DNA of 55,542 nucleotides from Ferrithrix thermotolerans DSM 19514 (GTDB taxonomy: Bacteria; Actinomycetota; Acidimicrobiia; Acidimicrobiales; CAIXPF01). Every line of letters starts with the position of its first letter. The first letter of the stretch is position 1. The DNA is taken from contig CAMDQT010000023.1 in the NCBI GenBank assembly GCA_945906305.1, positions 1 through 55,542 on the forward strand, in the 5' to 3' direction. The notes under the pieces are model-generated. The model did no database searches. It saw nothing but the letters and a program-made list of their open reading frames with translations, and was not told the origin of the DNA. Of the stretch, positions 1-55,542 are shown piece by piece. Made by a program: the position numbers and the translations under genes.

Positions 1-144
1 GGCAGTTACACCGTTCCCGTTACAGACCCACACATAGCCGCGCTCACGCGCGACCGCCGGCGACACCGCCGACGCTCGCAGCAACTCGGCGTGCTGCTCG
101 AACAAACCACCCCCAAAAGAGTCCTGTTCCGCTAGACCACTCAC
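1..144 (-). CDS. Primase/DUF3854-like mobile-element protein, N-terminal fragment
   Basis: A GTG-initiated frame overlaps the stop of the HTH gene (GTGA, 144-141) and stays open to the left edge, giving 48 visible codons. The visible stretch includes HAELLRASAVSPAVARERGY. That pattern (start of a helix, 'SA(I/V)SP.VA.ERGY') is one I associate with DUF3854-type primase-like proteins of actinobacterial integrative elements and phages. The assignment rests on a short N-terminus only. The overlap with the excisionase-like gene implies translational coupling and a shared operon on the mobile element. The protein could equally be another element-borne replication or helicase protein. Confidence 0.45.
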   Translation of the reverse strand, partial: MSGLAEQDSFGGGLFEQHAELLRASAVSPAVARERGYVWVCNGNGVTA

Positions 145-422
145 GCCACACCACCCCGGGTTGTTCCCGGTTGTGTGGTCGGCTGCACAATCCGCCGCCG
201 CCGGCGCACAGGGTCAACGAGGGCACCTACCGGGACTGTCCGCAACGAACCCCGAGCCTCGTCCGCTATCCACGCCTCGAGCACACCGAGCGGGAAGACC
301 ACCTTGCGGCCGATTCTCAGGTGAGGGACGCTTTTCTCGGCCACCCGCCGTTTCAGCGTGGGGACGCTGACACGCAGCACTTTCGCCGCTTCTGCATAGT
401 TGAGATTCACCGTTAGCTCCAT
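141..422 (-). CDS. Helix-turn-helix excisionase-family DNA-binding protein
   Basis: This 93-residue protein has a MerR/excisionase-type winged helix near its N-terminus (about residues 6-50). Its core reads NYAEAAKVLRVSVPTLKRRV, followed by PHLRIGRKVVFP and ALEAWI-like residues, the usual 'xisR/BldC-like' layout. The basic tail is rich in Arg and Thr. I chose the ATG at 422; a TTG at 434 would add four residues. Such small proteins bind element ends or promoters to direct excision or control transfer genes. The stop overlaps the start of the next gene leftward. With the flanking unknown gene and the tRNA, this supports a mobile-element edge. The HTH is clear; the excisionase role is inferred. 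Confidence 0.75.
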   Translation of the reverse strand: MELTVNLNYAEAAKVLRVSVPTLKRRVAEKSVPHLRIGRKVVFPLGVLEAWIADEARGSLRTVPVGALVDPVRRRRRIVQPTTQPGTTRGGVA

Positions 423-498
423 CTGGGTCGGCAACGCCGGGGATGGAGCGGGCGGGACGCAACTCGGGGTTAACGAACCCCAGCGCAGCCGACACAGG

Positions 499-1086
499 TC
501 AAGTGAAAGACATCACCTCTCCCACCCGCTCAAACGCGGGCAGGTACTGCGGCGCGCCAGGCGCAGCGATCAACGTCGAACAATCAACACACGGATCGCT
601 AACAGGCGGTGTGCGCCACCGCCGCAACCGCGCTGGGTTCAACCAGACGGTGTCCTCCAAACAGGGCTGGTGCAACGCGACCGACAACACGATCGACTCA
701 ACCGCCGGCTCGGCCTGGCCTTGCTCCCACAACACCAGATCCAACAGTGCCGTGGCTGCGCTGGTTCTATTCGATTCGAACCACTCGCCTTCGCCCCATT
801 TGAATTGCCCACGCTCGGCCCAAAGCCCACCGACGTCGCGGCGCAGGTAAGCACCAAGCAACCGGATCGCGTCCTGCCTACTGAGCCCAAACCGGGCGAT
901 CACCTCGTGGCCGCGCCTCCGGCTCGGACGAAGCGAGGTTCTCGCCCTCGCCGACGTGACATCAAAGACCGGGTCCACAGCCCCTGAACGCGGGTCACCA
1001 ACGCCAGGCGATAGCCCCCCAGCTCGCCGCTGCGTCATCGGACCCGTTTCCACGTCCCCCACCCTACTGGACGAACAGCACCCCAA
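499..1086 (-). CDS. Hypothetical protein of the putative mobile element
   Basis: An open frame of 195 codons; an internal ATG at 1038 would give a 179-residue product. I recognise no family. The middle is acidic and Trp-rich (GLWAERGQFKWGEGEWFES) and predicted helical. The end holds a C-x2-C pair (PCVDCSTL). The first 60 residues are low-complexity and basic, which favours the later start. It lies upstream of and co-directional with the HTH gene, with a 76-base gap. GC-rich DNA often carries long chance frames, so this call is tentative. In its favour are the coherent amino-acid composition of the centre and the lack of a better frame on either strand. Confidence 0.4.
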   Translation of the reverse strand: MGCCSSSRVGDVETGPMTQRRAGGLSPGVGDPRSGAVDPVFDVTSARARTSLRPSRRRGHEVIARFGLSRQDAIRLLGAYLRRDVGGLWAERGQFKWGEGEWFESNRTSAATALLDLVLWEQGQAEPAVESIVLSVALHQPCLEDTVWLNPARLRRWRTPPVSDPCVDCSTLIAAPGAPQYLPAFERVGEVMSFT

Positions 1087-1122
1087 TAGCGACGATGCGC
1101 GGCGTTCTGCGACCTAGCGATT

Positions 1123-1141
1123 CGCGCGCGCTGTGCGCGCG
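1123..1141. repeat. Short perfect GC-only inverted repeat
   Basis: The arms CGCGCGC (1123-1129) and GCGCGCG (1135-1141) flank a 5-base loop (GCTGT). The repeat sits in the 160-base non-coding strip between the last mobile-element gene and the tRNA. It could be a transcription stop or a recombinase-related structure. No T tract follows it. Confidence 0.4.
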
Positions 1142-1205
1142 TAGAGTTGATCCGTAGAACGATTAAATGCCCATTTCAGTCAATTCCACTCCAACGAAAA
1201 CGACC

Positions 1206-1240
1206 AAGGCCCCCGACCATTCATGCTGGTCAGAGGCCTT
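1206..1240 (-). terminator. Intrinsic terminator downstream of tRNA-Ala
   Basis: The hairpin has outer stem AAGGCC/GGCCTT (1206-1211, 1235-1240), inner stem GACCA/TGGTC (1215-1219, 1227-1231), a 3x3 internal loop and a 7-base loop. On the minus strand it begins 9 bases after the tRNA 3' end and is followed by a T-rich run (GTCGTTTTCGTT). This fits termination of the tRNA transcript. If it is the native tRNA terminator, any element junction lies further left than the tRNA itself. Confidence 0.65.
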
Positions 1241-1249
1241 TATGTCTCG

Positions 1250-1323
1250 TGGAGCTGATGGGACTCGAACCCACGACCCCCTGCTTGCAAAGCAGGTGCT
1301 CTAGCCAGCTGAGCTACAGCCCC
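1250..1323 (-). tRNA. tRNA-Ala, anticodon TGC
   Basis: A complete 74-base cloverleaf reads on the minus strand. The acceptor stem pairs GGGGCTG with CAGCTCC (one G-U pair). The D arm is GCTC/GAGC, the anticodon stem CCTGC/GCAGG carries loop TTTGCAA (anticodon TGC, alanine), and the T arm is GTGGG-TTCGAGT-CCCAT. The discriminator is A, and CCA is not encoded. The 3' end faces the mobile-element-type genes at 1-1086, the usual orientation when a tRNA 3' end serves as an attachment site. Confidence 0.97.
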
Positions 1324-1459
1324 TCGACGGAGCGTTCAGCTTAGCGGCGTGGGGTAGCGGACCGACACAGGGCACGACGCGGCCGCCAGGTGAGATGAAC
1401 GTCACGGCACTTGATCGGGCAACGTTGCCGACGGCCGAACGGCCCCCACTAGCCTGTCT

Positions 1460-1480
1460 GGGAGGCCACCACGACCTCCC
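1460..1480 (+). repeat. Hairpin in the glyA leader
   Basis: A 6-bp perfect stem GGGAGG (1460-1465) / CCTCCC (1475-1480) with a 9-base loop lies about 57 bases before the glyA start. The rest of 1324-1536 shows no gene. I looked for a ZTP (pfl) riboswitch, which is common before glyA, and did not see its conserved cores. Any regulatory role is unproven. Confidence 0.25.
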
Positions 1481-1523
1481 AATGGGATCCATTCGGGGGC
1501 CGTCTAGTGCCCGCCCTGCCGCC

Positions 1524-1530
1524 GAGGAGA
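1524..1530 (+). promoter_or_regulatory. Ribosome binding site that fixes the glyA start
   Basis: GAGGAGA lies 6 bases before the GTG at 1537, whereas the upstream in-frame GTG at 1507 has no comparable site. This favours the shorter glyA product. Confidence 0.7.
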
Positions 1531-1536
1531 CCCGTC

Positions 1537-2970
1537 GTGACCGCTGCCGCATACAACGCGTTCCGCGCTGCCATCGACGTGATCGCCGCCGTCGATCCCG
1601 TCATCGCCGGAGCGATCGTGGGAGAACTCGGAAACCAGCGCAGCCAGCTCAAGCTCATCGCCTCGGAGAACTACGCCTCCCCCGCGGTGCTGCTTGCCAT
1701 GGGCAACTGGTTTTCCGACAAATATGCGGAAGGCACCGTCGGCCACCGCTTCTACGCCGGCTGCGAGTTTGTCGACCGGGTCGAGGCCCGCGCCGCGCAA
1801 CTGGCGTGCGAACTGTTCGGCGCCGCCCATGCCTACGTGCAACCCCACTCGGGAATCGACGCGAACCTCGTCGCCTACTGGTCGATCCTGGCCCAGCAGG
1901 TAGAAACCCCCGCGCTCGAGCGCTTGGGCGCCAAGCACATCAACGACCTGACCGAGACCGACTGGGAAGATCTGCGCCAGGAGTTGGGCAACCAACGCCT
2001 GCTCGGCATGTCCCTCGACGCTGGAGGGCACCTCACCCACGGCTTCCGACCCAACATTTCGGGCAAAATGTTCCACCAGCGTTCCTATGGCACCGACCCC
2101 ACCACGGAGTTGCTCGACTACGCCGCTGTTCGCCAACAGGCGCAGGAGTTCCGTCCACGGGTCATCGTCGCGGGCTATTCGGCTTACCCGCGCCGCATCA
2201 ACTTCGCCGTCATGCGCGAGATCGCCGATGAAGTCGGCGCCGTACTGATGGTCGACATGGCGCATTTCGCCGGGCTCGTCGCAGGCAAGGCTTTCAGCGG
2301 CGATTTCGACCCGGTGCCATTCGGTCACGTGGTCACCACAACCACCCACAAGTCTTTGCGCGGCCCACGCGGCGGCATGGTGTTGTGCCAGCCCGAGTTC
2401 GCCGAGTTCGTGGACAAGGGCTGCCCACTTGTGCTTGGCGGTCCGCTCGTTCATGTCATGGCGGCCAAGGCCGTGGCCTTCACCGAAGCGCTGCAACCGA
2501 GTTTCGTTGACTACGCCGCCGCGGTCGTGGCCAACGCCGCGGCGCTGGCCGAAGGGCTGATGCGACGCGGCGTTCGCCTCGTCACCGGCGGTACCGACAA
2601 CCACCTCGTGCTGCTCGACGTCGCCACCAAGTTCAACCTCACCGGCCGACAGGCCGAATCGGCCCTGCTCGATTGCGGCGTGGTGACGAACCGCAACTCC
2701 ATTCCCCGTGATCCCAACGGTGCCTGGTACACCTCTGGGGTCCGCCTCGGAACCCCGGCGCTGACCACCCTCGGCATGGGTACGGCCGAGATGGACGAAG
2801 TGGCAGACATCATCGTCACCGCGCTCAGCGCGACCACCGCCTCCGCCGCGTCGACGGGACCGTCCAAGGCTAAGTACATCCTGACCGAGGGCCGCGCCAG
2901 CGCGTGTCGGACCCGCGGCAACGACCTGCTCGGACGCTTTCCGCTGTACCCCGGCATCGACCTGACCTGA
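1537..2970 (+). CDS. glyA: Serine hydroxymethyltransferase
   Basis: This PLP enzyme interconverts serine plus tetrahydrofolate with glycine plus methylene-tetrahydrofolate and supplies one-carbon units in the cytosol. The start region of the fold is visible ([20 protein letters not shown]), as are the [14 protein letters not shown] segment and the PLP-lysine motif [14 protein letters not shown] with Lys at about residue 272. At 477 residues it is longer than the 420-residue E. coli enzyme. The extra stretch precedes [12 protein letters not shown] (about residues 120-165) and matches the long form seen in actinobacteria and chlamydiae. GTG at 1537 has a good ribosome site; GTG at 1507 would add 10 residues. 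The next gene starts 56 bases downstream. The assignment is secure. Confidence 0.96.
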
Positions 2971-3026
2971 CCGCGCTGGGAGCGGCACCGGCATCGGTGT
3001 CCTACCCCCCTGTTAGCGTCCTAGCC

Positions 3027-4751
3027 GTGGACGAGTCAGTGACCGGGCAAGGCGTCGGCCGAGTGATCGGCACCGAAGATGCCACCCCACTCGAGTTCTG
3101 GGTCGGCATCGGCCCCGACCAATTCCTCCAGCTCGACGATGTGGTCGCCACCTCCCGACCGTTGCCGGGCCGCGAACCCGTAGACATGTACGGCATCGTC
3201 ACCCAGGTCCGCGCCCGCCATGAAGGCGTGCGATTCGACACCGATGTCTTTCTCGTGGCGGACGGAGTGCTTCCGGCAGAGATCTCACAGGCCGCGCTGG
3301 TGGCCACCACCCGTTTCGAGCCCGAAGTGTTCGTCCCGCCGCTTCCCGGTTCGGTGGTCCACCGAGCGGCGCACAGCCAGCGAGACAAAGCCCTTGGTTG
3401 GGAACGCTGGCAGCACAAGTTGCCCGCTGGGCTCAGCCGCGACGACGACCCCATCTACGTCAACCTCGAGTTCCTCGACGGCACCCGTGGCGCCCACGTC
3501 AACATTTCGGGCATCTCCGGCGTGGCGACCAAGACCACCTATGCCAGCTTTCTGCTCTACAGCTTGTTCACCTCCGGTGTGCTCGGGGCCGAAGCGGCCA
3601 ACACCAAGGCGCTGGTGTTCAACGTCAAAGGCGAAGATCTGCTGTTCCTGGACCGCGCCAACCGCTTCCTGGAGGCGGAAGACGTGGACCGCTATCACCT
3701 GCTACACCTGCCCGCAGATCGGTTTCCGTCGGTGGGCTTTTTCGCCCCCCCGCGGCGCGGTGACCGCAACGGCACCCCCGACGTGGCCGGGCGAGGCGAG
3801 GGAGTAACCAGCTTCTACTGGACCATCGCCGAGTTCTGCCACGACGAACTGTTGCCATTCCTGTTCGCTGATGCAGAGGATGACCGTCAGCAATACACGC
3901 TCGTGGTCAGCAACGTGACCGCCCGGCTACGCGAGGCCCAAGACGTCGGCGACGGCGCGGTCAGCATCGACGGGAGCGTCTTGCGCACCTTCCGCCAACT
4001 CGCCGACTTCATCGCCGAGCGGGTCCACGACGACAGCGACGGTTGGGCCGGACGGGCCATAGGCGGCGGCACCGTCAACGCCTTCATCCGCCGTCTCTAC
4101 GGCGCAGTGAAACCCTTGGAGCACCTCATCCGGGCCGATCTCGCCCGGCCCGAACGCCACCGCATCCGCCTCGAGGAACAGGTCACTGTGGTGGACCTGC
4201 ACAACCTCAACGACCGAGCCAAACGTTTCGTGGTCGGCGTGACCCTGCGGCGCACCTTCGAGGAGAAGGAACGCGGCGGGTCGTCTCGGCCGCTGCTGTT
4301 CGTTGTCCTTGACGAACTCAACAAGTACGCGCCACGGGACGGCTCGAGCCCGATCAAGGAAATCCTCCTCGATGTCGCTGAACGCGGCCGATCGCTCGGG
4401 GTCATCCTCATCGGCGCCCAGCAGACCGCCTCCGAAGTTGAACGGCGGATCGTGGCGAATTCCGCCATCCGGGTGGTCGGCCGACTCGATCCTGCCGAAG
4501 CCACCCGACCCGAATACGGCTTCCTTACTGGGGTCACCCGCCAACGGGCCACGATCCTGCGACCGGGCTCGATGTTCCTCGCCCAACCAGAACTGCCCGT
4601 CCCGCTGTTAGTGACCTTCCCGTTCCCGGCCTGGGCCACCCGGATTAGTGAAGCCGTGGACGCCATGACCACGCCGCACCACGATCGGGTCGAGGACGGC
4701 TACCACCCGGCGCAGAACGACGACCCGTTCGCGGGCCTCGCTGACCCATGA
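3027..4751 (+). CDS. herA: HerA-type (FtsK/HerA fold) DNA-translocating ATPase
   Basis: This 574-residue protein has the HerA plan: an N-terminal HAS-like beta-barrel (about 1-110) and a RecA-like motor with Walker B VVLDELNKYAP near residue 426 and sensor region VILIGAQQTASEVERRI. The P-loop is unusual: GISGVATKTT at about residue 161 stands where GxxGxGK(S/T) is expected, yet keeps the Lys-Thr. HerA hexamers pump DNA and load NurA to resect double-strand breaks. I chose GTG 3027 because the longer frame from 2904 would run into glyA. It overlaps sbcD by 4 bases and begins the sbcD-sbcC-nurA run, which strongly supports a repair role over a conjugation or defence ATPase. Confidence 0.85.
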   Translation: MDESVTGQGVGRVIGTEDATPLEFWVGIGPDQFLQLDDVVATSRPLPGREPVDMYGIVTQVRARHEGVRFDTDVFLVADGVLPAEISQAALVATTRFEPEVFVPPLPGSVVHRAAHSQRDKALGWERWQHKLPAGLSRDDDPIYVNLEFLDGTRGAHVNISGISGVATKTTYASFLLYSLFTSGVLGAEAANTKALVFNVKGEDLLFLDRANRFLEAEDVDRYHLLHLPADRFPSVGFFAPPRRGDRNGTPDVAGRGEGVTSFYWTIAEFCHDELLPFLFADAEDDRQQYTLVVSNVTARLREAQDVGDGAVSIDGSVLRTFRQLADFIAERVHDDSDGWAGRAIGGGTVNAFIRRLYGAVKPLEHLIRADLARPERHRIRLEEQVTVVDLHNLNDRAKRFVVGVTLRRTFEEKERGGSSRPLLFVVLDELNKYAPRDGSSPIKEILLDVAERGRSLGVILIGAQQTASEVERRIVANSAIRVVGRLDPAEATRPEYGFLTGVTRQRATILRPGSMFLAQPELPVPLLVTFPFPAWATRISEAVDAMTTPHHDRVEDGYHPAQNDDPFAGLADP

Positions 4752-5944
4752 GCCTGCGACTGTTACACACCGCCGACTGGCACGTCGGCCGAACCCTGCG
4801 GGGCCGTTCTCGCCTGGACGAACACGAGGCCACCCTCGAGCAACTAGTGGCCCTGGCCGAGGATCAGCAGGTCGGCTTGGTGGTGGTGGCGGGTGACCTC
4901 TTCGACACCGCGGCACCGGCACCCGACGCCGAACGGCTCGTCTACCGCACCCTGTTACAGCTCGCCGGAGACGACCGGCAAGTACTCATCATCGCCGGCA
5001 ACCACGACCACCCACGGCGCTGGAATGCGGTCGCGCCAGTCCTCGACCTCGCCCGTATCCATGTCCGTCCCTTCGTGGTCGCCCCCGCCCAGGGCGGCGT
5101 GATAGAGCTAGAGATCACCGGCACGCCAACCTGCATAGCCCTGTTGCCGTGGCTGTCCCAACGCCACGCGGTCAGCGCCGACGACCTGCTCAGTCGAGAC
5201 GCGGACCAGCACAACCAGACCTACCTCGACCGCATGCGCCGGGTGGCCAAGGCCTTGTGCGCGCCGTTCAGCGCGGATCGGGCGAACCTCGTCGTGGGTC
5301 ACCTCACCGCCGTAGGCGCGACCCTCGGTGGTGGCGAACGGCTAGCCCACACCATCTTCGACTACGCCGTGCCAGCGTCGATCTTCCCCCCTACCGCAGG
5401 GTATGTCGCGTTGGGCCATCTCCACCGTCATCAGCGCGTCGACGGCCCGGCACCCACGTACTACTCCGGCTCGCCGCTGCAGCTCGACTTCGGCGAGGGC
5501 GACAACGACCCGACGGCGGTCATCGTGGAGCTGGCCCCCGGTCGGCCCGCCCGCCTCGAGGCCATAGAACTCGACGCCGCGCCGCGACTACGAACGCTAA
5601 CGGGCAGCGTGACCGAACTGGAACTGCTGGCCCGTGACACCGGCAACGCCCATCTCCGGCTGGTGGTGCGCGAAAGGCACCGAGCCGGGTTGGCCGATGA
5701 GCTACGCGAGCGCTTCTCCCGAGCGGTTGAGGTGCGCATCGAACCAGTTGAGGTGCCCGGGGACGAAGGCGGTAGGGGCATCGCCGCTCCACCCCGTCGG
5801 CTCGGACGAAGCCCCTACGAACTCTTTGGCGAGTTCATGGCCCAACAATCAGTGATCGACTCCCGGGTCGCGGCGCTGTTCGCCGAGTTGGTCGAACAAG
5901 ACAGCAGCGAAGACCACGACGCAGGCGGCGACAATGCGCCCTGA
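4748..5944 (+). CDS. sbcD: SbcD/Mre11 exonuclease subunit
   Basis: This 398-residue calcineurin-like phosphoesterase is the nuclease partner of SbcC. It acts on DNA ends, hairpins and protein-blocked breaks using two Mn ions. All metal-site motifs are present in order: HTADWHVGR (residues 7-15), GDLFD (about 49), GNHDHPRR (about 83) and GHLHRH (about 222). A capping domain follows, ending in the usual acidic tail. The length is normal. The ATG overlaps the herA stop (ATGA), and the end overlaps sbcC by 11 bases, so all are translated from one message. Confidence 0.95.
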   Translation: MSLRLLHTADWHVGRTLRGRSRLDEHEATLEQLVALAEDQQVGLVVVAGDLFDTAAPAPDAERLVYRTLLQLAGDDRQVLIIAGNHDHPRRWNAVAPVLDLARIHVRPFVVAPAQGGVIELEITGTPTCIALLPWLSQRHAVSADDLLSRDADQHNQTYLDRMRRVAKALCAPFSADRANLVVGHLTAVGATLGGGERLAHTIFDYAVPASIFPPTAGYVALGHLHRHQRVDGPAPTYYSGSPLQLDFGEGDNDPTAVIVELAPGRPARLEAIELDAAPRLRTLTGSVTELELLARDTGNAHLRLVVRERHRAGLADELRERFSRAVEVRIEPVEVPGDEGGRGIAAPPRRLGRSPYELFGEFMAQQSVIDSRVAALFAELVEQDSSEDHDAGGDNAP

Positions 5945-8336
5945 GCGGCTCGAGATGGAAGGATTCACGGCATTCCGGCGCCGTACCGTGGTGGACTTCA
6001 CCGACGCCGACCTCTTTGCCCTGTCCGGCCCGACCGGTGCCGGCAAATCCTCCGTGATCGACGCCATCGTTTTCGCGCTCTACGGCACGGTGCCTCGCCT
6101 GGCCGACCGGCGTCGTGTCGGGGCGGTCATCAGCCAAGGCCTCGTCGAGGCTCGGCTCGGCTTCGACTTCAGCATTGGACCCCGTAGATACCGAGTAGTA
6201 CGGGTGGTACGAGCCACGTCTTCGGGGTCGGCCTCGACCAAGGAAGCCCGCCTCGAACAGCGCCTCCCTGACGGCACCACGGCGCTGCTCGCCGGCGATG
6301 CCGACGAGGTCAGCCGCACTGTGGGTGCCCTTCTTGGGCTGAGCTACGAGCACTTCACCACCGCGGTCGTGTTGCCCCAGGGCGAATTCGCCCGGTTCCT
6401 GCACCACAAGGCCGCCGATCGCCAAGCGCTGCTCAAGGAGCTGCTCGATCTCGGCTTATACGACCGGTTACAACGCCGCGCCGGCCAGTGCGCCAAGCTT
6501 GAGGCGCACCGAGCCGAACTGGCCCGTGCCCGGCTGGACGAACTCGTCGACGCCAACGACGAGGCGGCAGCGCAGCTCGACGAGCAGCAGGCCTCGGTCG
6601 GGGCTCTACTCGACGCCTGCGACCGCGCAAGACCAACCCTCGACCAGTTGTCCGAACAACTCGCCGCGGCACAATTAGCTAGCGAGCACGCACGACGCAC
6701 GGCCGAGCTACTGCGGGCCGTCGAAAAACCTCGCGACGTCGTCGCCCTCGCCAACACCCACAACACGCTCGTCGCCGCGCTGGCCGATGCCGAAGAGAAC
6801 GACGAGCCGCACCGAGCCGCGGTCGAACAGGCTGAGAGCGCCCTCGCCTCGCTGCCGACAGTGGCGGACAGCGAACGGGTCATCGAAGCCCACGCCCAGC
6901 TCGACCAACAACGCGAGCAGATCTCCCAGGGCCTTGAGGCGCAGCAAGCCCAACACCAGCGCCTCGCCCAAGCCGTAGCCGCTTCGCAGGCCGCGGCCGC
7001 GGTGCTCGTGGCGGCAGATCTCGCCCTGGAGGCCGCCCGAACTGCTAGTGCCGCCGCGGCGCTAGCGGAACACCTGCACCCCGGCGATGATTGCCCGGTG
7101 TGCGGCCAGGTGGTCAATACCCTACCCGCCGCCCTACCGAACGGTCTGGGCAACACGGTCGAGGCGCAACGTCAGGCCACTGCCGACGCCGCCAAACGTG
7201 AGGCAGAACGACAGAAGCACGAAACTGAGCTGACCCGCATCGAGACCCGATTGGAACAAAGAACCGCGGAGAGCGACGTTTTGGCCCAAAGGATCGCCGC
7301 CGGAGCAGACCTCAAGACGGCGGAACGTAACCTCGCCGCCGTCCGCGCCGCGACCGAGGCCCTCGCCGCGACCCGCGCCGCGCGCGACTTACACACCAGC
7401 CACTTTCGCCAGGCTCGCGACGCAGTCCAGCAATCGACCCAGCTCCAGCAAAAAGCCTGGGCCAGCTTCGATCAGACGCGTGACCAGCTCGCCGCCCTGG
7501 GCCCACCAGCAGCGGCACGCACCGACCTCGACGTCGACTGGGACCAGCTCGTGGCCTGGGCCCTTGAGCAAAGTGCCCGGCTGGGCGACCGCGCCGCGTC
7601 GGATGATGCCGATGCCACCGAACTCACCGCGAGTCGAGAAAGGGCCCTGAACGACCTGCGAGCCCAGGCCGAGCACGTCCTGGCCGGCCGCCGGGGCACA
7701 GACTTTGGCGAGATCCGTGATCTGGCGGTTGCTGACCAGGCCCGGCTTGCCACCAGACGCCAACAACTCACGGCGGACCTCGCCCGTGCCCAGACGGCGC
7801 GCATCGAGCACAAGGCCGCCACCGAGGACGAACGGGTGGCGAGCACAGTGGCCCAATTGCTGCGGGCGGACCGTTTCGGCGCCTGGATCGTGGACGAGGC
7901 GCTCCAGCAACTGGTACAGAGCGCAACCGGCCTGCTGCACAGCCTGTCGAGCGGTGCCTACTCGATGGTGATGGACGGCAAGGACTTCGCCGTCATCGAC
8001 CACAACAACGCCGACACCATGCGTTCCGCCCGCACGCTTTCGGGTGGCGAAACGTTCCTGGCCTCCCTCGCGCTGGCGTTGGCGCTAGCCGAACAAGTGA
8101 TGACCCTGGCCGGGCCGACCGCGGCGCCACTCGAATCGTTGTTCTTGGACGAGGGGTTCGGCAGTCTTGACCCCGACACCCTCGACGCGGTCGCCACCGC
8201 CATCGAGGAACTCGGCAGCTCCGGCCGGATGGTGGGACTGGTCACCCACGTGCGCGACCTCGCCGAACGGTTGCCCGTTCGCTTCGAAGTGACCAAAGGT
8301 CCGAACGGCGCCACCGTCGAGCGGGTCATGGCGTGA
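5934..8336 (+). CDS. sbcC: SbcC/Rad50 SMC-like ATPase
   Basis: This 800-residue protein tethers DNA ends and gates the SbcD nuclease by ATP-driven closure. The ABC head is split between the two ends: Walker A GPTGAGKSS (residues 32-40), Q-loop VVLPQGEFARFLHH (about 147), signature LSGGETFLASL (about 702) and Walker B SLFLDEGFGSLD (about 737). Two Ala/Gln/Glu-rich coiled-coil arms flank the zinc hook CPVC at residues 387-390. It is shorter than the 1048-residue E. coli SbcC because the coils are short. It overlaps sbcD upstream and nurA downstream (GTGA). Confidence 0.96.
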   Translation: MRPERLEMEGFTAFRRRTVVDFTDADLFALSGPTGAGKSSVIDAIVFALYGTVPRLADRRRVGAVISQGLVEARLGFDFSIGPRRYRVVRVVRATSSGSASTKEARLEQRLPDGTTALLAGDADEVSRTVGALLGLSYEHFTTAVVLPQGEFARFLHHKAADRQALLKELLDLGLYDRLQRRAGQCAKLEAHRAELARARLDELVDANDEAAAQLDEQQASVGALLDACDRARPTLDQLSEQLAAAQLASEHARRTAELLRAVEKPRDVVALANTHNTLVAALADAEENDEPHRAAVEQAESALASLPTVADSERVIEAHAQLDQQREQISQGLEAQQAQHQRLAQAVAASQAAAAVLVAADLALEAARTASAAAALAEHLHPGDDCPVCGQVVNTLPAALPNGLGNTVEAQRQATADAAKREAERQKHETELTRIETRLEQRTAESDVLAQRIAAGADLKTAERNLAAVRAATEALAATRAARDLHTSHFRQARDAVQQSTQLQQKAWASFDQTRDQLAALGPPAAARTDLDVDWDQLVAWALEQSARLGDRAASDDADATELTASRERALNDLRAQAEHVLAGRRGTDFGEIRDLAVADQARLATRRQQLTADLARAQTARIEHKAATEDERVASTVAQLLRADRFGAWIVDEALQQLVQSATGLLHSLSSGAYSMVMDGKDFAVIDHNNADTMRSARTLSGGETFLASLALALALAEQVMTLAGPTAAPLESLFLDEGFGSLDPDTLDAVATAIEELGSSGRMVGLVTHVRDLAERLPVRFEVTKGPNGATVERVMA

Positions 8337-9271
8337 ACGAAGGCGGCCGGCTGAGCGTGCAAGCGTGGTCGCCCGAATACGGCGCGCCCCTGGAGGCGGA
8401 CGAGGACGTTGCGCCCGGCGGCGCTAGCGAGGCCACGATCAACCCCGATGTCGAGTTCCCGGCCGCGGCGTGGCGTCCAATCCGCCCGCCGGCGATGGCC
8501 AACCGGCCGGTGGCCTTTACCGACGGGGTACGTCGAATCGACGCCAACCTGGTGTGGAGCACCGATGACGGCGCGTTCCACCTCGGCCTGGCCGGCTCAG
8601 TAGCCGCCGGGGTAGTCCATTGCGACGGCCGGGCTGAGATCACCGAGGTCGCGCTCGACCGGGTGTTGCTCCTCGGGGTACCGACCGAGGCCGTGCAAAC
8701 CCGCGCCGCGAGATGGCGGTACCAGCCGCTGCGTCAGGCCGCCGATGACCCCGGCCGACTGTCCATCGAGCTGCAGCAGACCATGGCCGACCTCGAGGTG
8801 TCCGTTGCCGCCGACGCGGCCCGCCACGCCGAGTTGGTGGTGGTCGACGGTCCGATACGTCGCCGCGAGGGTGTCGCCAATGCCGTCGGCCACATCAAGA
8901 GCCATCACCACCGGTACCTGCCACCATCGCTGGCCCCCATCATCGGCGAGCTCGAAGCAGGCGAACGAACCCCGCTTTTCGCTATCGGCGCCCCCTTCCC
9001 TCGGCTGTCGTGGTACCTCCGCTTGCCGGGCCCCAGACAGCACCCGTGGTCGGGCGTGGTCCGTCACGAGATCCCCTTCACCGACGAGCACGAGGCCCGA
9101 CGCCTAGCGGACCTCGCCGCCGCCCTCGTGCCTCGCTTCGCCTCCCGGCCCGCCCGCGACCCACGCGCCCCTCAGAACCTCACGCCAATCAGCGGGCTGG
9201 AAGCACAGCTCCGCCACCGCCTCGGTGATGGGATGATGCTCTACCGGGCACTTCGAGCCGCGCTGGGCTGA
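8333..9271 (+). CDS. nurA: NurA-family 5'-3' nuclease
   Basis: In archaea NurA is the RNase H-like nuclease that works with the HerA pump to produce 3' single-stranded tails at breaks. This 312-residue protein shows the family marks: VAFTDGVRRID (about residues 60-70, first catalytic Asp), VVVDGPIRRR (about 165, second Asp), VGHIKSHHHRYL (about 184, with the conserved Lys), VVRHEIPF (about 240), and a C-terminal LTPISGLEAQLRHR helix. GTG 8333 overlaps the sbcC stop. Position as the fourth gene after herA-sbcD-sbcC adds strong support. The family call comes from motif pattern and context, not a search. Confidence 0.8.
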   Translation: MNEGGRLSVQAWSPEYGAPLEADEDVAPGGASEATINPDVEFPAAAWRPIRPPAMANRPVAFTDGVRRIDANLVWSTDDGAFHLGLAGSVAAGVVHCDGRAEITEVALDRVLLLGVPTEAVQTRAARWRYQPLRQAADDPGRLSIELQQTMADLEVSVAADAARHAELVVVDGPIRRREGVANAVGHIKSHHHRYLPPSLAPIIGELEAGERTPLFAIGAPFPRLSWYLRLPGPRQHPWSGVVRHEIPFTDEHEARRLADLAAALVPRFASRPARDPRAPQNLTPISGLEAQLRHRLGDGMMLYRALRAALG

Positions 9272-9285
9272 TCCTGCCGCCGCGG

Positions 9286-10488
9286 TCACGAACCGGTGGT
9301 GCTCCAGTGCCACGGCTCGCTGGGCAAGTTGTACAGCCCATACGCGGCGGCGTTGGCCGCCAACCACTGGTAAGCGGCCGAATAGCGGCTGCGGATCAGG
9401 TCGCCGCCCACCATGAAGTCCACCGCGAGGCCCTGCTCGTGCATCGAATAACCCGGGCGGGCCACCGCAGGTGAGCAATCCATCGAGCTCATCTCCCAAA
9501 TGGCGTACTCGCTGGTCCCGCAATGCTGCATGCGCAACTCGATCTGGGTGGCGATATCGCGATAGCCGTAGCCGCTGAGGTACACCCCGTCGGCCTCGGC
9601 GTCGACGAGCAGCGCCGCGAGGTCCGCCGCGACCGCGACGTTGATGTCGATACCTCCCACCGTGGCTACCTGCACCCCCGACAAGGTCCACGAGGGCCGC
9701 GACCCGCCGGACCCGGGCCCCACCCTGGCGGCAAGTCGTCGCTCGCGGCTGCTGATCTGCTCGGCGAGGTCCGCACTGCGCCAACTGATCACTGCCGCCT
9801 CGCTCAGGGCCCGATCGAGGCGCGCCTGCACGTCATCGGCCAACGCCTGCTGGTCGGCCAGGGAGTGGTCGAGTGCGGCGAGGGCCCGCCGTTCGGCGGC
9901 GGCGGCTTCCCGGGCGGCGACCAGCGCGATCGCCGCCCGCACGCCTGCCCGCCTCGCCCGCTCCGACGCAGCGCGCATCTCGTCGATGACATCGGCCACC
10001 CTACGGGTGTGCGTGGCCGCCAGCACCGTGCGTTTGGCCCCCGCGCTGGGGTCGTGATCGGCCAGCACGGTGGCGAGGTAGTCGAACGGCGGCCGCACAT
10101 AGGCCGACAACGCCGCATCGGCCAGCTCCCCGCGCAAGCTCGCCAGCACCGCATCGGCATCGGCCTTTTGGTTGGCGGCCTGCATCACCTCCGCGTGCAC
10201 GGCACGCGCGTTGGTCTCGGCGTCCTCCGCGTTTGCTCGCTGGCGGGCTACCGCCATGTCCAGGGCGGTGATCGCGGCGTCGACCGCATCGGCATCGGCG
10301 GTGAGCGCGTCGACCTCGGCGGCCTTGGCTGCCTCCTCGTCGCGTAGCTCGTCCTGCTGCTGCTGGAGGCTTGCCCCCTGGGCGGAGGCCCCTTCGTCGT
10401 GCACGCTCGGCCCCGCCGCGGCGAGCACCAAGGCGACGGCCAAGGCGCCGACGATGCGCCCGCATCGACGTCGAATTCGTGCCTGCAT
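9286..10488 (-). CDS. Secreted VanY-like D-Ala-D-Ala carboxypeptidase with coiled-coil domain
   Basis: The 400-residue product starts with a signal sequence (MQARIRRRCGR, then a hydrophobic run of about 15 residues ending near ASAQG). A long Ala/Glu/Gln-rich coiled coil follows (about residues 40-250), then an M15B peptidase domain. Zinc and catalytic marks are SMHEQGLAVDF (about 345) and EPWHW near the C-terminus. Such enzymes trim peptidoglycan stem peptides outside the membrane. The coiled coil resembles that of EnvC/PcsB-type wall hydrolases. I chose ATG 10488; the frame is open further upstream, but that part would precede the signal sequence. It is convergent with nurA (14-base gap). 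Confidence 0.85.
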   Translation of the reverse strand: MQARIRRRCGRIVGALAVALVLAAAGPSVHDEGASAQGASLQQQQDELRDEEAAKAAEVDALTADADAVDAAITALDMAVARQRANAEDAETNARAVHAEVMQAANQKADADAVLASLRGELADAALSAYVRPPFDYLATVLADHDPSAGAKRTVLAATHTRRVADVIDEMRAASERARRAGVRAAIALVAAREAAAAERRALAALDHSLADQQALADDVQARLDRALSEAAVISWRSADLAEQISSRERRLAARVGPGSGGSRPSWTLSGVQVATVGGIDINVAVAADLAALLVDAEADGVYLSGYGYRDIATQIELRMQHCGTSEYAIWEMSSMDCSPAVARPGYSMHEQGLAVDFMVGGDLIRSRYSAAYQWLAANAAAYGLYNLPSEPWHWSTTGS

Positions 10489-10600
10489 CACCCTCAAGGG
10501 TAGGGGACGGGACCCCTCTGGCGGGTCGAGAACGCCACGCCGAGCGGAGACTTGGCGCCGCATTTGGGCGGCCAGACTGACGAACTGCTGGAATCTCGGT

Positions 10601-11359
10601 ATGGGAAACCGTTTCGACCTATCGGGAAAAGTCGCGGTCGTCACCGGCGGAAGCCGGGGTATGGGTCGCGAGATGGTGCTGGCCTTCGCCGAAAGCGGGG
10701 CCGATGTCGTCATTGCCAGTCGTAAACTCGACGCCTGCGAAGCGCTCGCGGCGGAGGTCACGGCCCGCTTTCCCGAACGCCAGGCCCTCGCCCTAGCCAC
10801 CCATGTCGGACGCTGGCAGGACTGCAACGAGCTCGCCGAGAAGGCCTACGACCGCTTCGGCAGTATCGATGTACTGGTCAACAACGCCGGCATGTCACCG
10901 CTGTACGACTCGCTGGTCGATGTGAGCGAGGAGCTCTACGACAAGGTGCTCTCGGTCAATCTCAAAGGTCCGTTCCGACTGATGGCCCTCTTCGGCGATC
11001 ACATGGCCAAGGGCAGCGGCGGCTCGATCATCAACGTGTCCTCGATTGCATCGATTCGGCCCACCCCCATCGAGACGGCCTATGCCGCAGCCAAGGCCGG
11101 CCTCAACGCCCTCACCGTCGCCTATGCCCACGCCTTCGGGCCCAAGGTGCGGGTGAACACCATCGTGGCTGGCCCGTTCCTCACCGACATCTCCAAGGCC
11201 TGGGACCTCGACGCCTTCAATGCTCGGGTGCAGGCCAACTACGCGCTCGGCCGGGGCGGACAACCAGACGAGATCGTCGGGGCAGCCCTCTACTTCGCCA
11301 GTGACGCCTCCAGCTACACGACCGGGGCCCTGCTGCGCGTTGACGGCGGCGCGCCCTGA
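10601..11359 (+). CDS. SDR-family dehydrogenase/reductase
   Basis: This classical short-chain dehydrogenase of 252 residues shows cofactor motif TGGSRGMG (about 15-22), NNAG (about 91), Ser in NVSSIASI and catalytic YAAAK (about 160-164). The tail ends in LLRVDGGAP. Arg after the glycine motif and SRK at strand 2 suggest NADP preference. The substrate cannot be read from sequence; the neighbouring thiolase suggests a 3-hydroxyacyl-CoA or alcohol. ATG 10601 is the first start matching the domain. The gene is divergent from the VanY-like gene (112-base gap) and converges on the thiolase. Confidence 0.92.
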   Translation: MGNRFDLSGKVAVVTGGSRGMGREMVLAFAESGADVVIASRKLDACEALAAEVTARFPERQALALATHVGRWQDCNELAEKAYDRFGSIDVLVNNAGMSPLYDSLVDVSEELYDKVLSVNLKGPFRLMALFGDHMAKGSGGSIINVSSIASIRPTPIETAYAAAKAGLNALTVAYAHAFGPKVRVNTIVAGPFLTDISKAWDLDAFNARVQANYALGRGGQPDEIVGAALYFASDASSYTTGALLRVDGGAP

Positions 11360-11398
11360 CCGAACGGGCTCAACGGTTGGTGCGCTCCAAACGCGAAC

Positions 11399-11429
11399 CG
11401 GCCCGGAGCAGCTGAACAGCTCCGGGCCG
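11399..11429. terminator. Bidirectional hairpin terminator between convergent genes
   Basis: An 11-bp perfect stem CGGCCCGGAGC / GCTCCGGGCCG (11399-11409, 11419-11429) with a 9-base loop lies between the SDR stop and the thiolase stop. It has no long T run, which is common in very GC-rich genomes. Confidence 0.65.
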
Positions 11430-11449
11430 ACCAGTAAGTCAACGACTGC

Positions 11450-12634
11450 TCAGAGACGCTCGATCAGGGTGCCGGTACCAAGGCCACCGCCACAGCACAT
11501 GGTGATCAGGCCATAACGACCCCCGGTGCGAACCAGTTCGTGCACCGCCTTGGTGGCCAGGAAGGTGCCGGTCGCGCCGAGCGGGTGGCCCAAAGCGATC
11601 GCCCCGCCGTTGGGGTTGACCCGCTCCATGTTGGGCTGCAGTTCCTTGGCCCACGCCAACACCACCGCGGCGAAAGCCTCGTTGATTTCCACCACGTCTA
11701 TGTCGCCCATGGTCAACTCGGCCCGCTCCAGCAACTTGCGCGTCGCCGGGATGGGACCTTCGAGCATGAGCACCGGGTCACAGCCGACCAGCGCCGTGCC
11801 CACGATGCGAGCGAGGGGGCGGACACCGAGCTTGTCGGCCCGCTCGGCCGACATCACCAGTACCGCCGAGGCGCCATCGGCGATCTGCGAGGACGATCCA
11901 GCGGTGTGAATGCCGTTCTCGCGGGCTACCGGCTTGAGGGTGGCCAGCTTCTCCAAGGAGGTGTCGCGGGGGATCTCATCGCGGTTGACCAGCCGGCGCT
12001 CCCCGGTGCGCTCGCCGTCCTCGCCGACCACGTCGACCTCAAGTGAGATGATCGACGTCTCGAAGCGACCCTCGGCGATGGCCCGAGCGGCCCGGATCTG
12101 GGACTCGAGGCCCAGACGGTCGGCGTCGAGACGGGTGATGCCGTACTTCTCCGCGATCCGCTCGGCGCCCTCGAACTGGCTGGCGAACTCGTAGTGGGCG
12201 AAGTAGCTACGCGAGATCGGTTTGCCGTAGCCCGCCTGGGCACCGGCGAAGGCGTCGGACCCGATGGGCAGACGGCTCATGTTCTCAACGCCGCAGGCCA
12301 AAACCACATCTTCCGCACCGGAGGCCACCAGGCTGAAGGCCTGGTTGAGCGCCTGCTGGCTGGAGCCGCACTGGGCATCGATAGTGGTGGAGGCCACCTT
12401 CTCGGCCCCACCGTGAGACAGCCAAGCCGTCCGAGTGACGTTCATGGCCTGGGCGCCAACCTTGTTGATGCACCCACCCACCACCTGGTCGACCTGACCA
12501 GACTCCAAACCGGCCCGACGGAGAACCTCCATCTGAACCGGTCCCAGGACATCGGCGGGGTGAGTGGCGGCGAGCGAGCCACCCCGCTTCCCGATGGCCG
12601 AACGACCTGCTTCGACGATCACCACGTCACGCAT
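11450..12634 (-). CDS. Acetyl-CoA C-acyltransferase (thiolase)
   Basis: This 394-residue degradative-type thiolase cleaves 3-ketoacyl-CoA with CoA in the last step of beta-oxidation. The nucleophile motif is IDAQCGSSQQAL (Cys at about 90), with GHPLGATGTFL (about 350) and the C-terminal CCGGGLGTG, which holds the acid/base Cys. All catalytic residues are intact, unlike the thiolase-fold gene at 20269. ATG 12634 follows AAGGGGGA at proper spacing; a longer frame to 12685 has no support. The gene is divergent from the P450, with 140 bases between them holding a GCACGCT/AGCGTGC inverted repeat (12672-12693). Confidence 0.94.
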   Translation of the reverse strand: MRDVVIVEAGRSAIGKRGGSLAATHPADVLGPVQMEVLRRAGLESGQVDQVVGGCINKVGAQAMNVTRTAWLSHGGAEKVASTTIDAQCGSSQQALNQAFSLVASGAEDVVLACGVENMSRLPIGSDAFAGAQAGYGKPISRSYFAHYEFASQFEGAERIAEKYGITRLDADRLGLESQIRAARAIAEGRFETSIISLEVDVVGEDGERTGERRLVNRDEIPRDTSLEKLATLKPVARENGIHTAGSSSQIADGASAVLVMSAERADKLGVRPLARIVGTALVGCDPVLMLEGPIPATRKLLERAELTMGDIDVVEINEAFAAVVLAWAKELQPNMERVNPNGGAIALGHPLGATGTFLATKAVHELVRTGGRYGLITMCCGGGLGTGTLIERL

Positions 12635-12671
12635 CCGCGTTCCCCCTTGCCCGGCAGTGCGGTGTCTGCCC

Positions 12672-12693
12672 GCACGCTCGCCCACCAGCGTGC
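12672..12693. repeat. Inverted repeat between divergent thiolase and P450 genes
   Basis: The arms GCACGCT (12672-12678) and AGCGTGC (12687-12693) have an 8-base loop. Its location between two divergent catabolic genes makes it a candidate operator, but no regulator gene is seen in the window to pair with it. Confidence 0.3.
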
Positions 12694-12774
12694 CGGGCGA
12701 AGCGCCCCCTCCACAAGCGCGACGGGCCGAGTGGACCGTCGCGAGCGGTCACAGCACTGTGGCAGGCTGGACCC

Positions 12775-14019
12775 ATGAACGCATCAACGGGCTCTGCCGA
12801 TCGAGGCGACGACACCGGCGACGTCGATGACGAGGACGTCGACCTCGGCCACCGGTCGGTGAACGCGGATCCCGACGCGTTCGCAGCGCGGATGCTGGCC
12901 GGTGACCCGATCCGGCGCAGCGAACGCAACCGGGCTTGGCTGCTGCTGTCCTACAAGGCGGCTACCGAGGGATTCTTGGAGCCCCGCTTCTCGTCGGACC
13001 GTACCCGCACCTTCACCCGTCAGATCGAACGGCGCGGCGCGGCCTTCGAGCGCACCTACGAGTTGCTGTCGGGCTGGATGGTGTTTCGCGACCCGCCCAC
13101 CCATACCCGCCTCCGGGAGCCGGTGCGGCGGGCGTTCACGCCCAAAGTCATGGAACGGTTGCGCCAGTCCGTCGAGGACACCGTGGACGAACTGCTCCGC
13201 GGTTTTGAGCGCGGCCAACACCTCGACCTCAAGGAACATTTCGCCAACCCCCTACCGGCTTTGGTGATCGCAGACCTGCTCGGCGTGGCGCGCGAGGAAC
13301 GGGTCCGGTTCCAGGCCTGGTCGAACCGCCTCGCTGAAATCGTCTTCTCGGTGGAGACCGACAACTACGACGAAGCCGGCGTGGTGGCCGCCACCGAAGA
13401 GTTCATCGCCTTCTTCACTGAGCAGATCGAGCACCGGCGCCACCACCCGGGCGAGGACCTAATCTCCAAAGTCGTCAACAGCGGCCTTGACGAGCTCACC
13501 GAACTCGAAGTCGTCGGGGCGTGCACCCTGCTGCTGTTCGCCGGGCACGAGACGACTACCAACCTGCTGGCATCGAGCGTACGCACGCTGTTCGGCCACC
13601 CGGGCGAAATCGAGCGGATCCGTCGCGGCGAAGTGCAAGACACGTTCTGCGACGAGCTGATGCGGGTCGCCGGCCCGGCCAAGGCCATGGTGCGCAAGGT
13701 GGCCGAAGCCCACGAACGCGGTGGCCATGGCCTCGCCGTCGGTGAGACCGTGTTCCTGGTGATGCTGGTGGCCAACCGTGACGGTGGCACCTTCACCGAT
13801 CCTTACCGCCTCGACCTTGGCCGCACCTACAACCCACAGCTCGGCTTCGGGTGGGGCAGCCATCTGTGCCTGGGAGCCAACCTGGCCCGCCTCGAGGGCA
13901 CCATTGCCCTCAGCGAGCTCTACCGGCGATTCCCCGACCTCACCCCTGACGGCGAGCCGCCGCATTGGCGCGGCAACCCGCTGGGCCGTTCGATCCGCGA
14001 CCTACCAGTGGTCCTGTAG
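12775..14019 (+). CDS. Cytochrome P450
   Basis: This soluble bacterial P450 of 414 residues is a monooxygenase fed by external ferredoxin and reductase. Visible marks are the I-helix LFAGHETTTN (about 256), K-helix ELMR (ExxR form, about 295) and heme-binding FGWGSHLCLGANLAR with Cys at 365. The N-terminal 25 residues are acidic and low-complexity. No redox partner is encoded nearby. It heads a co-directional set of hydrolase, MFS carrier and acyl-CoA dehydrogenase with gaps of 57, 23 and 12 bases. This suggests hydroxylation of an imported hydrophobic compound before CoA-based breakdown. The substrate is unknown. Confidence 0.94.
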   Translation: MNASTGSADRGDDTGDVDDEDVDLGHRSVNADPDAFAARMLAGDPIRRSERNRAWLLLSYKAATEGFLEPRFSSDRTRTFTRQIERRGAAFERTYELLSGWMVFRDPPTHTRLREPVRRAFTPKVMERLRQSVEDTVDELLRGFERGQHLDLKEHFANPLPALVIADLLGVAREERVRFQAWSNRLAEIVFSVETDNYDEAGVVAATEEFIAFFTEQIEHRRHHPGEDLISKVVNSGLDELTELEVVGACTLLLFAGHETTTNLLASSVRTLFGHPGEIERIRRGEVQDTFCDELMRVAGPAKAMVRKVAEAHERGGHGLAVGETVFLVMLVANRDGGTFTDPYRLDLGRTYNPQLGFGWGSHLCLGANLARLEGTIALSELYRRFPDLTPDGEPPHWRGNPLGRSIRDLPVVL

Positions 14020-14076
14020 CCGCTCAAGTCGGATCCGGTTTTGTTCTGAACCGGCCGCAGCGGCCAAGGTGAGCCG

Positions 14077-14961
14077 ATGCAGACCGTCCACTACCGGGGC
14101 AACTCCGGGCTTTCCATCGTCGCGGACGAACATGGCCCCGCTGACGGCGCCGTCGTGCTGTTGCTTCACGGCGGCGGGCAAAACCGTTTGGCGTGGAAGG
14201 GCAGTGGCGCCAAGCTCGCCAAGCTCGGCTACCGCGTCATCGCCCTAGACGCCCGGGGCCACGGTGACTCAGCGTGGGACCCCGAGGCCGACTACGAGAT
14301 GCCCACGATGGCCCAGGACCTGCTCGCGGTCATGGACCAGCTCGGGGTGCACCGCCCCGCCGTGGTCGGCGCATCCCTCGGCGGGATCACCGCGCTCGAA
14401 GCCCATGCCTTGACCGGCCACGAGGACCTCTTCAGCGCGGTGGTGCTCGTGGACATCACCCCACAGGTGGAACTCGACGGCGTCCGACGCATCGTGGCGT
14501 TCATGACCGCGCACCCCGAGGGATTCGCCACCCTCGACGATGCCGCCGCCGCCATCGCCGCCTACAACCCCCACCGGCCGCCGCCCGCCAACCCAGCCGG
14601 GTTGTCCAAGGTGCTGCGCCAGAGCGCCGACGGCCGCTGGCACTGGCACTGGGATCCGCGCTTCATGACCCACCGCCACGCGCAGATGGACACCGAACCC
14701 GAGGCGTGGGCCGCGGCCCGCCAGGAAATGGCCGATCGGCTCCACGATTCGGCCGGGGCCATGCAGGCACCATTGCTGTTGGTGCGCGGCCTGCAATCCG
14801 ATCTGGTCAGCGACGATGCCGTCGCCGCCCTGCGCGCCGCCGCCCCCCGAGCCCGCTACGTCGACGTCCGCGGCGCCGGACACATGGTCGCGGGCGATGA
14901 CAACGATGCGTTCACCACCGCGGTGGCCGACTTCCTCGGCCAGCACGTTCCTCTGGCCTGA
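14077..14961 (+). CDS. Alpha/beta hydrolase
   Basis: This 294-residue hydrolase shows the full set: oxyanion-hole LLLHGGGQNRLAW (about 28-40), nucleophile elbow VGASLGG (Ser at about 100) and terminal His in GAGHMV (about 267). The acid is probably the Asp near VRGLQSD. Esters, lactones or C-C bonds are possible substrates. It resembles the epoxide-hydrolase/MhpC group in layout. It lies between the P450 and the MFS gene in one apparent operon, so it may open or deacylate the P450 product. Start ATG 14077 gives a normal N-terminal strand. Confidence 0.88.
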   Translation: MQTVHYRGNSGLSIVADEHGPADGAVVLLLHGGGQNRLAWKGSGAKLAKLGYRVIALDARGHGDSAWDPEADYEMPTMAQDLLAVMDQLGVHRPAVVGASLGGITALEAHALTGHEDLFSAVVLVDITPQVELDGVRRIVAFMTAHPEGFATLDDAAAAIAAYNPHRPPPANPAGLSKVLRQSADGRWHWHWDPRFMTHRHAQMDTEPEAWAAARQEMADRLHDSAGAMQAPLLLVRGLQSDLVSDDAVAALRAAAPRARYVDVRGAGHMVAGDDNDAFTTAVADFLGQHVPLA

Positions 14962-14984
14962 GCCACCGCGATCCGAACCCTGAG

Positions 14985-16238
14985 ATGATGACCAACCGGC
15001 GTCGTTGGACCCTGTTCGCCGCGGCCTGGCTGGTCTATGCCGGGTTCGGGCTGACCGCGGGCGCGATGGCCCCGGTGGTCGGTGAGATCCGCGCCGACCT
15101 TGGTGTGTCGAGTACGGCGATGGGCGTGGTGCTCGGTGCGTGGCAGCTGGTGTACCTGTTCTCCGCCATCCCCAGCGGACGGGTCATCGACCGCATCGGC
15201 GCCCGCCGTGCGGTTACGGCCACCGCGGTTGTGGTCGCGGCATCGGGCGCCGCCCGCGCCCAAGCCCAGGGAATGTGGAGTTTGTACCTGGCGGTGGCGA
15301 TTTTCGGGCTCGGCGGACCGCTGATCTCCATCGGCGGTCCCAAGCTGATCGCCACCTGGTTCGCCCCAATGGATCGAGGCAAGGTAGTCGGCCTGTTCAG
15401 CACCGCGCCCGCGGTTGGGGCCATGATCGCGCTGTTCGCCATGCACAGCGTGGCCATCCCCCTCACCGGATCGTGGCGAGGGGCGATGTTGTTGTACGCC
15501 GGGTTCACGTTGTCCACCGGAGCGGTGTGGTGGGTTGTCTCCGCAACACACACCGTTGCCTCAACCACACCGGCAGTGGACAAACCTGACGCCGCCGCGA
15601 CGGAGACACGGCATCACGAACTGCACGATGCCGTACCCACCGCGACCAACCGCCAATTGCTGGCTTTGAAGTCGGTGCGGCTGGTGCTGGTCTTGGCCCT
15701 CGGGTCCTTTCTGTTCAACCACGGCATCGGCAACTGGCTGGTGGAGATGCTCCGCGACGGTGACCGCACCGCCGGGCAGGCCTCCGACCTCGCCGCGCTC
15801 ACCACCTTGGTCGGCATTGGTTCGGCGCTGATTGTTCCGCGCCTGGCCAGCCCGGCTCGACGCAAGCGGGTCTACCTTGGCGTCTACCTGCTGGGCGCGA
15901 TCGGGGTGGCCTTGGTGCCCCACCTCGACGGTGCCACCGTGTTCGTCGCGCTGGTCGCGGTGGGCATCACCCGCGCCGCGGCCCTGCCGCTGGGCATGAT
16001 GCTGCTCATGGACGACCCTGGGGTGGGCGCTTCCAACATGGCCGTAGCGGGAGGGCTCTACTTCACCGCCGGTGAAATTGGCGGCGTGATCGGGCCGCTG
16101 CTGGTGGGCAGCGCCGCCAGCGCTTCGGGCGGATACGGCCTGGCGGCGCTGCTGCTTTCAGGCTGCTCGCTGACCCTGGCCGTGGTGTTGGGACGACTAC
16201 CGTCACGCGCTCGCTTGGCCAACACGGCAAGGGTCTGA
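14985..16238 (+). CDS. MFS transporter
   Basis: This 417-residue integral membrane protein has about 12 hydrophobic segments in two halves, split by a polar loop (about residues 195-225). The family A-motif region reads SGRVIDRIGARRAV (about 65-78), which is the usual loop 2-3 signature with G-x3-D-R-x-G-x-R. It most resembles the nitrate/cyanate/oxalate-formate-like MFS branch in overall pattern, but the substrate cannot be inferred. Its position between a hydrolase and an acyl-CoA dehydrogenase suggests uptake of the compound metabolised by this operon. It is one of only two clear permeases in the window. Confidence 0.88.
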   Translation: MMTNRRRWTLFAAAWLVYAGFGLTAGAMAPVVGEIRADLGVSSTAMGVVLGAWQLVYLFSAIPSGRVIDRIGARRAVTATAVVVAASGAARAQAQGMWSLYLAVAIFGLGGPLISIGGPKLIATWFAPMDRGKVVGLFSTAPAVGAMIALFAMHSVAIPLTGSWRGAMLLYAGFTLSTGAVWWVVSATHTVASTTPAVDKPDAAATETRHHELHDAVPTATNRQLLALKSVRLVLVLALGSFLFNHGIGNWLVEMLRDGDRTAGQASDLAALTTLVGIGSALIVPRLASPARRKRVYLGVYLLGAIGVALVPHLDGATVFVALVAVGITRAAALPLGMMLLMDDPGVGASNMAVAGGLYFTAGEIGGVIGPLLVGSAASASGGYGLAALLLSGCSLTLAVVLGRLPSRARLANTARV

Positions 16239-16250
16239 CACGCTGGCGAC

Positions 16251-17429
16251 GTGATCGATTTCGAAATCCCCGCCGAGCTCGCCGAGCTGCGCGAGCGCAC
16301 CGCCACCTTTGTGCGAGACGAGATCATCCCGCTCGAGGCCCACACCCGTCGCGACCACCACGGCCCGACGGAGGAATTCCGCCTCGAGCTGGTCGAGTTG
16401 GCCCGCCGCGCCGGGCTGTTGGTCCCCCATGTCAGCAAGGAGTACGGCGGCCTCGGTCTTAGCCATGTCGGCAAGGCGCTGGTGTTCGAAGAGTCGGGCT
16501 ATTCGATGCTGGGCCCAGTGGCCATGCACATCGCCGCACCCGACGAGGGCAACATGCACCTGCTCGAAGTCGTGGCCAGCCATGACCAAAAAGAGCGCTT
16601 CCTGCGCCCGGTCACCTCCGGCCGGGCTCGCAGCATGTTCATGATGACCGAACCCGACGGCGGCGCAGGTTCGGACCCGTCGATGATGAAGACCCGGGCC
16701 GACGAACAGGCCGACGGCAGCTACCTCATCAACGGCCTCAAGTGGCTCATCACGAGCGCCATCGGGGCCAAGGTCGCCATCGTCATGGCCCGTACCTTCG
16801 ACCGAAACGGCGTTGACGTGGGCGCGACGATGTTTCTGACCGAGGCCGACGCGGTCGGCATCGAGATCGAAGAAGTGCTGCAGACCATGGACCACAACGC
16901 GGTGGGCGGCCATGCGGTGATCCGCCTGAACAACCTGCACCTAGCGGCAGATTCGGTGCTCGGCGAGGCCGGTGCCGGGTTCCGTTATGCCCAGGTACGG
17001 CTGGGCCCGGCCCGGCTCACTCATTGCATGCGCTGGTTGGGGGCCGCACGCCGCTGCCACGACATCGCCGCCGACTACGCCCGTACCCGCCACGCGTTCG
17101 GCAAGCCCATTGCGGAGCATCAGGGCATCGGCTTTCAGCTCGCGGACAACCTCACCGACATGCAGACCTCGCGGCTGCTGATCTTGCACTGTGCGTGGGT
17201 GCTCGACCAGGGCAGCCAGGCTCGCGAGGAGTCCTCCATGGCCAAGCTGTACGTCTCGGAGGCCACCAGCAGGGTCGTCGATCGTTGCGTGCAGATCCTC
17301 GGTGGCCAGGGCATCACCGGGCGGACTGTGGTGCGCCAGATCTACGAAGACATCCGCGCCTTCCGCATCTATGACGGCCCGAGCGAGGTTCACCGTATGG
17401 CCATCGCCCGACGGGCGGTGCGAGGCTAG
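16251..17429 (+). CDS. Acyl-CoA dehydrogenase (ACAD10/11-like)
   Basis: This 392-residue flavoprotein oxidises acyl-CoA to 2-enoyl-CoA. Visible are the FAD/substrate segment FMMTEPDGGAGSDP (about 125-138), the subunit-contact ILGGQGITGRTV, and IYDGPSEVHRM near the C-terminus. In that motif Asp stands at the place of the usual catalytic Glu (YEGT in MCAD), as is common in the ACAD10/11-like branch. GTG 16251 lies 12 bases after the MFS stop. The last 29 bases of the gene form the first copy of a 34-base tandem repeat that runs into the convergent gene. Confidence 0.92.
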   Translation: MIDFEIPAELAELRERTATFVRDEIIPLEAHTRRDHHGPTEEFRLELVELARRAGLLVPHVSKEYGGLGLSHVGKALVFEESGYSMLGPVAMHIAAPDEGNMHLLEVVASHDQKERFLRPVTSGRARSMFMMTEPDGGAGSDPSMMKTRADEQADGSYLINGLKWLITSAIGAKVAIVMARTFDRNGVDVGATMFLTEADAVGIEIEEVLQTMDHNAVGGHAVIRLNNLHLAADSVLGEAGAGFRYAQVRLGPARLTHCMRWLGAARRCHDIAADYARTRHAFGKPIAEHQGIGFQLADNLTDMQTSRLLILHCAWVLDQGSQAREESSMAKLYVSEATSRVVDRCVQILGGQGITGRTVVRQIYEDIRAFRIYDGPSEVHRMAIARRAVRG

Positions 17430-17497
17430 AACCACCATCGCCCGACGGGCGGTGCGTGGCTAGAACCGCCATCGCCCGACGGGCGGTGCGAGGCTAG
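17401..17497. repeat. Three tandem 34-base repeats, each with a hairpin
   Basis: Near-identical units start at 17401, 17435 and 17469 (third unit 29 bases), differing at only a few positions. Each holds CGCCCGACGGGCG, a 5-bp stem with a 3-base loop. Unit 1 is the 3' end and stop of the acyl-CoA dehydrogenase. Unit 3 contains the stop of the convergent lactonase-like gene. The array therefore fills the whole convergent intergenic space and may act as a stacked two-way terminator made by duplication of the gene end. Confidence 0.9.
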
Positions 17498-18171
17498 GCC
17501 GGTTCGGCGCACGCCGAGCGGTCGGCGTACGCCACGGCTGGGCTGGCCAGCCGGGCTGCACTGAGGGTCGGGTCAGCGGCAACCAACCGGGCGAGGGCGT
17601 CGAGACATTCGGCACCCCCGACGAGCACGAAGCGATGGTCGGACCGGTTGACCGCGACGGGCGTGAGGGTCAATCGAGGATCGTGCGGCGGGCCGACCAT
17701 GACCACCGCATCCTCGCTGTCGAGGACATTGCCCGCCGATGCCACGGCGAGGGGCCAGCCCGCGAGGCGACCGGGCCCGCTGAGCCCGAGCACGACAGCA
17801 TCGAACCGCTCGGGTAGCGACGCCGCGTAGCGCAGCCCGATGGCGTGAGGATCGAGCACCGGGTCGCTCATGACATGCAAGCGGCCAAGCGGCAGACCGA
17901 CCTGATCGGACAATTCCTCCACCAACACCCGGGAATGACGCGCCCGATCGCCGTCGCCCGCAACACCTTCATCGACTTGGAAAACGTTCACCCGGCCCCA
18001 GAAGATCTCGGTGTTCACCAGGGCGGCGTGGAGCAGCGGCGTCTGCGGACCACTGCCGAGGGCCAAGTTGAACACCCCGCGCCGACCCATGGCCTGACGC
18101 GCCAGCACCGTGAGGCGTCCGGCAAGGGCCACCGCGGCGGCCTTAGGGGTCGGGGCCACAATGAGCTCCAT
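17494..18171 (-). CDS. 6-phosphogluconolactonase-like protein (degenerate active site)
   Basis: This 225-residue protein has the NagB/RpiA/lactonase fold: NLALGSGPQTPLLHAAL (about 34-50, the sugar-phosphate-binding loop), RVNVFQVDEGVAGDGDRARH (about 60-80, cf. F-x-x-DER), then LGLSGPGRLAGWPLAV (about 130), where true 6PGL enzymes have a GxGxDGHxASLFP loop. The DGH signature is missing. It may hydrolyse another lactone, isomerise a sugar phosphate, or have lost activity. The stop lies in the tandem repeat, and the start is only 47 bases from the divergent acyl-CoA dehydrogenase. There are no pentose-phosphate genes nearby. Confidence 0.7.
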   Translation of the reverse strand: MELIVAPTPKAAAVALAGRLTVLARQAMGRRGVFNLALGSGPQTPLLHAALVNTEIFWGRVNVFQVDEGVAGDGDRARHSRVLVEELSDQVGLPLGRLHVMSDPVLDPHAIGLRYAASLPERFDAVVLGLSGPGRLAGWPLAVASAGNVLDSEDAVVMVGPPHDPRLTLTPVAVNRSDHRFVLVGGAECLDALARLVAADPTLSAARLASPAVAYADRSACAEPA

Positions 18172-18218
18172 CGCCGCACGCTACCGGCGCGGCTGGACCC
18201 GGCGCGGCTACCGTCCCG

Positions 18219-19403
18219 ATGGTGATCACCGAGGATGAGATCCGCAACTCACTCGCCGCAATCCTGACGCCCCGCCGGGCCGACGAACGCATGACCACGA
18301 TGGGTGCTGGCAGCGATGACCTCGAACCGGCCCGCGCCTATCTCGCCTCCACCGTGGGTGGCGGTTGGGCCCTTCCGTCGTGGCCCACGGCGTTCGGCGG
18401 TCGTGATGCGGATCCCGAGGAGGTGGCGCTGATCAACCGCGTCCTACGGGAGTTCTCCGTGCCCGACCTCTACGCCTACATGATTGGCCTGGGGATGTGC
18501 GGCCCGGCCCTGCTCGTGCACGGTACCGACGAGCAGCAGCAACGCTGGCTGCCCACCATTGCATCGGGGGCGGAGATCTGGTGCCAGATGTTCTCCGAGC
18601 CCGAGGCCGGTTCGGACCTCGCCAACCTGGCGTTGCGGGCCAGCCGTGACGGCGACGAATGGACCCTCGAAGGCCAAAAGGTGTGGACCAGCCGCGCCGT
18701 ATGGGCCCGCTGGGGTCTCTGCCTGGCTCGCACCGACCCCGACGTGCCCAAACACGCCGGGCTCACCATGTTCGCGGTGAACATGTATTCACCCGGGGTT
18801 GAGGTTCGGCCGTTGGTCCAAATGAACGGCGACGGCCATTTCTCCGAGGTGTTCCTCACCGGCGCCAGGGTGCCCGACGAGTGGCGGATTGGCGACATCG
18901 GTGCGGGCTGGAAGGTGGCCATGACGGTGCTGGCTCACGAACGGGCCGCGGCGGGAACCAATCGTGGCGGCGGGGACGGCGGCATCAAGGGGGTACGCAC
19001 ACCGGGCTGGCTACGTGACCTCGCGGACCGCGACGCCTTGAGCAACGCGGTGACCCGCCAGCGGGCCATGAAAATCCATGCCCGCGACGCCGCAGCCGGC
19101 TGGACCGCGGATCGAGCCAGCGTCTCACGCCAGCCCGGGCCGGCAGGATCGGGGGCCAAAGTGCACAAGACGTTCTCCTTCCAGGGTCGCGTCTACCTCG
19201 ACAAGGACAGCCGGGGGGCCGAAGCCATGCTGGCCAGCCACGACGGTCATGTCGAGTTCCTGACCGGGCCGTCGATGTCCATCCGAGGCGGCACCGACGA
19301 AATCCAACGCAACATTCTCGGGGAACGGGTGCTCGGACTACCCAGCGAGCCTCGCGTGGACCGCGACATCCCTTGGAGTAAGGCCCGTAAAGGCGAACAC
19401 TGA
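18219..19403 (+). CDS. Acyl-CoA dehydrogenase family protein (FadE-type, atypical active site)
   Basis: This 394-residue FAD protein of the large-substrate FadE type shows MFSEPEAGSDLA (about 125-136), QKVWTSRA (about 150) and the C-terminal SIRGGTDEIQRNILGERVLG. Gly takes the place of the catalytic Glu in the MCAD-type YEGT motif. In mycobacterial steroid catabolism, paired FadE subunits form heterotetramers in which one chain lacks the base. That could apply here, with the 16251 gene or another as partner. It begins the long plus-strand run to 26649; the next start is 50 bases on. Residues 315-335 (SGAKVHKTFSFQG...) look like a lineage-specific insert. Confidence 0.85.
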   Translation: MVITEDEIRNSLAAILTPRRADERMTTMGAGSDDLEPARAYLASTVGGGWALPSWPTAFGGRDADPEEVALINRVLREFSVPDLYAYMIGLGMCGPALLVHGTDEQQQRWLPTIASGAEIWCQMFSEPEAGSDLANLALRASRDGDEWTLEGQKVWTSRAVWARWGLCLARTDPDVPKHAGLTMFAVNMYSPGVEVRPLVQMNGDGHFSEVFLTGARVPDEWRIGDIGAGWKVAMTVLAHERAAAGTNRGGGDGGIKGVRTPGWLRDLADRDALSNAVTRQRAMKIHARDAAAGWTADRASVSRQPGPAGSGAKVHKTFSFQGRVYLDKDSRGAEAMLASHDGHVEFLTGPSMSIRGGTDEIQRNILGERVLGLPSEPRVDRDIPWSKARKGEH

Positions 19404-19453
19404 GCGCATCGGCCTCTTTGACGTGGGCATCAACTCACCGTTACGGTCCGCTA

Positions 19454-20272
19454 GTGCCTCAGAAGTATCTCTCGGTCGACGGCGTAGCGACCCTGGTCCA
19501 TCACCGTGGACCGACAACGCTGCCGGGTCATGCGCCCGCCACCTCACAGGGCGAGGTGGTCATCTGCCTGCACGAGGCCGGTGACAACGCCAACAGCTAC
19601 AGCGCGTTGCTCGACGCTCTCGCCCCAGCGCACAGCCCCTTGGCCTTCGACCGTGCCGGCCACGGCCGCTCCGGCAGCCTCGATAGTGCCGGCTCGGTGG
19701 ATGCCATGGTCGCCCAACTGCGTGGCCTCGCCTCCGGCTTCGGGCTCGGTCGGCCGGTACTCGTCGGTGAGGGCCTCGGCGCCGCCGTCGCCCTCGCGGC
19801 GGCCATCGCCGCACCGGATTGGCCCAAGGCCCTGATCCTTCTCGGTGGCGCGGCCGCCCATTTCGACGGGCTCGACGCCACCGTAGATGAGCTGCGCCGC
19901 ATCACCAGCGGCAAGGCCCGCCGGGCCTTCGACAACACCGGGTACGCCCCCGACACCCCGAGGGAGGTCTTCCAGAAGGCCTTCGCCGAATGGGTGCGCA
20001 CCGACCCTCGGGCCACCTTGGGCGACCGGATCGCCCAGCAAGGCTGGGATGGTCGAGGCCGTCTCGGCGCCGTGACCTGCCCGGTCACCATCGTGGTCGG
20101 CGAACACGAAGATGCCGCCGCTCGCAGCACCGCCGAGGCCCTCGCCGCCGCACTGGCACAGGCCAAGGTCGTGACGCTGGCCGGGGCCGGGCGTCACGCG
20201 GTGATCGAAACTCCCGCCGCGTTGGCCGAGATCATCGACGCCGTCGCCACGTCCACCGAGGTGACCCGATGA
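19454..20272 (+). CDS. Alpha/beta hydrolase-fold protein lacking the nucleophile Ser
   Basis: The fold is clear over 272 residues: VVICLHEAGDNANSY (oxyanion strand, with HE where HG is usual), AFDRAGHGRSG, nucleophile-elbow position VLVGEGLGAAVAL, acid strand TIVVGEHED and terminal GAGRHAVIE. At the elbow (G-x-Nuc-x-G) the sequence is G-E-G-L-G, so the nucleophile is Gly. Such proteins may use non-covalent chemistry, as some cofactor-free lyases and dioxygenases do, or serve as binding partners. GTG 19454 fits the domain start; a TTG at 19418 would add 12 residues. The stop overlaps the next ATG (ATGA), so it is coupled to the thiolase-fold gene. Confidence 0.8.
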   Translation: MPQKYLSVDGVATLVHHRGPTTLPGHAPATSQGEVVICLHEAGDNANSYSALLDALAPAHSPLAFDRAGHGRSGSLDSAGSVDAMVAQLRGLASGFGLGRPVLVGEGLGAAVALAAAIAAPDWPKALILLGGAAAHFDGLDATVDELRRITSGKARRAFDNTGYAPDTPREVFQKAFAEWVRTDPRATLGDRIAQQGWDGRGRLGAVTCPVTIVVGEHEDAAARSTAEALAAALAQAKVVTLAGAGRHAVIETPAALAEIIDAVATSTEVTR

Positions 20273-21429
20273 GCCTGTCCGGAGCCTGCGCCATCGCTGG
20301 GGTCTACGAACATCCGACCCGCTGGGCACCCGACAAAACCGAGTTCCAGATCATGGCCGAATCGGCCAAGGGCGCCCTCGACGACGCCGGGCTGACCATC
20401 AACGACGTTGATGGTCTTTTCGGTGCCTCAATGACGATGGGGGCCATGGGCATCGTCGAACTCGCCGAATACCTCAACCTCAAGCCGACCTACATCGACG
20501 GCACCAACATCGGTGGCTCGTCCTTCCTCGCCCACGTCAGCCACGCCGCCGCCGCCATTCACGCCGGTATGTGCAAGGTAGCGATCGTGCTGTACGGCTC
20601 CACCGCGGCCTCGAACGCGGTGGCCATCGGCACCGGCATGGGCCACGGCAGCCGCAACCCATGGGACTCCTTCCAGTCGCCCTACGGCATGACCACCGTC
20701 GGCAGCTACGCCATGGTCGCCCAATTGCACATGCAGCGGTACGGCACCAAGCCCGAGCAACTCGCCGAGATCGCCGTGACCATGCGTCGCCACGCCTCGA
20801 TGAACCCGGTCGCGAAGATGCGCACGCCGATCACCGTGGACGACGTGCTGTCCTCCAGACTGATCAGCGCCCCGCTACACCTGCTCGACTGCTGCATCAT
20901 CAGCGACGGTGGCGGCGCCATCGTGGTCACCTCCACCGAACGGGCCAAGGACCTGCGCCGCAAGCCGGTCCAGATACTCGGCTGTGGCGAGTCGGTATGC
21001 CATCAGGAAATCGGTGCGCCCGATCTGCTCACGATGGGGGCGCGCCAAGCGGGCGAACTGGCCTTCGGCATGGCCGGGGTTCAACGCTCCGACATCGACC
21101 TGGCCATGGTCTATGACTCCTTCACCATCACCGTGTTGTCGACGCTGGAGAACCTCGGCTTCTGCAAGGTTGGTGAGGGTGGCGACTTCGTTTCCGGCGG
21201 TCGCATTGGCCTGGGCGGCGAACTGCCCGTCAACCTCGACGGCGGTGGCCTCTCTTCCAACCACCCCGGGATGCGAGGCATCTTCTTGGCCATCGAAGCC
21301 ACCAAGCAGTTGCGCGGCGAGTGCGGCGAACGTCAGGTCGCCAACGCCAAGCTCGCGGTGGCGCACGGCACCGGTGGAACATTGGGAGTGGCGCACTCCG
21401 GCGCGACGCTGATCCTGGGAGTCGAGTGA
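20269..21429 (+). CDS. Thiolase-fold lipid-transfer-type protein (Ltp2-like), no nucleophile Cys
   Basis: This 386-residue protein belongs to the SCP-x/nonspecific lipid-transfer thiolase group. The usual nucleophile site (NNNCATGSS-like) reads DGTNIGGSSFLAH at about residues 80-92, with Asn for Cys. The AVYDSFTIT-type segment (VYDSFTITVLSTLE, about 280) and the NLDGGGLSSNHPGMRG and VAHGTGGTLG motifs are typical of Ltp2-like aldolases. Those enzymes split a beta-hydroxyacyl-CoA by retro-aldol reaction, together with a DUF35 partner. Here the DUF35 gene follows with a TGATG overlap. I therefore favour acyl-CoA lyase over thiolase. The substrate could be a steroid or other branched side chain. 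Confidence 0.85.
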   Translation: MSLSGACAIAGVYEHPTRWAPDKTEFQIMAESAKGALDDAGLTINDVDGLFGASMTMGAMGIVELAEYLNLKPTYIDGTNIGGSSFLAHVSHAAAAIHAGMCKVAIVLYGSTAASNAVAIGTGMGHGSRNPWDSFQSPYGMTTVGSYAMVAQLHMQRYGTKPEQLAEIAVTMRRHASMNPVAKMRTPITVDDVLSSRLISAPLHLLDCCIISDGGGAIVVTSTERAKDLRRKPVQILGCGESVCHQEIGAPDLLTMGARQAGELAFGMAGVQRSDIDLAMVYDSFTITVLSTLENLGFCKVGEGGDFVSGGRIGLGGELPVNLDGGGLSSNHPGMRGIFLAIEATKQLRGECGERQVANAKLAVAHGTGGTLGVAHSGATLILGVE

Positions 21430-21851
21430 TGGCCGATCTGACCCACCCGAAGGTCCACGCCTCCTGGGAGACCCGGGGGTACTGGGAAGGTGCCGCCCGC
21501 GGCGAGTTGGTACTACAGCGCTGCCGGGCGTGTGCGACGGTGCAGCACAAGCCGCGCGGCGTGTGCGCCACCTGCCTGTCAGGCGACCTTGAGCACTTCG
21601 TCGCCTCGGGTCGCGGCACGGTGTACACCTTCACCGTCACCCACCAGAACCAAGCCCCGCCCTTCGCCGCCGCGTGCCCCTACGTGATGGCGTACGTCCA
21701 GACCGAGGAAGGGCCTCGGCTGCTGACCCACATCGTGGGCGTCGACCCGGAGGCCGTCCAGATCGGGATGGCCGTCGTGGCCGACTTCCAGTCCCAGGAA
21801 CGCACCGATGGCGAGCAGTTTGCCGTCGTCCGTTTCCGACCTGCCGACTGA
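21429..21851 (+). CDS. DUF35 OB-fold/zinc-ribbon partner protein
   Basis: This 140-residue protein shows the family plan: an N-terminal helix, a rubredoxin-like zinc ribbon CRACATVQHKPRGVCATC (about 31-48, two C-x2-C pairs) and an OB-fold (GRGTVYTFTVTHQ..., through AVVADFQSQ). DUF35 proteins bind thiolase-superfamily enzymes and acyl-CoA. In the steroid pathway the DUF35 domain of ChsH2 is required for Ltp2 retro-aldolase activity. The TGATG overlap with the thiolase-fold gene implies equal production and complex formation. The frame is open upstream, but ATG 21429 is the natural start. Confidence 0.9.
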   Translation: MADLTHPKVHASWETRGYWEGAARGELVLQRCRACATVQHKPRGVCATCLSGDLEHFVASGRGTVYTFTVTHQNQAPPFAAACPYVMAYVQTEEGPRLLTHIVGVDPEAVQIGMAVVADFQSQERTDGEQFAVVRFRPAD

Positions 21852-21878
21852 CCGAGCGCCGGGGCCGAACGAACCGCG

Positions 21879-22505
21879 ATGATCCTGGATCTGCACACCC
21901 ACTCGGTCCGTTCCGACGACGGCCGGGCCAAGGTCGACAATTATTGCCAGTGGATCCGCAAGAAGGAACTTCCCCTTGACGGTTTCGTACTGACTGAGCA
22001 CCGTCAGTACGACGACACCTCGGACTACCGCGACCTCGAGGACCACTACGGCCTGTTGATCCTCAAGGCCAGTGAGGTCGAGACCGACTACGGCCACGTG
22101 TTGGTGTTCGGGGTCAACGAGGACCTGACCAACGCGTTCGACTTCGCCCGGGTCGACAACCACATCGGCGATGTGCTCAGCGCGGCACGCCGTTGCGGTG
22201 CGGTAGCGGCGCCATGCCATCCGGGCCGACCCAACGTGGGGCTGTTCGCCCATTACGAACGTAAGGGCCGCATCGAAGGCGTCGACTTGGTGGAGATTTA
22301 CAACGGCGGCAGTCGCCCCGGCGAGGACGAGATATCCGAGGCCGAGGCGCAACGTTTCGGCTACCGCGGGTTCGGCGGTAGCGACTCCCACATCGTCAGC
22401 CGGATCGGCTACGCCGCCACCGAGTTCGACGAGCCCGTGGCCAACATCGATGATCTGGTGTCCGCCCTCCGCGGCGGACGCTGCCATGCCCGCACCTTCC
22501 GATAG
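21879..22505 (+). CDS. PHP-domain metal-dependent phosphoesterase/hydrolase
   Basis: This 208-residue stand-alone PHP protein has its metal-site motifs in order: LDLHTHSVRSDDGR (residues 3-16), TEHRQYDD (about 40), ILKASEVET (about 64), APCHPGRPN (about 108) and GGSDSH (about 164). Known stand-alone PHP proteins cleave phosphoesters, for example nucleoside bisphosphates, histidinol phosphate and oligonucleotide ends. Its place between the DUF35 and MaoC genes (gaps 27 and 11 bases) ties it to acyl-CoA breakdown. The role there is unknown, possibly hydrolysis of an unusual phosphate or lactone, or CoA salvage. Confidence 0.85.
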   Translation: MILDLHTHSVRSDDGRAKVDNYCQWIRKKELPLDGFVLTEHRQYDDTSDYRDLEDHYGLLILKASEVETDYGHVLVFGVNEDLTNAFDFARVDNHIGDVLSAARRCGAVAAPCHPGRPNVGLFAHYERKGRIEGVDLVEIYNGGSRPGEDEISEAEAQRFGYRGFGGSDSHIVSRIGYAATEFDEPVANIDDLVSALRGGRCHARTFR

Positions 22506-22516
22506 GCGGTATTGCC

Positions 22517-22963
22517 GTGGTGGATATTGATTCCCTCAGACGCGACTGGGTCGGCAAGGAGTTTCACCGCGCCGAATACACAATTGGGCAACAGCAGGTC
22601 TTGGACTACGCCGCCTCGTGTGGGGACACCGACCCCCGCTACAGCGATCCGTCCAACCCCGATTTCGAGGCCCACCCGACCTTCATCGGCTGCCTGGGTA
22701 ACACCCGCGATGCCATGACGCCGCAGGACTTCCCTGGTCTCGGTCGGGGCCGCAGCATCGATGGCGGCAAATCGGTGGAGATCCACGGGCCCATCCGTCC
22801 CGGTGACCGCCTCTCCGCCCGCTCGGAGATAGCGGACATCTACGCCAAGACCGGCCGTAGCGGCACGATGCTGTTCATCGTGCACCGGCTGAACTTCTTC
22901 AATCAGAACGAAGAGCCGGTCGCCACCGTCGACTTGCGCCAAATCAAGGCCGTGGAGGACTGA
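22517..22963 (+). CDS. MaoC-like (FAS1-DH type) hydratase subunit
   Basis: This 148-residue hot-dog protein begins at GTG. The segment VLDYAASCGDTDPRYSDP (about 28-45) is the counterpart of the hydratase motif GDxNPxH, with Tyr where the catalytic His normally stands. AHPTFIGC and GGKSVEIHGPIRPGD follow in the usual order for FAS1-type dehydratase N-domains. Such proteins work as the larger half of a heteromeric enoyl-CoA hydratase. The second half is the next gene, only 2 bases away. It is comparable to the MaoC domain pairs of ChsH1/ChsH2. Confidence 0.85.
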   Translation: MVDIDSLRRDWVGKEFHRAEYTIGQQQVLDYAASCGDTDPRYSDPSNPDFEAHPTFIGCLGNTRDAMTPQDFPGLGRGRSIDGGKSVEIHGPIRPGDRLSARSEIADIYAKTGRSGTMLFIVHRLNFFNQNEEPVATVDLRQIKAVED

Positions 22964-22965
22964 TC

Positions 22966-23370
22966 GTGCGATTCTCCGACGTTGAACTGGGCGATGACCT
23001 GCCCGAAACCCACCCCGACATCTCCATGGAACGGGTGAAGCTGTTCGTGAAGTCCGCCTATATGGACTTCCCGCGCTTCACCGATCACGAGTTCGCCAAG
23101 GCGGAGGGTCTTCCCGGTGCCATCGTGCCCGGTGTGATGAGCCAAGGGTTCCTCGCCGCCATGATCCACCAGTGGGCGCCGGGGGCGAAGATCCACAAGC
23201 TGGACACGGTGTTCCGCACCACGATGGTGGTGGACACCTCAGCGACGTGTCGCGGGGCGGTAACCGATCTCAACGAAGAGAGCCATCTGGTCGAGGTCGA
23301 CCTCACGATGCTCAACCACGAGGGCGTCACCTCGGTGATCGGCACCGCCACCGTTGAACTGGCCGACTGA
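22966..23370 (+). CDS. MaoC-like hydratase partner subunit
   Basis: This 134-residue single hot-dog domain begins at GTG. DHEFAKAEGLPGAIVPGVMSQ (given in part; about residues 41-61) matches the helix and loop after the MaoC catalytic motif, but the motif itself (GDxNPxHxD) is replaced by YMDFPRFTD. An active His is therefore not evident in either of the two adjacent MaoC proteins. The pair presumably forms one heterodimer acting on 2-enoyl-CoA, or has become a binding module for the Ltp2-like lyase. A 62-base gap separates it from the flavoprotein gene. Confidence 0.85.
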   Translation: MRFSDVELGDDLPETHPDISMERVKLFVKSAYMDFPRFTDHEFAKAEGLPGAIVPGVMSQGFLAAMIHQWAPGAKIHKLDTVFRTTMVVDTSATCRGAVTDLNEESHLVEVDLTMLNHEGVTSVIGTATVELAD

Positions 23371-23432
23371 GCGCTCGGTCAGCCGCGCCGCGGTGCTGAC
23401 GGTTGACCGGCGCGCAGGTAGCGTGGGCGGTC

Positions 23433-24929
23433 ATGGGGACCGAAACGTTCGAACCAGTTGATGTGGTGGTCGTCGGTGCCGGCAATGCCGCGGCCTGCGC
23501 CGCGCTGGCCGCACGCGAAGGGGGCGCGTCGGTACTGATGATCGACGCCGCCCCCGAATCACAGTCTGGGGGCAACACCCGCTACACCGCCGGAGCGATG
23601 CGCGTGGTGTTCAACGGCGTGCAAGACCTGGTGCGGCTGATGCCCGATCTGACCGAGGACGAACGCACGAACGTCAACTTCGGCAGCTACCGAGACCAGG
23701 AATACTTCGACGACATGGCGCGGGTGACCCAGTATCGGGCCGACCCCGACTTGGTCGAACTCCTGGTCCGTAACAGCTTTGACACCCTGGTATGGATGCA
23801 GACCAAAGGTGTTCGCTTCCAGCCCAGCTACGGACGCCAGGCATTCAAGGTCGACGGCAAGTTCACCTTCTGGGGCGGCCTCGCCGTGGAGGCTTGGGGC
23901 GGCGGCGAAGGCCTCGTCGAGCTCGAGCACAAAGCCTGTCGCCGCGACGGCGTCACGTTGGTGTACGAAGCGGCGGCGCAGTCCCTGCTCACCGACGAGC
24001 ACGGCTCGGTGACCGGCATCCGCGTCCGTCACGGCGGCCGGGTGCATGAGGTAGCGACCAAGGCGGTGGTGCTCGCGGCTGGCGGCTTCCAGGCCAACGC
24101 CGAATGGCGAGCCCGTTACCTCGGGCCCAACTGGGACCTGGCCAAGGTGCGAGGCACCAAGTACAACACCGGTGCGGGGATCCGCATGGCGCTCGACGTC
24201 GGGGCCATGCCCTACGGGCACTGGTCGGGCTCCCATGCCGTCGGCTGGGATCTCAATGCCCCTCCCTTCGGCGATCTGGCCGTCGGTGACGGCTTCCAGA
24301 AGCACTCCTACCCGTTGGGCATCATGGTCAACGCCCGCGGCGAGCGGTTCGTGGACGAAGGCGCAGACTTCCGCAACTACACCTACGCCAAATACGGCGC
24401 AGTGATCCTCAACCAGCCCGACATGTTCGCCTGGCAGATCTTCGATGCCAAGGTGCTGCACCTGCTGCGCGACGAGTACCGCATCCGTGAGGTCACCCGG
24501 GTCCGGGCCGACTCTCTCGAAGAGCTGGTCACCAAGCTCGAAGGGGTCGACCCGCAGCGATGCCTGGAGACCATTGCGGCCTACAACGCCGCGGTGCAAC
24601 TCGACGTGGCGTTCAACCCTGCGGTCAAGGACGGCCGCGGGACCCCTGGCATCGCCTTCCCCAAGACCAACTGGGCCAACGTGTTGGACACCCCGCCCTA
24701 CGAGGCCTACGCGGTGACCTGCGGTATCACCTTCACCTTTGGGGGCTTGAAGGTGTCCACCGCCTGCGAGGTGCTCGACACCACCGACACCCCCATCCAC
24801 GGGTTGTTCGCCTGCGGTGAGCTGGTGGGAGGGCTCTTCTACCACAACTACCCTGGTGGTACCGGTCTGGTGGCCGGCTCGGTGTTCGGCAAGGTCGCCG
24901 GTACCAGCGCCGCCCGGGCGGTGTTGTGA
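23433..24929 (+). CDS. TcuA-like FAD-dependent tricarballylate/fumarate-reductase-family oxidoreductase
   Basis: This 498-residue flavoprotein has N-terminal VVVVGAGNAAACAALAARE (Rossmann, about 11-29), GGNTRYTAGAMRVV (about 48), AVVLAAGGF (about 210), a mobile capping domain, and the C-terminal FGGLKVSTACEVLD, LFACGELVGG and NYPGGTGL motifs. The pattern fits the tricarballylate dehydrogenase TcuA branch of succinate dehydrogenase/fumarate reductase flavoproteins, which dehydrogenate or reduce C-C bonds next to carboxylates. No TcuB iron-sulfur partner is present, so the electron acceptor is unknown. ATG 23433 begins the Rossmann strand properly. The stop overlaps the next ATG. Confidence 0.85.
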   Translation: MGTETFEPVDVVVVGAGNAAACAALAAREGGASVLMIDAAPESQSGGNTRYTAGAMRVVFNGVQDLVRLMPDLTEDERTNVNFGSYRDQEYFDDMARVTQYRADPDLVELLVRNSFDTLVWMQTKGVRFQPSYGRQAFKVDGKFTFWGGLAVEAWGGGEGLVELEHKACRRDGVTLVYEAAAQSLLTDEHGSVTGIRVRHGGRVHEVATKAVVLAAGGFQANAEWRARYLGPNWDLAKVRGTKYNTGAGIRMALDVGAMPYGHWSGSHAVGWDLNAPPFGDLAVGDGFQKHSYPLGIMVNARGERFVDEGADFRNYTYAKYGAVILNQPDMFAWQIFDAKVLHLLRDEYRIREVTRVRADSLEELVTKLEGVDPQRCLETIAAYNAAVQLDVAFNPAVKDGRGTPGIAFPKTNWANVLDTPPYEAYAVTCGITFTFGGLKVSTACEVLDTTDTPIHGLFACGELVGGLFYHNYPGGTGLVAGSVFGKVAGTSAARAVL

Positions 24930-25801
24930 TGGACCGCCGGAGCTTTCGGGCCCGCCTTCACGCCGCCGCCGCGGGTACCGCGGCGCCGCTGCTGGCCCCG
25001 CTGTGCCTTGACCCGTTGACCGCCCGGCTGGCCCGCCAAGTCGGCTACGAGTCGGGGTACCTGTCCGGAGGCGGCTTGGGCTACCAACTCGCCGTGTCCG
25101 AGGCGCTACTAAGCGTGGACGAAGTGGCCAGCTACGCCCGAGCCATCACTCGGCGCAGCGATATCGCCCTGGTGATCGACGGCGGCGTTGGCTTCGGCGA
25201 CCCCGTTCATGTGGCGCGCATGATGTGGGAGTTCGAGGCGACCGGCGCAGTCGGGGTGGAGCTAGAAGACCAGGTCGCGCCCAAGCGGGTCAGCCACCAC
25301 CGCGGCATCGAGCACCTGATCTCCACGGCGGACATGGTGGCCAAGATCGAGGTGGCGGTCGCTCAGCGTCGCGACCCGGACTTCGTGCTGATCGCCCGAA
25401 CCGGGGCGGTGCGCCATGAGAGCTTCGAGGCGGCCATCGAGCGGGCCGAGGCCTACGTTGCGGCCGGCGCGGACGCCATCATGTTGTTCCCCACCACCGA
25501 GGAGCAGTGGGCCGAGGCCCCCAAGCGGCTCGACGTCCCCGTGGTCGCGATGACCATGCTCGACGTACGACCGCCGGCGCAGTGGGCGCAACTCGGCTAC
25601 GCCATGGTCATCGACCCCATGAGCGGCCAGGTGGCCGCCATGGCCGCGGTGCGCGATCTTTACGAGCGTCAGCTCACCAACGCCGACCGCGCCGGTACGG
25701 ATCTGCGGCCGCGCAACGCCTTCTACCACCAACTCGCCCCGCTGGCCGGCCTGGAAGAGCTCTACGACATCGAGCGGGCCACCACCGAGCCGGGCACCTA
25801 G
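24929..25801 (+). CDS. Isocitrate lyase/PEP-mutase superfamily protein without catalytic Cys
   Basis: This 290-residue alpha/beta barrel is similar to 2-methylisocitrate lyase and oxaloacetate decarboxylase. VIDGGVGFGDPVHVARMM (about 75-92) and VGVELEDQVAPKRVSHH (about 108-124) match the metal and gating-loop regions. Lyases have K-(K/R)-C-G-H here; this protein has K-R-V-S-H, so the acid Cys is absent. RTGAVRHESFEAAIERAEAY and AIMLFPTTEEQW are also typical of the superfamily. It likely decarboxylates or hydrolyses a small keto-acid. Overlap with the flavoprotein gene suggests consecutive steps on one di- or tricarboxylate. Confidence 0.82.
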   Translation: MDRRSFRARLHAAAAGTAAPLLAPLCLDPLTARLARQVGYESGYLSGGGLGYQLAVSEALLSVDEVASYARAITRRSDIALVIDGGVGFGDPVHVARMMWEFEATGAVGVELEDQVAPKRVSHHRGIEHLISTADMVAKIEVAVAQRRDPDFVLIARTGAVRHESFEAAIERAEAYVAAGADAIMLFPTTEEQWAEAPKRLDVPVVAMTMLDVRPPAQWAQLGYAMVIDPMSGQVAAMAAVRDLYERQLTNADRAGTDLRPRNAFYHQLAPLAGLEELYDIERATTEPGT

Positions 25802-25803
25802 CA

Positions 25804-26649
25804 ATGGCAACCAACGACGCCGACCTCACCGGGTTGATCGAGGCCCGATTCGGCCTGGCACCGGACTTTGCCCAGGACCGCACACCAACAGACACCGTGA
25901 CCACCATGCTGCGCCACCGGATCTGTCGCCAGTTCACGACCGATGCGGTGGACGAGGCGACCTTGGAGCACCTGCTGGCGGCAGCGCTGTCCACCCCGGC
26001 GAAATCGGATTTGCAGCAGGTGGCCATCATTGTGGTTGATGACCCCCAACGCCGGGCCCGCATCGCCGATCTGATCCCCGACATGCCGTGGATTCGCTCA
26101 TGCGCCCGGTTCCTGCTGTTTTGCGGTGACGGTCGGCGTATTCGCCGGATCTGCGAGTTGCACGGCATCGAGTTCGGCAACGATCACCTCGACGCCGTGC
26201 TCAATGCGGCGGTCGACGCCGCGCTGCACCTGTCCAGCTTCGTCTGGGCGGCCGAATCGATGGGGTTGGGAACCTGCCCCATCTCGGTGGTCCGCAACCA
26301 CATCGACGCCGTGAGCGAGATCTGCGAGCTGCCCGACTTGGTGTTCCCTCTGTCGGGATTGTGCATCGGCCATCGCGGCGACACCGGCCACCAGGTGCTG
26401 CGACTGCCACCAGCGCTGACGGTGCACCGCGACCGCTACGACGATTCGGCGCTCGCGGAACAGCTCCAAGGCTACGACCGTCGCCGAGATGCGGTCTTTT
26501 CCATACCGCCAGACCGACAGCAGTACCGCGATCGGTTCGGTACCGCCGAGTTCTACGGGTGGTCGATGGACAAGGCCCGCCAGGTTTCGGTCCCAGAGCG
26601 GGCCGACCTCGCCGCGTTCCTGCGCCGCAAGGGCTTCCGCCTGGAGTGA
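25804..26649 (+). CDS. NfrA-like nitroreductase-fold flavin oxidoreductase
   Basis: This 281-residue FMN protein shows HRICRQFTTDAVDEATLEHL (about 37-56, FMN-binding Arg), AALSTPAKSDLQQVAIIVV and SSFVWAAESMGLGTCPIS (about 140), with LSGLCIGHRGD (about 182). These are the marks of NADPH-FMN oxidoreductases of the NfrA/SnrA group. It could reduce flavins for a partner or an enone, quinone or nitro compound directly. It starts 2 bases after the previous stop and ends the operon begun at 18219. It converges on an amidohydrolase (19-base gap). Confidence 0.85.
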   Translation: MATNDADLTGLIEARFGLAPDFAQDRTPTDTVTTMLRHRICRQFTTDAVDEATLEHLLAAALSTPAKSDLQQVAIIVVDDPQRRARIADLIPDMPWIRSCARFLLFCGDGRRIRRICELHGIEFGNDHLDAVLNAAVDAALHLSSFVWAAESMGLGTCPISVVRNHIDAVSEICELPDLVFPLSGLCIGHRGDTGHQVLRLPPALTVHRDRYDDSALAEQLQGYDRRRDAVFSIPPDRQQYRDRFGTAEFYGWSMDKARQVSVPERADLAAFLRRKGFRLE

Positions 26650-26668
26650 TCTCCCCGCAGCAGCGCCC

Positions 26669-27853
26669 CTAGAGAGCGATGCGGTACAGCTCGGCGGCGT
26701 TGTCCTGCAGGACCCGGCGTCGGGTGTAATCGTCCAGACCGGACAACGACGCACGGATGTGGTCACCACCGCCGGGATACAGGCAGGTCGGGTGGGGGAA
26801 GTCCGTTTCGAAAAGCACGCGTTCGGCCCCTAGCGCCTCGATGTTGGTCTTCAGCCCCGTCCGCTCGAACCAGAAGCAGCTGTAGAACTGCCGGTGGTAG
26901 TACTCCGAGGGCGTCAGGGACAGCTTCTGGGAGTCGTTCGGCATCGTCTCGGACATTTCGTAATCGAGCGCATCGAGATAGAACGGGATCCAGCCCAGGC
27001 CCGACTCGACGGACACGAAGCGCTGCTGCGGATAGCGCTCGAGCACGCCGGAGTAGATGAGGTTGCCGATCACCCGGGCGTTGCCGAGGAACAAGTTGGC
27101 CGAGCCCAGAGCCAGGCGGGTCTCCCCGCCGTGGGACTTCCACGGCGTCTTGCCGAAGAAGTCCATCTCGCCCGAGCTCGCGCCGATGTGGAAGTTGATG
27201 GGCATGGCCAGCTCCTGGCACACCTCGAAGAACGGAGCCCACACCGGTTGGGACAGGTCCGCCATGCCCGCGTCTTCGGGGTTGGAGCACATCACGACCC
27301 CACGCAGACCCATCGCCGCACAACGCCGGACCTCGGCCACGGACGCCTCGACGTCCCACCACGGCATCAAGGCCATGGTGAAGATCCGGTCACCGGATTG
27401 CTCTTGGTGCTCGGCCCCCGCGTCGTTGTAGATCTGTGCACACAGCAACCGCAACTCGAGGTCGTCCAACCGCAGGAAGGACTGGTTGCCGAAGCCCGCG
27501 AGGTTCGGGTACACGATCTGGGCGTATACGCCGACCTCGTCCATCAACTTCAGCCGGGCGGGGATCTGCGACGAGGCGGCATGAACTTCTTCGACGGACA
27601 ACTTCAGCCAATCGATGCCGTAGATCTTGTTGCCGTCGGGGCCGACCACGCTGGCCGCCCCGACACCGCCGAGATCGATGTCCTCGCCGATGACCCAGCG
27701 CCGGCGTCCGTTACGTTCGATCTGACGCGGCACCACATTGCGGTAGCGGGCCGGGGCCCGGGAGGTCCACAGGTCTGCCGGCTCGGACAGGTGGGTGTCG
27801 GTGTCGATGATCTTGAGGCCAGCGAGGATGTCGACTTGCTGCAGCGCAGTCAT
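26669..27853 (-). CDS. Amidohydrolase_2 family hydrolase/decarboxylase
   Basis: This 394-residue TIM-barrel protein of the ACMSD-like group has metal motif DTDTHLSEP (about 17-25), barrel His in NFHIGASSGE (about 222) and C-terminal ETDFPHPTCLYP (about 348) bearing the conserved Asp. Members decarboxylate or hydrolyse unsaturated or aromatic acids, and many actinobacterial copies sit in lipid or aromatic loci. It is divergent from the CoA transferase over 130 bases, where CTACGA occurs twice (27911-27916 and 27932-27937), a possible control region. It is one of four homologous amidohydrolases in this window. Confidence 0.9.
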   Translation of the reverse strand: MTALQQVDILAGLKIIDTDTHLSEPADLWTSRAPARYRNVVPRQIERNGRRRWVIGEDIDLGGVGAASVVGPDGNKIYGIDWLKLSVEEVHAASSQIPARLKLMDEVGVYAQIVYPNLAGFGNQSFLRLDDLELRLLCAQIYNDAGAEHQEQSGDRIFTMALMPWWDVEASVAEVRRCAAMGLRGVVMCSNPEDAGMADLSQPVWAPFFEVCQELAMPINFHIGASSGEMDFFGKTPWKSHGGETRLALGSANLFLGNARVIGNLIYSGVLERYPQQRFVSVESGLGWIPFYLDALDYEMSETMPNDSQKLSLTPSEYYHRQFYSCFWFERTGLKTNIEALGAERVLFETDFPHPTCLYPGGGDHIRASLSGLDDYTRRRVLQDNAAELYRIAL

Positions 27854-27983
27854 GGTTATCGCCGTCCTCTTTCATGTCCGGTGAACCTGACGGTCCTGGC
27901 CGATGCGATCCTACGAGCTGTCGTTGGGGTGCTACGAATGGGCCCGAGCAAGCCCAACGCGGCACCGACACGGGGACGATGAC

Positions 27984-29195
27984 ATGAGCGACACGACGAT
28001 GATGGGCCCGTTGGCCGGTGTGCGGGTGGTGGAATTGGGCCTGTGGCTGGCGGGTCCGGCCTGTGCCGCGATCCTGGCCGATTGGGGCGCCTCGGTCACC
28101 AAGCTCGAGCCGCTCGACGGCGACCCGTTCCGGGGTTATGCCTGGATGTTCGGCGGCCACATCAACCCGCCCTTCGAGCTCGACAACCGGGGAAAGCGCT
28201 CGGTCTGCGTCGACCTACGCCACCCCGAAGGTCTCGAAGTGGCCATGTCTTTGCTCACCGAGGCCGACGTGTTCGTCACCAACTACCGGCCCGGTGGCCT
28301 GGAGCGGCTCGGGCTCGGGTGGGACAACTTGCACGCCCACAACCCCCGTCTGATCTACGCCAGCATCACCGGCTACGGCCTCGACGGCCCCGAACGTGAC
28401 CGGGCGGCCTACGACATGGGCGCCTACTGGGCTCGCGCCGGGGTGGCGGCCTCGTTGACCCTGCCCGGTCAGGATCTGCCCTACCAGCGCGGTGGAGTGG
28501 GCGATCACCTCACCGGTATTTCCCTCGCCGGTGGGGTGGCGGCGGCGCTCTACCAGCGCGAGCACAGCGGTGAAGGACAGCTGGTGGCGACGTCGTTGCT
28601 GCGCGCCGGCATGTATCAGATGGGCACGGACCTCAACACCAACGTACGGGCCGGCATAGCGACGGTGGCCGCCTCGATCCGCAAGGTCGCCAACCCACTG
28701 CTCACCGGCTACCGCTGTGCGGAGGACACCTGGGTATGGCTGCTCTGTCTGGAGGGAGACCGCCACTGGCCCAACGTGATGCGCGCCTTGGACCTCGAAC
28801 ACCTCGCCGATGACCCGGCGTTCGCCACCATGCAAGGCCGCCGCGACCACGCCGAACTTGTTACCGCCACCCTCCAGGAACGCTTCGAGGGACGCACCCG
28901 CGAGGACTGGGCACCGATCTTGGATCGTGAGGGAGTGTGGTGGGCGAGGGTCCAACACACTCACGACCTGCCCGAGGATCCACAAGCCATCGCGGCGGGC
29001 GGTTTCATTGAGGTTCCCATGGCCGACGGTACAACCGCCCGCATGGTGGCCTCACCGGTGGACTTCTCTGGTCGATCCCACTTCGCGCAGCTCGCCGTTC
29101 CCGAACTTGGCCAGGACACCGAGTTGGTGCTCATGGAACTCGGGTGGAGCTGGGAGCGCATAGACGCCCTCAAGGCGGCTGGCATCATCCCCTGA
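27984..29195 (+). CDS. Class III (CaiB/BaiF) CoA transferase
   Basis: This 403-residue enzyme moves CoA between acyl groups through an Asp-bound intermediate. PLAGVRVVELGLWLAGPACA (about 9-28), DNRGKRSVCVDLRHPEG (about 66) and YDMGAYWARAG (about 143-153, holding the catalytic Asp) are characteristic, as is FVTNYRPGGLERLG. It likely activates a carboxylate produced by neighbouring genes without ATP. I chose ATG 27984, preceded by GGGGA, which starts the first strand; the frame continues upstream without support. It ends 28 bases before the convergent lipoprotein gene. Confidence 0.93.
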   Translation: MSDTTMMGPLAGVRVVELGLWLAGPACAAILADWGASVTKLEPLDGDPFRGYAWMFGGHINPPFELDNRGKRSVCVDLRHPEGLEVAMSLLTEADVFVTNYRPGGLERLGLGWDNLHAHNPRLIYASITGYGLDGPERDRAAYDMGAYWARAGVAASLTLPGQDLPYQRGGVGDHLTGISLAGGVAAALYQREHSGEGQLVATSLLRAGMYQMGTDLNTNVRAGIATVAASIRKVANPLLTGYRCAEDTWVWLLCLEGDRHWPNVMRALDLEHLADDPAFATMQGRRDHAELVTATLQERFEGRTREDWAPILDREGVWWARVQHTHDLPEDPQAIAAGGFIEVPMADGTTARMVASPVDFSGRSHFAQLAVPELGQDTELVLMELGWSWERIDALKAAGIIP

Positions 29196-29223
29196 GCGGC
29201 GCGGCGACGGACCTGCCACAGGC

Positions 29224-30258
29224 TCAAAGGCGGAGGGGCCGGGCACCGCGGTAGCACCCCATGAAGTAGGGGAATTCGGCGGTGGCCGAATAGTGGTAGG
29301 TGCTGACCACCGCACCGTCGAGGGACACCGGCGAGCTACGGCCATGGCATTCGTCGAGATCGGCATTGGTGGGTAGTCGGCCCTGGGCATCACGCTCGAC
29401 GACGATGGGGAAGCCGTCCGCGGCGAAGCCCACCACCGTTGATGGCCCAGTGGCGGCGTCACGGATGCAGGAGGGAACTTCGTGGTAGTGGTATCGGCTG
29501 GTTTGCCCGGGATGGCCGTCGCACACGTCCTGGGTCTCGTAGGCCACTGCGTCACGTTGGCGAGCATCGATCGCTGCGAACACCGCCACGCCGTTGCGCA
29601 AGATGCCGATGGCGCCCATGGGCAGACAGGACGCACGGGCTGCCACTTGCGCCAATCGGGGCAGCTCCACGGAAAGGTCGTGCTCACCAATGGAGTTGGG
29701 GTTGCGGTCGTAGGCGTACGCCGGGTCCTGCGCCGCGATCGGGAAGGTCCCGCTCACCAAACCGACCGGTAACCCATTGGATTCGAGCCGTCGCACCTCA
29801 CCCTGCAACGTCTCCCGAAAGCGGGCCATGGGCCAACCCACCGCGCCGGCGACGCGCACCTTGCGGGTGGCGTCCCAAGTGCCGGCACCCTCATCTATCC
29901 AGGGCCCGGCCCGCATCGCCCCGCCCATGGTGGTGGTCCCACCGACACAGGCGAACAGGCCTCCCACTGACGCCGCCGTGGTGGATACCCGGCCGGTACC
30001 GATGGGCAGCTTCGTGAGATCGACGGGCCCACCCACCCAGGTGTTGACCACCGCCATGCTCGACCCTGACGTCGGTGCCGTAGATACCGCGCTCGTGCCC
30101 GTCGTCGAGGACGACGTACCAGCGGCGGCGGGCACCGATTCGGCGGAAGACCCCGCGACCTCGGCGACCTCGACACGGGCGGCGTCGGGGGCTACCGAAG
30201 CGCCGCCGCAAGCTGCAACTGCCACCACCAGGCACCAAGCCACCACAAACGCCTTCAC
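29224..30258 (-). CDS. YHYH-domain lipoprotein
   Basis: The 344-residue product has a lipoprotein signal (MKAFVVAWCLVVAVAACGG, lipobox VAAC with Cys at 18), a Ser/Thr/Ala-rich linker to about residue 70 and a globular domain. The domain ends in TSRYHYHEVPSC (about 257), DECHGRSSPV and TYHYSATAEFPYFMGCYRG (about 321). The repeated YHYH and paired Cys define the YHYH protein family of secreted, possibly metal-binding proteins whose function is not established to my knowledge. It lies outside the membrane. It is co-directional with, and 57 bases after, a membrane protein gene. Confidence 0.85.
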   Translation of the reverse strand: MKAFVVAWCLVVAVAACGGASVAPDAARVEVAEVAGSSAESVPAAAGTSSSTTGTSAVSTAPTSGSSMAVVNTWVGGPVDLTKLPIGTGRVSTTAASVGGLFACVGGTTTMGGAMRAGPWIDEGAGTWDATRKVRVAGAVGWPMARFRETLQGEVRRLESNGLPVGLVSGTFPIAAQDPAYAYDRNPNSIGEHDLSVELPRLAQVAARASCLPMGAIGILRNGVAVFAAIDARQRDAVAYETQDVCDGHPGQTSRYHYHEVPSCIRDAATGPSTVVGFAADGFPIVVERDAQGRLPTNADLDECHGRSSPVSLDGAVVSTYHYSATAEFPYFMGCYRGARPLRL

Positions 30259-30315
30259 CGCAAAAGGCTATAGCCGGTTACAGCGCAGTGCAGGGCTGAC
30301 ACCCATTCCCGGCAC

Positions 30316-31146
30316 CTATGGCACGATCACCCCGAGCCAGACCACCCCGACGGCGATGCCGGCCACCGCGGCGATCGCCAGCGCGACCATGCAGGCCAGC
30401 AACGGCACTCGGCCGTCCTTGCGCCCGCCGGACAGGCCGATCACCGCCAGCAACGCCAAGGCCGCGGCCAACAGCCCCACCGCCAGGCGCAGTTCCCCAC
30501 CGGCGGACGCCAGCACCGAGGGCGACACCGGCTCGCCCGGTGCGCTGGGACCTTGCATCACCGGCCCGGCCGATCGGGGCACCACCACCAGCGCCGCCAC
30601 GAGCAGAGCCCCAGCCCCCCAGAACGCGTACTTGGGCCAAAGGCGAGCCGCCACGCTCGGCCCGGCGCGATCGCTGTTGGCTAGGTAAGCGAACACAAGG
30701 CCGCCGAGCACCACCGCCAGCGCCGCGGTAGCGAGCACCGAGGCAGTACCCGTGCTCGGCGTACAGGAACCGACGCGTGGAACCAACCGCGACCCACAGG
30801 GTCCCAAGCCCGGCGCAACGCCCAAGGGTGAGGTCGCCTGGCGCAACGCCAGCCACGCGGAGCCCACCCCGATCACCAAGCCCACCGCGCCGACCAAAGC
30901 GACGAGCGCCTCGAACCGGCCGGGAGGACCCGTCGCCCCAACCTGCCGGGCGGCGGACTCCAACCCGCGGCCAGCAAGCAGGCCCATGGCCAACGCGCCG
31001 AGCAGCACCGCGTCGGCGACCAAGACGGGCCAGCCAGCCGCGGTGGTCCCCCATAGCGCCGCGGTGGACACCTCGGCGATGATCACCCCGAGCGCCCCCA
31101 CGAGGGCGAGAGCGTGACGCGACACCCGCTCGGCGCCTCGGTCCAT
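30316..31146 (-). CDS. Integral membrane protein of unknown function
   Basis: This 276-residue protein has about seven hydrophobic segments (roughly residues 10-32, 38-58, 78-101, 135-156, 170-188, 215-237 and 246-275). A two-Cys outer loop between segments 3 and 4 (GPCGSRLVPRVGSC) may form a disulfide. I recognise no family. Pairing with the YHYH lipoprotein (57-base gap, same strand) suggests a joint envelope role. It is divergent from the SMP-30 gene. Confidence 0.75.
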   Translation of the reverse strand: MDRGAERVSRHALALVGALGVIIAEVSTAALWGTTAAGWPVLVADAVLLGALAMGLLAGRGLESAARQVGATGPPGRFEALVALVGAVGLVIGVGSAWLALRQATSPLGVAPGLGPCGSRLVPRVGSCTPSTGTASVLATAALAVVLGGLVFAYLANSDRAGPSVAARLWPKYAFWGAGALLVAALVVVPRSAGPVMQGPSAPGEPVSPSVLASAGGELRLAVGLLAAALALLAVIGLSGGRKDGRVPLLACMVALAIAAVAGIAVGVVWLGVIVP

Positions 31147-31257
31147 GTCTCTCGCCTCCGTCGGTCAGTGCGTAGGTACATCAGCGCGGCGCAGCTACGC
31201 CACTGGGGCGAAGTTAGGCCACCAGCGAGAACCAACCGCTCGTGTAAGGCTGGTGGA

Positions 31258-32160
31258 ATGGATCTGCCAATGCACACCATGGCCCGCGGGCTGCGTTTCC
31301 CTGAGGGCCCTATCGCGCTCGCCGACGGCAGTGTGCTGCTGGTGGAGATCGAGCGAGGGACGCTGAGCCGGGTTGAGCACGATGGCACGGTGGAGGTGGT
31401 CGCGGACTGTGGTGGGGGACCCAATGGTGCTGCCGTCGGGCCCGACGGCAAGGTCTACATCACCAACAATGGCGGCTTTGCCTGGGTCAACGGCGTGCCA
31501 ACCGTGCAATCAGAGGACTACGTCGGTGGCAGCATCCAACGGGTCGAGTTGACCAGCGGGACGGTTGAGACGCTGTACACCCACTGCGAAGGCCATCGCC
31601 TCAAGGGCCCCAACGACCTGGTCTTCGACACCACCGGCGGGTTCTGGTTCACCGATCCCGGCAAGCGGCGCCACCGTGACCGCGACCGGGGCGGGTTGTA
31701 CTACGCCCGGGCCGACGGCAGCGCCATCACCGAGGTCATCTACCCCCTCAACCACCCCAACGGCGTCGGACTGTCTCCCGCCGGTGATCGCCTCTACGTG
31801 GCGGAGACGGAAACGGCTCGCGTCTTCGCCTGGAACCTAGCGGGCCCCGGCGAGATCGCCGGCTACCGCGGGCCCGAGACCCGGCCCACCCTGCTAGCCG
31901 GCCTCGGTGGCTGGCAGATGCTGGACTCCTTGGCCGTAGACGCCGCGGGCAACGTGTGCGTGGCCACCATCCGCAACGGCGGCATCACCGTGATCTCCGC
32001 CGACGGTACCCGCGTCGAGCACATACCCACCGGTGACGCCATCACCACCAACATCTGTTTCGGCGGCCCCGCAGGCGACAGCGCCTATATCACGGCGTCT
32101 CACGGCGGACTACTACTGCGTACCACCTGGCCCCGTCCCGGCCTTGCGTTGGCGTACTGA
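31258..32160 (+). CDS. SMP-30/gluconolactonase-like lactonase
   Basis: This 300-residue six-bladed beta-propeller has blade and metal-site segments RFPEGPIALADGSVLLVEIE (about 12-31, metal Glu), NGAAVGPDGKVYITNNGGF (about 60), GPNDLVFDTTGGFWFTDPG (about 115-133, metal Asn), HPNGVGLSPAGDRLYVAET (about 163) and DSLAVDAAGNVCVAT (about 222, metal Asp). Such calcium or zinc enzymes open sugar or other lactones. A longer frame exists, but ATG 31258 with GGTGGA before it fits the first blade. It converges with the large hydrolase gene (3-base gap). The substrate is unknown. Confidence 0.9.
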   Translation: MDLPMHTMARGLRFPEGPIALADGSVLLVEIERGTLSRVEHDGTVEVVADCGGGPNGAAVGPDGKVYITNNGGFAWVNGVPTVQSEDYVGGSIQRVELTSGTVETLYTHCEGHRLKGPNDLVFDTTGGFWFTDPGKRRHRDRDRGGLYYARADGSAITEVIYPLNHPNGVGLSPAGDRLYVAETETARVFAWNLAGPGEIAGYRGPETRPTLLAGLGGWQMLDSLAVDAAGNVCVATIRNGGITVISADGTRVEHIPTGDAITTNICFGGPAGDSAYITASHGGLLLRTTWPRPGLALAY

Positions 32161-32163
32161 CCG

Positions 32164-33888
32164 TCACCCTTTCCCAGGCACGGGTGCAACGCGGCGGCGG
32201 TTCGCGTCTGCGCTGTGCCACGCCAGTTCTGCCCGGGTCACAACGGCGGGCACGTCCACCTCAAGCAGCAGGCGGCGGGCGACGAGGTCGGCCACCACCA
32301 CGGCGGATCGGTCTCGGTGTTCCTGCAGGCTGGGCAGCTCGTCGAGCCACCACGTCGACCCGACGAGGAACAGCTCGTCCTGATCGGCGCCCATATCAGG
32401 ATGACGAACATTCCATCCGGTATGCACACCAACAGGCACGGCGACATCAGGCAGACGGATGCCGCCAAGCTCATTGCCGGTGGCGTCGAGGGCGGGAACC
32501 GGGCCCGGAGGCTGCACGAAGGACGACTCGCGAGGTGTGAACACTCCGGCGGCCGCGAACCGGGCGAGCACCGCATCCCTGCTCGTTAGCTGCGCCGCGT
32601 CCTCCGCCGTACTCGGCGACGGCGCGACGCCGTCTTGGACCCATGCCACGACTTGGGACAGCAACGCCCGTAATACCGGCCGGTAGTCCACCGTATTGAA
32701 CCCATGCCGACCCTTCCAGCCAAGGGCCTTCAACTCGAACAACTGCGGAAGATACCCAGCTGTATGTTGCGTACCGGCAACATGGTGGACCCTGACATCG
32801 GGATGGGGGTCGGGCCACAGCCCGGCCGCGTCGCCCCGCCAGTACTCGCTGGCACTGTTCATCGCCATGACCTTGACCGGTGCACCGGCACGGGCGATCA
32901 AAGACCCGTAGGTTGGATCGGCGTCGGTCTCCTCAATGGCGAAGGGCAACGATCCGGGTATCGCGAATCGCCGGTTGAACTGACCGCGTCGACCCCCGGC
33001 GATGACCGGCATCACCGCGTCGTAGGCCGGGACACCGGCCTCGTCGAGGTTCATCCCGTCGTGCAGGAACTGACGGATCACTCGACCCGATTGTGAGATG
33101 CCGAACAGCAACGAATGTTCCACTCCCTCGTTGGCCCGTAGCCACGGCACGACGTCGCGCAATGCCAGCAGCCCGCACCCACCGACGAGCGCCCCGGTGG
33201 TGGAGTATTCGCAGCGATACCAGGCCCCTGCCTGGAACCCATTTGGTCGTTCCAACGAAGCCCGGGCCACATCGAAACGCCAACTCTCCCTCGGCTGGAG
33301 TACGTCGTTCTCGTACAGCACGGCGGTGCTCTCCTCGGGTGCCCACAACCGATGGCCGGGCGGCACCAACGGCAGGCGCGACGCCCCTGACACGGCCCGG
33401 GACGTATAGCGCACCGGGCCGACCAGATCCGCCCCGGCCAGACGCGCCGTCGGTGCCCGCAAACCCAACAACGACTCGTCGGCGATGTCGAACTGCCATC
33501 CGGCGAACACCAGCGTCCAGCCCGCAGCCAGCAAGTGACCGTCACCGACAGGAGGCTGTTGCGGCTGGGGGTAGAACGAGGTGTCATCGGCTTGCAGGAA
33601 GCCCGAGATGGTGGGCCCGCCCCGGTTGGGCACGTCCACCAGGGCCCAGCCGTTGCGGGCTCGCTCGTCTTCGGGCCGGATGATCACCACATCATGATCG
33701 AAGCGAACCAGGCCCGAGGCGTCGCGCTGGGCGAGGTCAAGATCGACGATGGCGGCATTGACCGCCGCCGCGGGGTCTACGCCATGGTGCACCCGCAAGC
33801 GGCGCAGGTTGACCACACCGGCCGCCCCGAACGTGCGCCCTCCGGCATAAGCCACCGACTCGACCTGCTCCACTCCAAGTACTGCCAT
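32164..33888 (-). CDS. Large alpha/beta hydrolase-domain protein (Abhydrolase_10-like)
   Basis: This protein of about 574 residues has an N-terminal beta-rich half (VESVAYAGGRTFGAAGVVN..., VDVPNRGG) followed by a hydrolase half with nucleophile elbow LLFGISQSGRVIRQFLHDG (Ser at about 275) and a His in VAGTQHTAGYLP (about 370). This matches the 'alpha/beta hydrolase domain' proteins frequent in actinobacterial and proteobacterial catabolic clusters, where the enzyme role is mostly unproven. ATG 33888 starts the conserved part; an ATG at 33966 would add 26 residues. It is divergent from the phosphotriesterase-like gene, with an inverted repeat between them. Confidence 0.85.
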   Translation of the reverse strand: MAVLGVEQVESVAYAGGRTFGAAGVVNLRRLRVHHGVDPAAAVNAAIVDLDLAQRDASGLVRFDHDVVIIRPEDERARNGWALVDVPNRGGPTISGFLQADDTSFYPQPQQPPVGDGHLLAAGWTLVFAGWQFDIADESLLGLRAPTARLAGADLVGPVRYTSRAVSGASRLPLVPPGHRLWAPEESTAVLYENDVLQPRESWRFDVARASLERPNGFQAGAWYRCEYSTTGALVGGCGLLALRDVVPWLRANEGVEHSLLFGISQSGRVIRQFLHDGMNLDEAGVPAYDAVMPVIAGGRRGQFNRRFAIPGSLPFAIEETDADPTYGSLIARAGAPVKVMAMNSASEYWRGDAAGLWPDPHPDVRVHHVAGTQHTAGYLPQLFELKALGWKGRHGFNTVDYRPVLRALLSQVVAWVQDGVAPSPSTAEDAAQLTSRDAVLARFAAAGVFTPRESSFVQPPGPVPALDATGNELGGIRLPDVAVPVGVHTGWNVRHPDMGADQDELFLVGSTWWLDELPSLQEHRDRSAVVVADLVARRLLLEVDVPAVVTRAELAWHSADANRRRVAPVPGKG

Positions 33889-33903
33889 GGCAGGGACACT
33901 ATC

Positions 33904-33918
33904 GGTCCGTTTAGGACC
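33904..33918. promoter_or_regulatory. Candidate operator: GGTCC-N5-GGACC inverted repeat
   Basis: A perfect 5-5-5 palindrome (GGTCC, GTTTA, GGACC) lies in the 108-base gap between divergent genes, 16 bases before the hydrolase start and 79 before the phosphotriesterase-like start. Its shape suits a dimeric repressor. No regulator gene is in sight. Confidence 0.35.
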
Positions 33919-33984
33919 ATCCCCGAACCGGCCGGGGCCCGGCGGCGGGTCCGCCCGGCCTGGCATGATGTGGCCATCAAGCTA

Positions 33985-33992
33985 GGGGAGGA
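33985..33992 (+). promoter_or_regulatory. Ribosome binding site fixing the phosphotriesterase-like start
   Basis: GGGGAGGA lies 4 bases before GTG 33997. The frame is open for 154 codons further upstream across the divergent hydrolase gene, so this site decides the start. Confidence 0.75.
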
Positions 33993-33996
33993 CCAA

Positions 33997-34956
33997 GTGG
34001 CAACCGTCGAAACCGCACGCGGGCCCGTCGCGATCGAGGCGCTGGGGCGCACGCTCATGCACGAGCACGTCTTTATCGTGCATCCCGAGATCAACCAGAA
34101 CTACGACGTCGGCTTCGACGAGGACCGTGAAGTCGCCCAGACGATCGAGCGTATGAACGAACTCAAGGGCGTCGGCATCGACACCATCGTCGATCTGACG
34201 GTCATCGGGCTGGGCCGGTTCATCCCCCGCATCGCCAGGGTGGCCGCGCAGACCGAACTCAACATCGTGGTTGCCACCGGCGTCTACACCTTCGACGAGG
34301 TCCCCTATCACCACCTCTTCAACGACCCCGACTCGATGGCCGAGCTTTTCTGCCGGGACATCGACGAGGGCATCCATGGCACCAGCAACATCAAGGCCGG
34401 GATCCTCAAGTGCGCCACCGACGTCAAGGGCGTCATGCCCGGTGTCGAAAAGGTCCTGCGGGCAGTGGCCCGCGCCCATCGCCGCACCGGCGTTGCGATC
34501 TCCACCCACACCGATGCCGGAACTCGTCGCGGCCTCGAACAACAACAGATCTTCCTGGAGGAGGGCGTCGATCTCCGCCGCGTGGTGATCGGCCATTCCG
34601 GGGACAGCTTCGATTTCGACTACCTCGAGCAACTTTTCGCCGCCGGTTCCTACCTGGGCATGGACCGCTTCGGGTTGAACTGGCCGATCAAGTTCGACCA
34701 GCGCATCGAGGTAGTAGTCGAGCTGTGCCGCCGCGGCTACGTCGACCAGATGGTGCTCAGCCATGACGCCAGCTGCTACATCGACCAGATGGCACCCGCC
34801 CACGTGGAGAAGCTCAAGGCCCGGGGTTGGAACTACACCCACATCAGCAAGGATGTCATCCCGGCGCTGCTCGAACGCGGGGTGACCGAAGCGCAAATCG
34901 AGACCATGCTGCTGACCAATCCGGCCAAGGTGCTCGCTCGCACCGCGGGATACTGA
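33997..34956 (+). CDS. Phosphotriesterase-family metal-dependent hydrolase
   Basis: This 319-residue TIM barrel of the PTE/PLL branch carries its metal ligands in order: LMHEHVF (HxH, about 20-26), bridging Lys in IKAGILKCA (about 134), ISTHTDAG (about 167), VIGHSGD (about 200) and LSHDASC (about 254). Family members act as lactonases, with promiscuous phosphotriesterase activity. The SMP-30 lactonase nearby hints at lactone intermediates. The SDR gene follows after 2 bases, so the pair may oxidise an alcohol and open the product or the reverse. The start is fixed by a strong ribosome site. Confidence 0.93.
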   Translation: MATVETARGPVAIEALGRTLMHEHVFIVHPEINQNYDVGFDEDREVAQTIERMNELKGVGIDTIVDLTVIGLGRFIPRIARVAAQTELNIVVATGVYTFDEVPYHHLFNDPDSMAELFCRDIDEGIHGTSNIKAGILKCATDVKGVMPGVEKVLRAVARAHRRTGVAISTHTDAGTRRGLEQQQIFLEEGVDLRRVVIGHSGDSFDFDYLEQLFAAGSYLGMDRFGLNWPIKFDQRIEVVVELCRRGYVDQMVLSHDASCYIDQMAPAHVEKLKARGWNYTHISKDVIPALLERGVTEAQIETMLLTNPAKVLARTAGY

Positions 34957-34958
34957 CC

Positions 34959-35801
34959 ATGAACGATGCCGCCAAGCCGGTGGCCGTCGTGGTCGGTGCG
35001 ACCTCGAAATGGCAAGCCGACGGACGCAACACCCTGCTCGTCCACGGGGTCGAACTCGACGATGGCGACCTCCCGGTCGGTGTTCGCTGGGGCATCGGCG
35101 GGGCGGTCGCCCAGAAGTTCGCGGCCGAGGGCTTCCTCGTGGTGCTCACCACCCGCACCGCCTCCAACGCGGCGGCGTTGCACGAAGCCATCACCACCCA
35201 AGGCGGCGAGTGCCTCACCGTCGAGCTCGACCTGGTGTCCGAAGCTTCCGTGGCCGCGGCATTCGCCCGTATCCGGGCCGAGGTGGGTGACCCAACCGTG
35301 TTGGTCTACAACGCCGGCTACCTCGAGGGGCGTGACCTGCCACCAGACAAAGAGTTGCTCGAGCACATCCCCACCGAGCTGTTCGACACGGCCCAGCACA
35401 TTGCCTCCCGCGGGCCATTCCTGGTGGCCAAGGAGGTGCTGCCGGCCATGCGGCGAGCGGGCACCGGCTCGTTTCTGATCTCCAACAACGCCGCTTCGCT
35501 GCGCGGCCGCAAGCGCTACACCGGCCAGTCGCTGTACTACCCGCGGGTGATGATGCGGACCCTGGCGCAGGTACTCACCGAGGAATACTCCGAGCACGGG
35601 GTGCACGTGGCCAACATCGTGATCGACGGCCTCATCGACTCACCGGGCACTCGGGCTCTGCCCCTCGCCCAGCAGCGGCCAGACACGGTGATGAACCCGG
35701 TCAAGCTCGCCGAGGCGTTCTATTACCTGCACACCCAAGACCGTTCGGCGTGGACCCACGAGCTTCAGCTCACCCCCCACGTCACCAAGCCCAGCTACTG
35801 A
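34959..35801 (+). CDS. Atypical SDR-family oxidoreductase with cofactor-loop insertion
   Basis: This 280-residue Rossmann protein has a first strand VAVVVGATSKW that is normal, but the G-x-G turn is split by about 25 residues before GIGGAVAQKFAAEG. VLVYNAGYLEG stands for NNAG. The active-site stretch ISNNAASLRG is followed by SLYYPRVMMRTL, where most SDRs have Y-x3-K; Lys appears to be Arg and Tyr is shifted. It may therefore use altered chemistry or bind cofactor differently. It is coupled to the phosphotriesterase-like gene (2-base gap) and converges on the sulfatase. Confidence 0.85.
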   Translation: MNDAAKPVAVVVGATSKWQADGRNTLLVHGVELDDGDLPVGVRWGIGGAVAQKFAAEGFLVVLTTRTASNAAALHEAITTQGGECLTVELDLVSEASVAAAFARIRAEVGDPTVLVYNAGYLEGRDLPPDKELLEHIPTELFDTAQHIASRGPFLVAKEVLPAMRRAGTGSFLISNNAASLRGRKRYTGQSLYYPRVMMRTLAQVLTEEYSEHGVHVANIVIDGLIDSPGTRALPLAQQRPDTVMNPVKLAEAFYYLHTQDRSAWTHELQLTPHVTKPSY

Positions 35802-35831
35802 AACGAACACGCAGTGGACATCACCCGTGCG

Positions 35832-38105
35832 TCACTGCATGGCCTGCGCCGCCCGGGCCTCCGCCCGCGGCGAACGCACCGGGTTACCCGCCACCTCGAT
35901 CACCACGTGATCGAGCACACCGTCGGGTAGCTCGGCGCGGCCGATGAGCTCGGCACAGATCGGGCTGCTCGGCTGAGCGCCCACGCAGAACGGAGCGAAT
36001 CCGAAGGTGACGGGGGTGGTAGCGGGTAGCAGGCCCGAACCGACTGCCACATCGTCGTAGAACAACGCCACCGTCCCACCTGTTCGTTCTCCCGGCGTGA
36101 ACTCCAGTCGGGCGATCACCGGACCCATCGGCAACTCGACCTCGGCCACCACCCGGTGCTCGCTAGCACCGAGCACGTTGTGCACGAAGTGCAACCGGCG
36201 ACCTTTCACGAACAGTGCATACCCTCCAGTATGACTGCCATGGCACACAATGACCCCGTCCATCACCTGGGCCCGAGAGGCATCGAGCACGGCGAGGATC
36301 CGATACCGTCGGCGGCGCAGGTTGGGCGCCATCGCTTCGGGGATGGATGAGATACCAGGGTGGTACACGTAACGTTCCCGGACGAAACGAACGTCGCCGT
36401 AGCGGCCCGGTTCGTTGTTCAGCGGCAGGACTTGGTTGCGTGCCGCTTCCGCCCACCACAGCTGCTGGAGTTCAGCCAGCTTCTCGGGCTGTGCCGTCGC
36501 CAGATCGCGACACTCCGAGAAATCTTCGGCAACGTGGTACAGCTCCCACACGTCTTGCTCGAAACTGCGCCTGGCATCACTGCCGTCATAGACGATCGCG
36601 GCCGGCGGGTGGTAGACCACCGCCTTCCAGCCGTCGTGGTACAGCGCCCGCGAGCCGAGCATCTCATAATACTGAGTAGTATGGGCCGAGGGCGCGGTCG
36701 CTGCGACGAAGGTAGGGGCGAAGCTCACCCCGTCAAAGGGCGACTGGGCCACACCGTCGATGTAGCCGGGAGCCTCAATGCCGATGACGTCGAGCAGGGT
36801 CGGCACGAGGTCCACGGCGTGCACGTACTGGTGACGGGTCTCTCCGGGCCGGCCAATGCCGGAGGGCCAATGCACGATTAACGGGTCGCACACCCCACCC
36901 TCGTGGGTGTCGCGCTTGAACCTCTTCAGCGGCGTGTTTCCCGCCCACGCCTAACCCCATGGATAGTGGTTGCTGGCCCGGGGGGTGCCAAGGTCGTCGA
37001 TGCGGCGCAGGTTCTCGGCCAAGGACTCGGGCACAAAGTTGAAGAAGTACATCTCATTGAACGATCCACCCGCACCGCCCTCGGCCGACGCACCGTTGTC
37101 ACTCATCAAGACCACGATGGTGTCCTCGGATTCGCCGAGCCGATCGATGAACGCGAGCAGGCGGCCGAGTTGGGCATCGGTATGGGTGAGGAACCCGGCG
37201 TACACCTCCATCATCCGGGCGTACAACCGGCGCTCATCGGCCGAGAGGCTCTCCCAAGACGGCACCCATGATGGGCGGGGAGACAACTCGGTACCGGCCG
37301 GCAGCAGCCCGGAGGCCACCTGACGGGCGAACACCTGCTCACGCCAGCGGTCCCAACCAGCGTCGAAGTGGCCGCGGTAGGGCTCGATGTACGCCGCGGG
37401 GGCCTGATGGGGTGCGTGGCACGCCGCGGGCGTGAACCATAGGAAGAACGGCTTGTCCGGGTCGTAGGCCCGCAGGTCCTTCAGATAGGATATCGAGCGT
37501 TCCACCAGATCTTCGGTCAGGTGATAGCCATCCTCCGGTCGTCGAGGCGGCGGCACCTGATGGTTGTCGTGGATCAACTCCGGGTGGTACTGGTCTGTCT
37601 CGCCCGCCATGAATCCGTAGAAGCGCTCGAAGCCCTTGCGCAAGGGCCAGTGGTCGCGCGGGCCGCCGAGCGCCAACTCGTGGGCCGGGGTGAGGTGCCA
37701 TTTCCCCACCGCGAAGGTCGCATAGTGCTGGGACAACAGGATCTGGGACAGGTAGCCGTGCTCCGGGGGGATGTCGGTGTCGTAGCCGGGAAAGCCGGAG
37801 GAGAACTCCACGATGCGACCCATACCGGTGGCATGGTGGTTTCGGCCGGTGAGCAACGCCGCCCGCGTCGGTGAGCACAGCGCCGTGGTGTGGAAGTTGG
37901 AGTAGCGGAGCCCTTCGGCGGCGAGACGGTCGAAGTTCGGGGTGGCGATATCGGAGCCGTAGCAACCGAACTGGCCATAGCCCACGTCATCGAGCAGCAC
38001 GACCACCACGTTGGGCGCACCACGCGGCGCCGACGGCTTAGGTGGCCACCACGGCGTGGAATCCTCGAACGTCGAGCCGATCACGCCTTCGAACGCTTTG
38101 CTCAT
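35832..38105 (-). pseudogene. Arylsulfatase interrupted by an in-frame TAG codon
   Basis: The full frame is 757 codons and matches type I arylsulfatases of AtsA size. Metal site NVVVVLLDDVGYGQFG (about 32-47), formylglycine motif TALCSPTRAALLTGR (Cys 77) and MSDNGASAEGG (about 340) are intact. Codon 385 is TAG (36951-36953) inside the conserved run HYPWG-TAG-AWAGNTPLKRFKRD, where relatives have a residue, usually Trp. One TGG-to-TAG change explains it. The frame then continues without shift through CDPLIVHWPSG and the C-terminal beta domain to 35832. Without readthrough the product is 384 residues and lacks the substrate-binding Lys region. A sequencing error or recent inactivation are both possible. 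Confidence 0.85.
36951..36953 (-). other. In-frame amber codon inside the arylsulfatase
   Basis: CTA on the plus strand is TAG in the reading frame. Both flanking segments (36951-38105 and 35832-36893) lie in the same frame, so this is a nonsense change and not a frameshift. Confidence 0.9.
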
Positions 38106-38253
38106 CGCCCCAACCTATTTCTGCCCTGCCTCGGTCCAACAGGGACGAGGTCGCCTCGCACGGTATGCCCTGCGCCATCTCAAACCGAGCGCAACCTGCA
38201 GGTCTTGTCCCTAACCGGTAGCGTCACCAAGGTTCACCGCAGGGAGCAGGACC

Positions 38254-38826
38254 ATGACACGTAAACCGCAGGACCCCACCCAGCCGCCGGTGTACGGCCT
38301 GGACCATTCCGCCTATCGCTGCCGCGACGCCGAGGAGACCCGAGCCTTCTACGAAGACGTGCTCGGCTTCCCGCTCACGCTCGCTCTGCACATCGACCGC
38401 CACCCCACCACCGGTGAACCGGTGGACTACCTGCACATCTTCTTCGACATTGGCAGCGGCGACCCCGACAATCCCAGCCACATCGCCTTCTTCGAGGTGG
38501 TCGACCGGCCCGAGGACGACCCGGCGGAACTGTTCAAGCGCCGCTGGGGCATGGACCTGCACTTCGCGATGCGCGTCGACGGACACGCCGCCCTGCACAC
38601 CTGGAAGCAACGTCTCGACGACCGTGGGGTCAGCGTGGAGGGCCCGATCGACCACGGCATGTTCCGCTCGATCTACTTCCACGACCCCAACGGCTACCGC
38701 CTCGAGTTCGCCTCGGCCGAACAAGCCGAAAAGCGGCTCTTTGAGCAGGAATCCGCCGGGGCCCGCGAGCAGATGGCCCGCTGGAACGCCTGGAAGCAGT
38801 CACGCCACATGGTGCACGCTTCCTGA
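38254..38826 (+). CDS. VOC (glyoxalase/extradiol-type) superfamily protein
   Basis: This 190-residue protein has paired beta-alpha-beta-beta-beta modules: YGLDHSAYRCRDAEETRAFYEDVLGFPL (about 14-41, given here as parts: HSAYRC, FYEDVLGFPL), HIAFFEV (about 78), LHFAMRVDG (about 103) and HDPNGYRLEF (about 149). His and Glu positions suit a single divalent metal. Superfamily members include glyoxalases, extradiol dioxygenases and epimerases. It opens a plus-strand run that continues into the Rieske oxygenase operon, so an aromatic-ring or ring-cleavage role is plausible. GGGAGCAGGA precedes ATG 38254. Confidence 0.87.
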   Translation: MTRKPQDPTQPPVYGLDHSAYRCRDAEETRAFYEDVLGFPLTLALHIDRHPTTGEPVDYLHIFFDIGSGDPDNPSHIAFFEVVDRPEDDPAELFKRRWGMDLHFAMRVDGHAALHTWKQRLDDRGVSVEGPIDHGMFRSIYFHDPNGYRLEFASAEQAEKRLFEQESAGAREQMARWNAWKQSRHMVHAS

Positions 38827-38889
38827 GCACACCCACCGTCCGCCCCCGACCCGCAACCCGCAACAACCCCAGCAGGAGCAGCAGGCAAG

Positions 38890-39744
38890 ATGCAGGAACT
38901 GAACGGCCGGGTCGCGGTCATCACCGGGGCCGCGAGCGGCATCGGGTTGGCCACCGCCCACCGTCTTGCCGCCGAGGGCATGGACCTCGTGCTCGCCGAC
39001 ATCGAGCCGGGCCCGTTGGCGCAGGCCGAGACAGCCTTGGGTGCTTACGGCGGGCGGGTATTGGCTGTGCCCACCGATGTCAGCTCCGAGGCTGCAGTTC
39101 AGGCACTGGCTGATGCCGCGTTCAGCGCGTTCGGCTCCGTCCACGTGCTGTTCAACAATGCCGGGGTGGCGGCCACTGCGGCCACCCTGCGCATGCGGGC
39201 CTGGGAAGGGTCATTGGCCGACTGGGACTGGACGATGGGCGTCAACTTCCTCGGCGTGCTCTACGGCGTACGAGCCTTCGTGCCGCGCATGCTCGAGGGC
39301 GGCCACGAGGGTCACATCGTCAATACCGCGTCCATGGCCGGCCTGCTCACTGGCGCCAACCCCTACAACGTGTCCAAGCACGCCGTGGTCTGTCTCAGCG
39401 AAGGTATCTACAAGGACCTGCGCGAGATGGGCGCCAAGCTCTCCGCGTCGGTGCTGTGTCCGGGCCTGATCAACACCCGCATCCTCGACGCCGAACGCAA
39501 CCGAGGCGACGGGCTCGGCAGCCACACCGATATGGCCGCCCTACGCCAGGACCTGCAGCGCTTCGCCACCGGGTTCGAGTCGGCGCTGAAGGGTGGCTAT
39601 CCACCCGATGTGGTGGCCGAAACGGTCCTCGACGGGATTCGCGAGGACCGCTTCTACTTGTTCCCGGCGCAAGCGTTCATCCTTGAGCAGGTCTCCGCCC
39701 GCATGACCGCCATCATCCAAGGTGCCAACCCGGCGACACGCTGA
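38890..39744 (+). CDS. SDR-family dehydrogenase
   Basis: This classical SDR of 284 residues shows TGAASGIG (about 13-20), ADIEPG at strand 2 (NAD preference by Asp), NNAGV (about 92), NTASMAG and catalytic YNVSK (about 158-162). The longer C-terminus (DGIREDRFYLFPAQAF) resembles SDRs that act on bulky alcohols. It sits 63 bases after the VOC gene and 85 before the Rieske oxygenase alpha subunit, so it is probably co-transcribed. It may oxidise an alcohol formed by the oxygenase. Confidence 0.92.
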   Translation: MQELNGRVAVITGAASGIGLATAHRLAAEGMDLVLADIEPGPLAQAETALGAYGGRVLAVPTDVSSEAAVQALADAAFSAFGSVHVLFNNAGVAATAATLRMRAWEGSLADWDWTMGVNFLGVLYGVRAFVPRMLEGGHEGHIVNTASMAGLLTGANPYNVSKHAVVCLSEGIYKDLREMGAKLSASVLCPGLINTRILDAERNRGDGLGSHTDMAALRQDLQRFATGFESALKGGYPPDVVAETVLDGIREDRFYLFPAQAFILEQVSARMTAIIQGANPATR

Positions 39745-39829
39745 ACGGGCGATAGGCAGCCACCCACGCCACCATCGCCGATGTTCTAACTTGGCCCCTC
39801 AGCTTATCTCCGATCCGGGGGTCCGATCC

Positions 39830-41215
39830 ATGACCGGCGTCACCGAGAGCCAGTTCGTCATCGACGACCGCATCACCCCCCGCTTCCGGGTACACCGCTC
39901 GGCCCTGGCCGATCCAGCGGTCTTTGAGGCCGAACGCCGCGCCATCTTCGACCACAGCTGGCTCTACGTCGGCCACGAGTCCGAGATCACCAGCCCCTAC
40001 GATTTCCGCACCCGGCGAGTGGGCGGACGCCCAGTGATCTTGCTGCGCGACGGCGACGGTTCGGTCCGGGTATTCGTCAATACCTGTCCCCACCGCGGCA
40101 TGCAGATCGAGACCAGGGCTGAGGGCAACGGCCGCTTCCTCAAATGCTTTTATCACGGGTGGTCCTTCTCCACCGCCGGCGAGTTGGTGGCCTTGCCCGA
40201 CGAGGCGTCCTACGGAGAGAACTTCGACCGCCACAACCTCTGTCTGGCCCAGCCGGCCCAGGTCGACAGCTACCGAGGTTTCGTCTTCCTCAGTTGGAGC
40301 ACCTCCCCCGGGTCTCTGCTGGACTACCTCGCCGGGGCGGCGGACTACCTCGACCTCGTGGCCGACCAGTCCGACACCACCATGGTGGTAAGTGGCGGCA
40401 CTCACCTCTATGCGGCCCGCGCCAACTGGAAGCTGTTGTCGGAGAACAGCTACGACGGGTACCACGCCCTGACCACCCACCACCGCTACCTGGCCATGCT
40501 CAAGGCCTCGGGCAAGGACATGGCCCGGGCGTTCGGCGCCGGTGTTCGCACCGATGCCAGCACGGTCCAAGGCCGGGCGCTGGCCTGGGACCTCGGCCAC
40601 GGACATGCCGTGGTGGGGGCACCAGACCGCAGCCGCGGACAGAACTTCCCCCTCGGACGCGACTTCATCTCCGCATCTGCGGCCCATGCCCAAGCGGAGC
40701 GCTACGCCCACTTTGCCCAGGCTCATGGCGAGGACTGGGCGGCGCGCATGTTCGGCAGCCGCAACGTGGTCATCTTTCCCAACCTCGCCATTGTCGATTT
40801 GGGAATGGGCATCACCATTCGGACCTACGATCCGCTCTCGGCGGACAGCATGGAGATCACCGCCTGGGCTATCGCCCCCGGCGAGGACCATCCCGAACTG
40901 GCCCGCATGCGGCGGGAGAACTTCTTGACCTTCTGGGGCCCTGCGGGCTTGGCCACGCCCGACGACATCGAGGCGCTCGAACGTTGCCAGCAGGGATACG
41001 CCGCCCGCGACGCCGCCCCCTGGACCGACATCTCACGCGGCATGGTGAGGGCCAACCCTCTGACCACCGACGAGTTGCAAATGCGGACCTTCTGGCGCGA
41101 ATGGGACCGGCGGATGACCGGAACCATCCATCCCTCGGAGGTGGCTGTGTCGCCGCGAGCCGGACGGGTCGCGCTGCCCTACGACGCCCGGGTGCAATCG
41201 GCGGGATTTCGATGA
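39830..41215 (+). CDS. Rieske aromatic-ring-hydroxylating dioxygenase, alpha subunit
   Basis: This 461-residue oxygenase large subunit has a Rieske [2Fe-2S] site made of NTCPHRGM (Cys 86, His 88) and KCFYHGWSF (Cys 106, His 109). The catalytic iron site is NSYDGYHALTTHH (about 205-217, D-x2-H-x4-H), linking electron transfer between neighbouring subunits. The enzyme adds both atoms of O2 to an aromatic ring to give a cis-dihydrodiol. The beta subunit overlaps at ATGA. No ferredoxin or reductase is encoded in the window, so electrons must come from elsewhere. ATG 39830 follows a GGGGG stretch; the frame is open 36 codons further without support. Confidence 0.95.
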   Translation: MTGVTESQFVIDDRITPRFRVHRSALADPAVFEAERRAIFDHSWLYVGHESEITSPYDFRTRRVGGRPVILLRDGDGSVRVFVNTCPHRGMQIETRAEGNGRFLKCFYHGWSFSTAGELVALPDEASYGENFDRHNLCLAQPAQVDSYRGFVFLSWSTSPGSLLDYLAGAADYLDLVADQSDTTMVVSGGTHLYAARANWKLLSENSYDGYHALTTHHRYLAMLKASGKDMARAFGAGVRTDASTVQGRALAWDLGHGHAVVGAPDRSRGQNFPLGRDFISASAAHAQAERYAHFAQAHGEDWAARMFGSRNVVIFPNLAIVDLGMGITIRTYDPLSADSMEITAWAIAPGEDHPELARMRRENFLTFWGPAGLATPDDIEALERCQQGYAARDAAPWTDISRGMVRANPLTTDELQMRTFWREWDRRMTGTIHPSEVAVSPRAGRVALPYDARVQSAGFR

Positions 41216-41730
41216 GTGCACCCACGGAGCAACCTCGAGCCCACGTCGACCCCGTGCTGCGCCTCGAGGTCGAGGCCTTCCTGCACCTCGAAGCGGAGTT
41301 GCTCGACGAGTGGCGCCTGAAGGAATGGCTAGAGCTGTTCACCGTGGACTGCAACTACCACGTTCCGTCCACCGATGTTCCCGACGGAGATCCCGACACC
41401 CACCTTTTCTTTGTCCGCGACGACCATTTCCTGCTCGGCCAGCGCGTCGAAGCACTGCTCAACGGCACGGCATGGGCGGAGAGCCCTCGCTCCACCACCC
41501 ACCGGATGATCGCCAACGTACGACCAGTCGAGTCGCGGCCGGGCACCGTTTCAGTCCAGGCCAATGCACTGGTGCACCGCTCCCGGGCCAACCGCCTCGA
41601 TTGTTTCCCTGTCCGCTACCGCTACACGCTGATTCGTGGCGGGCCGGACCAATTCAAGATCAGCTACCGACGGGCCACGCTCGCACTTGAGCAACTCCGA
41701 CCAGCGGGCCGGCTTTCAATCATTCTCTAA
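41212..41730 (+). CDS. Ring-hydroxylating dioxygenase, beta subunit
   Basis: This 172-residue NTF2-like small subunit stabilises the alpha3beta3 oxygenase. Typical marks are EVEAFLHLEAELLDEWRLKEW (about 19-39), DCNYHVP, THRMIANVRP (about 97-106) and the C-terminal YRRATLALEQLRP...LSIIL, which matches the usual 'LS(I/V)FL' end. It overlaps the alpha gene by 4 bases. A much longer frame runs upstream through the alpha gene, but it is a chance frame in the wrong register. Confidence 0.93.
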   Translation: MSAPTEQPRAHVDPVLRLEVEAFLHLEAELLDEWRLKEWLELFTVDCNYHVPSTDVPDGDPDTHLFFVRDDHFLLGQRVEALLNGTAWAESPRSTTHRMIANVRPVESRPGTVSVQANALVHRSRANRLDCFPVRYRYTLIRGGPDQFKISYRRATLALEQLRPAGRLSIIL

Positions 41731-41740
41731 GCCCCACACC

Positions 41741-41747
41741 GAGGAGG
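41741..41747 (+). promoter_or_regulatory. Strong ribosome binding site of the extradiol dioxygenase
   Basis: GAGGAGG lies 8 bases before ATG 41756 and sets the start against an in-frame upstream extension into the beta-subunit gene. Confidence 0.7.
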
Positions 41748-41755
41748 CGGCACCT

Positions 41756-42802
41756 ATGGCCGAGGTTCAGCTGTTGGGCATGACCCACTATCCACCGTTC
41801 AACGGTAAGGACGAGGCGATGGCCAACCTGCATCGCGTCATGCTGGCGGATCCGGCCGTGCCCACAGACGTCAAAGACCCTCTCAACTGGCCCGCCGCTC
41901 AACGCGCCGAATGGGCCACCGACGGCGGCACCGGCGCCGCAGGGCAACACCGCGCCGCGCTCATCGAAGGGTTCGACCGGGTACGGGCCGAGATCGACGC
42001 GTTCGCCCCCGACTTCGTGTTGATCTGGGGCGACGACCAGCACGAGAACTTTCGACGCGATCTGATCCCACCGTTCGCGGTGCTCGCCTATGAGGACCTC
42101 AAGGTCGAACCGTGGCACCAGGCACGACAGCCGAACTTCTGGGACGAGCCCGCAGACACCTACCGGGTGGTACGGGGCCATCCTGAAGCCGGTCGCTTCC
42201 TCGCCACCGCCCTGCTCGAGGCCGGGGTCGACGTCGCCTACGCCTACGAACCGCTGCACCACCAAGGCTTCGCCCATGCCTTTCTCAACACCGTGCTGTT
42301 CCTCGACCACCGTCGCCGCGGCTTCGACCTGCCGGTGCTGTGCATGCCGGTGAACTGTTACGGCCGCAAAGTCATCGCGGCGGGCGGTGCGTTCAAACCG
42401 TTCGGCACCGCAATGCAGCTGGACCCACCTTCGCCGCCACCGTGGCGACTCATGGATGTCGGGGCGGCGGCGGTGCGGGCATTGCGGGCCAGTCCGTGGC
42501 GGGTGTCGGTGGTGGCGTCCTCATCGTGGTCTCATGCCTTCCTCGTGGACCACAACTGGCGGATGCGCCCAGACACGGCCGCGGACCGGGGGCTGTACGA
42601 CGCGCTCGTGGCTGGCGATTGGGCCCGCTGGGCGGCCATCACCACCGCCGAGATCGAAGCGGCAGGACAGCAAGAAGTCCTGAACTGGTTCGTCCTCGCC
42701 GGTGCCGCCCGCGAACTCGGCGCGGTACCGACCTGGAGCAGGTTCGTGGAAACCTGGTGTTTCAATTCCAACAAGGTGTTCGCCGTATGGGAACCGCAAT
42801 GA
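41756..42802 (+). CDS. Class III (LigB-type) extradiol ring-cleavage dioxygenase
   Basis: This 348-residue non-heme Fe(II) enzyme opens catechol-type rings next to the hydroxyls. LigB-fold marks are LLGMTHYPPF (about 6-15), LIWGDDQHENF (about 98-108), EPLHHQGFAHAFLNT (about 165-179) and VVASSSWSHAFLVDH (about 251-265), which supply the His ligands and the acid/base His. The N-terminal half carries an insert (TDVKDPLNWPAAQRAEW) compared with protocatechuate 4,5-dioxygenase LigB. It follows the Rieske oxygenase by 25 bases and overlaps the SDR by 4, the expected order for dihydroxylation, rearomatisation and cleavage. Confidence 0.87.
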   Translation: MAEVQLLGMTHYPPFNGKDEAMANLHRVMLADPAVPTDVKDPLNWPAAQRAEWATDGGTGAAGQHRAALIEGFDRVRAEIDAFAPDFVLIWGDDQHENFRRDLIPPFAVLAYEDLKVEPWHQARQPNFWDEPADTYRVVRGHPEAGRFLATALLEAGVDVAYAYEPLHHQGFAHAFLNTVLFLDHRRRGFDLPVLCMPVNCYGRKVIAAGGAFKPFGTAMQLDPPSPPPWRLMDVGAAAVRALRASPWRVSVVASSSWSHAFLVDHNWRMRPDTAADRGLYDALVAGDWARWAAITTAEIEAAGQQEVLNWFVLAGAARELGAVPTWSRFVETWCFNSNKVFAVWEPQ

Positions 42803-43632
42803 GTCCCGCCGCCTCACCCGATCGCCGCCTAGCCGGAAAGGTGGCCCTGGTGACGGGCGCATCGGCCAACATCGGCGGCGCCCTCGCCTTGGGCTTGGCC
42901 CAGGCCGGTGCCGCGGTGGCCTGCAACGACCTCATCCCCGCCACGGCGACCGCGAGCACGGCACGCCTGGTGGAGGCGGGGTACGACGCGATGGCGCTGC
43001 CCTTCGACGTCACTGACCATGATGCCGCCGCCGCGGCGGTGAATCAGGTCGTTGACCGATGGGGCCATATCGACATTCTGGTGAACAACGCGGTGAAATT
43101 CGATCAGGCCGGTGTGCTCGACATGACGGTCGAACGCTTCCGTCGCCAGGTCGACATCATCGTCGGCGGAGCGTTCATCATGACCAAGCTCGTGGCCACC
43201 GCCATGATCGAGCAGTCCGGGCGCGGCGCGATCGTCAACATCTTGTCCACTGCCGCCTGGCAGGGCCAGGCCGGCAACGTCGGGTACTCGACCGCCAAGT
43301 CGGCCATGATCAACTTCACCCGGTCCGTGGCGATGGAGTTGGCGCCGCACGGCATCCGGGTCAACGCTCTCACCCCGACCGCGACCATCCCCGACGAGCC
43401 CGCCCTCGCGGCACGGACCCAGGCCGCGTTCGACTCGCTGGCCAGCGCCGGGCGGATGGACTTCGCGGGGCTGAACCCGTGGGAGCGCCTGCCCACCCCA
43501 GCGGACTACGTGGCGCCGCTGGTTTTTCTGTGTTCGGAGGACTCGGCGATGATGACGGGCACCAACCTCACCGTGGACGGTGGGGCGCTGGCCCGCTACT
43601 GGCCGCAGATCCCCGCCCGAGGGCCGCGCTGA
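42799..43632 (+). CDS. SDR-family dehydrogenase (candidate cis-dihydrodiol dehydrogenase)
   Basis: This 277-residue SDR shows TGASANIGG (about 20-28), NDLIPATA at strand 2, NNAVKF (NNAG with Val) and catalytic YSTAK (about 159-163) after ILSTAAWQG. It ends with TNLTVDGGALARYW. In ring-dioxygenase operons this position is normally filled by the dehydrogenase that rearomatises the cis-diol to a catechol, which the adjacent extradiol enzyme then cleaves. I chose ATG 42799, which overlaps the previous stop; ATG 42787 would add four residues. The stop overlaps the amidohydrolase start. Confidence 0.92.
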   Translation: MSPAASPDRRLAGKVALVTGASANIGGALALGLAQAGAAVACNDLIPATATASTARLVEAGYDAMALPFDVTDHDAAAAAVNQVVDRWGHIDILVNNAVKFDQAGVLDMTVERFRRQVDIIVGGAFIMTKLVATAMIEQSGRGAIVNILSTAAWQGQAGNVGYSTAKSAMINFTRSVAMELAPHGIRVNALTPTATIPDEPALAARTQAAFDSLASAGRMDFAGLNPWERLPTPADYVAPLVFLCSEDSAMMTGTNLTVDGGALARYWPQIPARGPR

Positions 43633-44636
43633 TGAGCCCGGCCATTCCTGTCATCGACATCCATGCCCACCATTTCCCACTCGGCCTGCCCGACCTCGGG
43701 TCACGGACCGGCGAGCACCGCTGGCCGACACTCGTCGTGTCTGCGGACCGCCGCAGCGCCGACATCCGCCGCGGTACGGAACTGTTCCGCCGGGTGAGCC
43801 CAAGCTGCTTCGACGCCAGCGCCCGCATCGCGGAAATGGACCGGGCCGGGGTGCACCGTCAGGTGATCTCCCCGGTCCCGGTGATGTTGACCGACTGGGC
43901 ACCAGTCGGCCCCGCGAGCCTGTTCTGCCGGACCGTCAACGACGCGCTGGCCGAGGTCGCGGCCAGCTCCGGTGGGCGGCTGCTGGCCTTTGGTGCGGTG
44001 CCCTTGCCTCACATCAAGCAGGCGTTGACCGAACTCGAACGGCTGCGCGACGAGTTGGGCCTAGTCGGGGTGGAGCTGAGCGCGTTCCCCGGTGGCCTCG
44101 AGTTCGACGACCCGACACTGGAACCATTCTGGGCGGTATGTGCGGCACAACAAGTGCCGGTGCTGGTACACCCTGCCCACCAGGAACTGAGCATCCGGCG
44201 ACGAGGCCAGCCTTACGAGTTCGGCATCGGCATGCACACCGACACCGCCCTCGCCGCCGCCGCGCTGGTCTTCGGTGGCGTGTTGGATCGTCATCCTGAG
44301 CTGCGGATCGCCCTCTCCCACGGCTGTGGGGCCTTCCCGTGGACCTACCCCCGGCTGCGCTACCAGGCCACCATGACCGAGCCGTCGCGCTCCGCCGCGC
44401 TCGACGACGCGGTACGGCGCCTGTGGGCGGACATCTTGGTGTTCGACCCGTTACACCTCGAGGTGCTCGTCGCCCGTTTCGGGGCCGACCACCTGCTCTA
44501 CGGCACCGACCATCCGTTCTATCCCGACGGATTGCAGGGTCCCATCGACGTACTCAACGCAGCCCGGCGGGCGGGGATTGGTGTCGATGAGCGGGCGCTG
44601 GGACTCAATGCCGTGCAGTTCCTGGGGCTGGGCTGA
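43632..44636 (+). CDS. Amidohydrolase_2 family (ACMSD/LigW-like) decarboxylase or hydratase
   Basis: This 334-residue TIM barrel has metal motif DIHAHHFP (about 9-16), VLVHPAHQEL (His at about 177), ALSHGCGAFPW (about 228) and YGTDHPFYP (Asp at about 293). Similar enzymes include aminocarboxymuconate semialdehyde decarboxylase, 5-carboxyvanillate decarboxylase and oxalomesaconate hydratase. All act just before or after ring cleavage. In this operon it most likely decarboxylates an aromatic acid or processes the cleavage product. It overlaps the SDR stop, and its last 32 bases overlap the convergent hyuB gene. Confidence 0.9.
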   Translation: MSPAIPVIDIHAHHFPLGLPDLGSRTGEHRWPTLVVSADRRSADIRRGTELFRRVSPSCFDASARIAEMDRAGVHRQVISPVPVMLTDWAPVGPASLFCRTVNDALAEVAASSGGRLLAFGAVPLPHIKQALTELERLRDELGLVGVELSAFPGGLEFDDPTLEPFWAVCAAQQVPVLVHPAHQELSIRRRGQPYEFGIGMHTDTALAAAALVFGGVLDRHPELRIALSHGCGAFPWTYPRLRYQATMTEPSRSAALDDAVRRLWADILVFDPLHLEVLVARFGADHLLYGTDHPFYPDGLQGPIDVLNAARRAGIGVDERALGLNAVQFLGLG

Positions 44637-46293
44637 TCGTTTCGCGGCGGGTGACGAAGCCGAGCAGCCGGTCTCGCTCGAGTGCGTCGGGGTCGCGTTC
44701 GGCCACCGGACCGAACCCGCCGCCTCCCGGGAAAGACACCGTGAGGCGACGATTGCCGGGAACAACGGAAACGCCTTTCGCCTTCACCGCTGTACCGTCA
44801 TCGAGGAACAAACTTCCGGTGGCCCCGTCCTCGCCACCGTGGCGACCTCGGGCGGGATAGACCACCCGCTCGTAGGTGGCGCTGATGGTGAAATCGCCAC
44901 CTTGGCGGTTAGCCACCTCGATCAGTTGGCCGTGACCGCCTCGGTAGCGCCCAGCACCGCCTGAATCGGGCCGGAACTCCTTGCGCCAGAACACCAGCGG
45001 TGAGATCAATTCGTTGATTTCCACCGGCATGTTGCGCACCCCGCTGGGGAAAGCGGTGGCCGAGAGGCCGTCCTGGTCGGGACGGGCCCCCGCCCCGCCG
45101 GAATGAAAGCTCATCATGATGAACCGCTCCGGCGCGGCCGCGGGCGACGCGCCGGGCGGGTTCCACGTCCCGGTGGCCAGCAGGTTCCATAACGACGAGG
45201 TGCCCTCGGCGGGCACTCGTTCGGGCACTGCCTGCGCCAAACAGCCGAACACCGCGTCGGGAAGCATCTGGCCCATCACATGGCGTACGTTGACCGCCGC
45301 GGGGTGGGGGGCGTTGAGGATGCAACCCTGCGGTGCGCTCACCCGAACCACGCTCAGCGACCCGCTGTTGTTGGGGATGTCCGGGCCCACGATGCAGCGC
45401 ACCCCGAAAGAGGTGTAGGCCGTCGTGTAGGCCATCGGGACATTGATTCCGAACGGTACCTGCGCACTCGTACCGGTGAAATCGACGTCGATGGCCCCGG
45501 CGGCGACGGTCAGGGTGGTCACGATGTCGATGGGCTCGGTCATCCCGTCGACCCGCATGGTGGAGTGCCACGTTCCCTGTGGCAATTCGGCCACCGCGGC
45601 CTCCATGGCCGTGCGGGACGCCTCGATGATGTGCTCACCAAGTTCGTCGAGGTCGTCGAGGCCGTATTCGTCCATCATCGACACCAGCCGCTTGGCACCA
45701 ATGTCGTTGCAGGCGGCGAGGGAATGGATATCGCCGATCACCTGAACCTTGTCGCGGACGTTCGCCTCGATGATGGCCACCACGTTGGGATCGAACACCC
45801 CGTCGCGGCCGAAACGCATGATCGGCAGGAACAGGCCCTCGTGGTACACCTCGCGGGAGTCGGTGGAAAAGCCGGTTCCACCAATGTCCACCACGTGGCT
45901 GGTGCAGGCAAACAGCGCCACTGCCCGACCTTGGCGAAAGACCGGGGTCACAACCACGATGTCGAAGAGGTGACCGGTACCGCGCCACGGGTCGTTGGTG
46001 AGGAAAATGTCGCCTGGAGACATGCCCGCGAGCGGAAACGCTTCAAGGAAATGCAGCACCGACGCCGCCATCGAGTTCACGTGACCTGGCGTGCCGGTGA
46101 TGGACTGGGCCAGCATCCGGCCCTGCGGGTCGAACACCCCCGCGGACAGGTCGCCCGCTTCCCGGGTGGAGGTACTGAACGCGGCTCGCACCAGTGTCGT
46201 CGCCTGTTCCTGCACCACGGATATCAACCGGTTCCACATCAGGTCGCGACGCAGTTCGTCGAGGCCGCCGGAAGTCCTTTCGATGACGGTCAT
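44605..46293 (-). CDS. hyuB: Hydantoinase B/oxoprolinase-family subunit
   Basis: This 562-residue subunit of the HyuA/HyuB-type ATP-dependent hydrolases or carboxylases carries the conserved motif FLTNDPWRGTGHLFDIVVV (about 97-115), TSHVVDIGGTGF, DFTGTSAQVPFGINVP (about 270), and the Gly-rich C-terminus RYRGGHGQLIE and VSFPGGGGFGP. It pairs with HyuA (4-base ATGA overlap) to open cyclic amides such as hydantoin or 5-oxoproline, or to carboxylate ketones in related systems. The exact substrate is unclear. The 3' end overlaps the aromatic operon by 32 bases on the opposite strand. Confidence 0.92.
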   Translation of the reverse strand: MTVIERTSGGLDELRRDLMWNRLISVVQEQATTLVRAAFSTSTREAGDLSAGVFDPQGRMLAQSITGTPGHVNSMAASVLHFLEAFPLAGMSPGDIFLTNDPWRGTGHLFDIVVVTPVFRQGRAVALFACTSHVVDIGGTGFSTDSREVYHEGLFLPIMRFGRDGVFDPNVVAIIEANVRDKVQVIGDIHSLAACNDIGAKRLVSMMDEYGLDDLDELGEHIIEASRTAMEAAVAELPQGTWHSTMRVDGMTEPIDIVTTLTVAAGAIDVDFTGTSAQVPFGINVPMAYTTAYTSFGVRCIVGPDIPNNSGSLSVVRVSAPQGCILNAPHPAAVNVRHVMGQMLPDAVFGCLAQAVPERVPAEGTSSLWNLLATGTWNPPGASPAAAPERFIMMSFHSGGAGARPDQDGLSATAFPSGVRNMPVEINELISPLVFWRKEFRPDSGGAGRYRGGHGQLIEVANRQGGDFTISATYERVVYPARGRHGGEDGATGSLFLDDGTAVKAKGVSVVPGNRRLTVSFPGGGGFGPVAERDPDALERDRLLGFVTRRETISPAPGTARH

Positions 46294-48407
46294 GGGAAAC
46301 CCCCTGGAGTGAGCGTGACACGAGAGAGCAAAAGATGGCCCCCGGGCCCCCGGCGTACGGTGAAGCCCTCGGGCACGACGGTGGTGGTCTGGTCCTCAAT
46401 GACCAGCGCCGGACCATCGAGCGGCTGGGGGCCGAGCACGGAGCGCTCCACCACCAGGTGGGGCACGACCGCGCCAGTGCCAGGGTCGAGTACCTCGGCG
46501 AAGGCGCGCCGCGCGGGCGGCTGGAGCGCGGGGGCGGTTCCCACCCATGGCTGCGGGGTGAGCACCGTACGCACCGTCAGCAACCAGGTCAACGCCTCCA
46601 CGCCCAGGCCGGGGATTTCACGGGTGTACATATCCCGGTAGGCGTGCAAGAACCGGCTCGCCAAGGTGTTCCGTATGGCTTGATCATCGGGGCGGACACC
46701 TTCTGGGGCGATGAGATCCTCCAGGGGCAGGGCCACGGTTATCTCGTGGCCCTGGCCCCGGTAGCGCATGAACGCTCTCGCGGAAGCCGTGGTCGGCTCG
46801 CCGGGTGCCGCCCCCTGCACGACCTCAGTGGCCTCGGCCACCATGGCCCTGAGCAGCGAGCCGAGTTCATCGCCGCGCAGGTCCTCGATGCGGCGATGCC
46901 ACGTACGGACCGATTCGTGCGCGGCCGGGGCGCGCAGAAAGCCGATGGCGGATCCCACCCCGGCTCCGGACGGGATGACGATGTGATCGATGCCCAGCTT
47001 GGTCGCCACCCTCGCCGCGTGTAGCGGTGCCGCACCGCCGAAGGCGATGAGAGTGGAACCGCTGACATCACAGCCCCGCTCGATCCCATGGACCCGGCCC
47101 GCGTTGGCCATGTTCTCGTCGACCACCTCGCTCACGCCTACTGCGGCGACCTCCAACGTCAAGCCACCCGGCTCGGCAATGGCCCGGCGCAAGGCCGTCG
47201 CGGCGGCGTCGAGGTCCAGCGGAAGCTCACCACCGGCGAAACGCTCGGGCAGTATCCGGCCCAGCAACAGGTCGGCATCGGTGACGGTGGGTTCGGTCCC
47301 ACCGCGGCCATAGGCGGCCGGCCCGGGTTCGGACCCGGCGCTACGGGGGCCAACGGCGATCCGGCCCAGCGCGTCGCGCCCCGCCACGGAGGAGCCACCG
47401 GCCCCGATCTCCACCATGTCGATCACCGGCAGGCGCAGCGGCAGCCCACTGCCAGGAAGAAATCGATACTGGCGACCGACTTCGAACTCGCGGCTGGTGT
47501 GCGGCTCACCGTGCTCGACGATGCACAGCTTGGCGGTAGTACCTCCCATGTCGAAGCTGAGCGCCATAGCCACCCCGAGGTCCCGGGCGATCTCCGCCGC
47601 GAGCAAAGCGCCCCCGGCCGGACCGCTCTCGATGAGCCGAACGGGGTGACGCACCGCCTCGGCCAGCGTTCCGAGGCCCCCGCCGGACTGCATGAGGTAC
47701 ATCGGGCAGGTCATACCGAGGCCCCGGCGGCGTCCTTCGAGGTCGAGTAGGTACCTTTGCATCAACGGCTGGATGTAGGCGTTGGCACACGCCGTCGAGA
47801 ACCGCTCGTACTCGCGGATCTCGGGGCACACCTCCGACGAAAGGGTGATCGGGACCTCGGGCCACACCTCCGCCACCAACTCCCGCGCCCGTCGCTCGTG
47901 GGCGTCGAAGCGGTAGCTGTGCAAAAACCCGATGGCGATGCTTTGCACGCCGAGGTCACGCAGTTCGAGCGCTGCTTGACGCACGGCATGCTCGTCGAGC
48001 GCGAGCAGAACAGTGCCATCCGCGGCCAGACGTTCCGGTATGCCAACCCGCCGATGGCGCGGGACCAGCGGATCGGGGCGTGTCATGGCGAGGTCGTATT
48101 GGGCGAAACGGTCTTCATGGGCCATCTCGACCGCGTCCCGTAACCCCGCCGTCGTGAGCAAGGCGGTGTCGGCACCGCGCCGCTCGATCAGGGCATTGGT
48201 GGCCAGAGTGGTGCCGTGAACGAACACCGTCACATCAGCGCCACACAGCCCGGCCCCGGCCAACACCTTGGCCGTACCGTCAAGGACCGCCGCCGCCGGC
48301 TCGCGTTGTGTGGTCAGCACCTTGGCCGTATGCAGCGTCGAGCCAACCTGGAGGGCGATGTCGGTAAAAGTCCCCCCGATGTCCGCTGCCAACCGCACGT
48401 CGTTCAT
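46290..48407 (-). CDS. hyuA: Hydantoinase A/oxoprolinase-family ATPase subunit
   Basis: This 705-residue ASKHA-fold subunit uses ATP to activate the substrate. Phosphate-binding motif AADIGGTFTDIAL (about 7-19), VHGTTLATNALIERRGA (about 64-80) and a second phosphate segment LSFDMGGTTAKLC (about 288) are intact, with ALIAFGGAAPLHA-like STLIAFGGAAPLHA (about 450). The length is normal for the family. It is first in the minus-strand pair and divergent from the amidohydrolase gene over 96 bases. ATP-dependent lactam or hydantoin opening is the default reading; acetone- or acetophenone-carboxylase-like activity is an alternative. Confidence 0.93.
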   Translation of the reverse strand: MNDVRLAADIGGTFTDIALQVGSTLHTAKVLTTQREPAAAVLDGTAKVLAGAGLCGADVTVFVHGTTLATNALIERRGADTALLTTAGLRDAVEMAHEDRFAQYDLAMTRPDPLVPRHRRVGIPERLAADGTVLLALDEHAVRQAALELRDLGVQSIAIGFLHSYRFDAHERRARELVAEVWPEVPITLSSEVCPEIREYERFSTACANAYIQPLMQRYLLDLEGRRRGLGMTCPMYLMQSGGGLGTLAEAVRHPVRLIESGPAGGALLAAEIARDLGVAMALSFDMGGTTAKLCIVEHGEPHTSREFEVGRQYRFLPGSGLPLRLPVIDMVEIGAGGSSVAGRDALGRIAVGPRSAGSEPGPAAYGRGGTEPTVTDADLLLGRILPERFAGGELPLDLDAAATALRRAIAEPGGLTLEVAAVGVSEVVDENMANAGRVHGIERGCDVSGSTLIAFGGAAPLHAARVATKLGIDHIVIPSGAGVGSAIGFLRAPAAHESVRTWHRRIEDLRGDELGSLLRAMVAEATEVVQGAAPGEPTTASARAFMRYRGQGHEITVALPLEDLIAPEGVRPDDQAIRNTLASRFLHAYRDMYTREIPGLGVEALTWLLTVRTVLTPQPWVGTAPALQPPARRAFAEVLDPGTGAVVPHLVVERSVLGPQPLDGPALVIEDQTTTVVPEGFTVRRGPGGHLLLSRVTLTPGGFP

Positions 48408-48452
48408 CGTTGCAGCCTAAGGGAACGCCAATCAGCGGAGCCGAACTTGCGT

Positions 48453-48458
48453 TAGAAT
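48453..48458 (+). promoter_or_regulatory. Possible -10 promoter element for the amidohydrolase
   Basis: TAGAAT in an otherwise GC-rich 96-base divergent gap lies 45 bases before ATG 48504. No convincing -35 box is seen at 17 bases, so it is a weak candidate. Confidence 0.25.
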
Positions 48459-48503
48459 CCTCCGGCCGAGTTCACCACGGCACGAGGACGGGGGCCGCGA
48501 AAC

Positions 48504-49646
48504 ATGGTGCACATCGTCGATGCCGATTCTCATCTCTTCGAGCGGCCTGAGTTGTGGCTGGAGCATGTTGATCCGGCCCAGCGCCACCTCGCTTTCACCA
48601 TGGATCGAGACGCCAACGGCTGGGACTGGGTCTCCTTTCAGGGACGCAAGATCCTTGAGACGTGGATCCCCACCTGTGGCGAGTTCCGTACCCTCGGCCC
48701 GGTGCTCGAGCGTTGCCGTCAGGGACTACCCTGCGAGTTCGACTACGCCCGCGACCTGCCGCAGCACTACTGGGAACCCAAGGCACGGGCCGCGGCGCTT
48801 GACGACTTCGGGATCGACGAGTCGCTGCTGTTCCCCCATTGGGGGCTCAATTGGAGCCTCGCCATGCGTGACGAACCGCAAGGCCGCCTGGCCAACGAAG
48901 TGGCATGGAACCGGTGGGCGGTGCACGTTCGCGCCGAGGGCGGCGGGCGGCTACACCCAGTCGGACATCTCGAGCTACTCGATCTGGACTGGTTGGAGCA
49001 GCAGTTGGCGTTGCTCGCCGCCGCTGGCATCACCACGGGCTGGATCCCGGCCGGGCTCGTCAACGGCTTGGCGCCGAGCCATCCCGACCTCGACCGGGCG
49101 TGGTCGATGTTCGAGCATTACGGCGTCAACCCCGTCTTCCATGTCGGTGCCAACCCAATCCGGCCTCTCGCCGATGGCTGGTATGCCGGCCACCACAGCG
49201 AGTATCTGCCCTTGCTGGCCTTCCCGTTCCTCGGCCTCGACGTGTTCGTCACCCTGTGCGACCTGGTCCTCAACGGGGTGATGGAACGGCACCCAAAGCT
49301 GCGCTTCGGGGTGATGGAAGTCATGACGGACTGGTTCCCCATGTTGCTGCGCCGCCTCGATTCGACCCCATACAGCGAGCTCCAGATCACCGGGCGCTCC
49401 TCGATGAAACTCTCGCTCAAGCCCAGTGACTACATCCGCCGTTCGGTGCGTATCTCGGCGTTCTCCTCCGAGCGGCCTGGTGCCACCATCGACGCGGTCG
49501 GACCGTTGCTCATGTGGAGCGCCGACTATCCCCACCCCGAGGGAGAGCCGACGCTGGACGTGTATCGGCGCAATGCCGGGCCCATCGCCCCCGAGGCCGC
49601 CAACTCCTTCTGGGGCGAGAACGCCTCGTTCATCCTTGGACGCTGA
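48504..49646 (+). CDS. Amidohydrolase_2 family protein
   Basis: This 380-residue barrel has DADSHLFERPELW (about 6-18, D-x-H metal site), VFHVGANPI (about 212), GVMEVMTDWFPMLLRRLD (about 271) and the C-terminal MWSADYPHPEGEPT (about 337) carrying the Asp. It is of the same group as the genes at 26669, 43632 and 54965, but clearly different in sequence from them, so this is not recent duplication. It has its own likely promoter opposite hyuA and converges on the acyl-CoA ligase (14-base gap). The reaction could be decarboxylation or C-C/C-N hydrolysis. Confidence 0.9.
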   Translation: MVHIVDADSHLFERPELWLEHVDPAQRHLAFTMDRDANGWDWVSFQGRKILETWIPTCGEFRTLGPVLERCRQGLPCEFDYARDLPQHYWEPKARAAALDDFGIDESLLFPHWGLNWSLAMRDEPQGRLANEVAWNRWAVHVRAEGGGRLHPVGHLELLDLDWLEQQLALLAAAGITTGWIPAGLVNGLAPSHPDLDRAWSMFEHYGVNPVFHVGANPIRPLADGWYAGHHSEYLPLLAFPFLGLDVFVTLCDLVLNGVMERHPKLRFGVMEVMTDWFPMLLRRLDSTPYSELQITGRSSMKLSLKPSDYIRRSVRISAFSSERPGATIDAVGPLLMWSADYPHPEGEPTLDVYRRNAGPIAPEAANSFWGENASFILGR

Positions 49647-49660
49647 CCTGCCGCGAGCGC

Positions 49661-51175
49661 TCAGCGGGGCGTGAAGCGAGCCCGCGCCTCTTGCGTCAGC
49701 GCGGTCTTGTCGATCTTGGCCGTCCCCCCGAGGCGTATCTCGTCGACAAAGTAGACCGCCCGGGGATGGGCGTAGGCAGGTCCGTGCTCGATGGACCAAG
49801 CCCGCAACTCCTCCTGGGACAACGATGCGTCCGCAACGCGGACCACGAACGCCACCGGCAACGCCCCCTTCAGCTCGTCCGGTACCGCCACCACCGCCGC
49901 CTGGTGGACCGCCGGATGGCGTTCGAGCAACTGCTCGACATCGCCGGGATAGACGTTCTCGCCCCCGCAGACAAACATGTCATCGACCCGGCCGACGAAG
50001 AAGTACCAGCCGGCCTCGTCGCGTTGCATCACGTCACCGGTGTGATACCAGCCATCGGTCAGCCGGGCCGCGGTGACCTCGGCGAGGTTGTGATAGCCGT
50101 TCATGACGCCTGCACTGCGAATCCAGAACTCGCCCGGGTTGGCATCGAGGCCGGTCTCGGGGTCCACCAGACGCGCCTCCACGGTGGGTAGCGGATAGCC
50201 GAGAGCAATCTTGGGGCGCGGCGCCTGCTGCGGATGGGGGCCGAAGCAGGCAATGGACTCCGTCGTGCCGTAGCCGTTGGTTATGGCGGCGTGGGGGAAC
50301 AACGCGCTGACCTGGTCGAACAACGCCTCCGTCATCGGGGCCGATCCGATCATCAACCGGCGAACGCAGGACAGATCGAGCGAGGCCACCAGCTCGCTCT
50401 TGGCCGCCATCAACGCAAACATGGTGGGTACGCCGGTCAGGCTGGTGGCCCGCTGGTCGGCCACGGCTTGGAGGTACTCGGCGGCGTCGAACCGGCCCAG
50501 AAGAACGATCTGACCACCAAGGGCGAGGTTCACCTTGGTCTGCACCATGGCGTTCTTGTGGTACATCGGCGCGGACACCAAGATCCGCTCGTCTGCGCTC
50601 ATGAAGAACCCGCCGCTGGTGTACTGCTCAACCGTGAAGCTTTGGCTGCCATGGGACAGCAGCACGCCCTTGGGACGCCCGGTCGAACCCGAGGTGTACA
50701 TCTGCACCGCCACCGCCGTGGGATCGAGCAGCACCGCGTCGGCCGGGTCCGCGGCGACAAACTGGGCCCATTGCGGCCCGCCGATGCGTATCGCTGGCCG
50801 ACCCGGTGGCAGCCGTTCGAGGTTCGCCTCATCGACGAAGATCAGCGCCACATCAGCGTCGTTGACGATGTAACTCAGCCCGTGCACGGACAGCTTGGTG
50901 TTCAACGGCACGGTGACCGCACCAATGCGGCAGATGCCGAAATACAACGCCGCGTAGTCGACAGAGTTGTCCGCCAGGATGGCCACGCGGTCGCCGATCC
51001 CAATTCCGAGCGCGGCCAGGCCACCGGCCAGTCGGGCGCACCGCACGGCGAAATGGTCGTACGTAACCGGTACCGCGTCGCCACCTGACACGTCGATGAA
51101 CGCCACCTTGTCCGCGCCTATGTGGGGCTCGAAGATCGTGGCCAGATTCAGTCCGGGACCGGCCGCGGCGGTCAT
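49661..51175 (-). CDS. Acyl-CoA synthetase (AMP-forming)
   Basis: This 504-residue ANL-superfamily ligase joins a carboxylic acid to CoA by way of an acyl-AMP. The P-loop MYTSGSTGRPKGVLLSH (about 157-173), NGYGTTESIACFG (about 299), DGWYHTGD (about 370) and the hinge GRVDDMFVCGGENVYPGDVE (about 386-405) are intact. The C-terminal catalytic Lys lies in GGTAKIDKTAL. It overlaps the oxidoreductase gene upstream by 4 bases. It could activate aromatic or aliphatic acids; the residues lining the pocket do not decide. Confidence 0.94.
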   Translation of the reverse strand: MTAAAGPGLNLATIFEPHIGADKVAFIDVSGGDAVPVTYDHFAVRCARLAGGLAALGIGIGDRVAILADNSVDYAALYFGICRIGAVTVPLNTKLSVHGLSYIVNDADVALIFVDEANLERLPPGRPAIRIGGPQWAQFVAADPADAVLLDPTAVAVQMYTSGSTGRPKGVLLSHGSQSFTVEQYTSGGFFMSADERILVSAPMYHKNAMVQTKVNLALGGQIVLLGRFDAAEYLQAVADQRATSLTGVPTMFALMAAKSELVASLDLSCVRRLMIGSAPMTEALFDQVSALFPHAAITNGYGTTESIACFGPHPQQAPRPKIALGYPLPTVEARLVDPETGLDANPGEFWIRSAGVMNGYHNLAEVTAARLTDGWYHTGDVMQRDEAGWYFFVGRVDDMFVCGGENVYPGDVEQLLERHPAVHQAAVVAVPDELKGALPVAFVVRVADASLSQEELRAWSIEHGPAYAHPRAVYFVDEIRLGGTAKIDKTALTQEARARFTPR

Positions 51176-52179
51176 GGCGCCAAGACGATCTTGCCGAAAA
51201 ACGCCCGATCCTCCAGCAAGCGCATGGCCTCAGCGCCCTGCTCAAGGGGCAACACCTTGTCGATGGCGGGAACCAGGCGGCCGGTGTTCACCAGGTCGAG
51301 CAACGCCAGAAGGTCGGCGCGCTTCCAGCCATTGGAACCGCGGATATCCATCTCTGCGGTCCAGATGAAGCGAATGTCGGTGGGCGGATCGAACCCTGCG
51401 GTGGCGCCGCAGGTGAGCAGGCGGCCGCCAAGCTTGACGCAGCGCAGCGAGCGGGCCCAGGTGTCCCCTCCGGTGAAGTTGACCACCACGTCGTAGCCAC
51501 CACCGGTGAACAGCGTGCCGGTTGTGCGGCGGGTATGAGCGACGAAGTCCTCCGTGGCGTAGTTGACCGTCGCGTCCGCACCCAGCGCCGTCAGTCGGGC
51601 GCATTTCTCATCCGAGCCGGCGGCGGCCACCACGGTGGCGCCGAGCATCTTGGCCAGCAACAAGGCACCGGTACCAACGCCTCCGGACGCACCGAGGATC
51701 AGTACCCGCTCACCCGCCTGGAGAGCACCCCGGGTGATCATCATCCGGTATGCCGTGCCGTAGGCCACCGGCAGGCATGATGCCTGCGCCGCGGTGACCC
51801 CCTCGGGCAGAGCGATCAACTGGCTCTGGTCGACGATGACGTACTCGGCGTAGGCCCCCCACCGGGTGTCGCCGATCATCCAAAACCGGCCCGTGGCCTC
51901 GTCGGTGAGCACCGGATCGACCAGCACCGCGTCGCCGGGATTCCAGCCCGTCACGCCTTCGCCGAGCACATCGACGCGGCCCGCCGCGTCACAGCCGGGA
52001 ACCATCGGCAAGGGCACCTTGATGCCGGGCATGCCGCGGCGGGTGAACACATCGTGGTAGTTGAGCGAGCACGCCTCGACGCGCACCCGCACCTCGCCAG
52101 GGCCGGGCAAAGGGTCCTCGAGGTCGCCGTAGCGCAGCACCTCGTTACCTCCGTGTTCGGCGAACCACACCGCTTTCAT
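51172..52179 (-). CDS. MDR-family (quinone-oxidoreductase-like) dehydrogenase
   Basis: This 335-residue medium-chain dehydrogenase/reductase begins MKAVWFAEHGGNEVLRY. EACSLNYHDVFTRRGMPG (about 37-54) and MVPGCDAAGRV (about 60) are quinone-oxidoreductase-like. The Rossmann motif is GASGGVGTGALLLAKMLGA (about 163-181). The structural zinc loop (four Cys) of classical alcohol dehydrogenases is absent, which suggests a zinc-free NADPH enoyl or quinone reductase. It has GGGAGAG 11 bases upstream of the ATG and leads the ligase gene. The thioesterase gene lies upstream on the same strand (57-base gap). Confidence 0.9.
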   Translation of the reverse strand: MKAVWFAEHGGNEVLRYGDLEDPLPGPGEVRVRVEACSLNYHDVFTRRGMPGIKVPLPMVPGCDAAGRVDVLGEGVTGWNPGDAVLVDPVLTDEATGRFWMIGDTRWGAYAEYVIVDQSQLIALPEGVTAAQASCLPVAYGTAYRMMITRGALQAGERVLILGASGGVGTGALLLAKMLGATVVAAAGSDEKCARLTALGADATVNYATEDFVAHTRRTTGTLFTGGGYDVVVNFTGGDTWARSLRCVKLGGRLLTCGATAGFDPPTDIRFIWTAEMDIRGSNGWKRADLLALLDLVNTGRLVPAIDKVLPLEQGAEAMRLLEDRAFFGKIVLAP

Positions 52180-52236
52180 GGCGCTCTCCCATTTTCCGTG
52201 TCGTTATCGGGCCGTGTCGCTGTTCTCGTCACCGCG

Positions 52237-52665
52237 TCATGGCGCAGCGGTGCTCCACGTGCCGCGACCGACCGCCACCAAGCGTCCCTCGCCGTCGTGC
52301 AGGTCGATGTCGCACACCGCGGTCGTACGCCCGGCCCGCCGCACCACGGCCGTTGCCACCAGGTCAGAGTCCACCGCCGGGCGCAGGTAGTCGATGCGCA
52401 GGTTCATGGTCGGCACGCCGTGGCCAACCATCGCCGCCACCGCGAACGTGCCCGCGGTATCGATCACCGAGGCGATGGGACCGCCGTGCACCTGTTTGCC
52501 CTCGTCGTGGCGGGTGAGGGTCCCGCTGAAGGGCAGTCGTAACACGAAACGGCCATGTTCGGCATCGACCTCCTCCACCACCAGCCGGACCAAACGATGG
52601 TAAGGGGCCTCGTCGATTTGGGCCTGAAGGGCGGCGATGTCGGCGACAGGTCCGGGGCTCGTCAT
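52237..52665 (-). CDS. PaaI-like hot-dog thioesterase
   Basis: This 142-residue hot-dog protein has GKQVHGGPIASVIDTAGTFA (about 69-88, the HGG-x4-D-like catalytic loop typical of PaaI), followed by MNLRIDYLRP and GRTTAVCDIDLHD. It hydrolyses acyl- or aryl-CoA to free CoA, often to relieve dead-end CoA esters in aromatic degradation. ATG 52665 fits the domain; a longer frame reaches 53001 but lies over the divergent SDR gene. With the downstream oxidoreductase and ligase it may form one minus-strand unit. Confidence 0.88.
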   Translation of the reverse strand: MTSPGPVADIAALQAQIDEAPYHRLVRLVVEEVDAEHGRFVLRLPFSGTLTRHDEGKQVHGGPIASVIDTAGTFAVAAMVGHGVPTMNLRIDYLRPAVDSDLVATAVVRRAGRTTAVCDIDLHDGEGRLVAVGRGTWSTAAP

Positions 52666-52747
52666 GGGCCGAATTGTGCCAGAGTTGCCCGACCGCCCGC
52701 TCAGCCTGGACGCGGGTGCGGCCGCCCTCGGGGGGTACGGTCCGAAT

Positions 52748-53581
52748 ATGCGCAACGTGCTGGTGACCGGAGCGGGCAGCGGGATCGGGCGGGCCACCGC
52801 GGAGGCCTTCGTCGCCGCGGGCGATGCCGTCGTGGCGGCCATGCGCGACCCGGTACGGTCCGGACCGGTGCCTGGGGCTCGAACTCTGACCCTCGACGTC
52901 AGCGATGACTCGTCGGTCAGCGTGGCCCTCGCCGGACTGGCGCCATTCGATGTGGTGGTGAACAACGCCGGCATTTCGCGGTCTGGCCCGGTGGAGACCA
53001 TCGACCTCGACGACGCTCGCGCTCAGTTCGAGACGAACTATTGGGGCGCGGTGCGGGTCATTCGAGCGGTGCTGGCGCCGATGCGGGAGCGAGGCTCCGG
53101 GCTCATCGTCAACGTGTCCACCGTCGGTGGCCGTACTCCAGCGAGGGGCTACCACGCCTTCTACCAGGGTTCAAAGCACGCGCTTCGGGCCATGAGCGAG
53201 GCTCTGCGGTGGGAACTGGCCCCCTTCGGGGTGCGTGTCGCGCTGATCGAACCGGGCTTTGTCGCCACCAACATCTTCGACCGGGGCGGCTACCGCGACG
53301 CCCCCGCCGCATCGCCCTACGCCGCGGACGAGGCCTGGGTCCGGCAGTTCTTCCTTGCGGGCGCGGCCGCGCACGCCATCGCCCCCCAACAGGTGGCGGC
53401 GCAGATCCTGACCATCGCCGCCCAGGACCAGCCGCGGCTGCACCACCCGGTAGGTGCCGACGCGGAGGCCGGAGTCGCGGCCGCCCGTTCGCTGGAGTTC
53501 GAGGCGTGGTACGAGAGCGCGCTGGCCCGGGTGGAGGCCCTCGCCGGGCCGCGACCGCAGCCGGATACCACCCGAGAGTGA
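52748..53581 (+). CDS. SDR-family oxidoreductase
   Basis: This 277-residue SDR shows VLVTGAGSGIGRATAEAF (about 4-21), NNAGISRSG (about 77), NVSTVGGRT and catalytic YQGSK (about 140-144), with GFVATNIF after the active site. The last 60 residues (HHPVGADAEAGVAAARSLE...) match the longer C-terminus of SDRs resembling 17-beta-hydroxysteroid dehydrogenases and retinol-type reductases. It is divergent from the thioesterase over 82 bases and converges with the BenE-type carrier (30-base gap). Confidence 0.92.
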   Translation: MRNVLVTGAGSGIGRATAEAFVAAGDAVVAAMRDPVRSGPVPGARTLTLDVSDDSSVSVALAGLAPFDVVVNNAGISRSGPVETIDLDDARAQFETNYWGAVRVIRAVLAPMRERGSGLIVNVSTVGGRTPARGYHAFYQGSKHALRAMSEALRWELAPFGVRVALIEPGFVATNIFDRGGYRDAPAASPYAADEAWVRQFFLAGAAAHAIAPQQVAAQILTIAAQDQPRLHHPVGADAEAGVAAARSLEFEAWYESALARVEALAGPRPQPDTTRE

Positions 53582-53611
53582 CCGAGCGGCGGGCGTCGCA
53601 CCCCGGCGGAT

Positions 53612-54799
53612 CTAGGCGCTGGGCGAGCGGCGACGAGTCCGCACCGAGGAGATGGCCATAGCCACCGCACCCGCGCACAGGCCCCAGAACGGCGAGCCGA
53701 TCCCTAACAAGGTGACCCCGGACAGCGTGACCACAAAGGTCAGAATCGCCGGTTCCCGGTTTGAGGTGTCCGCGGTGGCCACCACCAGGCTGTTGCCGAT
53801 GGTCGGCAGCAAGGCGAGCGCCGCGACGATATGCACCAGTTCAGTGGGAAAGGCCCGCAGGGCAGCAGTAATTGAGGTCCCGAAGAGGCCGGCGATGAGG
53901 TATAAGCCGCCGTTGGCCAGCGACGCGGTGTAGCGGCGCGAGGCATCCTCGTGGGCCGCGGGCTCCATGCAGATCGCCGCGGTGACCGCCGAAAGGTTGA
54001 ACGAGTAACCCCCGAAGGGGGCCAACAACACGGTGGCGACCCCGGTACTGCCGATCACCTTGGACACCGGGATGCGGTAGTCGGTGGACCGGATCACCGC
54101 CACGCCCGGCAGGTTCTGGCCCGCCATGGTCACGATGAAGACCGGTAGAGCGATGCCCATCATCGCTGAGAACGCAAAGGTCGGTGCGGTGAACACCGGA
54201 CGGGCCAGCGCCCATTGCAGCATGTCCGTCTGCAGGGAGTGGGCCAACATCGACATCGCCACCCCCACCACCAGCACCCCGATGACCGCATAACGGGGCT
54301 GGAACCTGCGCAAGGCGAGATACACCAGTGTCGTAACCACCACCAGCCCCGGGGAGGTCTTGGCGTCCGCAAACCCGCTCACCACGAAGCGGGCCAGAAC
54401 CCCCGCCAGCAACGCCCCGACCAGGGGCAAGGGGATGCGGTTCATGACCTGTTCGAACAGGCCGGAATAGCCCACGATGGCGGCCAAGACGCCGCCGATC
54501 ATGAACGCCCCAATCGCCTGGGCCAGCGTGAAGGCGCCCGGCGGCAGGGTGGCCAGAACGGCTGCACCGGGGGCGGAGAAGGCAATCATCACCGGCGCCC
54601 GGTAACGCAACGAGGACACGATGATCAGCCCCGCCATGCCCACGCACAGAGCCCAGACCCACGACGTGATCTCGGCGTCGTTCGCACCAAGGTTCCTCGC
54701 CGCCTCGAAGACCAACGTGATGCCGCTGGTCAACCCGACCATGCAGGCGATGAAACCAGCGGTGAGCGTCGAGGGCGAGAAATCACGCAGGATCGGCAC
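53612..54799 (-). CDS. benE: BenE-family benzoate/H+ symporter
   Basis: This 395-residue protein has about 12 hydrophobic segments of the nucleobase/ascorbate-like BenE group. LTSGITLVFEAARNLGA (about 23-39), SWVWALCVGMAGL, VMIAFSAPGAAVLA (about 70), MAGQNLPGVAVIRS (about 220) and FGGYSFNLSAVTAAICM (about 257) follow the family pattern. BenE carriers import benzoate or similar aromatic acids with protons. That agrees with the aromatic-ring operon at 39.8-44.6 kb and the ligase nearby. It is the second clear permease in the window. Confidence 0.92.
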   Translation of the reverse strand: MPILRDFSPSTLTAGFIACMVGLTSGITLVFEAARNLGANDAEITSWVWALCVGMAGLIIVSSLRYRAPVMIAFSAPGAAVLATLPPGAFTLAQAIGAFMIGGVLAAIVGYSGLFEQVMNRIPLPLVGALLAGVLARFVVSGFADAKTSPGLVVVTTLVYLALRRFQPRYAVIGVLVVGVAMSMLAHSLQTDMLQWALARPVFTAPTFAFSAMMGIALPVFIVTMAGQNLPGVAVIRSTDYRIPVSKVIGSTGVATVLLAPFGGYSFNLSAVTAAICMEPAAHEDASRRYTASLANGGLYLIAGLFGTSITAALRAFPTELVHIVAALALLPTIGNSLVVATADTSNREPAILTFVVTLSGVTLLGIGSPFWGLCAGAVAMAISSVRTRRRSPSA

Positions 54800-54964
54800 G
54801 GCGGGATACTACGAGGCGACGCCCGCCGCCCCGCCCACCCGACCCAGCCCGCGGAGCATATCGACGCCGCGGCGAGGAAGGCCTCGCGAGAGGTGGCTTG
54901 GGCGCTGGACTGCTCCGTAGGCTGACGTCGAGCGCTGCGTCGCCGTGACCCACAGGAGTGCCCG

Positions 54965-55542
54965 ATGTCGATGACGATCCCGGAACCCGATGCCCACAAT
55001 GTGTGGCGGACCCAGTCACCCGGTCACGACGGCTGGGAGCGTTCCGCCCGGCCCGACGCGGCGGACAAGTACTTCATGTTCTCCGCCGACGGTCACGTCC
55101 AGGAACCGCGGCGCATCTTCAAAGACCGCCTGGCCGAGCAGTACCACGATCGGCTGCCCAGCGTGGTCACCAAGCGCAGCGGCGAACAGGTCCAGCAGAC
55201 CGAGGGTTTCCGGCCCACAAAGCTCAATTGGGTTGAACCGTTGCAAGGCCACGAGAAGTTTCGCTACGAGTCGGGTCGTCAGCCCGCCAACCGCGGCGCC
55301 GAACTCGCTCTGGACGGTGTCGATGGCGAGATCCTCTTCCCCAACGTCGGATTGGCCATGTGGGCCACCACTGACCCGGCGTTCTCGCATCTGATGTGCA
55401 AGGCCTGGAATGAGTGGGCGTGGGAGAACTACGGGCCCTACAACGACCGCCTCGTCCCGATGGCCTGCGTCGCACCCGCCGCGCTCCCCGAAACCATCGC
55501 CGAAATCCAACGCTGCGCCGCCCTCGGCTTCAAAGGCCTCTG
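54965..55542 (+). CDS. Amidohydrolase_2 family protein, cut by the right edge
   Basis: The N-terminal 192 codons of an amidohydrolase begin at ATG 54965, 8 bases after a GGAG site. Residues include YFMFSADGHVQEPRRIF (about 36-52, metal D-G-H), GEILFPNVGLAMW (about 118) and CVAPAALPETIAEIQRCAALGFKGL at the edge (given as family context: 'A...I...A.LGF.G'). The frame is open to the last base. It is the fourth member of this family here. The 165-base gap to benE shows no further gene; any promoters for both divergent genes must lie there. Confidence 0.88.
   Translation, partial: MSMTIPEPDAHNVWRTQSPGHDGWERSARPDAADKYFMFSADGHVQEPRRIFKDRLAEQYHDRLPSVVTKRSGEQVQQTEGFRPTKLNWVEPLQGHEKFRYESGRQPANRGAELALDGVDGEILFPNVGLAMWATTDPAFSHLMCKAWNEWAWENYGPYNDRLVPMACVAPAALPETIAEIQRCAALGFKGL

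Follow-up and report, generated by a model that had tools for sequence, protein, structure and literature searches.

In thermophilic archaea such as Sulfolobus and Thermococcus, the four activities HerA, Mre11, Rad50 and NurA are encoded in one herA-mre11-rad50-nurA operon (PMC4351679, PMC2288612, PMC2718504): the gene listing for Sulfolobus islandicus, which has the four genes in a single operon and requires each of them, runs herA, mre11, rad50, nurA (PMC4351679), and tags 1741-1744 of T. gammatolerans correspond to NurA, Rad50, Mre11 and HerA (PMC2718504). Among bacteria, the closest solved homologues by sequence of both the HerA and the NurA described here are those of the Deinococcus radiodurans NurA-HerA complex (7f6d), which is described as encoded by an operon of two genes that lacks sbcD-sbcC, the species having neither RecBCD nor AddAB (PMC9960219). 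The four genes have been reported together in a bacterium before, as nurA-hepA-sbcD-sbcC in Oceanithermus profundus, where recruitment of SbcCD within one genus was proposed (PMC5448004).

The locus under study lies in a window of 55,542 nucleotides from Ferrithrix thermotolerans DSM 19514, the whole stretch of DNA that was analysed, and comprises the following features together with its two neighbours.

1507..2970, plus strand: serine hydroxymethyltransferase gene (PF00464, E 3.4e-116), outside the conserved unit
3027..4751, plus strand: herA, 574 aa, predicted hexameric DNA-pumping ATPase of the Deinococcus type
4748..5944, plus strand: sbcD (mre11), 398 aa, metallophosphoesterase nuclease of an operon-specific subfamily
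5934..8336, plus strand: sbcC (rad50), 800 aa, SMC-like ATPase with a CPVC zinc-hook motif
8333..9271, plus strand: nurA, 312 aa, RNase H-like nuclease of the bacterial type with an N-terminal pin-region tryptophan
9286..10827, minus strand: VanY-type D-Ala-D-Ala carboxypeptidase gene (PF02557, E 3.7e-11), convergent to the operon

The order herA-sbcD-sbcC-nurA is made up of four intact open reading frames, all on the plus strand and spanning 3027-9271, and the overlaps claimed in the earlier note were confirmed as 4 bases for herA/sbcD (ATGA), 11 nt for sbcD/sbcC and 4 bases for sbcC/nurA (GTGA). The herA reading frame opens at GTG 2904, ahead of GTG 3027, and the conserved HerA sequence starts a few residues past the latter codon. 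The direct upstream neighbour on the same strand, the serine hydroxymethyltransferase gene, ends 56 nt before 3027; an apparent divergent gene of 496 aa upstream of herA (minus frame 1504-2994) was rejected as the antisense shadow of that gene, so that no divergent promoter is present there. A LexA-type box (GAACN4GTTC) sought upstream of the operon was found neither in the window nor in any of 78 loci. In each of the three remaining genomes of the genus, a VanY-type gene likewise adjoins the operon or what is left of it.

The identities that had been proposed for the four products were all supported, that of NurA with a caveat concerning its Pfam profile. The profile check proposed for HerA on 3027-4751 gave a miss in the Pfam search, which was set aside in view of an overwhelming match over nearly the whole length to the solved D. 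radiodurans HerA (PDB 7f6d_B; E 2.8e-142, phmmer against the PDB). The Walker A lysine and threonine and the Walker B aspartate and glutamate align with K175/T176 and D487/E488 of that protein and are invariant across seven relatives; by sequence, HerA is assigned to the bacterial, Deinococcus-type family. SbcD scored 170.7 bits against TIGR00619 (cut-off 77.65) and matched PF00149 at E 4.1e-10, while SbcC matched TIGR00618 at E 3.6e-76, a score under the strict cut-off of that model as expected for the short 800-aa form, with AAA_23 (PF13476) and SbcC_Walker_B (PF13558) both over their cut-offs and the CPVC zinc-hook motif legible in the translation.

The profile check proposed for the last gene (8333-9271) did not succeed, the product scoring 15.6 bits in the Pfam search against the PF09376 cut-off of 21. 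The same model was matched at E 1 or better by 34 of 40 relatives (best 7.1e-7), and it under-detects this branch of NurA, so that the shortfall lies with the profile and not with the protein. That the gene nonetheless encodes a NurA-type nuclease, as the earlier note had held, was borne out by comparison with D. radiodurans NurA (phmmer E 2.6e-21), by predicted fold and by catalytic residues. An AlphaFold model (pLDDT 90.5) gave Foldseek E values of 1.5e-19 to D. radiodurans NurA and 1.2e-14 to TM1739, and Z scores of 23.2 to 1zup, 22.2 to 7f6d_G and 15.2 to 2ygk, the overall range being 22-23 to bacterial NurA (D. radiodurans 22, TM1739 23) and 12-15 to archaeal NurA. In the phmmer alignment, with the D. 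radiodurans numbering adjusted for a 20-residue tag offset, D64, K189 and R278 correspond to D53, K201 and R309, three residues essential in the D. radiodurans enzyme (PMC9960219). All three are invariant in 40 sequences, as is W12, the N-terminal tryptophan near the pin that is common to both proteins. The nurA product is annotated as a 'hypothetical protein' in the records that were checked for Streptomyces and Sphaerospermopsis.

Taken against the archaeal operon, the description of the locus as archaeal-type held for gene set and order, the latter apparently the same as that given in the archaeal papers (PMC4351679, PMC2718504), but failed for the proteins: the best matches of HerA and NurA are Deinococcus and Thermotoga proteins, archaeal NurA is matched by fold only, SbcCD is bacterial, and the host is a bacterium that possesses AddAB.

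Conservation of gene order in relatives, on which the earlier note had staked its reading beforehand, was found: the four genes recur in the same order and on the same strand in five relatives within the Acidimicrobiales, and herA-sbcD-sbcC-nurA is complete in this order at 61 of 80 named bacterial loci, a further 16 being cut by contig ends and 3 breaking the pattern. The four genes recur with shared order and strand in seven further genomes as well, and the arrangement is not due to chance. At gapped loci a fifth operon gene was considered and rejected, the intervening genes examined being mostly unrelated or antisense (an oxidoreductase, an opposite-strand methyltransferase, a transposase); a putative second SbcC, an SMC-like gene upstream of the unit at six Gemmatimonadota-type loci, was likewise discarded (SMC_N 2e-63, with DAHP synthase adjoining). 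The supposition that bacterial NurA is confined to a few groups proved too narrow, since it was found in Acidimicrobiia, Nitriliruptoria, Thermoleophilia, Micromonosporaceae, Streptomyces, Gemmatimonadota, Chloroflexota, Cyanobacteriota and others.

A survey of 148 Acidimicrobiales genomes located the operon in 22, four of which carry the permuted order reported from O. profundus, so that the quartet is kept together under two distinct gene orders. HerA and NurA were all-or-none across the 148 genomes, and SbcD adjoined HerA wherever the contig permitted, the three exceptions being contig ends. In the SbcD tree, the operon proteins formed one clade separate from the stand-alone SbcDs of Acidimicrobiales, a distinct subfamily that accompanies HerA-NurA across many phyla, in contrast to the recruitment within one genus proposed for Oceanithermus. 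Tree distances for HerA, SbcD and NurA correlated at r 0.78-0.93 against a permutation maximum of 0.46. A bolder reading, which we advance tentatively and consider rather unlikely, is that the quartet would be one old dedicated machine whose own SbcCD subfamily has long been apart from ordinary SbcCD, inherited and exchanged as a block among many bacterial phyla; on this reading its descent, gene order included, would be shared with the archaeal operon, and the quartet would not have been put together anew lineage by lineage.

With regard to function, we hold it moderately probable that the four genes specify an accessory machine that processes DNA ends beside AddAB. The dedicated SbcC-SbcD (Rad50-Mre11) would act first, recognising, tethering and cleaning the DNA end, and would trim ends that are blocked or form a hairpin, which would allow HerA-NurA to load; the HerA hexamer would then pump duplex DNA into the NurA nuclease dimer, which would split and cut the strands, thereby making, or helping to make, a 3' tail for recombination. 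We infer that the proteins cooperate physically and act in this order, and that repair is their role; they could then constitute the 'single resection machine' suggested in the earlier note. End processing is favoured by the intact catalytic motifs of both HerA and NurA, the NurA fold, the all-or-none occurrence of HerA and NurA, the persistence of the quartet in two orders, the separate SbcD clade, the correlated tree distances and the shared neighbourhood in Micromonosporaceae. In vitro, end resection has been shown for HerA-NurA of D. radiodurans (PMC9960219), and the essential single operon of S. islandicus points the same way (PMC4351679). By way of contrast, the Thermococcus kodakarensis complex breaks down the two strands alike and perhaps does not resect (PMC12977600), and deletions in D. 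radiodurans and Thermus left damage resistance modestly affected or even improved (PMC9960219, PMC12977600), although one Thermus study recorded UV sensitivity on deletion (PMC5448004). The missing LexA-type box, the patchy distribution and the reduction of the operon to a decayed remnant in a sister species were also counted against the end-processing reading. The latter two observations indicate that, by contrast with the essential archaeal operon, this one is dispensable.

The main rival, which we regard as doubtful, is that recombination is not the role and that the quartet breaks down linear DNA of foreign origin, from phages or plasmids, SbcCD marking or opening ends and HerA-NurA destroying both strands. 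The patchiness and decay just described would suit such a function, as would the activity of the T. kodakarensis complex, for which an antiviral role was suggested by its authors (PMC12977600). On a Streptomyces linear plasmid, a Wadjet-like gene set adjoins the operon and a restriction endonuclease lies nearby, and a conjugative cyanobacterial plasmid carries a NurA-HerA-SbcD-SbcC set; collections of plasmids and phages nevertheless contain few HerA relatives, with 6 and 2 records respectively. Among the flanking genes, a few have matches in the Gabija, AbiEi, SoFic, Hhe or helicase defence families, but most belong to ordinary metabolism or transport, both counts standing without a control set, and in Micromonosporaceae the operon has a shared chromosomal neighbourhood, a pattern as for a housekeeping gene. 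The defence pairs HerA-SIR2, HerA-DUF4297 and TdpAB combine, as here, a HerA-like motor with a nuclease, and the NurA model also resembles the TdpAB-complex chain 8wfd_G (Z 12.1); by contrast, the PADLOC defence models match HerA weakly and NurA not at all. To our knowledge, none of these pairs includes sbcD-sbcC.

Less probable still is that SbcCD, cleaning palindromes or hairpins, and HerA-NurA, engaged in another task, share a transcript without any physical or functional hand-off. Consistent with such independence, the HerA-NurA genes of Deinococcus and Thermus are not linked to those of SbcCD (PMC9960219, PMC5448004), about 20 Acidimicrobiales genomes have SbcCD without HerA-NurA, and pull-downs with S. 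islandicus HerA recovered neither Mre11 nor Rad50 (PMC4351679), although an Mre11-HerA interaction has been reported from S. acidocaldarius (PMC2288612). Against it stand the distinct SbcD subfamily that follows HerA-NurA across phyla, the SbcD distances that track those of both partners, and the persistence of all four genes together in two different orders.

The earlier note had allowed that the operon might replace or supplement AdnAB/RecBCD, and family searches favoured the second alternative. That it is the main resection machine in place of AddAB/RecBCD is very improbable, and contradicted for this genome by an intact AddB-AddA pair of adjacent genes. While one operon-bearing genome of the order (G129) gave no AddA match at E 1e-20, AddA and AddB are encoded in at least 20 of the 22 such Acidimicrobiales genomes, this one included (in one case on separate contigs), and the sister species (G001) that lost the operon retains AddAB. 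The operon supplements AddAB and would work alongside it.

The Oceanithermus report precedes the present finding of the quartet in a bacterium. The four-gene unit is widespread in many bacteria and is built from bacterial-type proteins, with a branch of NurA that the Pfam model and current annotation overlook. In recent papers, HerA-NurA of bacteria has been regarded as a peculiarity that Deinococcus-Thermus took over from archaea, and opinions differ there on whether its action is end resection or DNA destruction. Micromonospora and relatives, mesophiles that can be cultured, possess the full quartet, and in Acidimicrobiales it stands beside AddAB; its role thereby becomes testable in hosts that may be able to do without the genes, a test that is impossible in the archaea that require them.

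All four genes at 3027-9271 were found to be intact open reading frames on the same strand, and the overlaps of 4, 11 and 4 bases claimed for them in the earlier note were confirmed. The features concerned are:

1507-2970, plus strand: serine hydroxymethyltransferase gene, directly upstream of herA
3027-4751, plus strand: herA, intact
4748-5944, plus strand: sbcD (mre11), intact
5934-8336, plus strand: sbcC (rad50), intact
8333-9271, plus strand: nurA, intact
downstream of nurA, minus strand: VanY-type peptidase gene

An alternative herA start, a GTG at 2904, lies within the upstream gene, and comparison of relatives placed the beginning of HerA conservation a few residues past 3027. Glycine-metabolism genes come after nurA-hepA in Thermus (PMC5448004), and the resemblance of the serine hydroxymethyltransferase gene next to herA to that arrangement is probably a coincidence. 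Farther along, the stretch 11450-29195 contains genes of a kind associated with the breakdown of lipids or steroids: thiolases, acyl-CoA dehydrogenases, a cytochrome P450, a CoA transferase and an MFS transporter.

Sequence searching matched the window HerA to the solved Deinococcus radiodurans HerA (E 2.8e-142), and alignment of the two showed both the P-loop K/T pair (K175/T176) and the Walker B D/E pair (D487/E488) to be present; a Pfam scan returned no HerA match, which is a blind spot of the profile. SbcD scored above the TIGR00619 cut-off, while SbcC, under that of TIGR00618 (E 3.6e-76), passed the Rad50-type Pfam domains and contains a CPVC hook.

The NurA assignment of 8333-9271 did not stand by profile, the PF09376 cut-off being missed (15.6 of 21 bits) and a six-frame search of the host's own genome with that profile yielding no match, but it was upheld by a sequence match to D. 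radiodurans NurA (drNurA; E 2.6e-21, against 0.035 for the Thermotoga NurA, TM1739) and by fold. The AlphaFold model (mean pLDDT 90.5) had drNurA (E 1.5e-19) and TM1739 (E 1.2e-14) as its top Foldseek matches, with structural Z values of 22.2 and 23.2 respectively, followed by archaeal NurAs (2ygk, Z 15.2; Thermococcus kodakarensis and Pyrococcus furiosus, Z 12-13). Mutation of D53, K201 or R309 abolishes the nuclease activity of drNurA (PMC9960219); by pairwise alignment, allowing for a 20-residue tag offset, these residues correspond to D64, K189 and R278, each invariant among 40 family members. W12 was likewise invariant, and the N-terminal region around it may correspond to the drNurA pin.

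Of 148 sampled Acidimicrobiales genomes, 22 have an intact HerA and 21 an intact NurA; the two disagree only in G067, G102 and G147, all cut at contig ends. With SbcD above its cut-off in 44 genomes, SbcCD often occurs where HerA-NurA is absent. Conservation of the gene order in relatives, which the earlier note had proposed to survey, was borne out within the same taxonomic order (loci L013, L015, L016, L018 and L019), herA-sbcD-sbcC-nurA being seen, or compatible, in 18 of the 22 operon-bearing genomes and nurA-herA-sbcD-sbcC in the other four (G007, G050, G136, G145). HerA, NurA and SbcD were diverged at the permuted loci (L021, L125, L126, L127).

A HerA-alignment scan of named genomes produced 449 relatives, and among the best 80 of these the main order occupied one strand in 61, 16 were truncated by contig ends, and three (L033, L040, L080) had no sbcD adjoining herA within the stretch examined. 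Record titles named Acidimicrobiia, Nitriliruptoria/Euzebyales, Thermoleophilia, Micromonosporaceae, Gemmatimonadota, Chloroflexota, Acidobacteriota, Bacteroidota and Pseudomonadota, although several are metagenome bins whose taxon labels may be wrong. In two Micromonospora genomes, sbcD and sbcC are separated by inserted transposase-like genes of TnpB type (L082 12984-14477; L098 12958-14481), and at two loci with a Gammaproteobacteria label nurA is followed by a same-strand gene for a TPR-like protein (L026 16144-17208; L034 9326-10390).

In a tree of 90 SbcDs, one branch (SH-aLRT support 100) parted 71 operon sequences, stemming from many phyla, from 19 stand-alone sequences; since the latter were all from Acidimicrobiales and the former were gathered by way of HerA, the split holds for this sample rather than for all bacteria. 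The four permuted-order SbcDs formed a separate group, and G007 contains both operon and stand-alone kinds. Tree distances of HerA, SbcD and NurA correlated at 0.89-0.93 across all 56 loci and at 0.78-0.86 for the main order, the maximum over 500 permutations being 0.46.

A role in defence against foreign DNA has some support. Plasmid records added Streptomyces and one cyanobacterium to the hosts: on a Streptomyces linear plasmid (L137 980-9382, 11878-19447) the operon has as neighbours a Wadjet-like group of genes (TIGR02678, TIGR02679, TIGR02680, DUF2397) and an ImmA/IrrE protein, and a conjugative cyanobacterial plasmid (L138 8958-15958) carries the permuted order; both NurAs are annotated as hypothetical, that of L138 having an HMM match of E 6e-62. 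The quartet is nevertheless rare in plasmid and phage collections, and a neighbour scan, run without a control set, revealed a few defence-like genes among a majority of ordinary ones. Across 30 Micromonosporaceae loci the commonest flanking gene family was common to 28 and four others each occurred in 19-22, a pattern that fits a gene settled in the chromosome.

By analogy with D. radiodurans (PMC9960219), HerA would pump duplex into a NurA dimer whose pin would separate the strands, and SbcCD, as in archaea, would act on the DNA end beforehand; this is probably how the four proteins work. The literature on the role of HerA-NurA is divided: in Sulfolobus islandicus the system is indispensable and resects DNA ends (PMC4351679), in T. 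kodakarensis it degrades both strands and is perhaps antiviral (PMC12977600), and in Deinococcus and Thermus the phenotypes are either mild or of the opposite kind. Archaea have the same four genes in an operon, in the same order by gene listing (PMC4351679) and gene numbers (PMC2718504); bacterial NurA-HerA, for which transfer from archaea has been suggested (PMC12977600), was said to be limited to few groups, such as Deinococcus-Thermus (PMC9960219), and in Oceanithermus sbcD-sbcC lie downstream of nurA-hepA (PMC5448004). A literature search, with many subscription papers outside its coverage, found no description of the operon in Actinomycetota or Gemmatimonadota, and its breadth, dedicated SbcCD subfamily, two gene orders and coexistence with AddAB, the usual bacterial end-resection enzyme, appear to be new.

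The suggestion that the operon might replace AdnAB/RecBCD was contradicted by the host genome, which encodes adjacent subunits:

AddB: 1059 aa, adjoining AddA, PDDEXK_1 E 3.1e-40
AddA: 1154 aa, adjoining AddB, addA E 1.9e-83

Of the 22 Acidimicrobiales genomes with the operon, 19 have AddA and AddB lying together, and in a further one the two are on different contigs; AddB alone was detected in G067 (78% complete). A search for AddA in G129 (97% complete; L131 region) gave no match, making this genome a candidate for reliance on the quartet or another resection enzyme. G001 (99% complete), from a sister species in the genus of the host, has the conserved flanking genes but only ~1 kb of the operon between them (L014 9585-10571; contig C36): herA survives as two fragments, sbcD as one and nurA as its final half, while sbcC is missing. 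No SbcD above cut-off was found in this genome, and AddAB was retained despite the decay. Here the unit as a whole has been lost naturally, and the operon is dispensable, not a replacement for AddAB.

Follow-up and report, generated by a model that had tools for sequence, protein, structure and literature searches.

A candidate cassette for benzoate-type acid degradation with a LigB-type ring-cleavage enzyme in Ferrithrix thermotolerans

The genome of Ferrithrix thermotolerans DSM 19514 contains a Rieske oxygenase gene pair that is followed by genes for a LigB-type extradiol dioxygenase, a short-chain dehydrogenase (SDR2) and an amidohydrolase. Which aromatic compound would such a set degrade, and by which steps? 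The window analysed here comprises 55,542 nucleotides (contig CAMDQT010000023.1). Its gene content, the protein families and the fold and conserved ligand-type residues of the ring-cleavage enzyme are directly established, as are the linkage of the genes in relatives and the absence of the block in the same-genus genome G121. The best reading, to which a probability of roughly 0.6 is given, is that five genes form a catabolic cassette that oxidizes, opens and decarboxylates a benzoate-type acid, probably a 4-alkylbenzoate (e.g. p-cumate) or benzoate. The ring would be opened by a widespread but apparently uncharacterised LigB-type enzyme that stands in for the usual kind. The host of the cassette is a soil-type actinobacterium.

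Table 1. Features of the locus, in window coordinates
Feature	Position	Strand	Evidence
VOC protein	38254-38826	+	Pfam family match above cut-off
SDR1	38890-39744	+	Pfam family match above cut-off
Rieske oxygenase alpha, benzoate-family sister clade	39830-41215	+	Pfam Rieske and Ring_hydroxyl_A
Rieske oxygenase beta	41212-41730	+	Pfam Ring_hydroxyl_B
LigB-type extradiol dioxygenase, 348 aa	41756-42802	+	Pfam LigB
SDR2, proposed cis-dihydrodiol dehydrogenase	42799-43632 (alternative ATG 42787)	+	Pfam adh_short_C2
ACMSD-like amidohydrolase, proposed decarboxylase	43632-44636	+	Pfam Amidohydro_2
Hydantoinase B homologue	44605-46293	-	Pfam Hydantoinase_B
Hydantoinase A homologue	46290-48407	-	Pfam Hydantoinase_A
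Extra gene of the block, no Pfam match at E 0.001	48504-49646	+	
Block absent from same-genus genome G121	39745-49662		blastn against L207

An earlier note had read seven genes, from the VOC protein to the amidohydrolase, as one operon. Their order and common strand were confirmed by the open reading frames and by Pfam, where all seven products match named families, each above its cut-off. The overlaps that it had seen, from alpha to beta (-4) and from the extradiol gene into the last gene (LigB to SDR2 -4 or -16, SDR2 to amidohydrolase -1), were likewise borne out by the coordinates; the spacing is +25 from beta to LigB, +63 from VOC to SDR1 and +85 from SDR1 to alpha. The alpha subunit measures 461 aa from its ATG, and a longer GTG start lies at 39722. 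The seven genes do not hold together as a unit, however. In a blastn comparison with L207 the match ends at 39744 and picks up again at 49663, and L207 has 1593 unrelated bases where the window carries the block. G121 thus lacks the five genes together with the hydantoinase A/B pair and one further gene, whose product looks by eye like a metal-dependent hydrolase, while the VOC and SDR1 genes (85% each) are present there. The functional module is therefore limited to the five genes at 39830-44636, and VOC and SDR1 were ruled out as operon members. As a second ring-cleavage enzyme the VOC protein is at most a possible candidate: it matches the type I extradiol signature, and so does the XylE control, but its nearest solved relative is named a glyoxalase, and it persists in G121 where the module is absent. 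No match to hydantoinase A/B was found at the module loci L047-L052. Scans for repeats, promoters and terminators at the block edges gave nothing usable, and in a distant-mode search of plasmid DNA no record spanned 80% of the five genes.

The alpha subunit is the natural starting point for the substrate. Its top NCBIfam model is benzoate 1,2-dioxygenase, with 234.4 bits against a cut-off of 780.95, so that by sequence it is a relative of BenA rather than BenA itself. It is 33.7% identical to XylX, 31.3% to AntA and 29.6% to HcaE; the beta subunit is 31.5% identical to HcaF. In trees built without the CmtAb, CmtC, DhbA and OpaC sequences, alpha falls within a LigB-linked clade (100/99), which a 98/96 fork joins with XylX and AntA, leaving HcaE outside on a long branch. 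This phylogeny, which the earlier note had proposed as a check, places the clade as sister to the toluate/anthranilate dioxygenases, and alpha can be counted, broadly speaking, among the Rieske dioxygenases of the benzoate family. The remark that electron-transfer genes are missing holds as well: neither ferredoxin nor reductase genes were found within the locus among its open reading frames or by Pfam. Elsewhere the genome has a C4 reductase and, in its suf operon, a Rieske ferredoxin.

The ring-cleavage enzyme matches Pfam LigB with 32.1 bits (cut-off 26.3). Its structural model (pLDDT 93.8) superimposes on LigB/DesB with Z scores of 26.5-27.2 over 259-267 of the 348 residues, at approximately 18% sequence identity. 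H11, H65, H260 and E307 occur in all 41 of 41 homologues; presumably they comprise the catalytic His and three metal ligands, of which two are His and one is Glu. The protocatechuate/gallate dioxygenases LigB/DesB share the fold and presumably the type of His/Glu site, but are distant in sequence and are surrounded by other genes. The insert noted before in this protein does consist of extra residues; it is not a lesion but a family trait, as the alignment of the 41 sequences runs over the full length of the protein and the model has the LigB/DesB fold. Nor is such an enzyme unusual, contrary to what had been supposed: at least 523 stretches were confirmed among the 587 candidates listed for the family. 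It is proposed to be a 2,3-dihydroxybenzoate-type 3,4-dioxygenase. Sphingobium AntQ-1 was rejected as a functional precedent: it has a 50% homologue on a plasmid beside Rieske genes, but the available text of PMC9836352 does not name this gene. Riboflavin catabolism was also set aside; its chemistry, as far as described in the available part of PMC12746152, is different.

SDR2 is only 28-31% identical to HcaB, XylL and a pCAR1 SDR, but its 54-71% homologues adjoin LigB/alpha in relatives; it is proposed to be a cis-dihydrodiol dehydrogenase. Residues 8-333 of the amidohydrolase align to residues 3-330 of human-type ACMSD entries (E 7e-44), which makes it a member of the ACMSD family over its full length. 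The His and Asp positions that bind the metal in ACMSD are kept, as are two Arg positions, and the enzyme is a putative decarboxylase of a 3-carboxy ring-cleavage product.

Overall, the following pathway is suggested, for which we infer the regiochemistry, the substrate, the order of the steps and the fate of the product. The alpha/beta oxygenase, supplied with electrons by shared partners whose genes lie outside the locus, would form a cis-2,3-dihydrodiol. SDR2 would rearomatise the dihydrodiol to a 2,3-dihydroxybenzoate, of which the LigB-type enzyme would cut the C3-C4 bond. The amidohydrolase would then strip the 3-carboxyl from the cleavage product, yielding a 2-hydroxy-6-oxo-hexa-2,4-dienoate. 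The sequence of dihydroxylation, rearomatisation, cleavage and decarboxylation that the earlier note had favoured is also the best reading here, in view of the position of the alpha clade and the ACMSD-like terminal enzyme. Both features fit benzoate-like acids best among its substrate options; relatives that carry a PdxA-type dehydrogenase might act on phthalate-like acids, and steroid acids found no support.

The same logic is known from the opa genes of Pseudomonas sp. PTH10, which serve the meta-cleavage of 2,3-dihydroxybenzoate and encode a BenA/AntA-related Rieske alpha/beta pair, an SDR diol dehydrogenase, an extradiol enzyme and an ACMSD-related decarboxylase (available text of PMC6362003). 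It is conceivable, though unlikely, that the window's enzymes attack a dicarboxylic acid beside one carboxyl and lose CO2 in the dehydrogenase step, as in opa, before the 2,3-dihydroxybenzoate is cleaved and decarboxylated. PdxA-type dehydrogenases at six proteobacterial LigB loci agree with this, but no PdxA gene was found beside the window module among open reading frames or by Pfam, and SDR2 is only 29% identical to XylL, whereas OpaB is approximately 50% identical to BenD (PMC6362003). The opa system also differs in its substrate (o-phthalate), in that it includes a ferredoxin, a reductase and an entire lower pathway, and in OpaC, which is DhbA-related and of type I (VOC). The LigB-type enzyme of the window is set apart in this way from the cmt, dhb and opa cleavage enzymes alike; the cleavage of 2,3-dihydroxy-p-cumate is counted among the type I (VOC) reactions in the part of AromaDeg consulted. 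The cmt p-cumate pathway of P. putida F1 and P. xenovorans LB400 proceeds by 2,3-dioxygenation, dehydrogenation, 3,4-cleavage and decarboxylation of a benzoate-type acid, but includes electron-transfer genes and a full lower pathway (PMC5224996). The p-cumate operons of Rhodococcus sp. T104 (Bae 2007, as cited in PMC5224996) are flanked by IclR regulators, as are several LigB loci, and may be of the same actinobacterial type.

Other roles for the individual enzymes are less convincing. LigY, the 5,5'-dicarboxybiphenyl meta-cleavage compound hydrolase, belongs to the amidohydrolase's superfamily (match 1e-8) and the module has no other hydrolase gene, yet direct C-C hydrolysis of the ring-cleavage product is improbable: ACMSD is far closer, and many relatives have a separate alpha/beta hydrolase in addition. 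A 3-hydroxyanthranilate-like substrate, with 2-aminomuconate processed by RidA-type deamination, would suit the ACMSD-like decarboxylase, the LigB fold common to 2-aminophenol dioxygenases and an RraA-RidA gene pair of the genome. This is very improbable, as such chemistry needs neither a Rieske dioxygenase nor a diol dehydrogenase, and the pair lies on another contig among pca/pob type genes. Ring degradation of a larger molecule (a steroid or diterpenoid acid) is favoured only by the earlier suggestion and by the genome's generally wide range of Rieske proteins (9 matches); with alpha grouping beside benzoate-type enzymes and no DmpG-type aldolase in the genome, it is hardly credible. Steroid degradation also uses such an aldolase.

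The proposed benzoate-type cassette can be followed in other Acidimicrobiia, which have the same gene set or order, so that its gene order is not its own as had been thought. The order alpha-beta-LigB-SDR2-amidohydrolase recurs in L050, and parts of it in the truncated L048 (alpha to SDR2) and in L047 (LigB to amidohydrolase). Culturable carriers of a LigB homologue include Pseudonocardia dioxanivorans CB1190 (L058) and Mycolicibacterium sp. CH28 (L099). P450 and alcohol dehydrogenase genes adjoin the module in L045 and L052, joined in L045 by an aldehyde dehydrogenase gene; such neighbours fit the expectation for a conversion of p-cymene to p-cumate. 3-Carboxy-2-hydroxymuconate semialdehyde is stable and needs a decarboxylase (PMC12442788, available text). 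Two are known, the ACMSD-related OpaD and the class II aldolase DhbB, from unrelated families (PMC6362003). Among 88 LigB loci, counted without a gene caller (one had overlooked the LigB gene at 7 out of 79 loci), an ACMSD-like gene was found at 35, a class II aldolase at 6, both at none and neither at 47. The probability of no overlap by chance is 0.042 when kinship among loci is disregarded, which is only moderate evidence for mutual exclusion, and the 47 loci with neither gene speak against the reading.

The lower pathway is left unexplained, as the classical continuation is missing. 4-Hydroxy-2-oxovalerate aldolase (DmpG) and acylating acetaldehyde dehydrogenase were found neither in the genome (best aldolase match 54 bits against a cut-off of 286; no dehydrogenase match) nor in the five closest relatives. 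Nothing in the genome closely resembles the ring-fission hydrolase of L052 either, but this search did not discriminate: the enzyme turned up in L052's own genome only, and a close match was absent even where the lower pathway is complete. A FAA-family hydratase-like gene is present (199.7 bits, cut-off 408.8). Tentatively, and with rather low probability, Acidimicrobiia of this clade might combine LigB-type 2,3-dihydroxybenzoate cleavage with a lower pathway free of DmpG and acylating acetaldehyde dehydrogenase. Its steps would perhaps fall to a hydratase/decarboxylase of the FAA type and to an aldolase of the RraA type, which in many cases has a RidA protein as its neighbour.

If the proposed pathway is true, it would expose this lower-pathway gap in one Acidimicrobiia clade, and the annotation of pathways would be put right in both Actinomycetota and Pseudomonadota. 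The cleavage of 2,3-dihydroxybenzoates is known so far mainly from type I enzymes, and a large family annotated merely as 'extradiol ring-cleavage dioxygenase' or 'hypothetical' would gain them as a testable substrate class.

The window comprises all 55,542 bases of contig C23, from a 3.1 Mb genome (G000; 52 contigs, 97.9% complete). The seven genes read in series by the earlier note (VOC, SDR1, Rieske alpha and beta, LigB, SDR2 and amidohydrolase) were all found on the plus strand, and Pfam confirms the class of each. The overlaps also hold, with 4 bases between alpha and beta, 4 (or 16) between LigB and SDR2 and 1 between SDR2 and the amidohydrolase, while spacers of 63 and 85 bases separate VOC from SDR1 and SDR1 from alpha. 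The VOC protein (190 aa) matches the type I extradiol dioxygenase signature at residues 132-151; its closest solved structure carries a glyoxalase name.

Features at the window locus and in related contigs
Feature	Contig	Position	Strand	Remark
Sulfatase gene	C23	35832-38105	-	In-frame TAG at 36951-36953
Sulfatase copy	L207 (G121)	4508-6781		Single 757-aa frame
VOC gene	C23	38254-38826	+	
Last base aligned to G121	C23	39744		Final base of SDR1
Five-gene module	C23	39830-44636	+	
HydB, HydA and further gene	C23	44605-49646		
Alignment restart	C23	49663		Adjoins end of convergent AMP-ligase gene
BenE-type benzoate transporter	C23	53612-54799	-	Near contig end; kept in G121 without module
Called gene with Rieske domain	L157	3719-4390		VanA_C match ahead of Rieske domain

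The proposed seven-gene operon does not survive comparison with G121, a genome of the same genus. Its neighbourhood has 82-87% DNA identity to the window and the same order of SDR, sulfatase, VOC and SDR1, followed by genes for an AMP-ligase, a zinc dehydrogenase and a BenE transporter. Between the alignment breakpoints the window has 9,918 bases, which hold alpha, beta, LigB, SDR2, amidohydrolase, HydB, HydA and one more gene; at the same site G121 has 1,593 unrelated bases. The block was either inserted in the window genome or replaced in G121. Since VOC and SDR1 stand in G121 without it, they are older than, or independent of, the module. The hydantoinase pair and the further gene lie within the block absent from G121, yet were not seen with the module when HydA and HydB were looked for in L047-L052, six loci of Acidimicrobiia.

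Among four genomes of the genus (G000, G040, G121, G152), a close LigB gene was found only in G000, and G152 gave only a 38% local match. Across the order, 24 of 298 genomes had LigB matches at E 0.001, close ones occurring in only three besides G000 (62, 60 and 55%). The search of named genomes gave 587 candidate stretches, of which at least 523 encode a LigB relative; the best 80 yielded 79 loci. The gene order is not peculiar to the window, as the earlier note had it: L050 has the same alpha-beta-LigB-SDR2-amidohydrolase series, and L048 has its first four genes before the contig ends. In L049 the order is LigB-SDR2-alpha-beta-amidohydrolase, L047 has LigB-SDR2-amidohydrolase with alpha absent nearby, and L051 and L052 spread the five genes over both strands. 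An Eremiobacterota-labelled contig (L121), with two alpha and two LigB genes, and L038, from the window's order, encode nearly identical LigB proteins, reflecting either recent transfer or a binning error. Two MAG contigs with a LigB gene of this family are titled Klebsiella pneumoniae (L068) and Bordetella parapertussis (L077), and may be mislabelled environmental bins.

The alpha subunit scores best against the NCBIfam BenA model, far below its cut-off, and is 33.7% identical to XylX. In the phylogeny against known substrate classes, it falls inside a LigB-linked clade (24 rows, 100/99) which joins XylX and AntA at 98/96; HcaE lies outside on a long branch. The second alpha of Mycobacterium L092 is placed beside XylX and does not belong to this clade; a further group of LigB-linked alphas (PdxA-type proteobacterial loci, L056, L112) also falls outside it. 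The few electron-transfer candidates of G000 are one Reductase_C ferredoxin reductase (C4), one FAD_binding_6 reductase (C36) and, among 13 Rieske-domain matches, a sole small protein (110 aa), whose gene has a SufBD gene on one side and an ABC ATPase gene on the other and so lies in a suf operon; the search covered these three domain types. With nine Ring_hydroxyl_A matches, the oxygenases therefore probably share few partners. The reversed domain order in L157 may be a gene-calling effect.

The amidohydrolase matches ACMSD over its full length (7e-44). We scored 88 LigB loci (the window slice, L038, seven plasmid regions and the 79 genome loci) for an ACMSD-like gene (at least 120 bits) and a class II aldolase (at least 60 bits). 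The former occurs in 35, the latter in six, both in none and neither in 47; alpha is within reach in 38. The chance of such non-overlap is 0.042 with kinship ignored, many contigs being short. Two 3-carboxy-2-hydroxymuconate semialdehyde decarboxylases are known from the opa and dhb pathways, the ACMSD-related OpaD and the class II aldolase DhbB (PMC6362003). Because the two families are exactly these, a 3-carboxy cleavage product would be decarboxylated.

Two enzymes of the lower pathway are missing from G000 and some relatives. 4-Hydroxy-2-oxovalerate aldolase scored 54 bits in G000 (cut-off 286) and stayed below cut-off in the genomes of L047-L051; it exceeded it in those of L118, L058 and L113, while in that of L052 it is split in two, the larger piece reaching 280.8 bits. 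Acylating acetaldehyde dehydrogenase, among the same ten genomes, exceeded its cut-off in those of L052, L118, L058 and L113 and in none of the other six. The L049 and L051 genomes (apparently G178 and G063) are 92% and 78% complete. Five of the six aldolase-lacking genomes (that of L051 is the exception) carry both an FAA-family hydratase/decarboxylase homologue, which scores about 200 bits and stays below its cut-off, and an RraA-like aldolase, 57-65% identical to the G000 copy in the other four. The two genes are neighbours, or nearly so, in L202, L203 and L204 and on separate contigs in G000. As a substitute lower pathway they are a lead only, since the genomes of L058, L113 and L118 contain RraA-like genes as well. 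A second aromatic island of G000 (L218, contig C37) carries an intradiol dioxygenase pair, an FAD hydroxylase and a lyase, pca/pob-like in appearance, together with an RraA-RidA pair and genes that by eye resemble boxB/boxC.

In the LigB tree the window protein groups with L047, L048 and L050 (99/95). Its predicted model (pLDDT 93.8) is closest to DesB, LigB and MhpB (Z 27.2 to 24.8, 17-20% identity); a sequence search of solved structures returned MhpB alone (E 0.22). AromaDeg lists characterised 2,3-dihydroxybenzoate and 2,3-dihydroxy-p-cumate enzymes in the type I family (PMC4250580), and a search of partial texts, mainly outside subscription journals, found no LigB-type enzyme for either substrate. 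We infer that a LigB-type cleavage enzyme operates within a 2,3-dihydroxybenzoate-type meta-cleavage module, its substrate and regiochemistry being deduced likewise.
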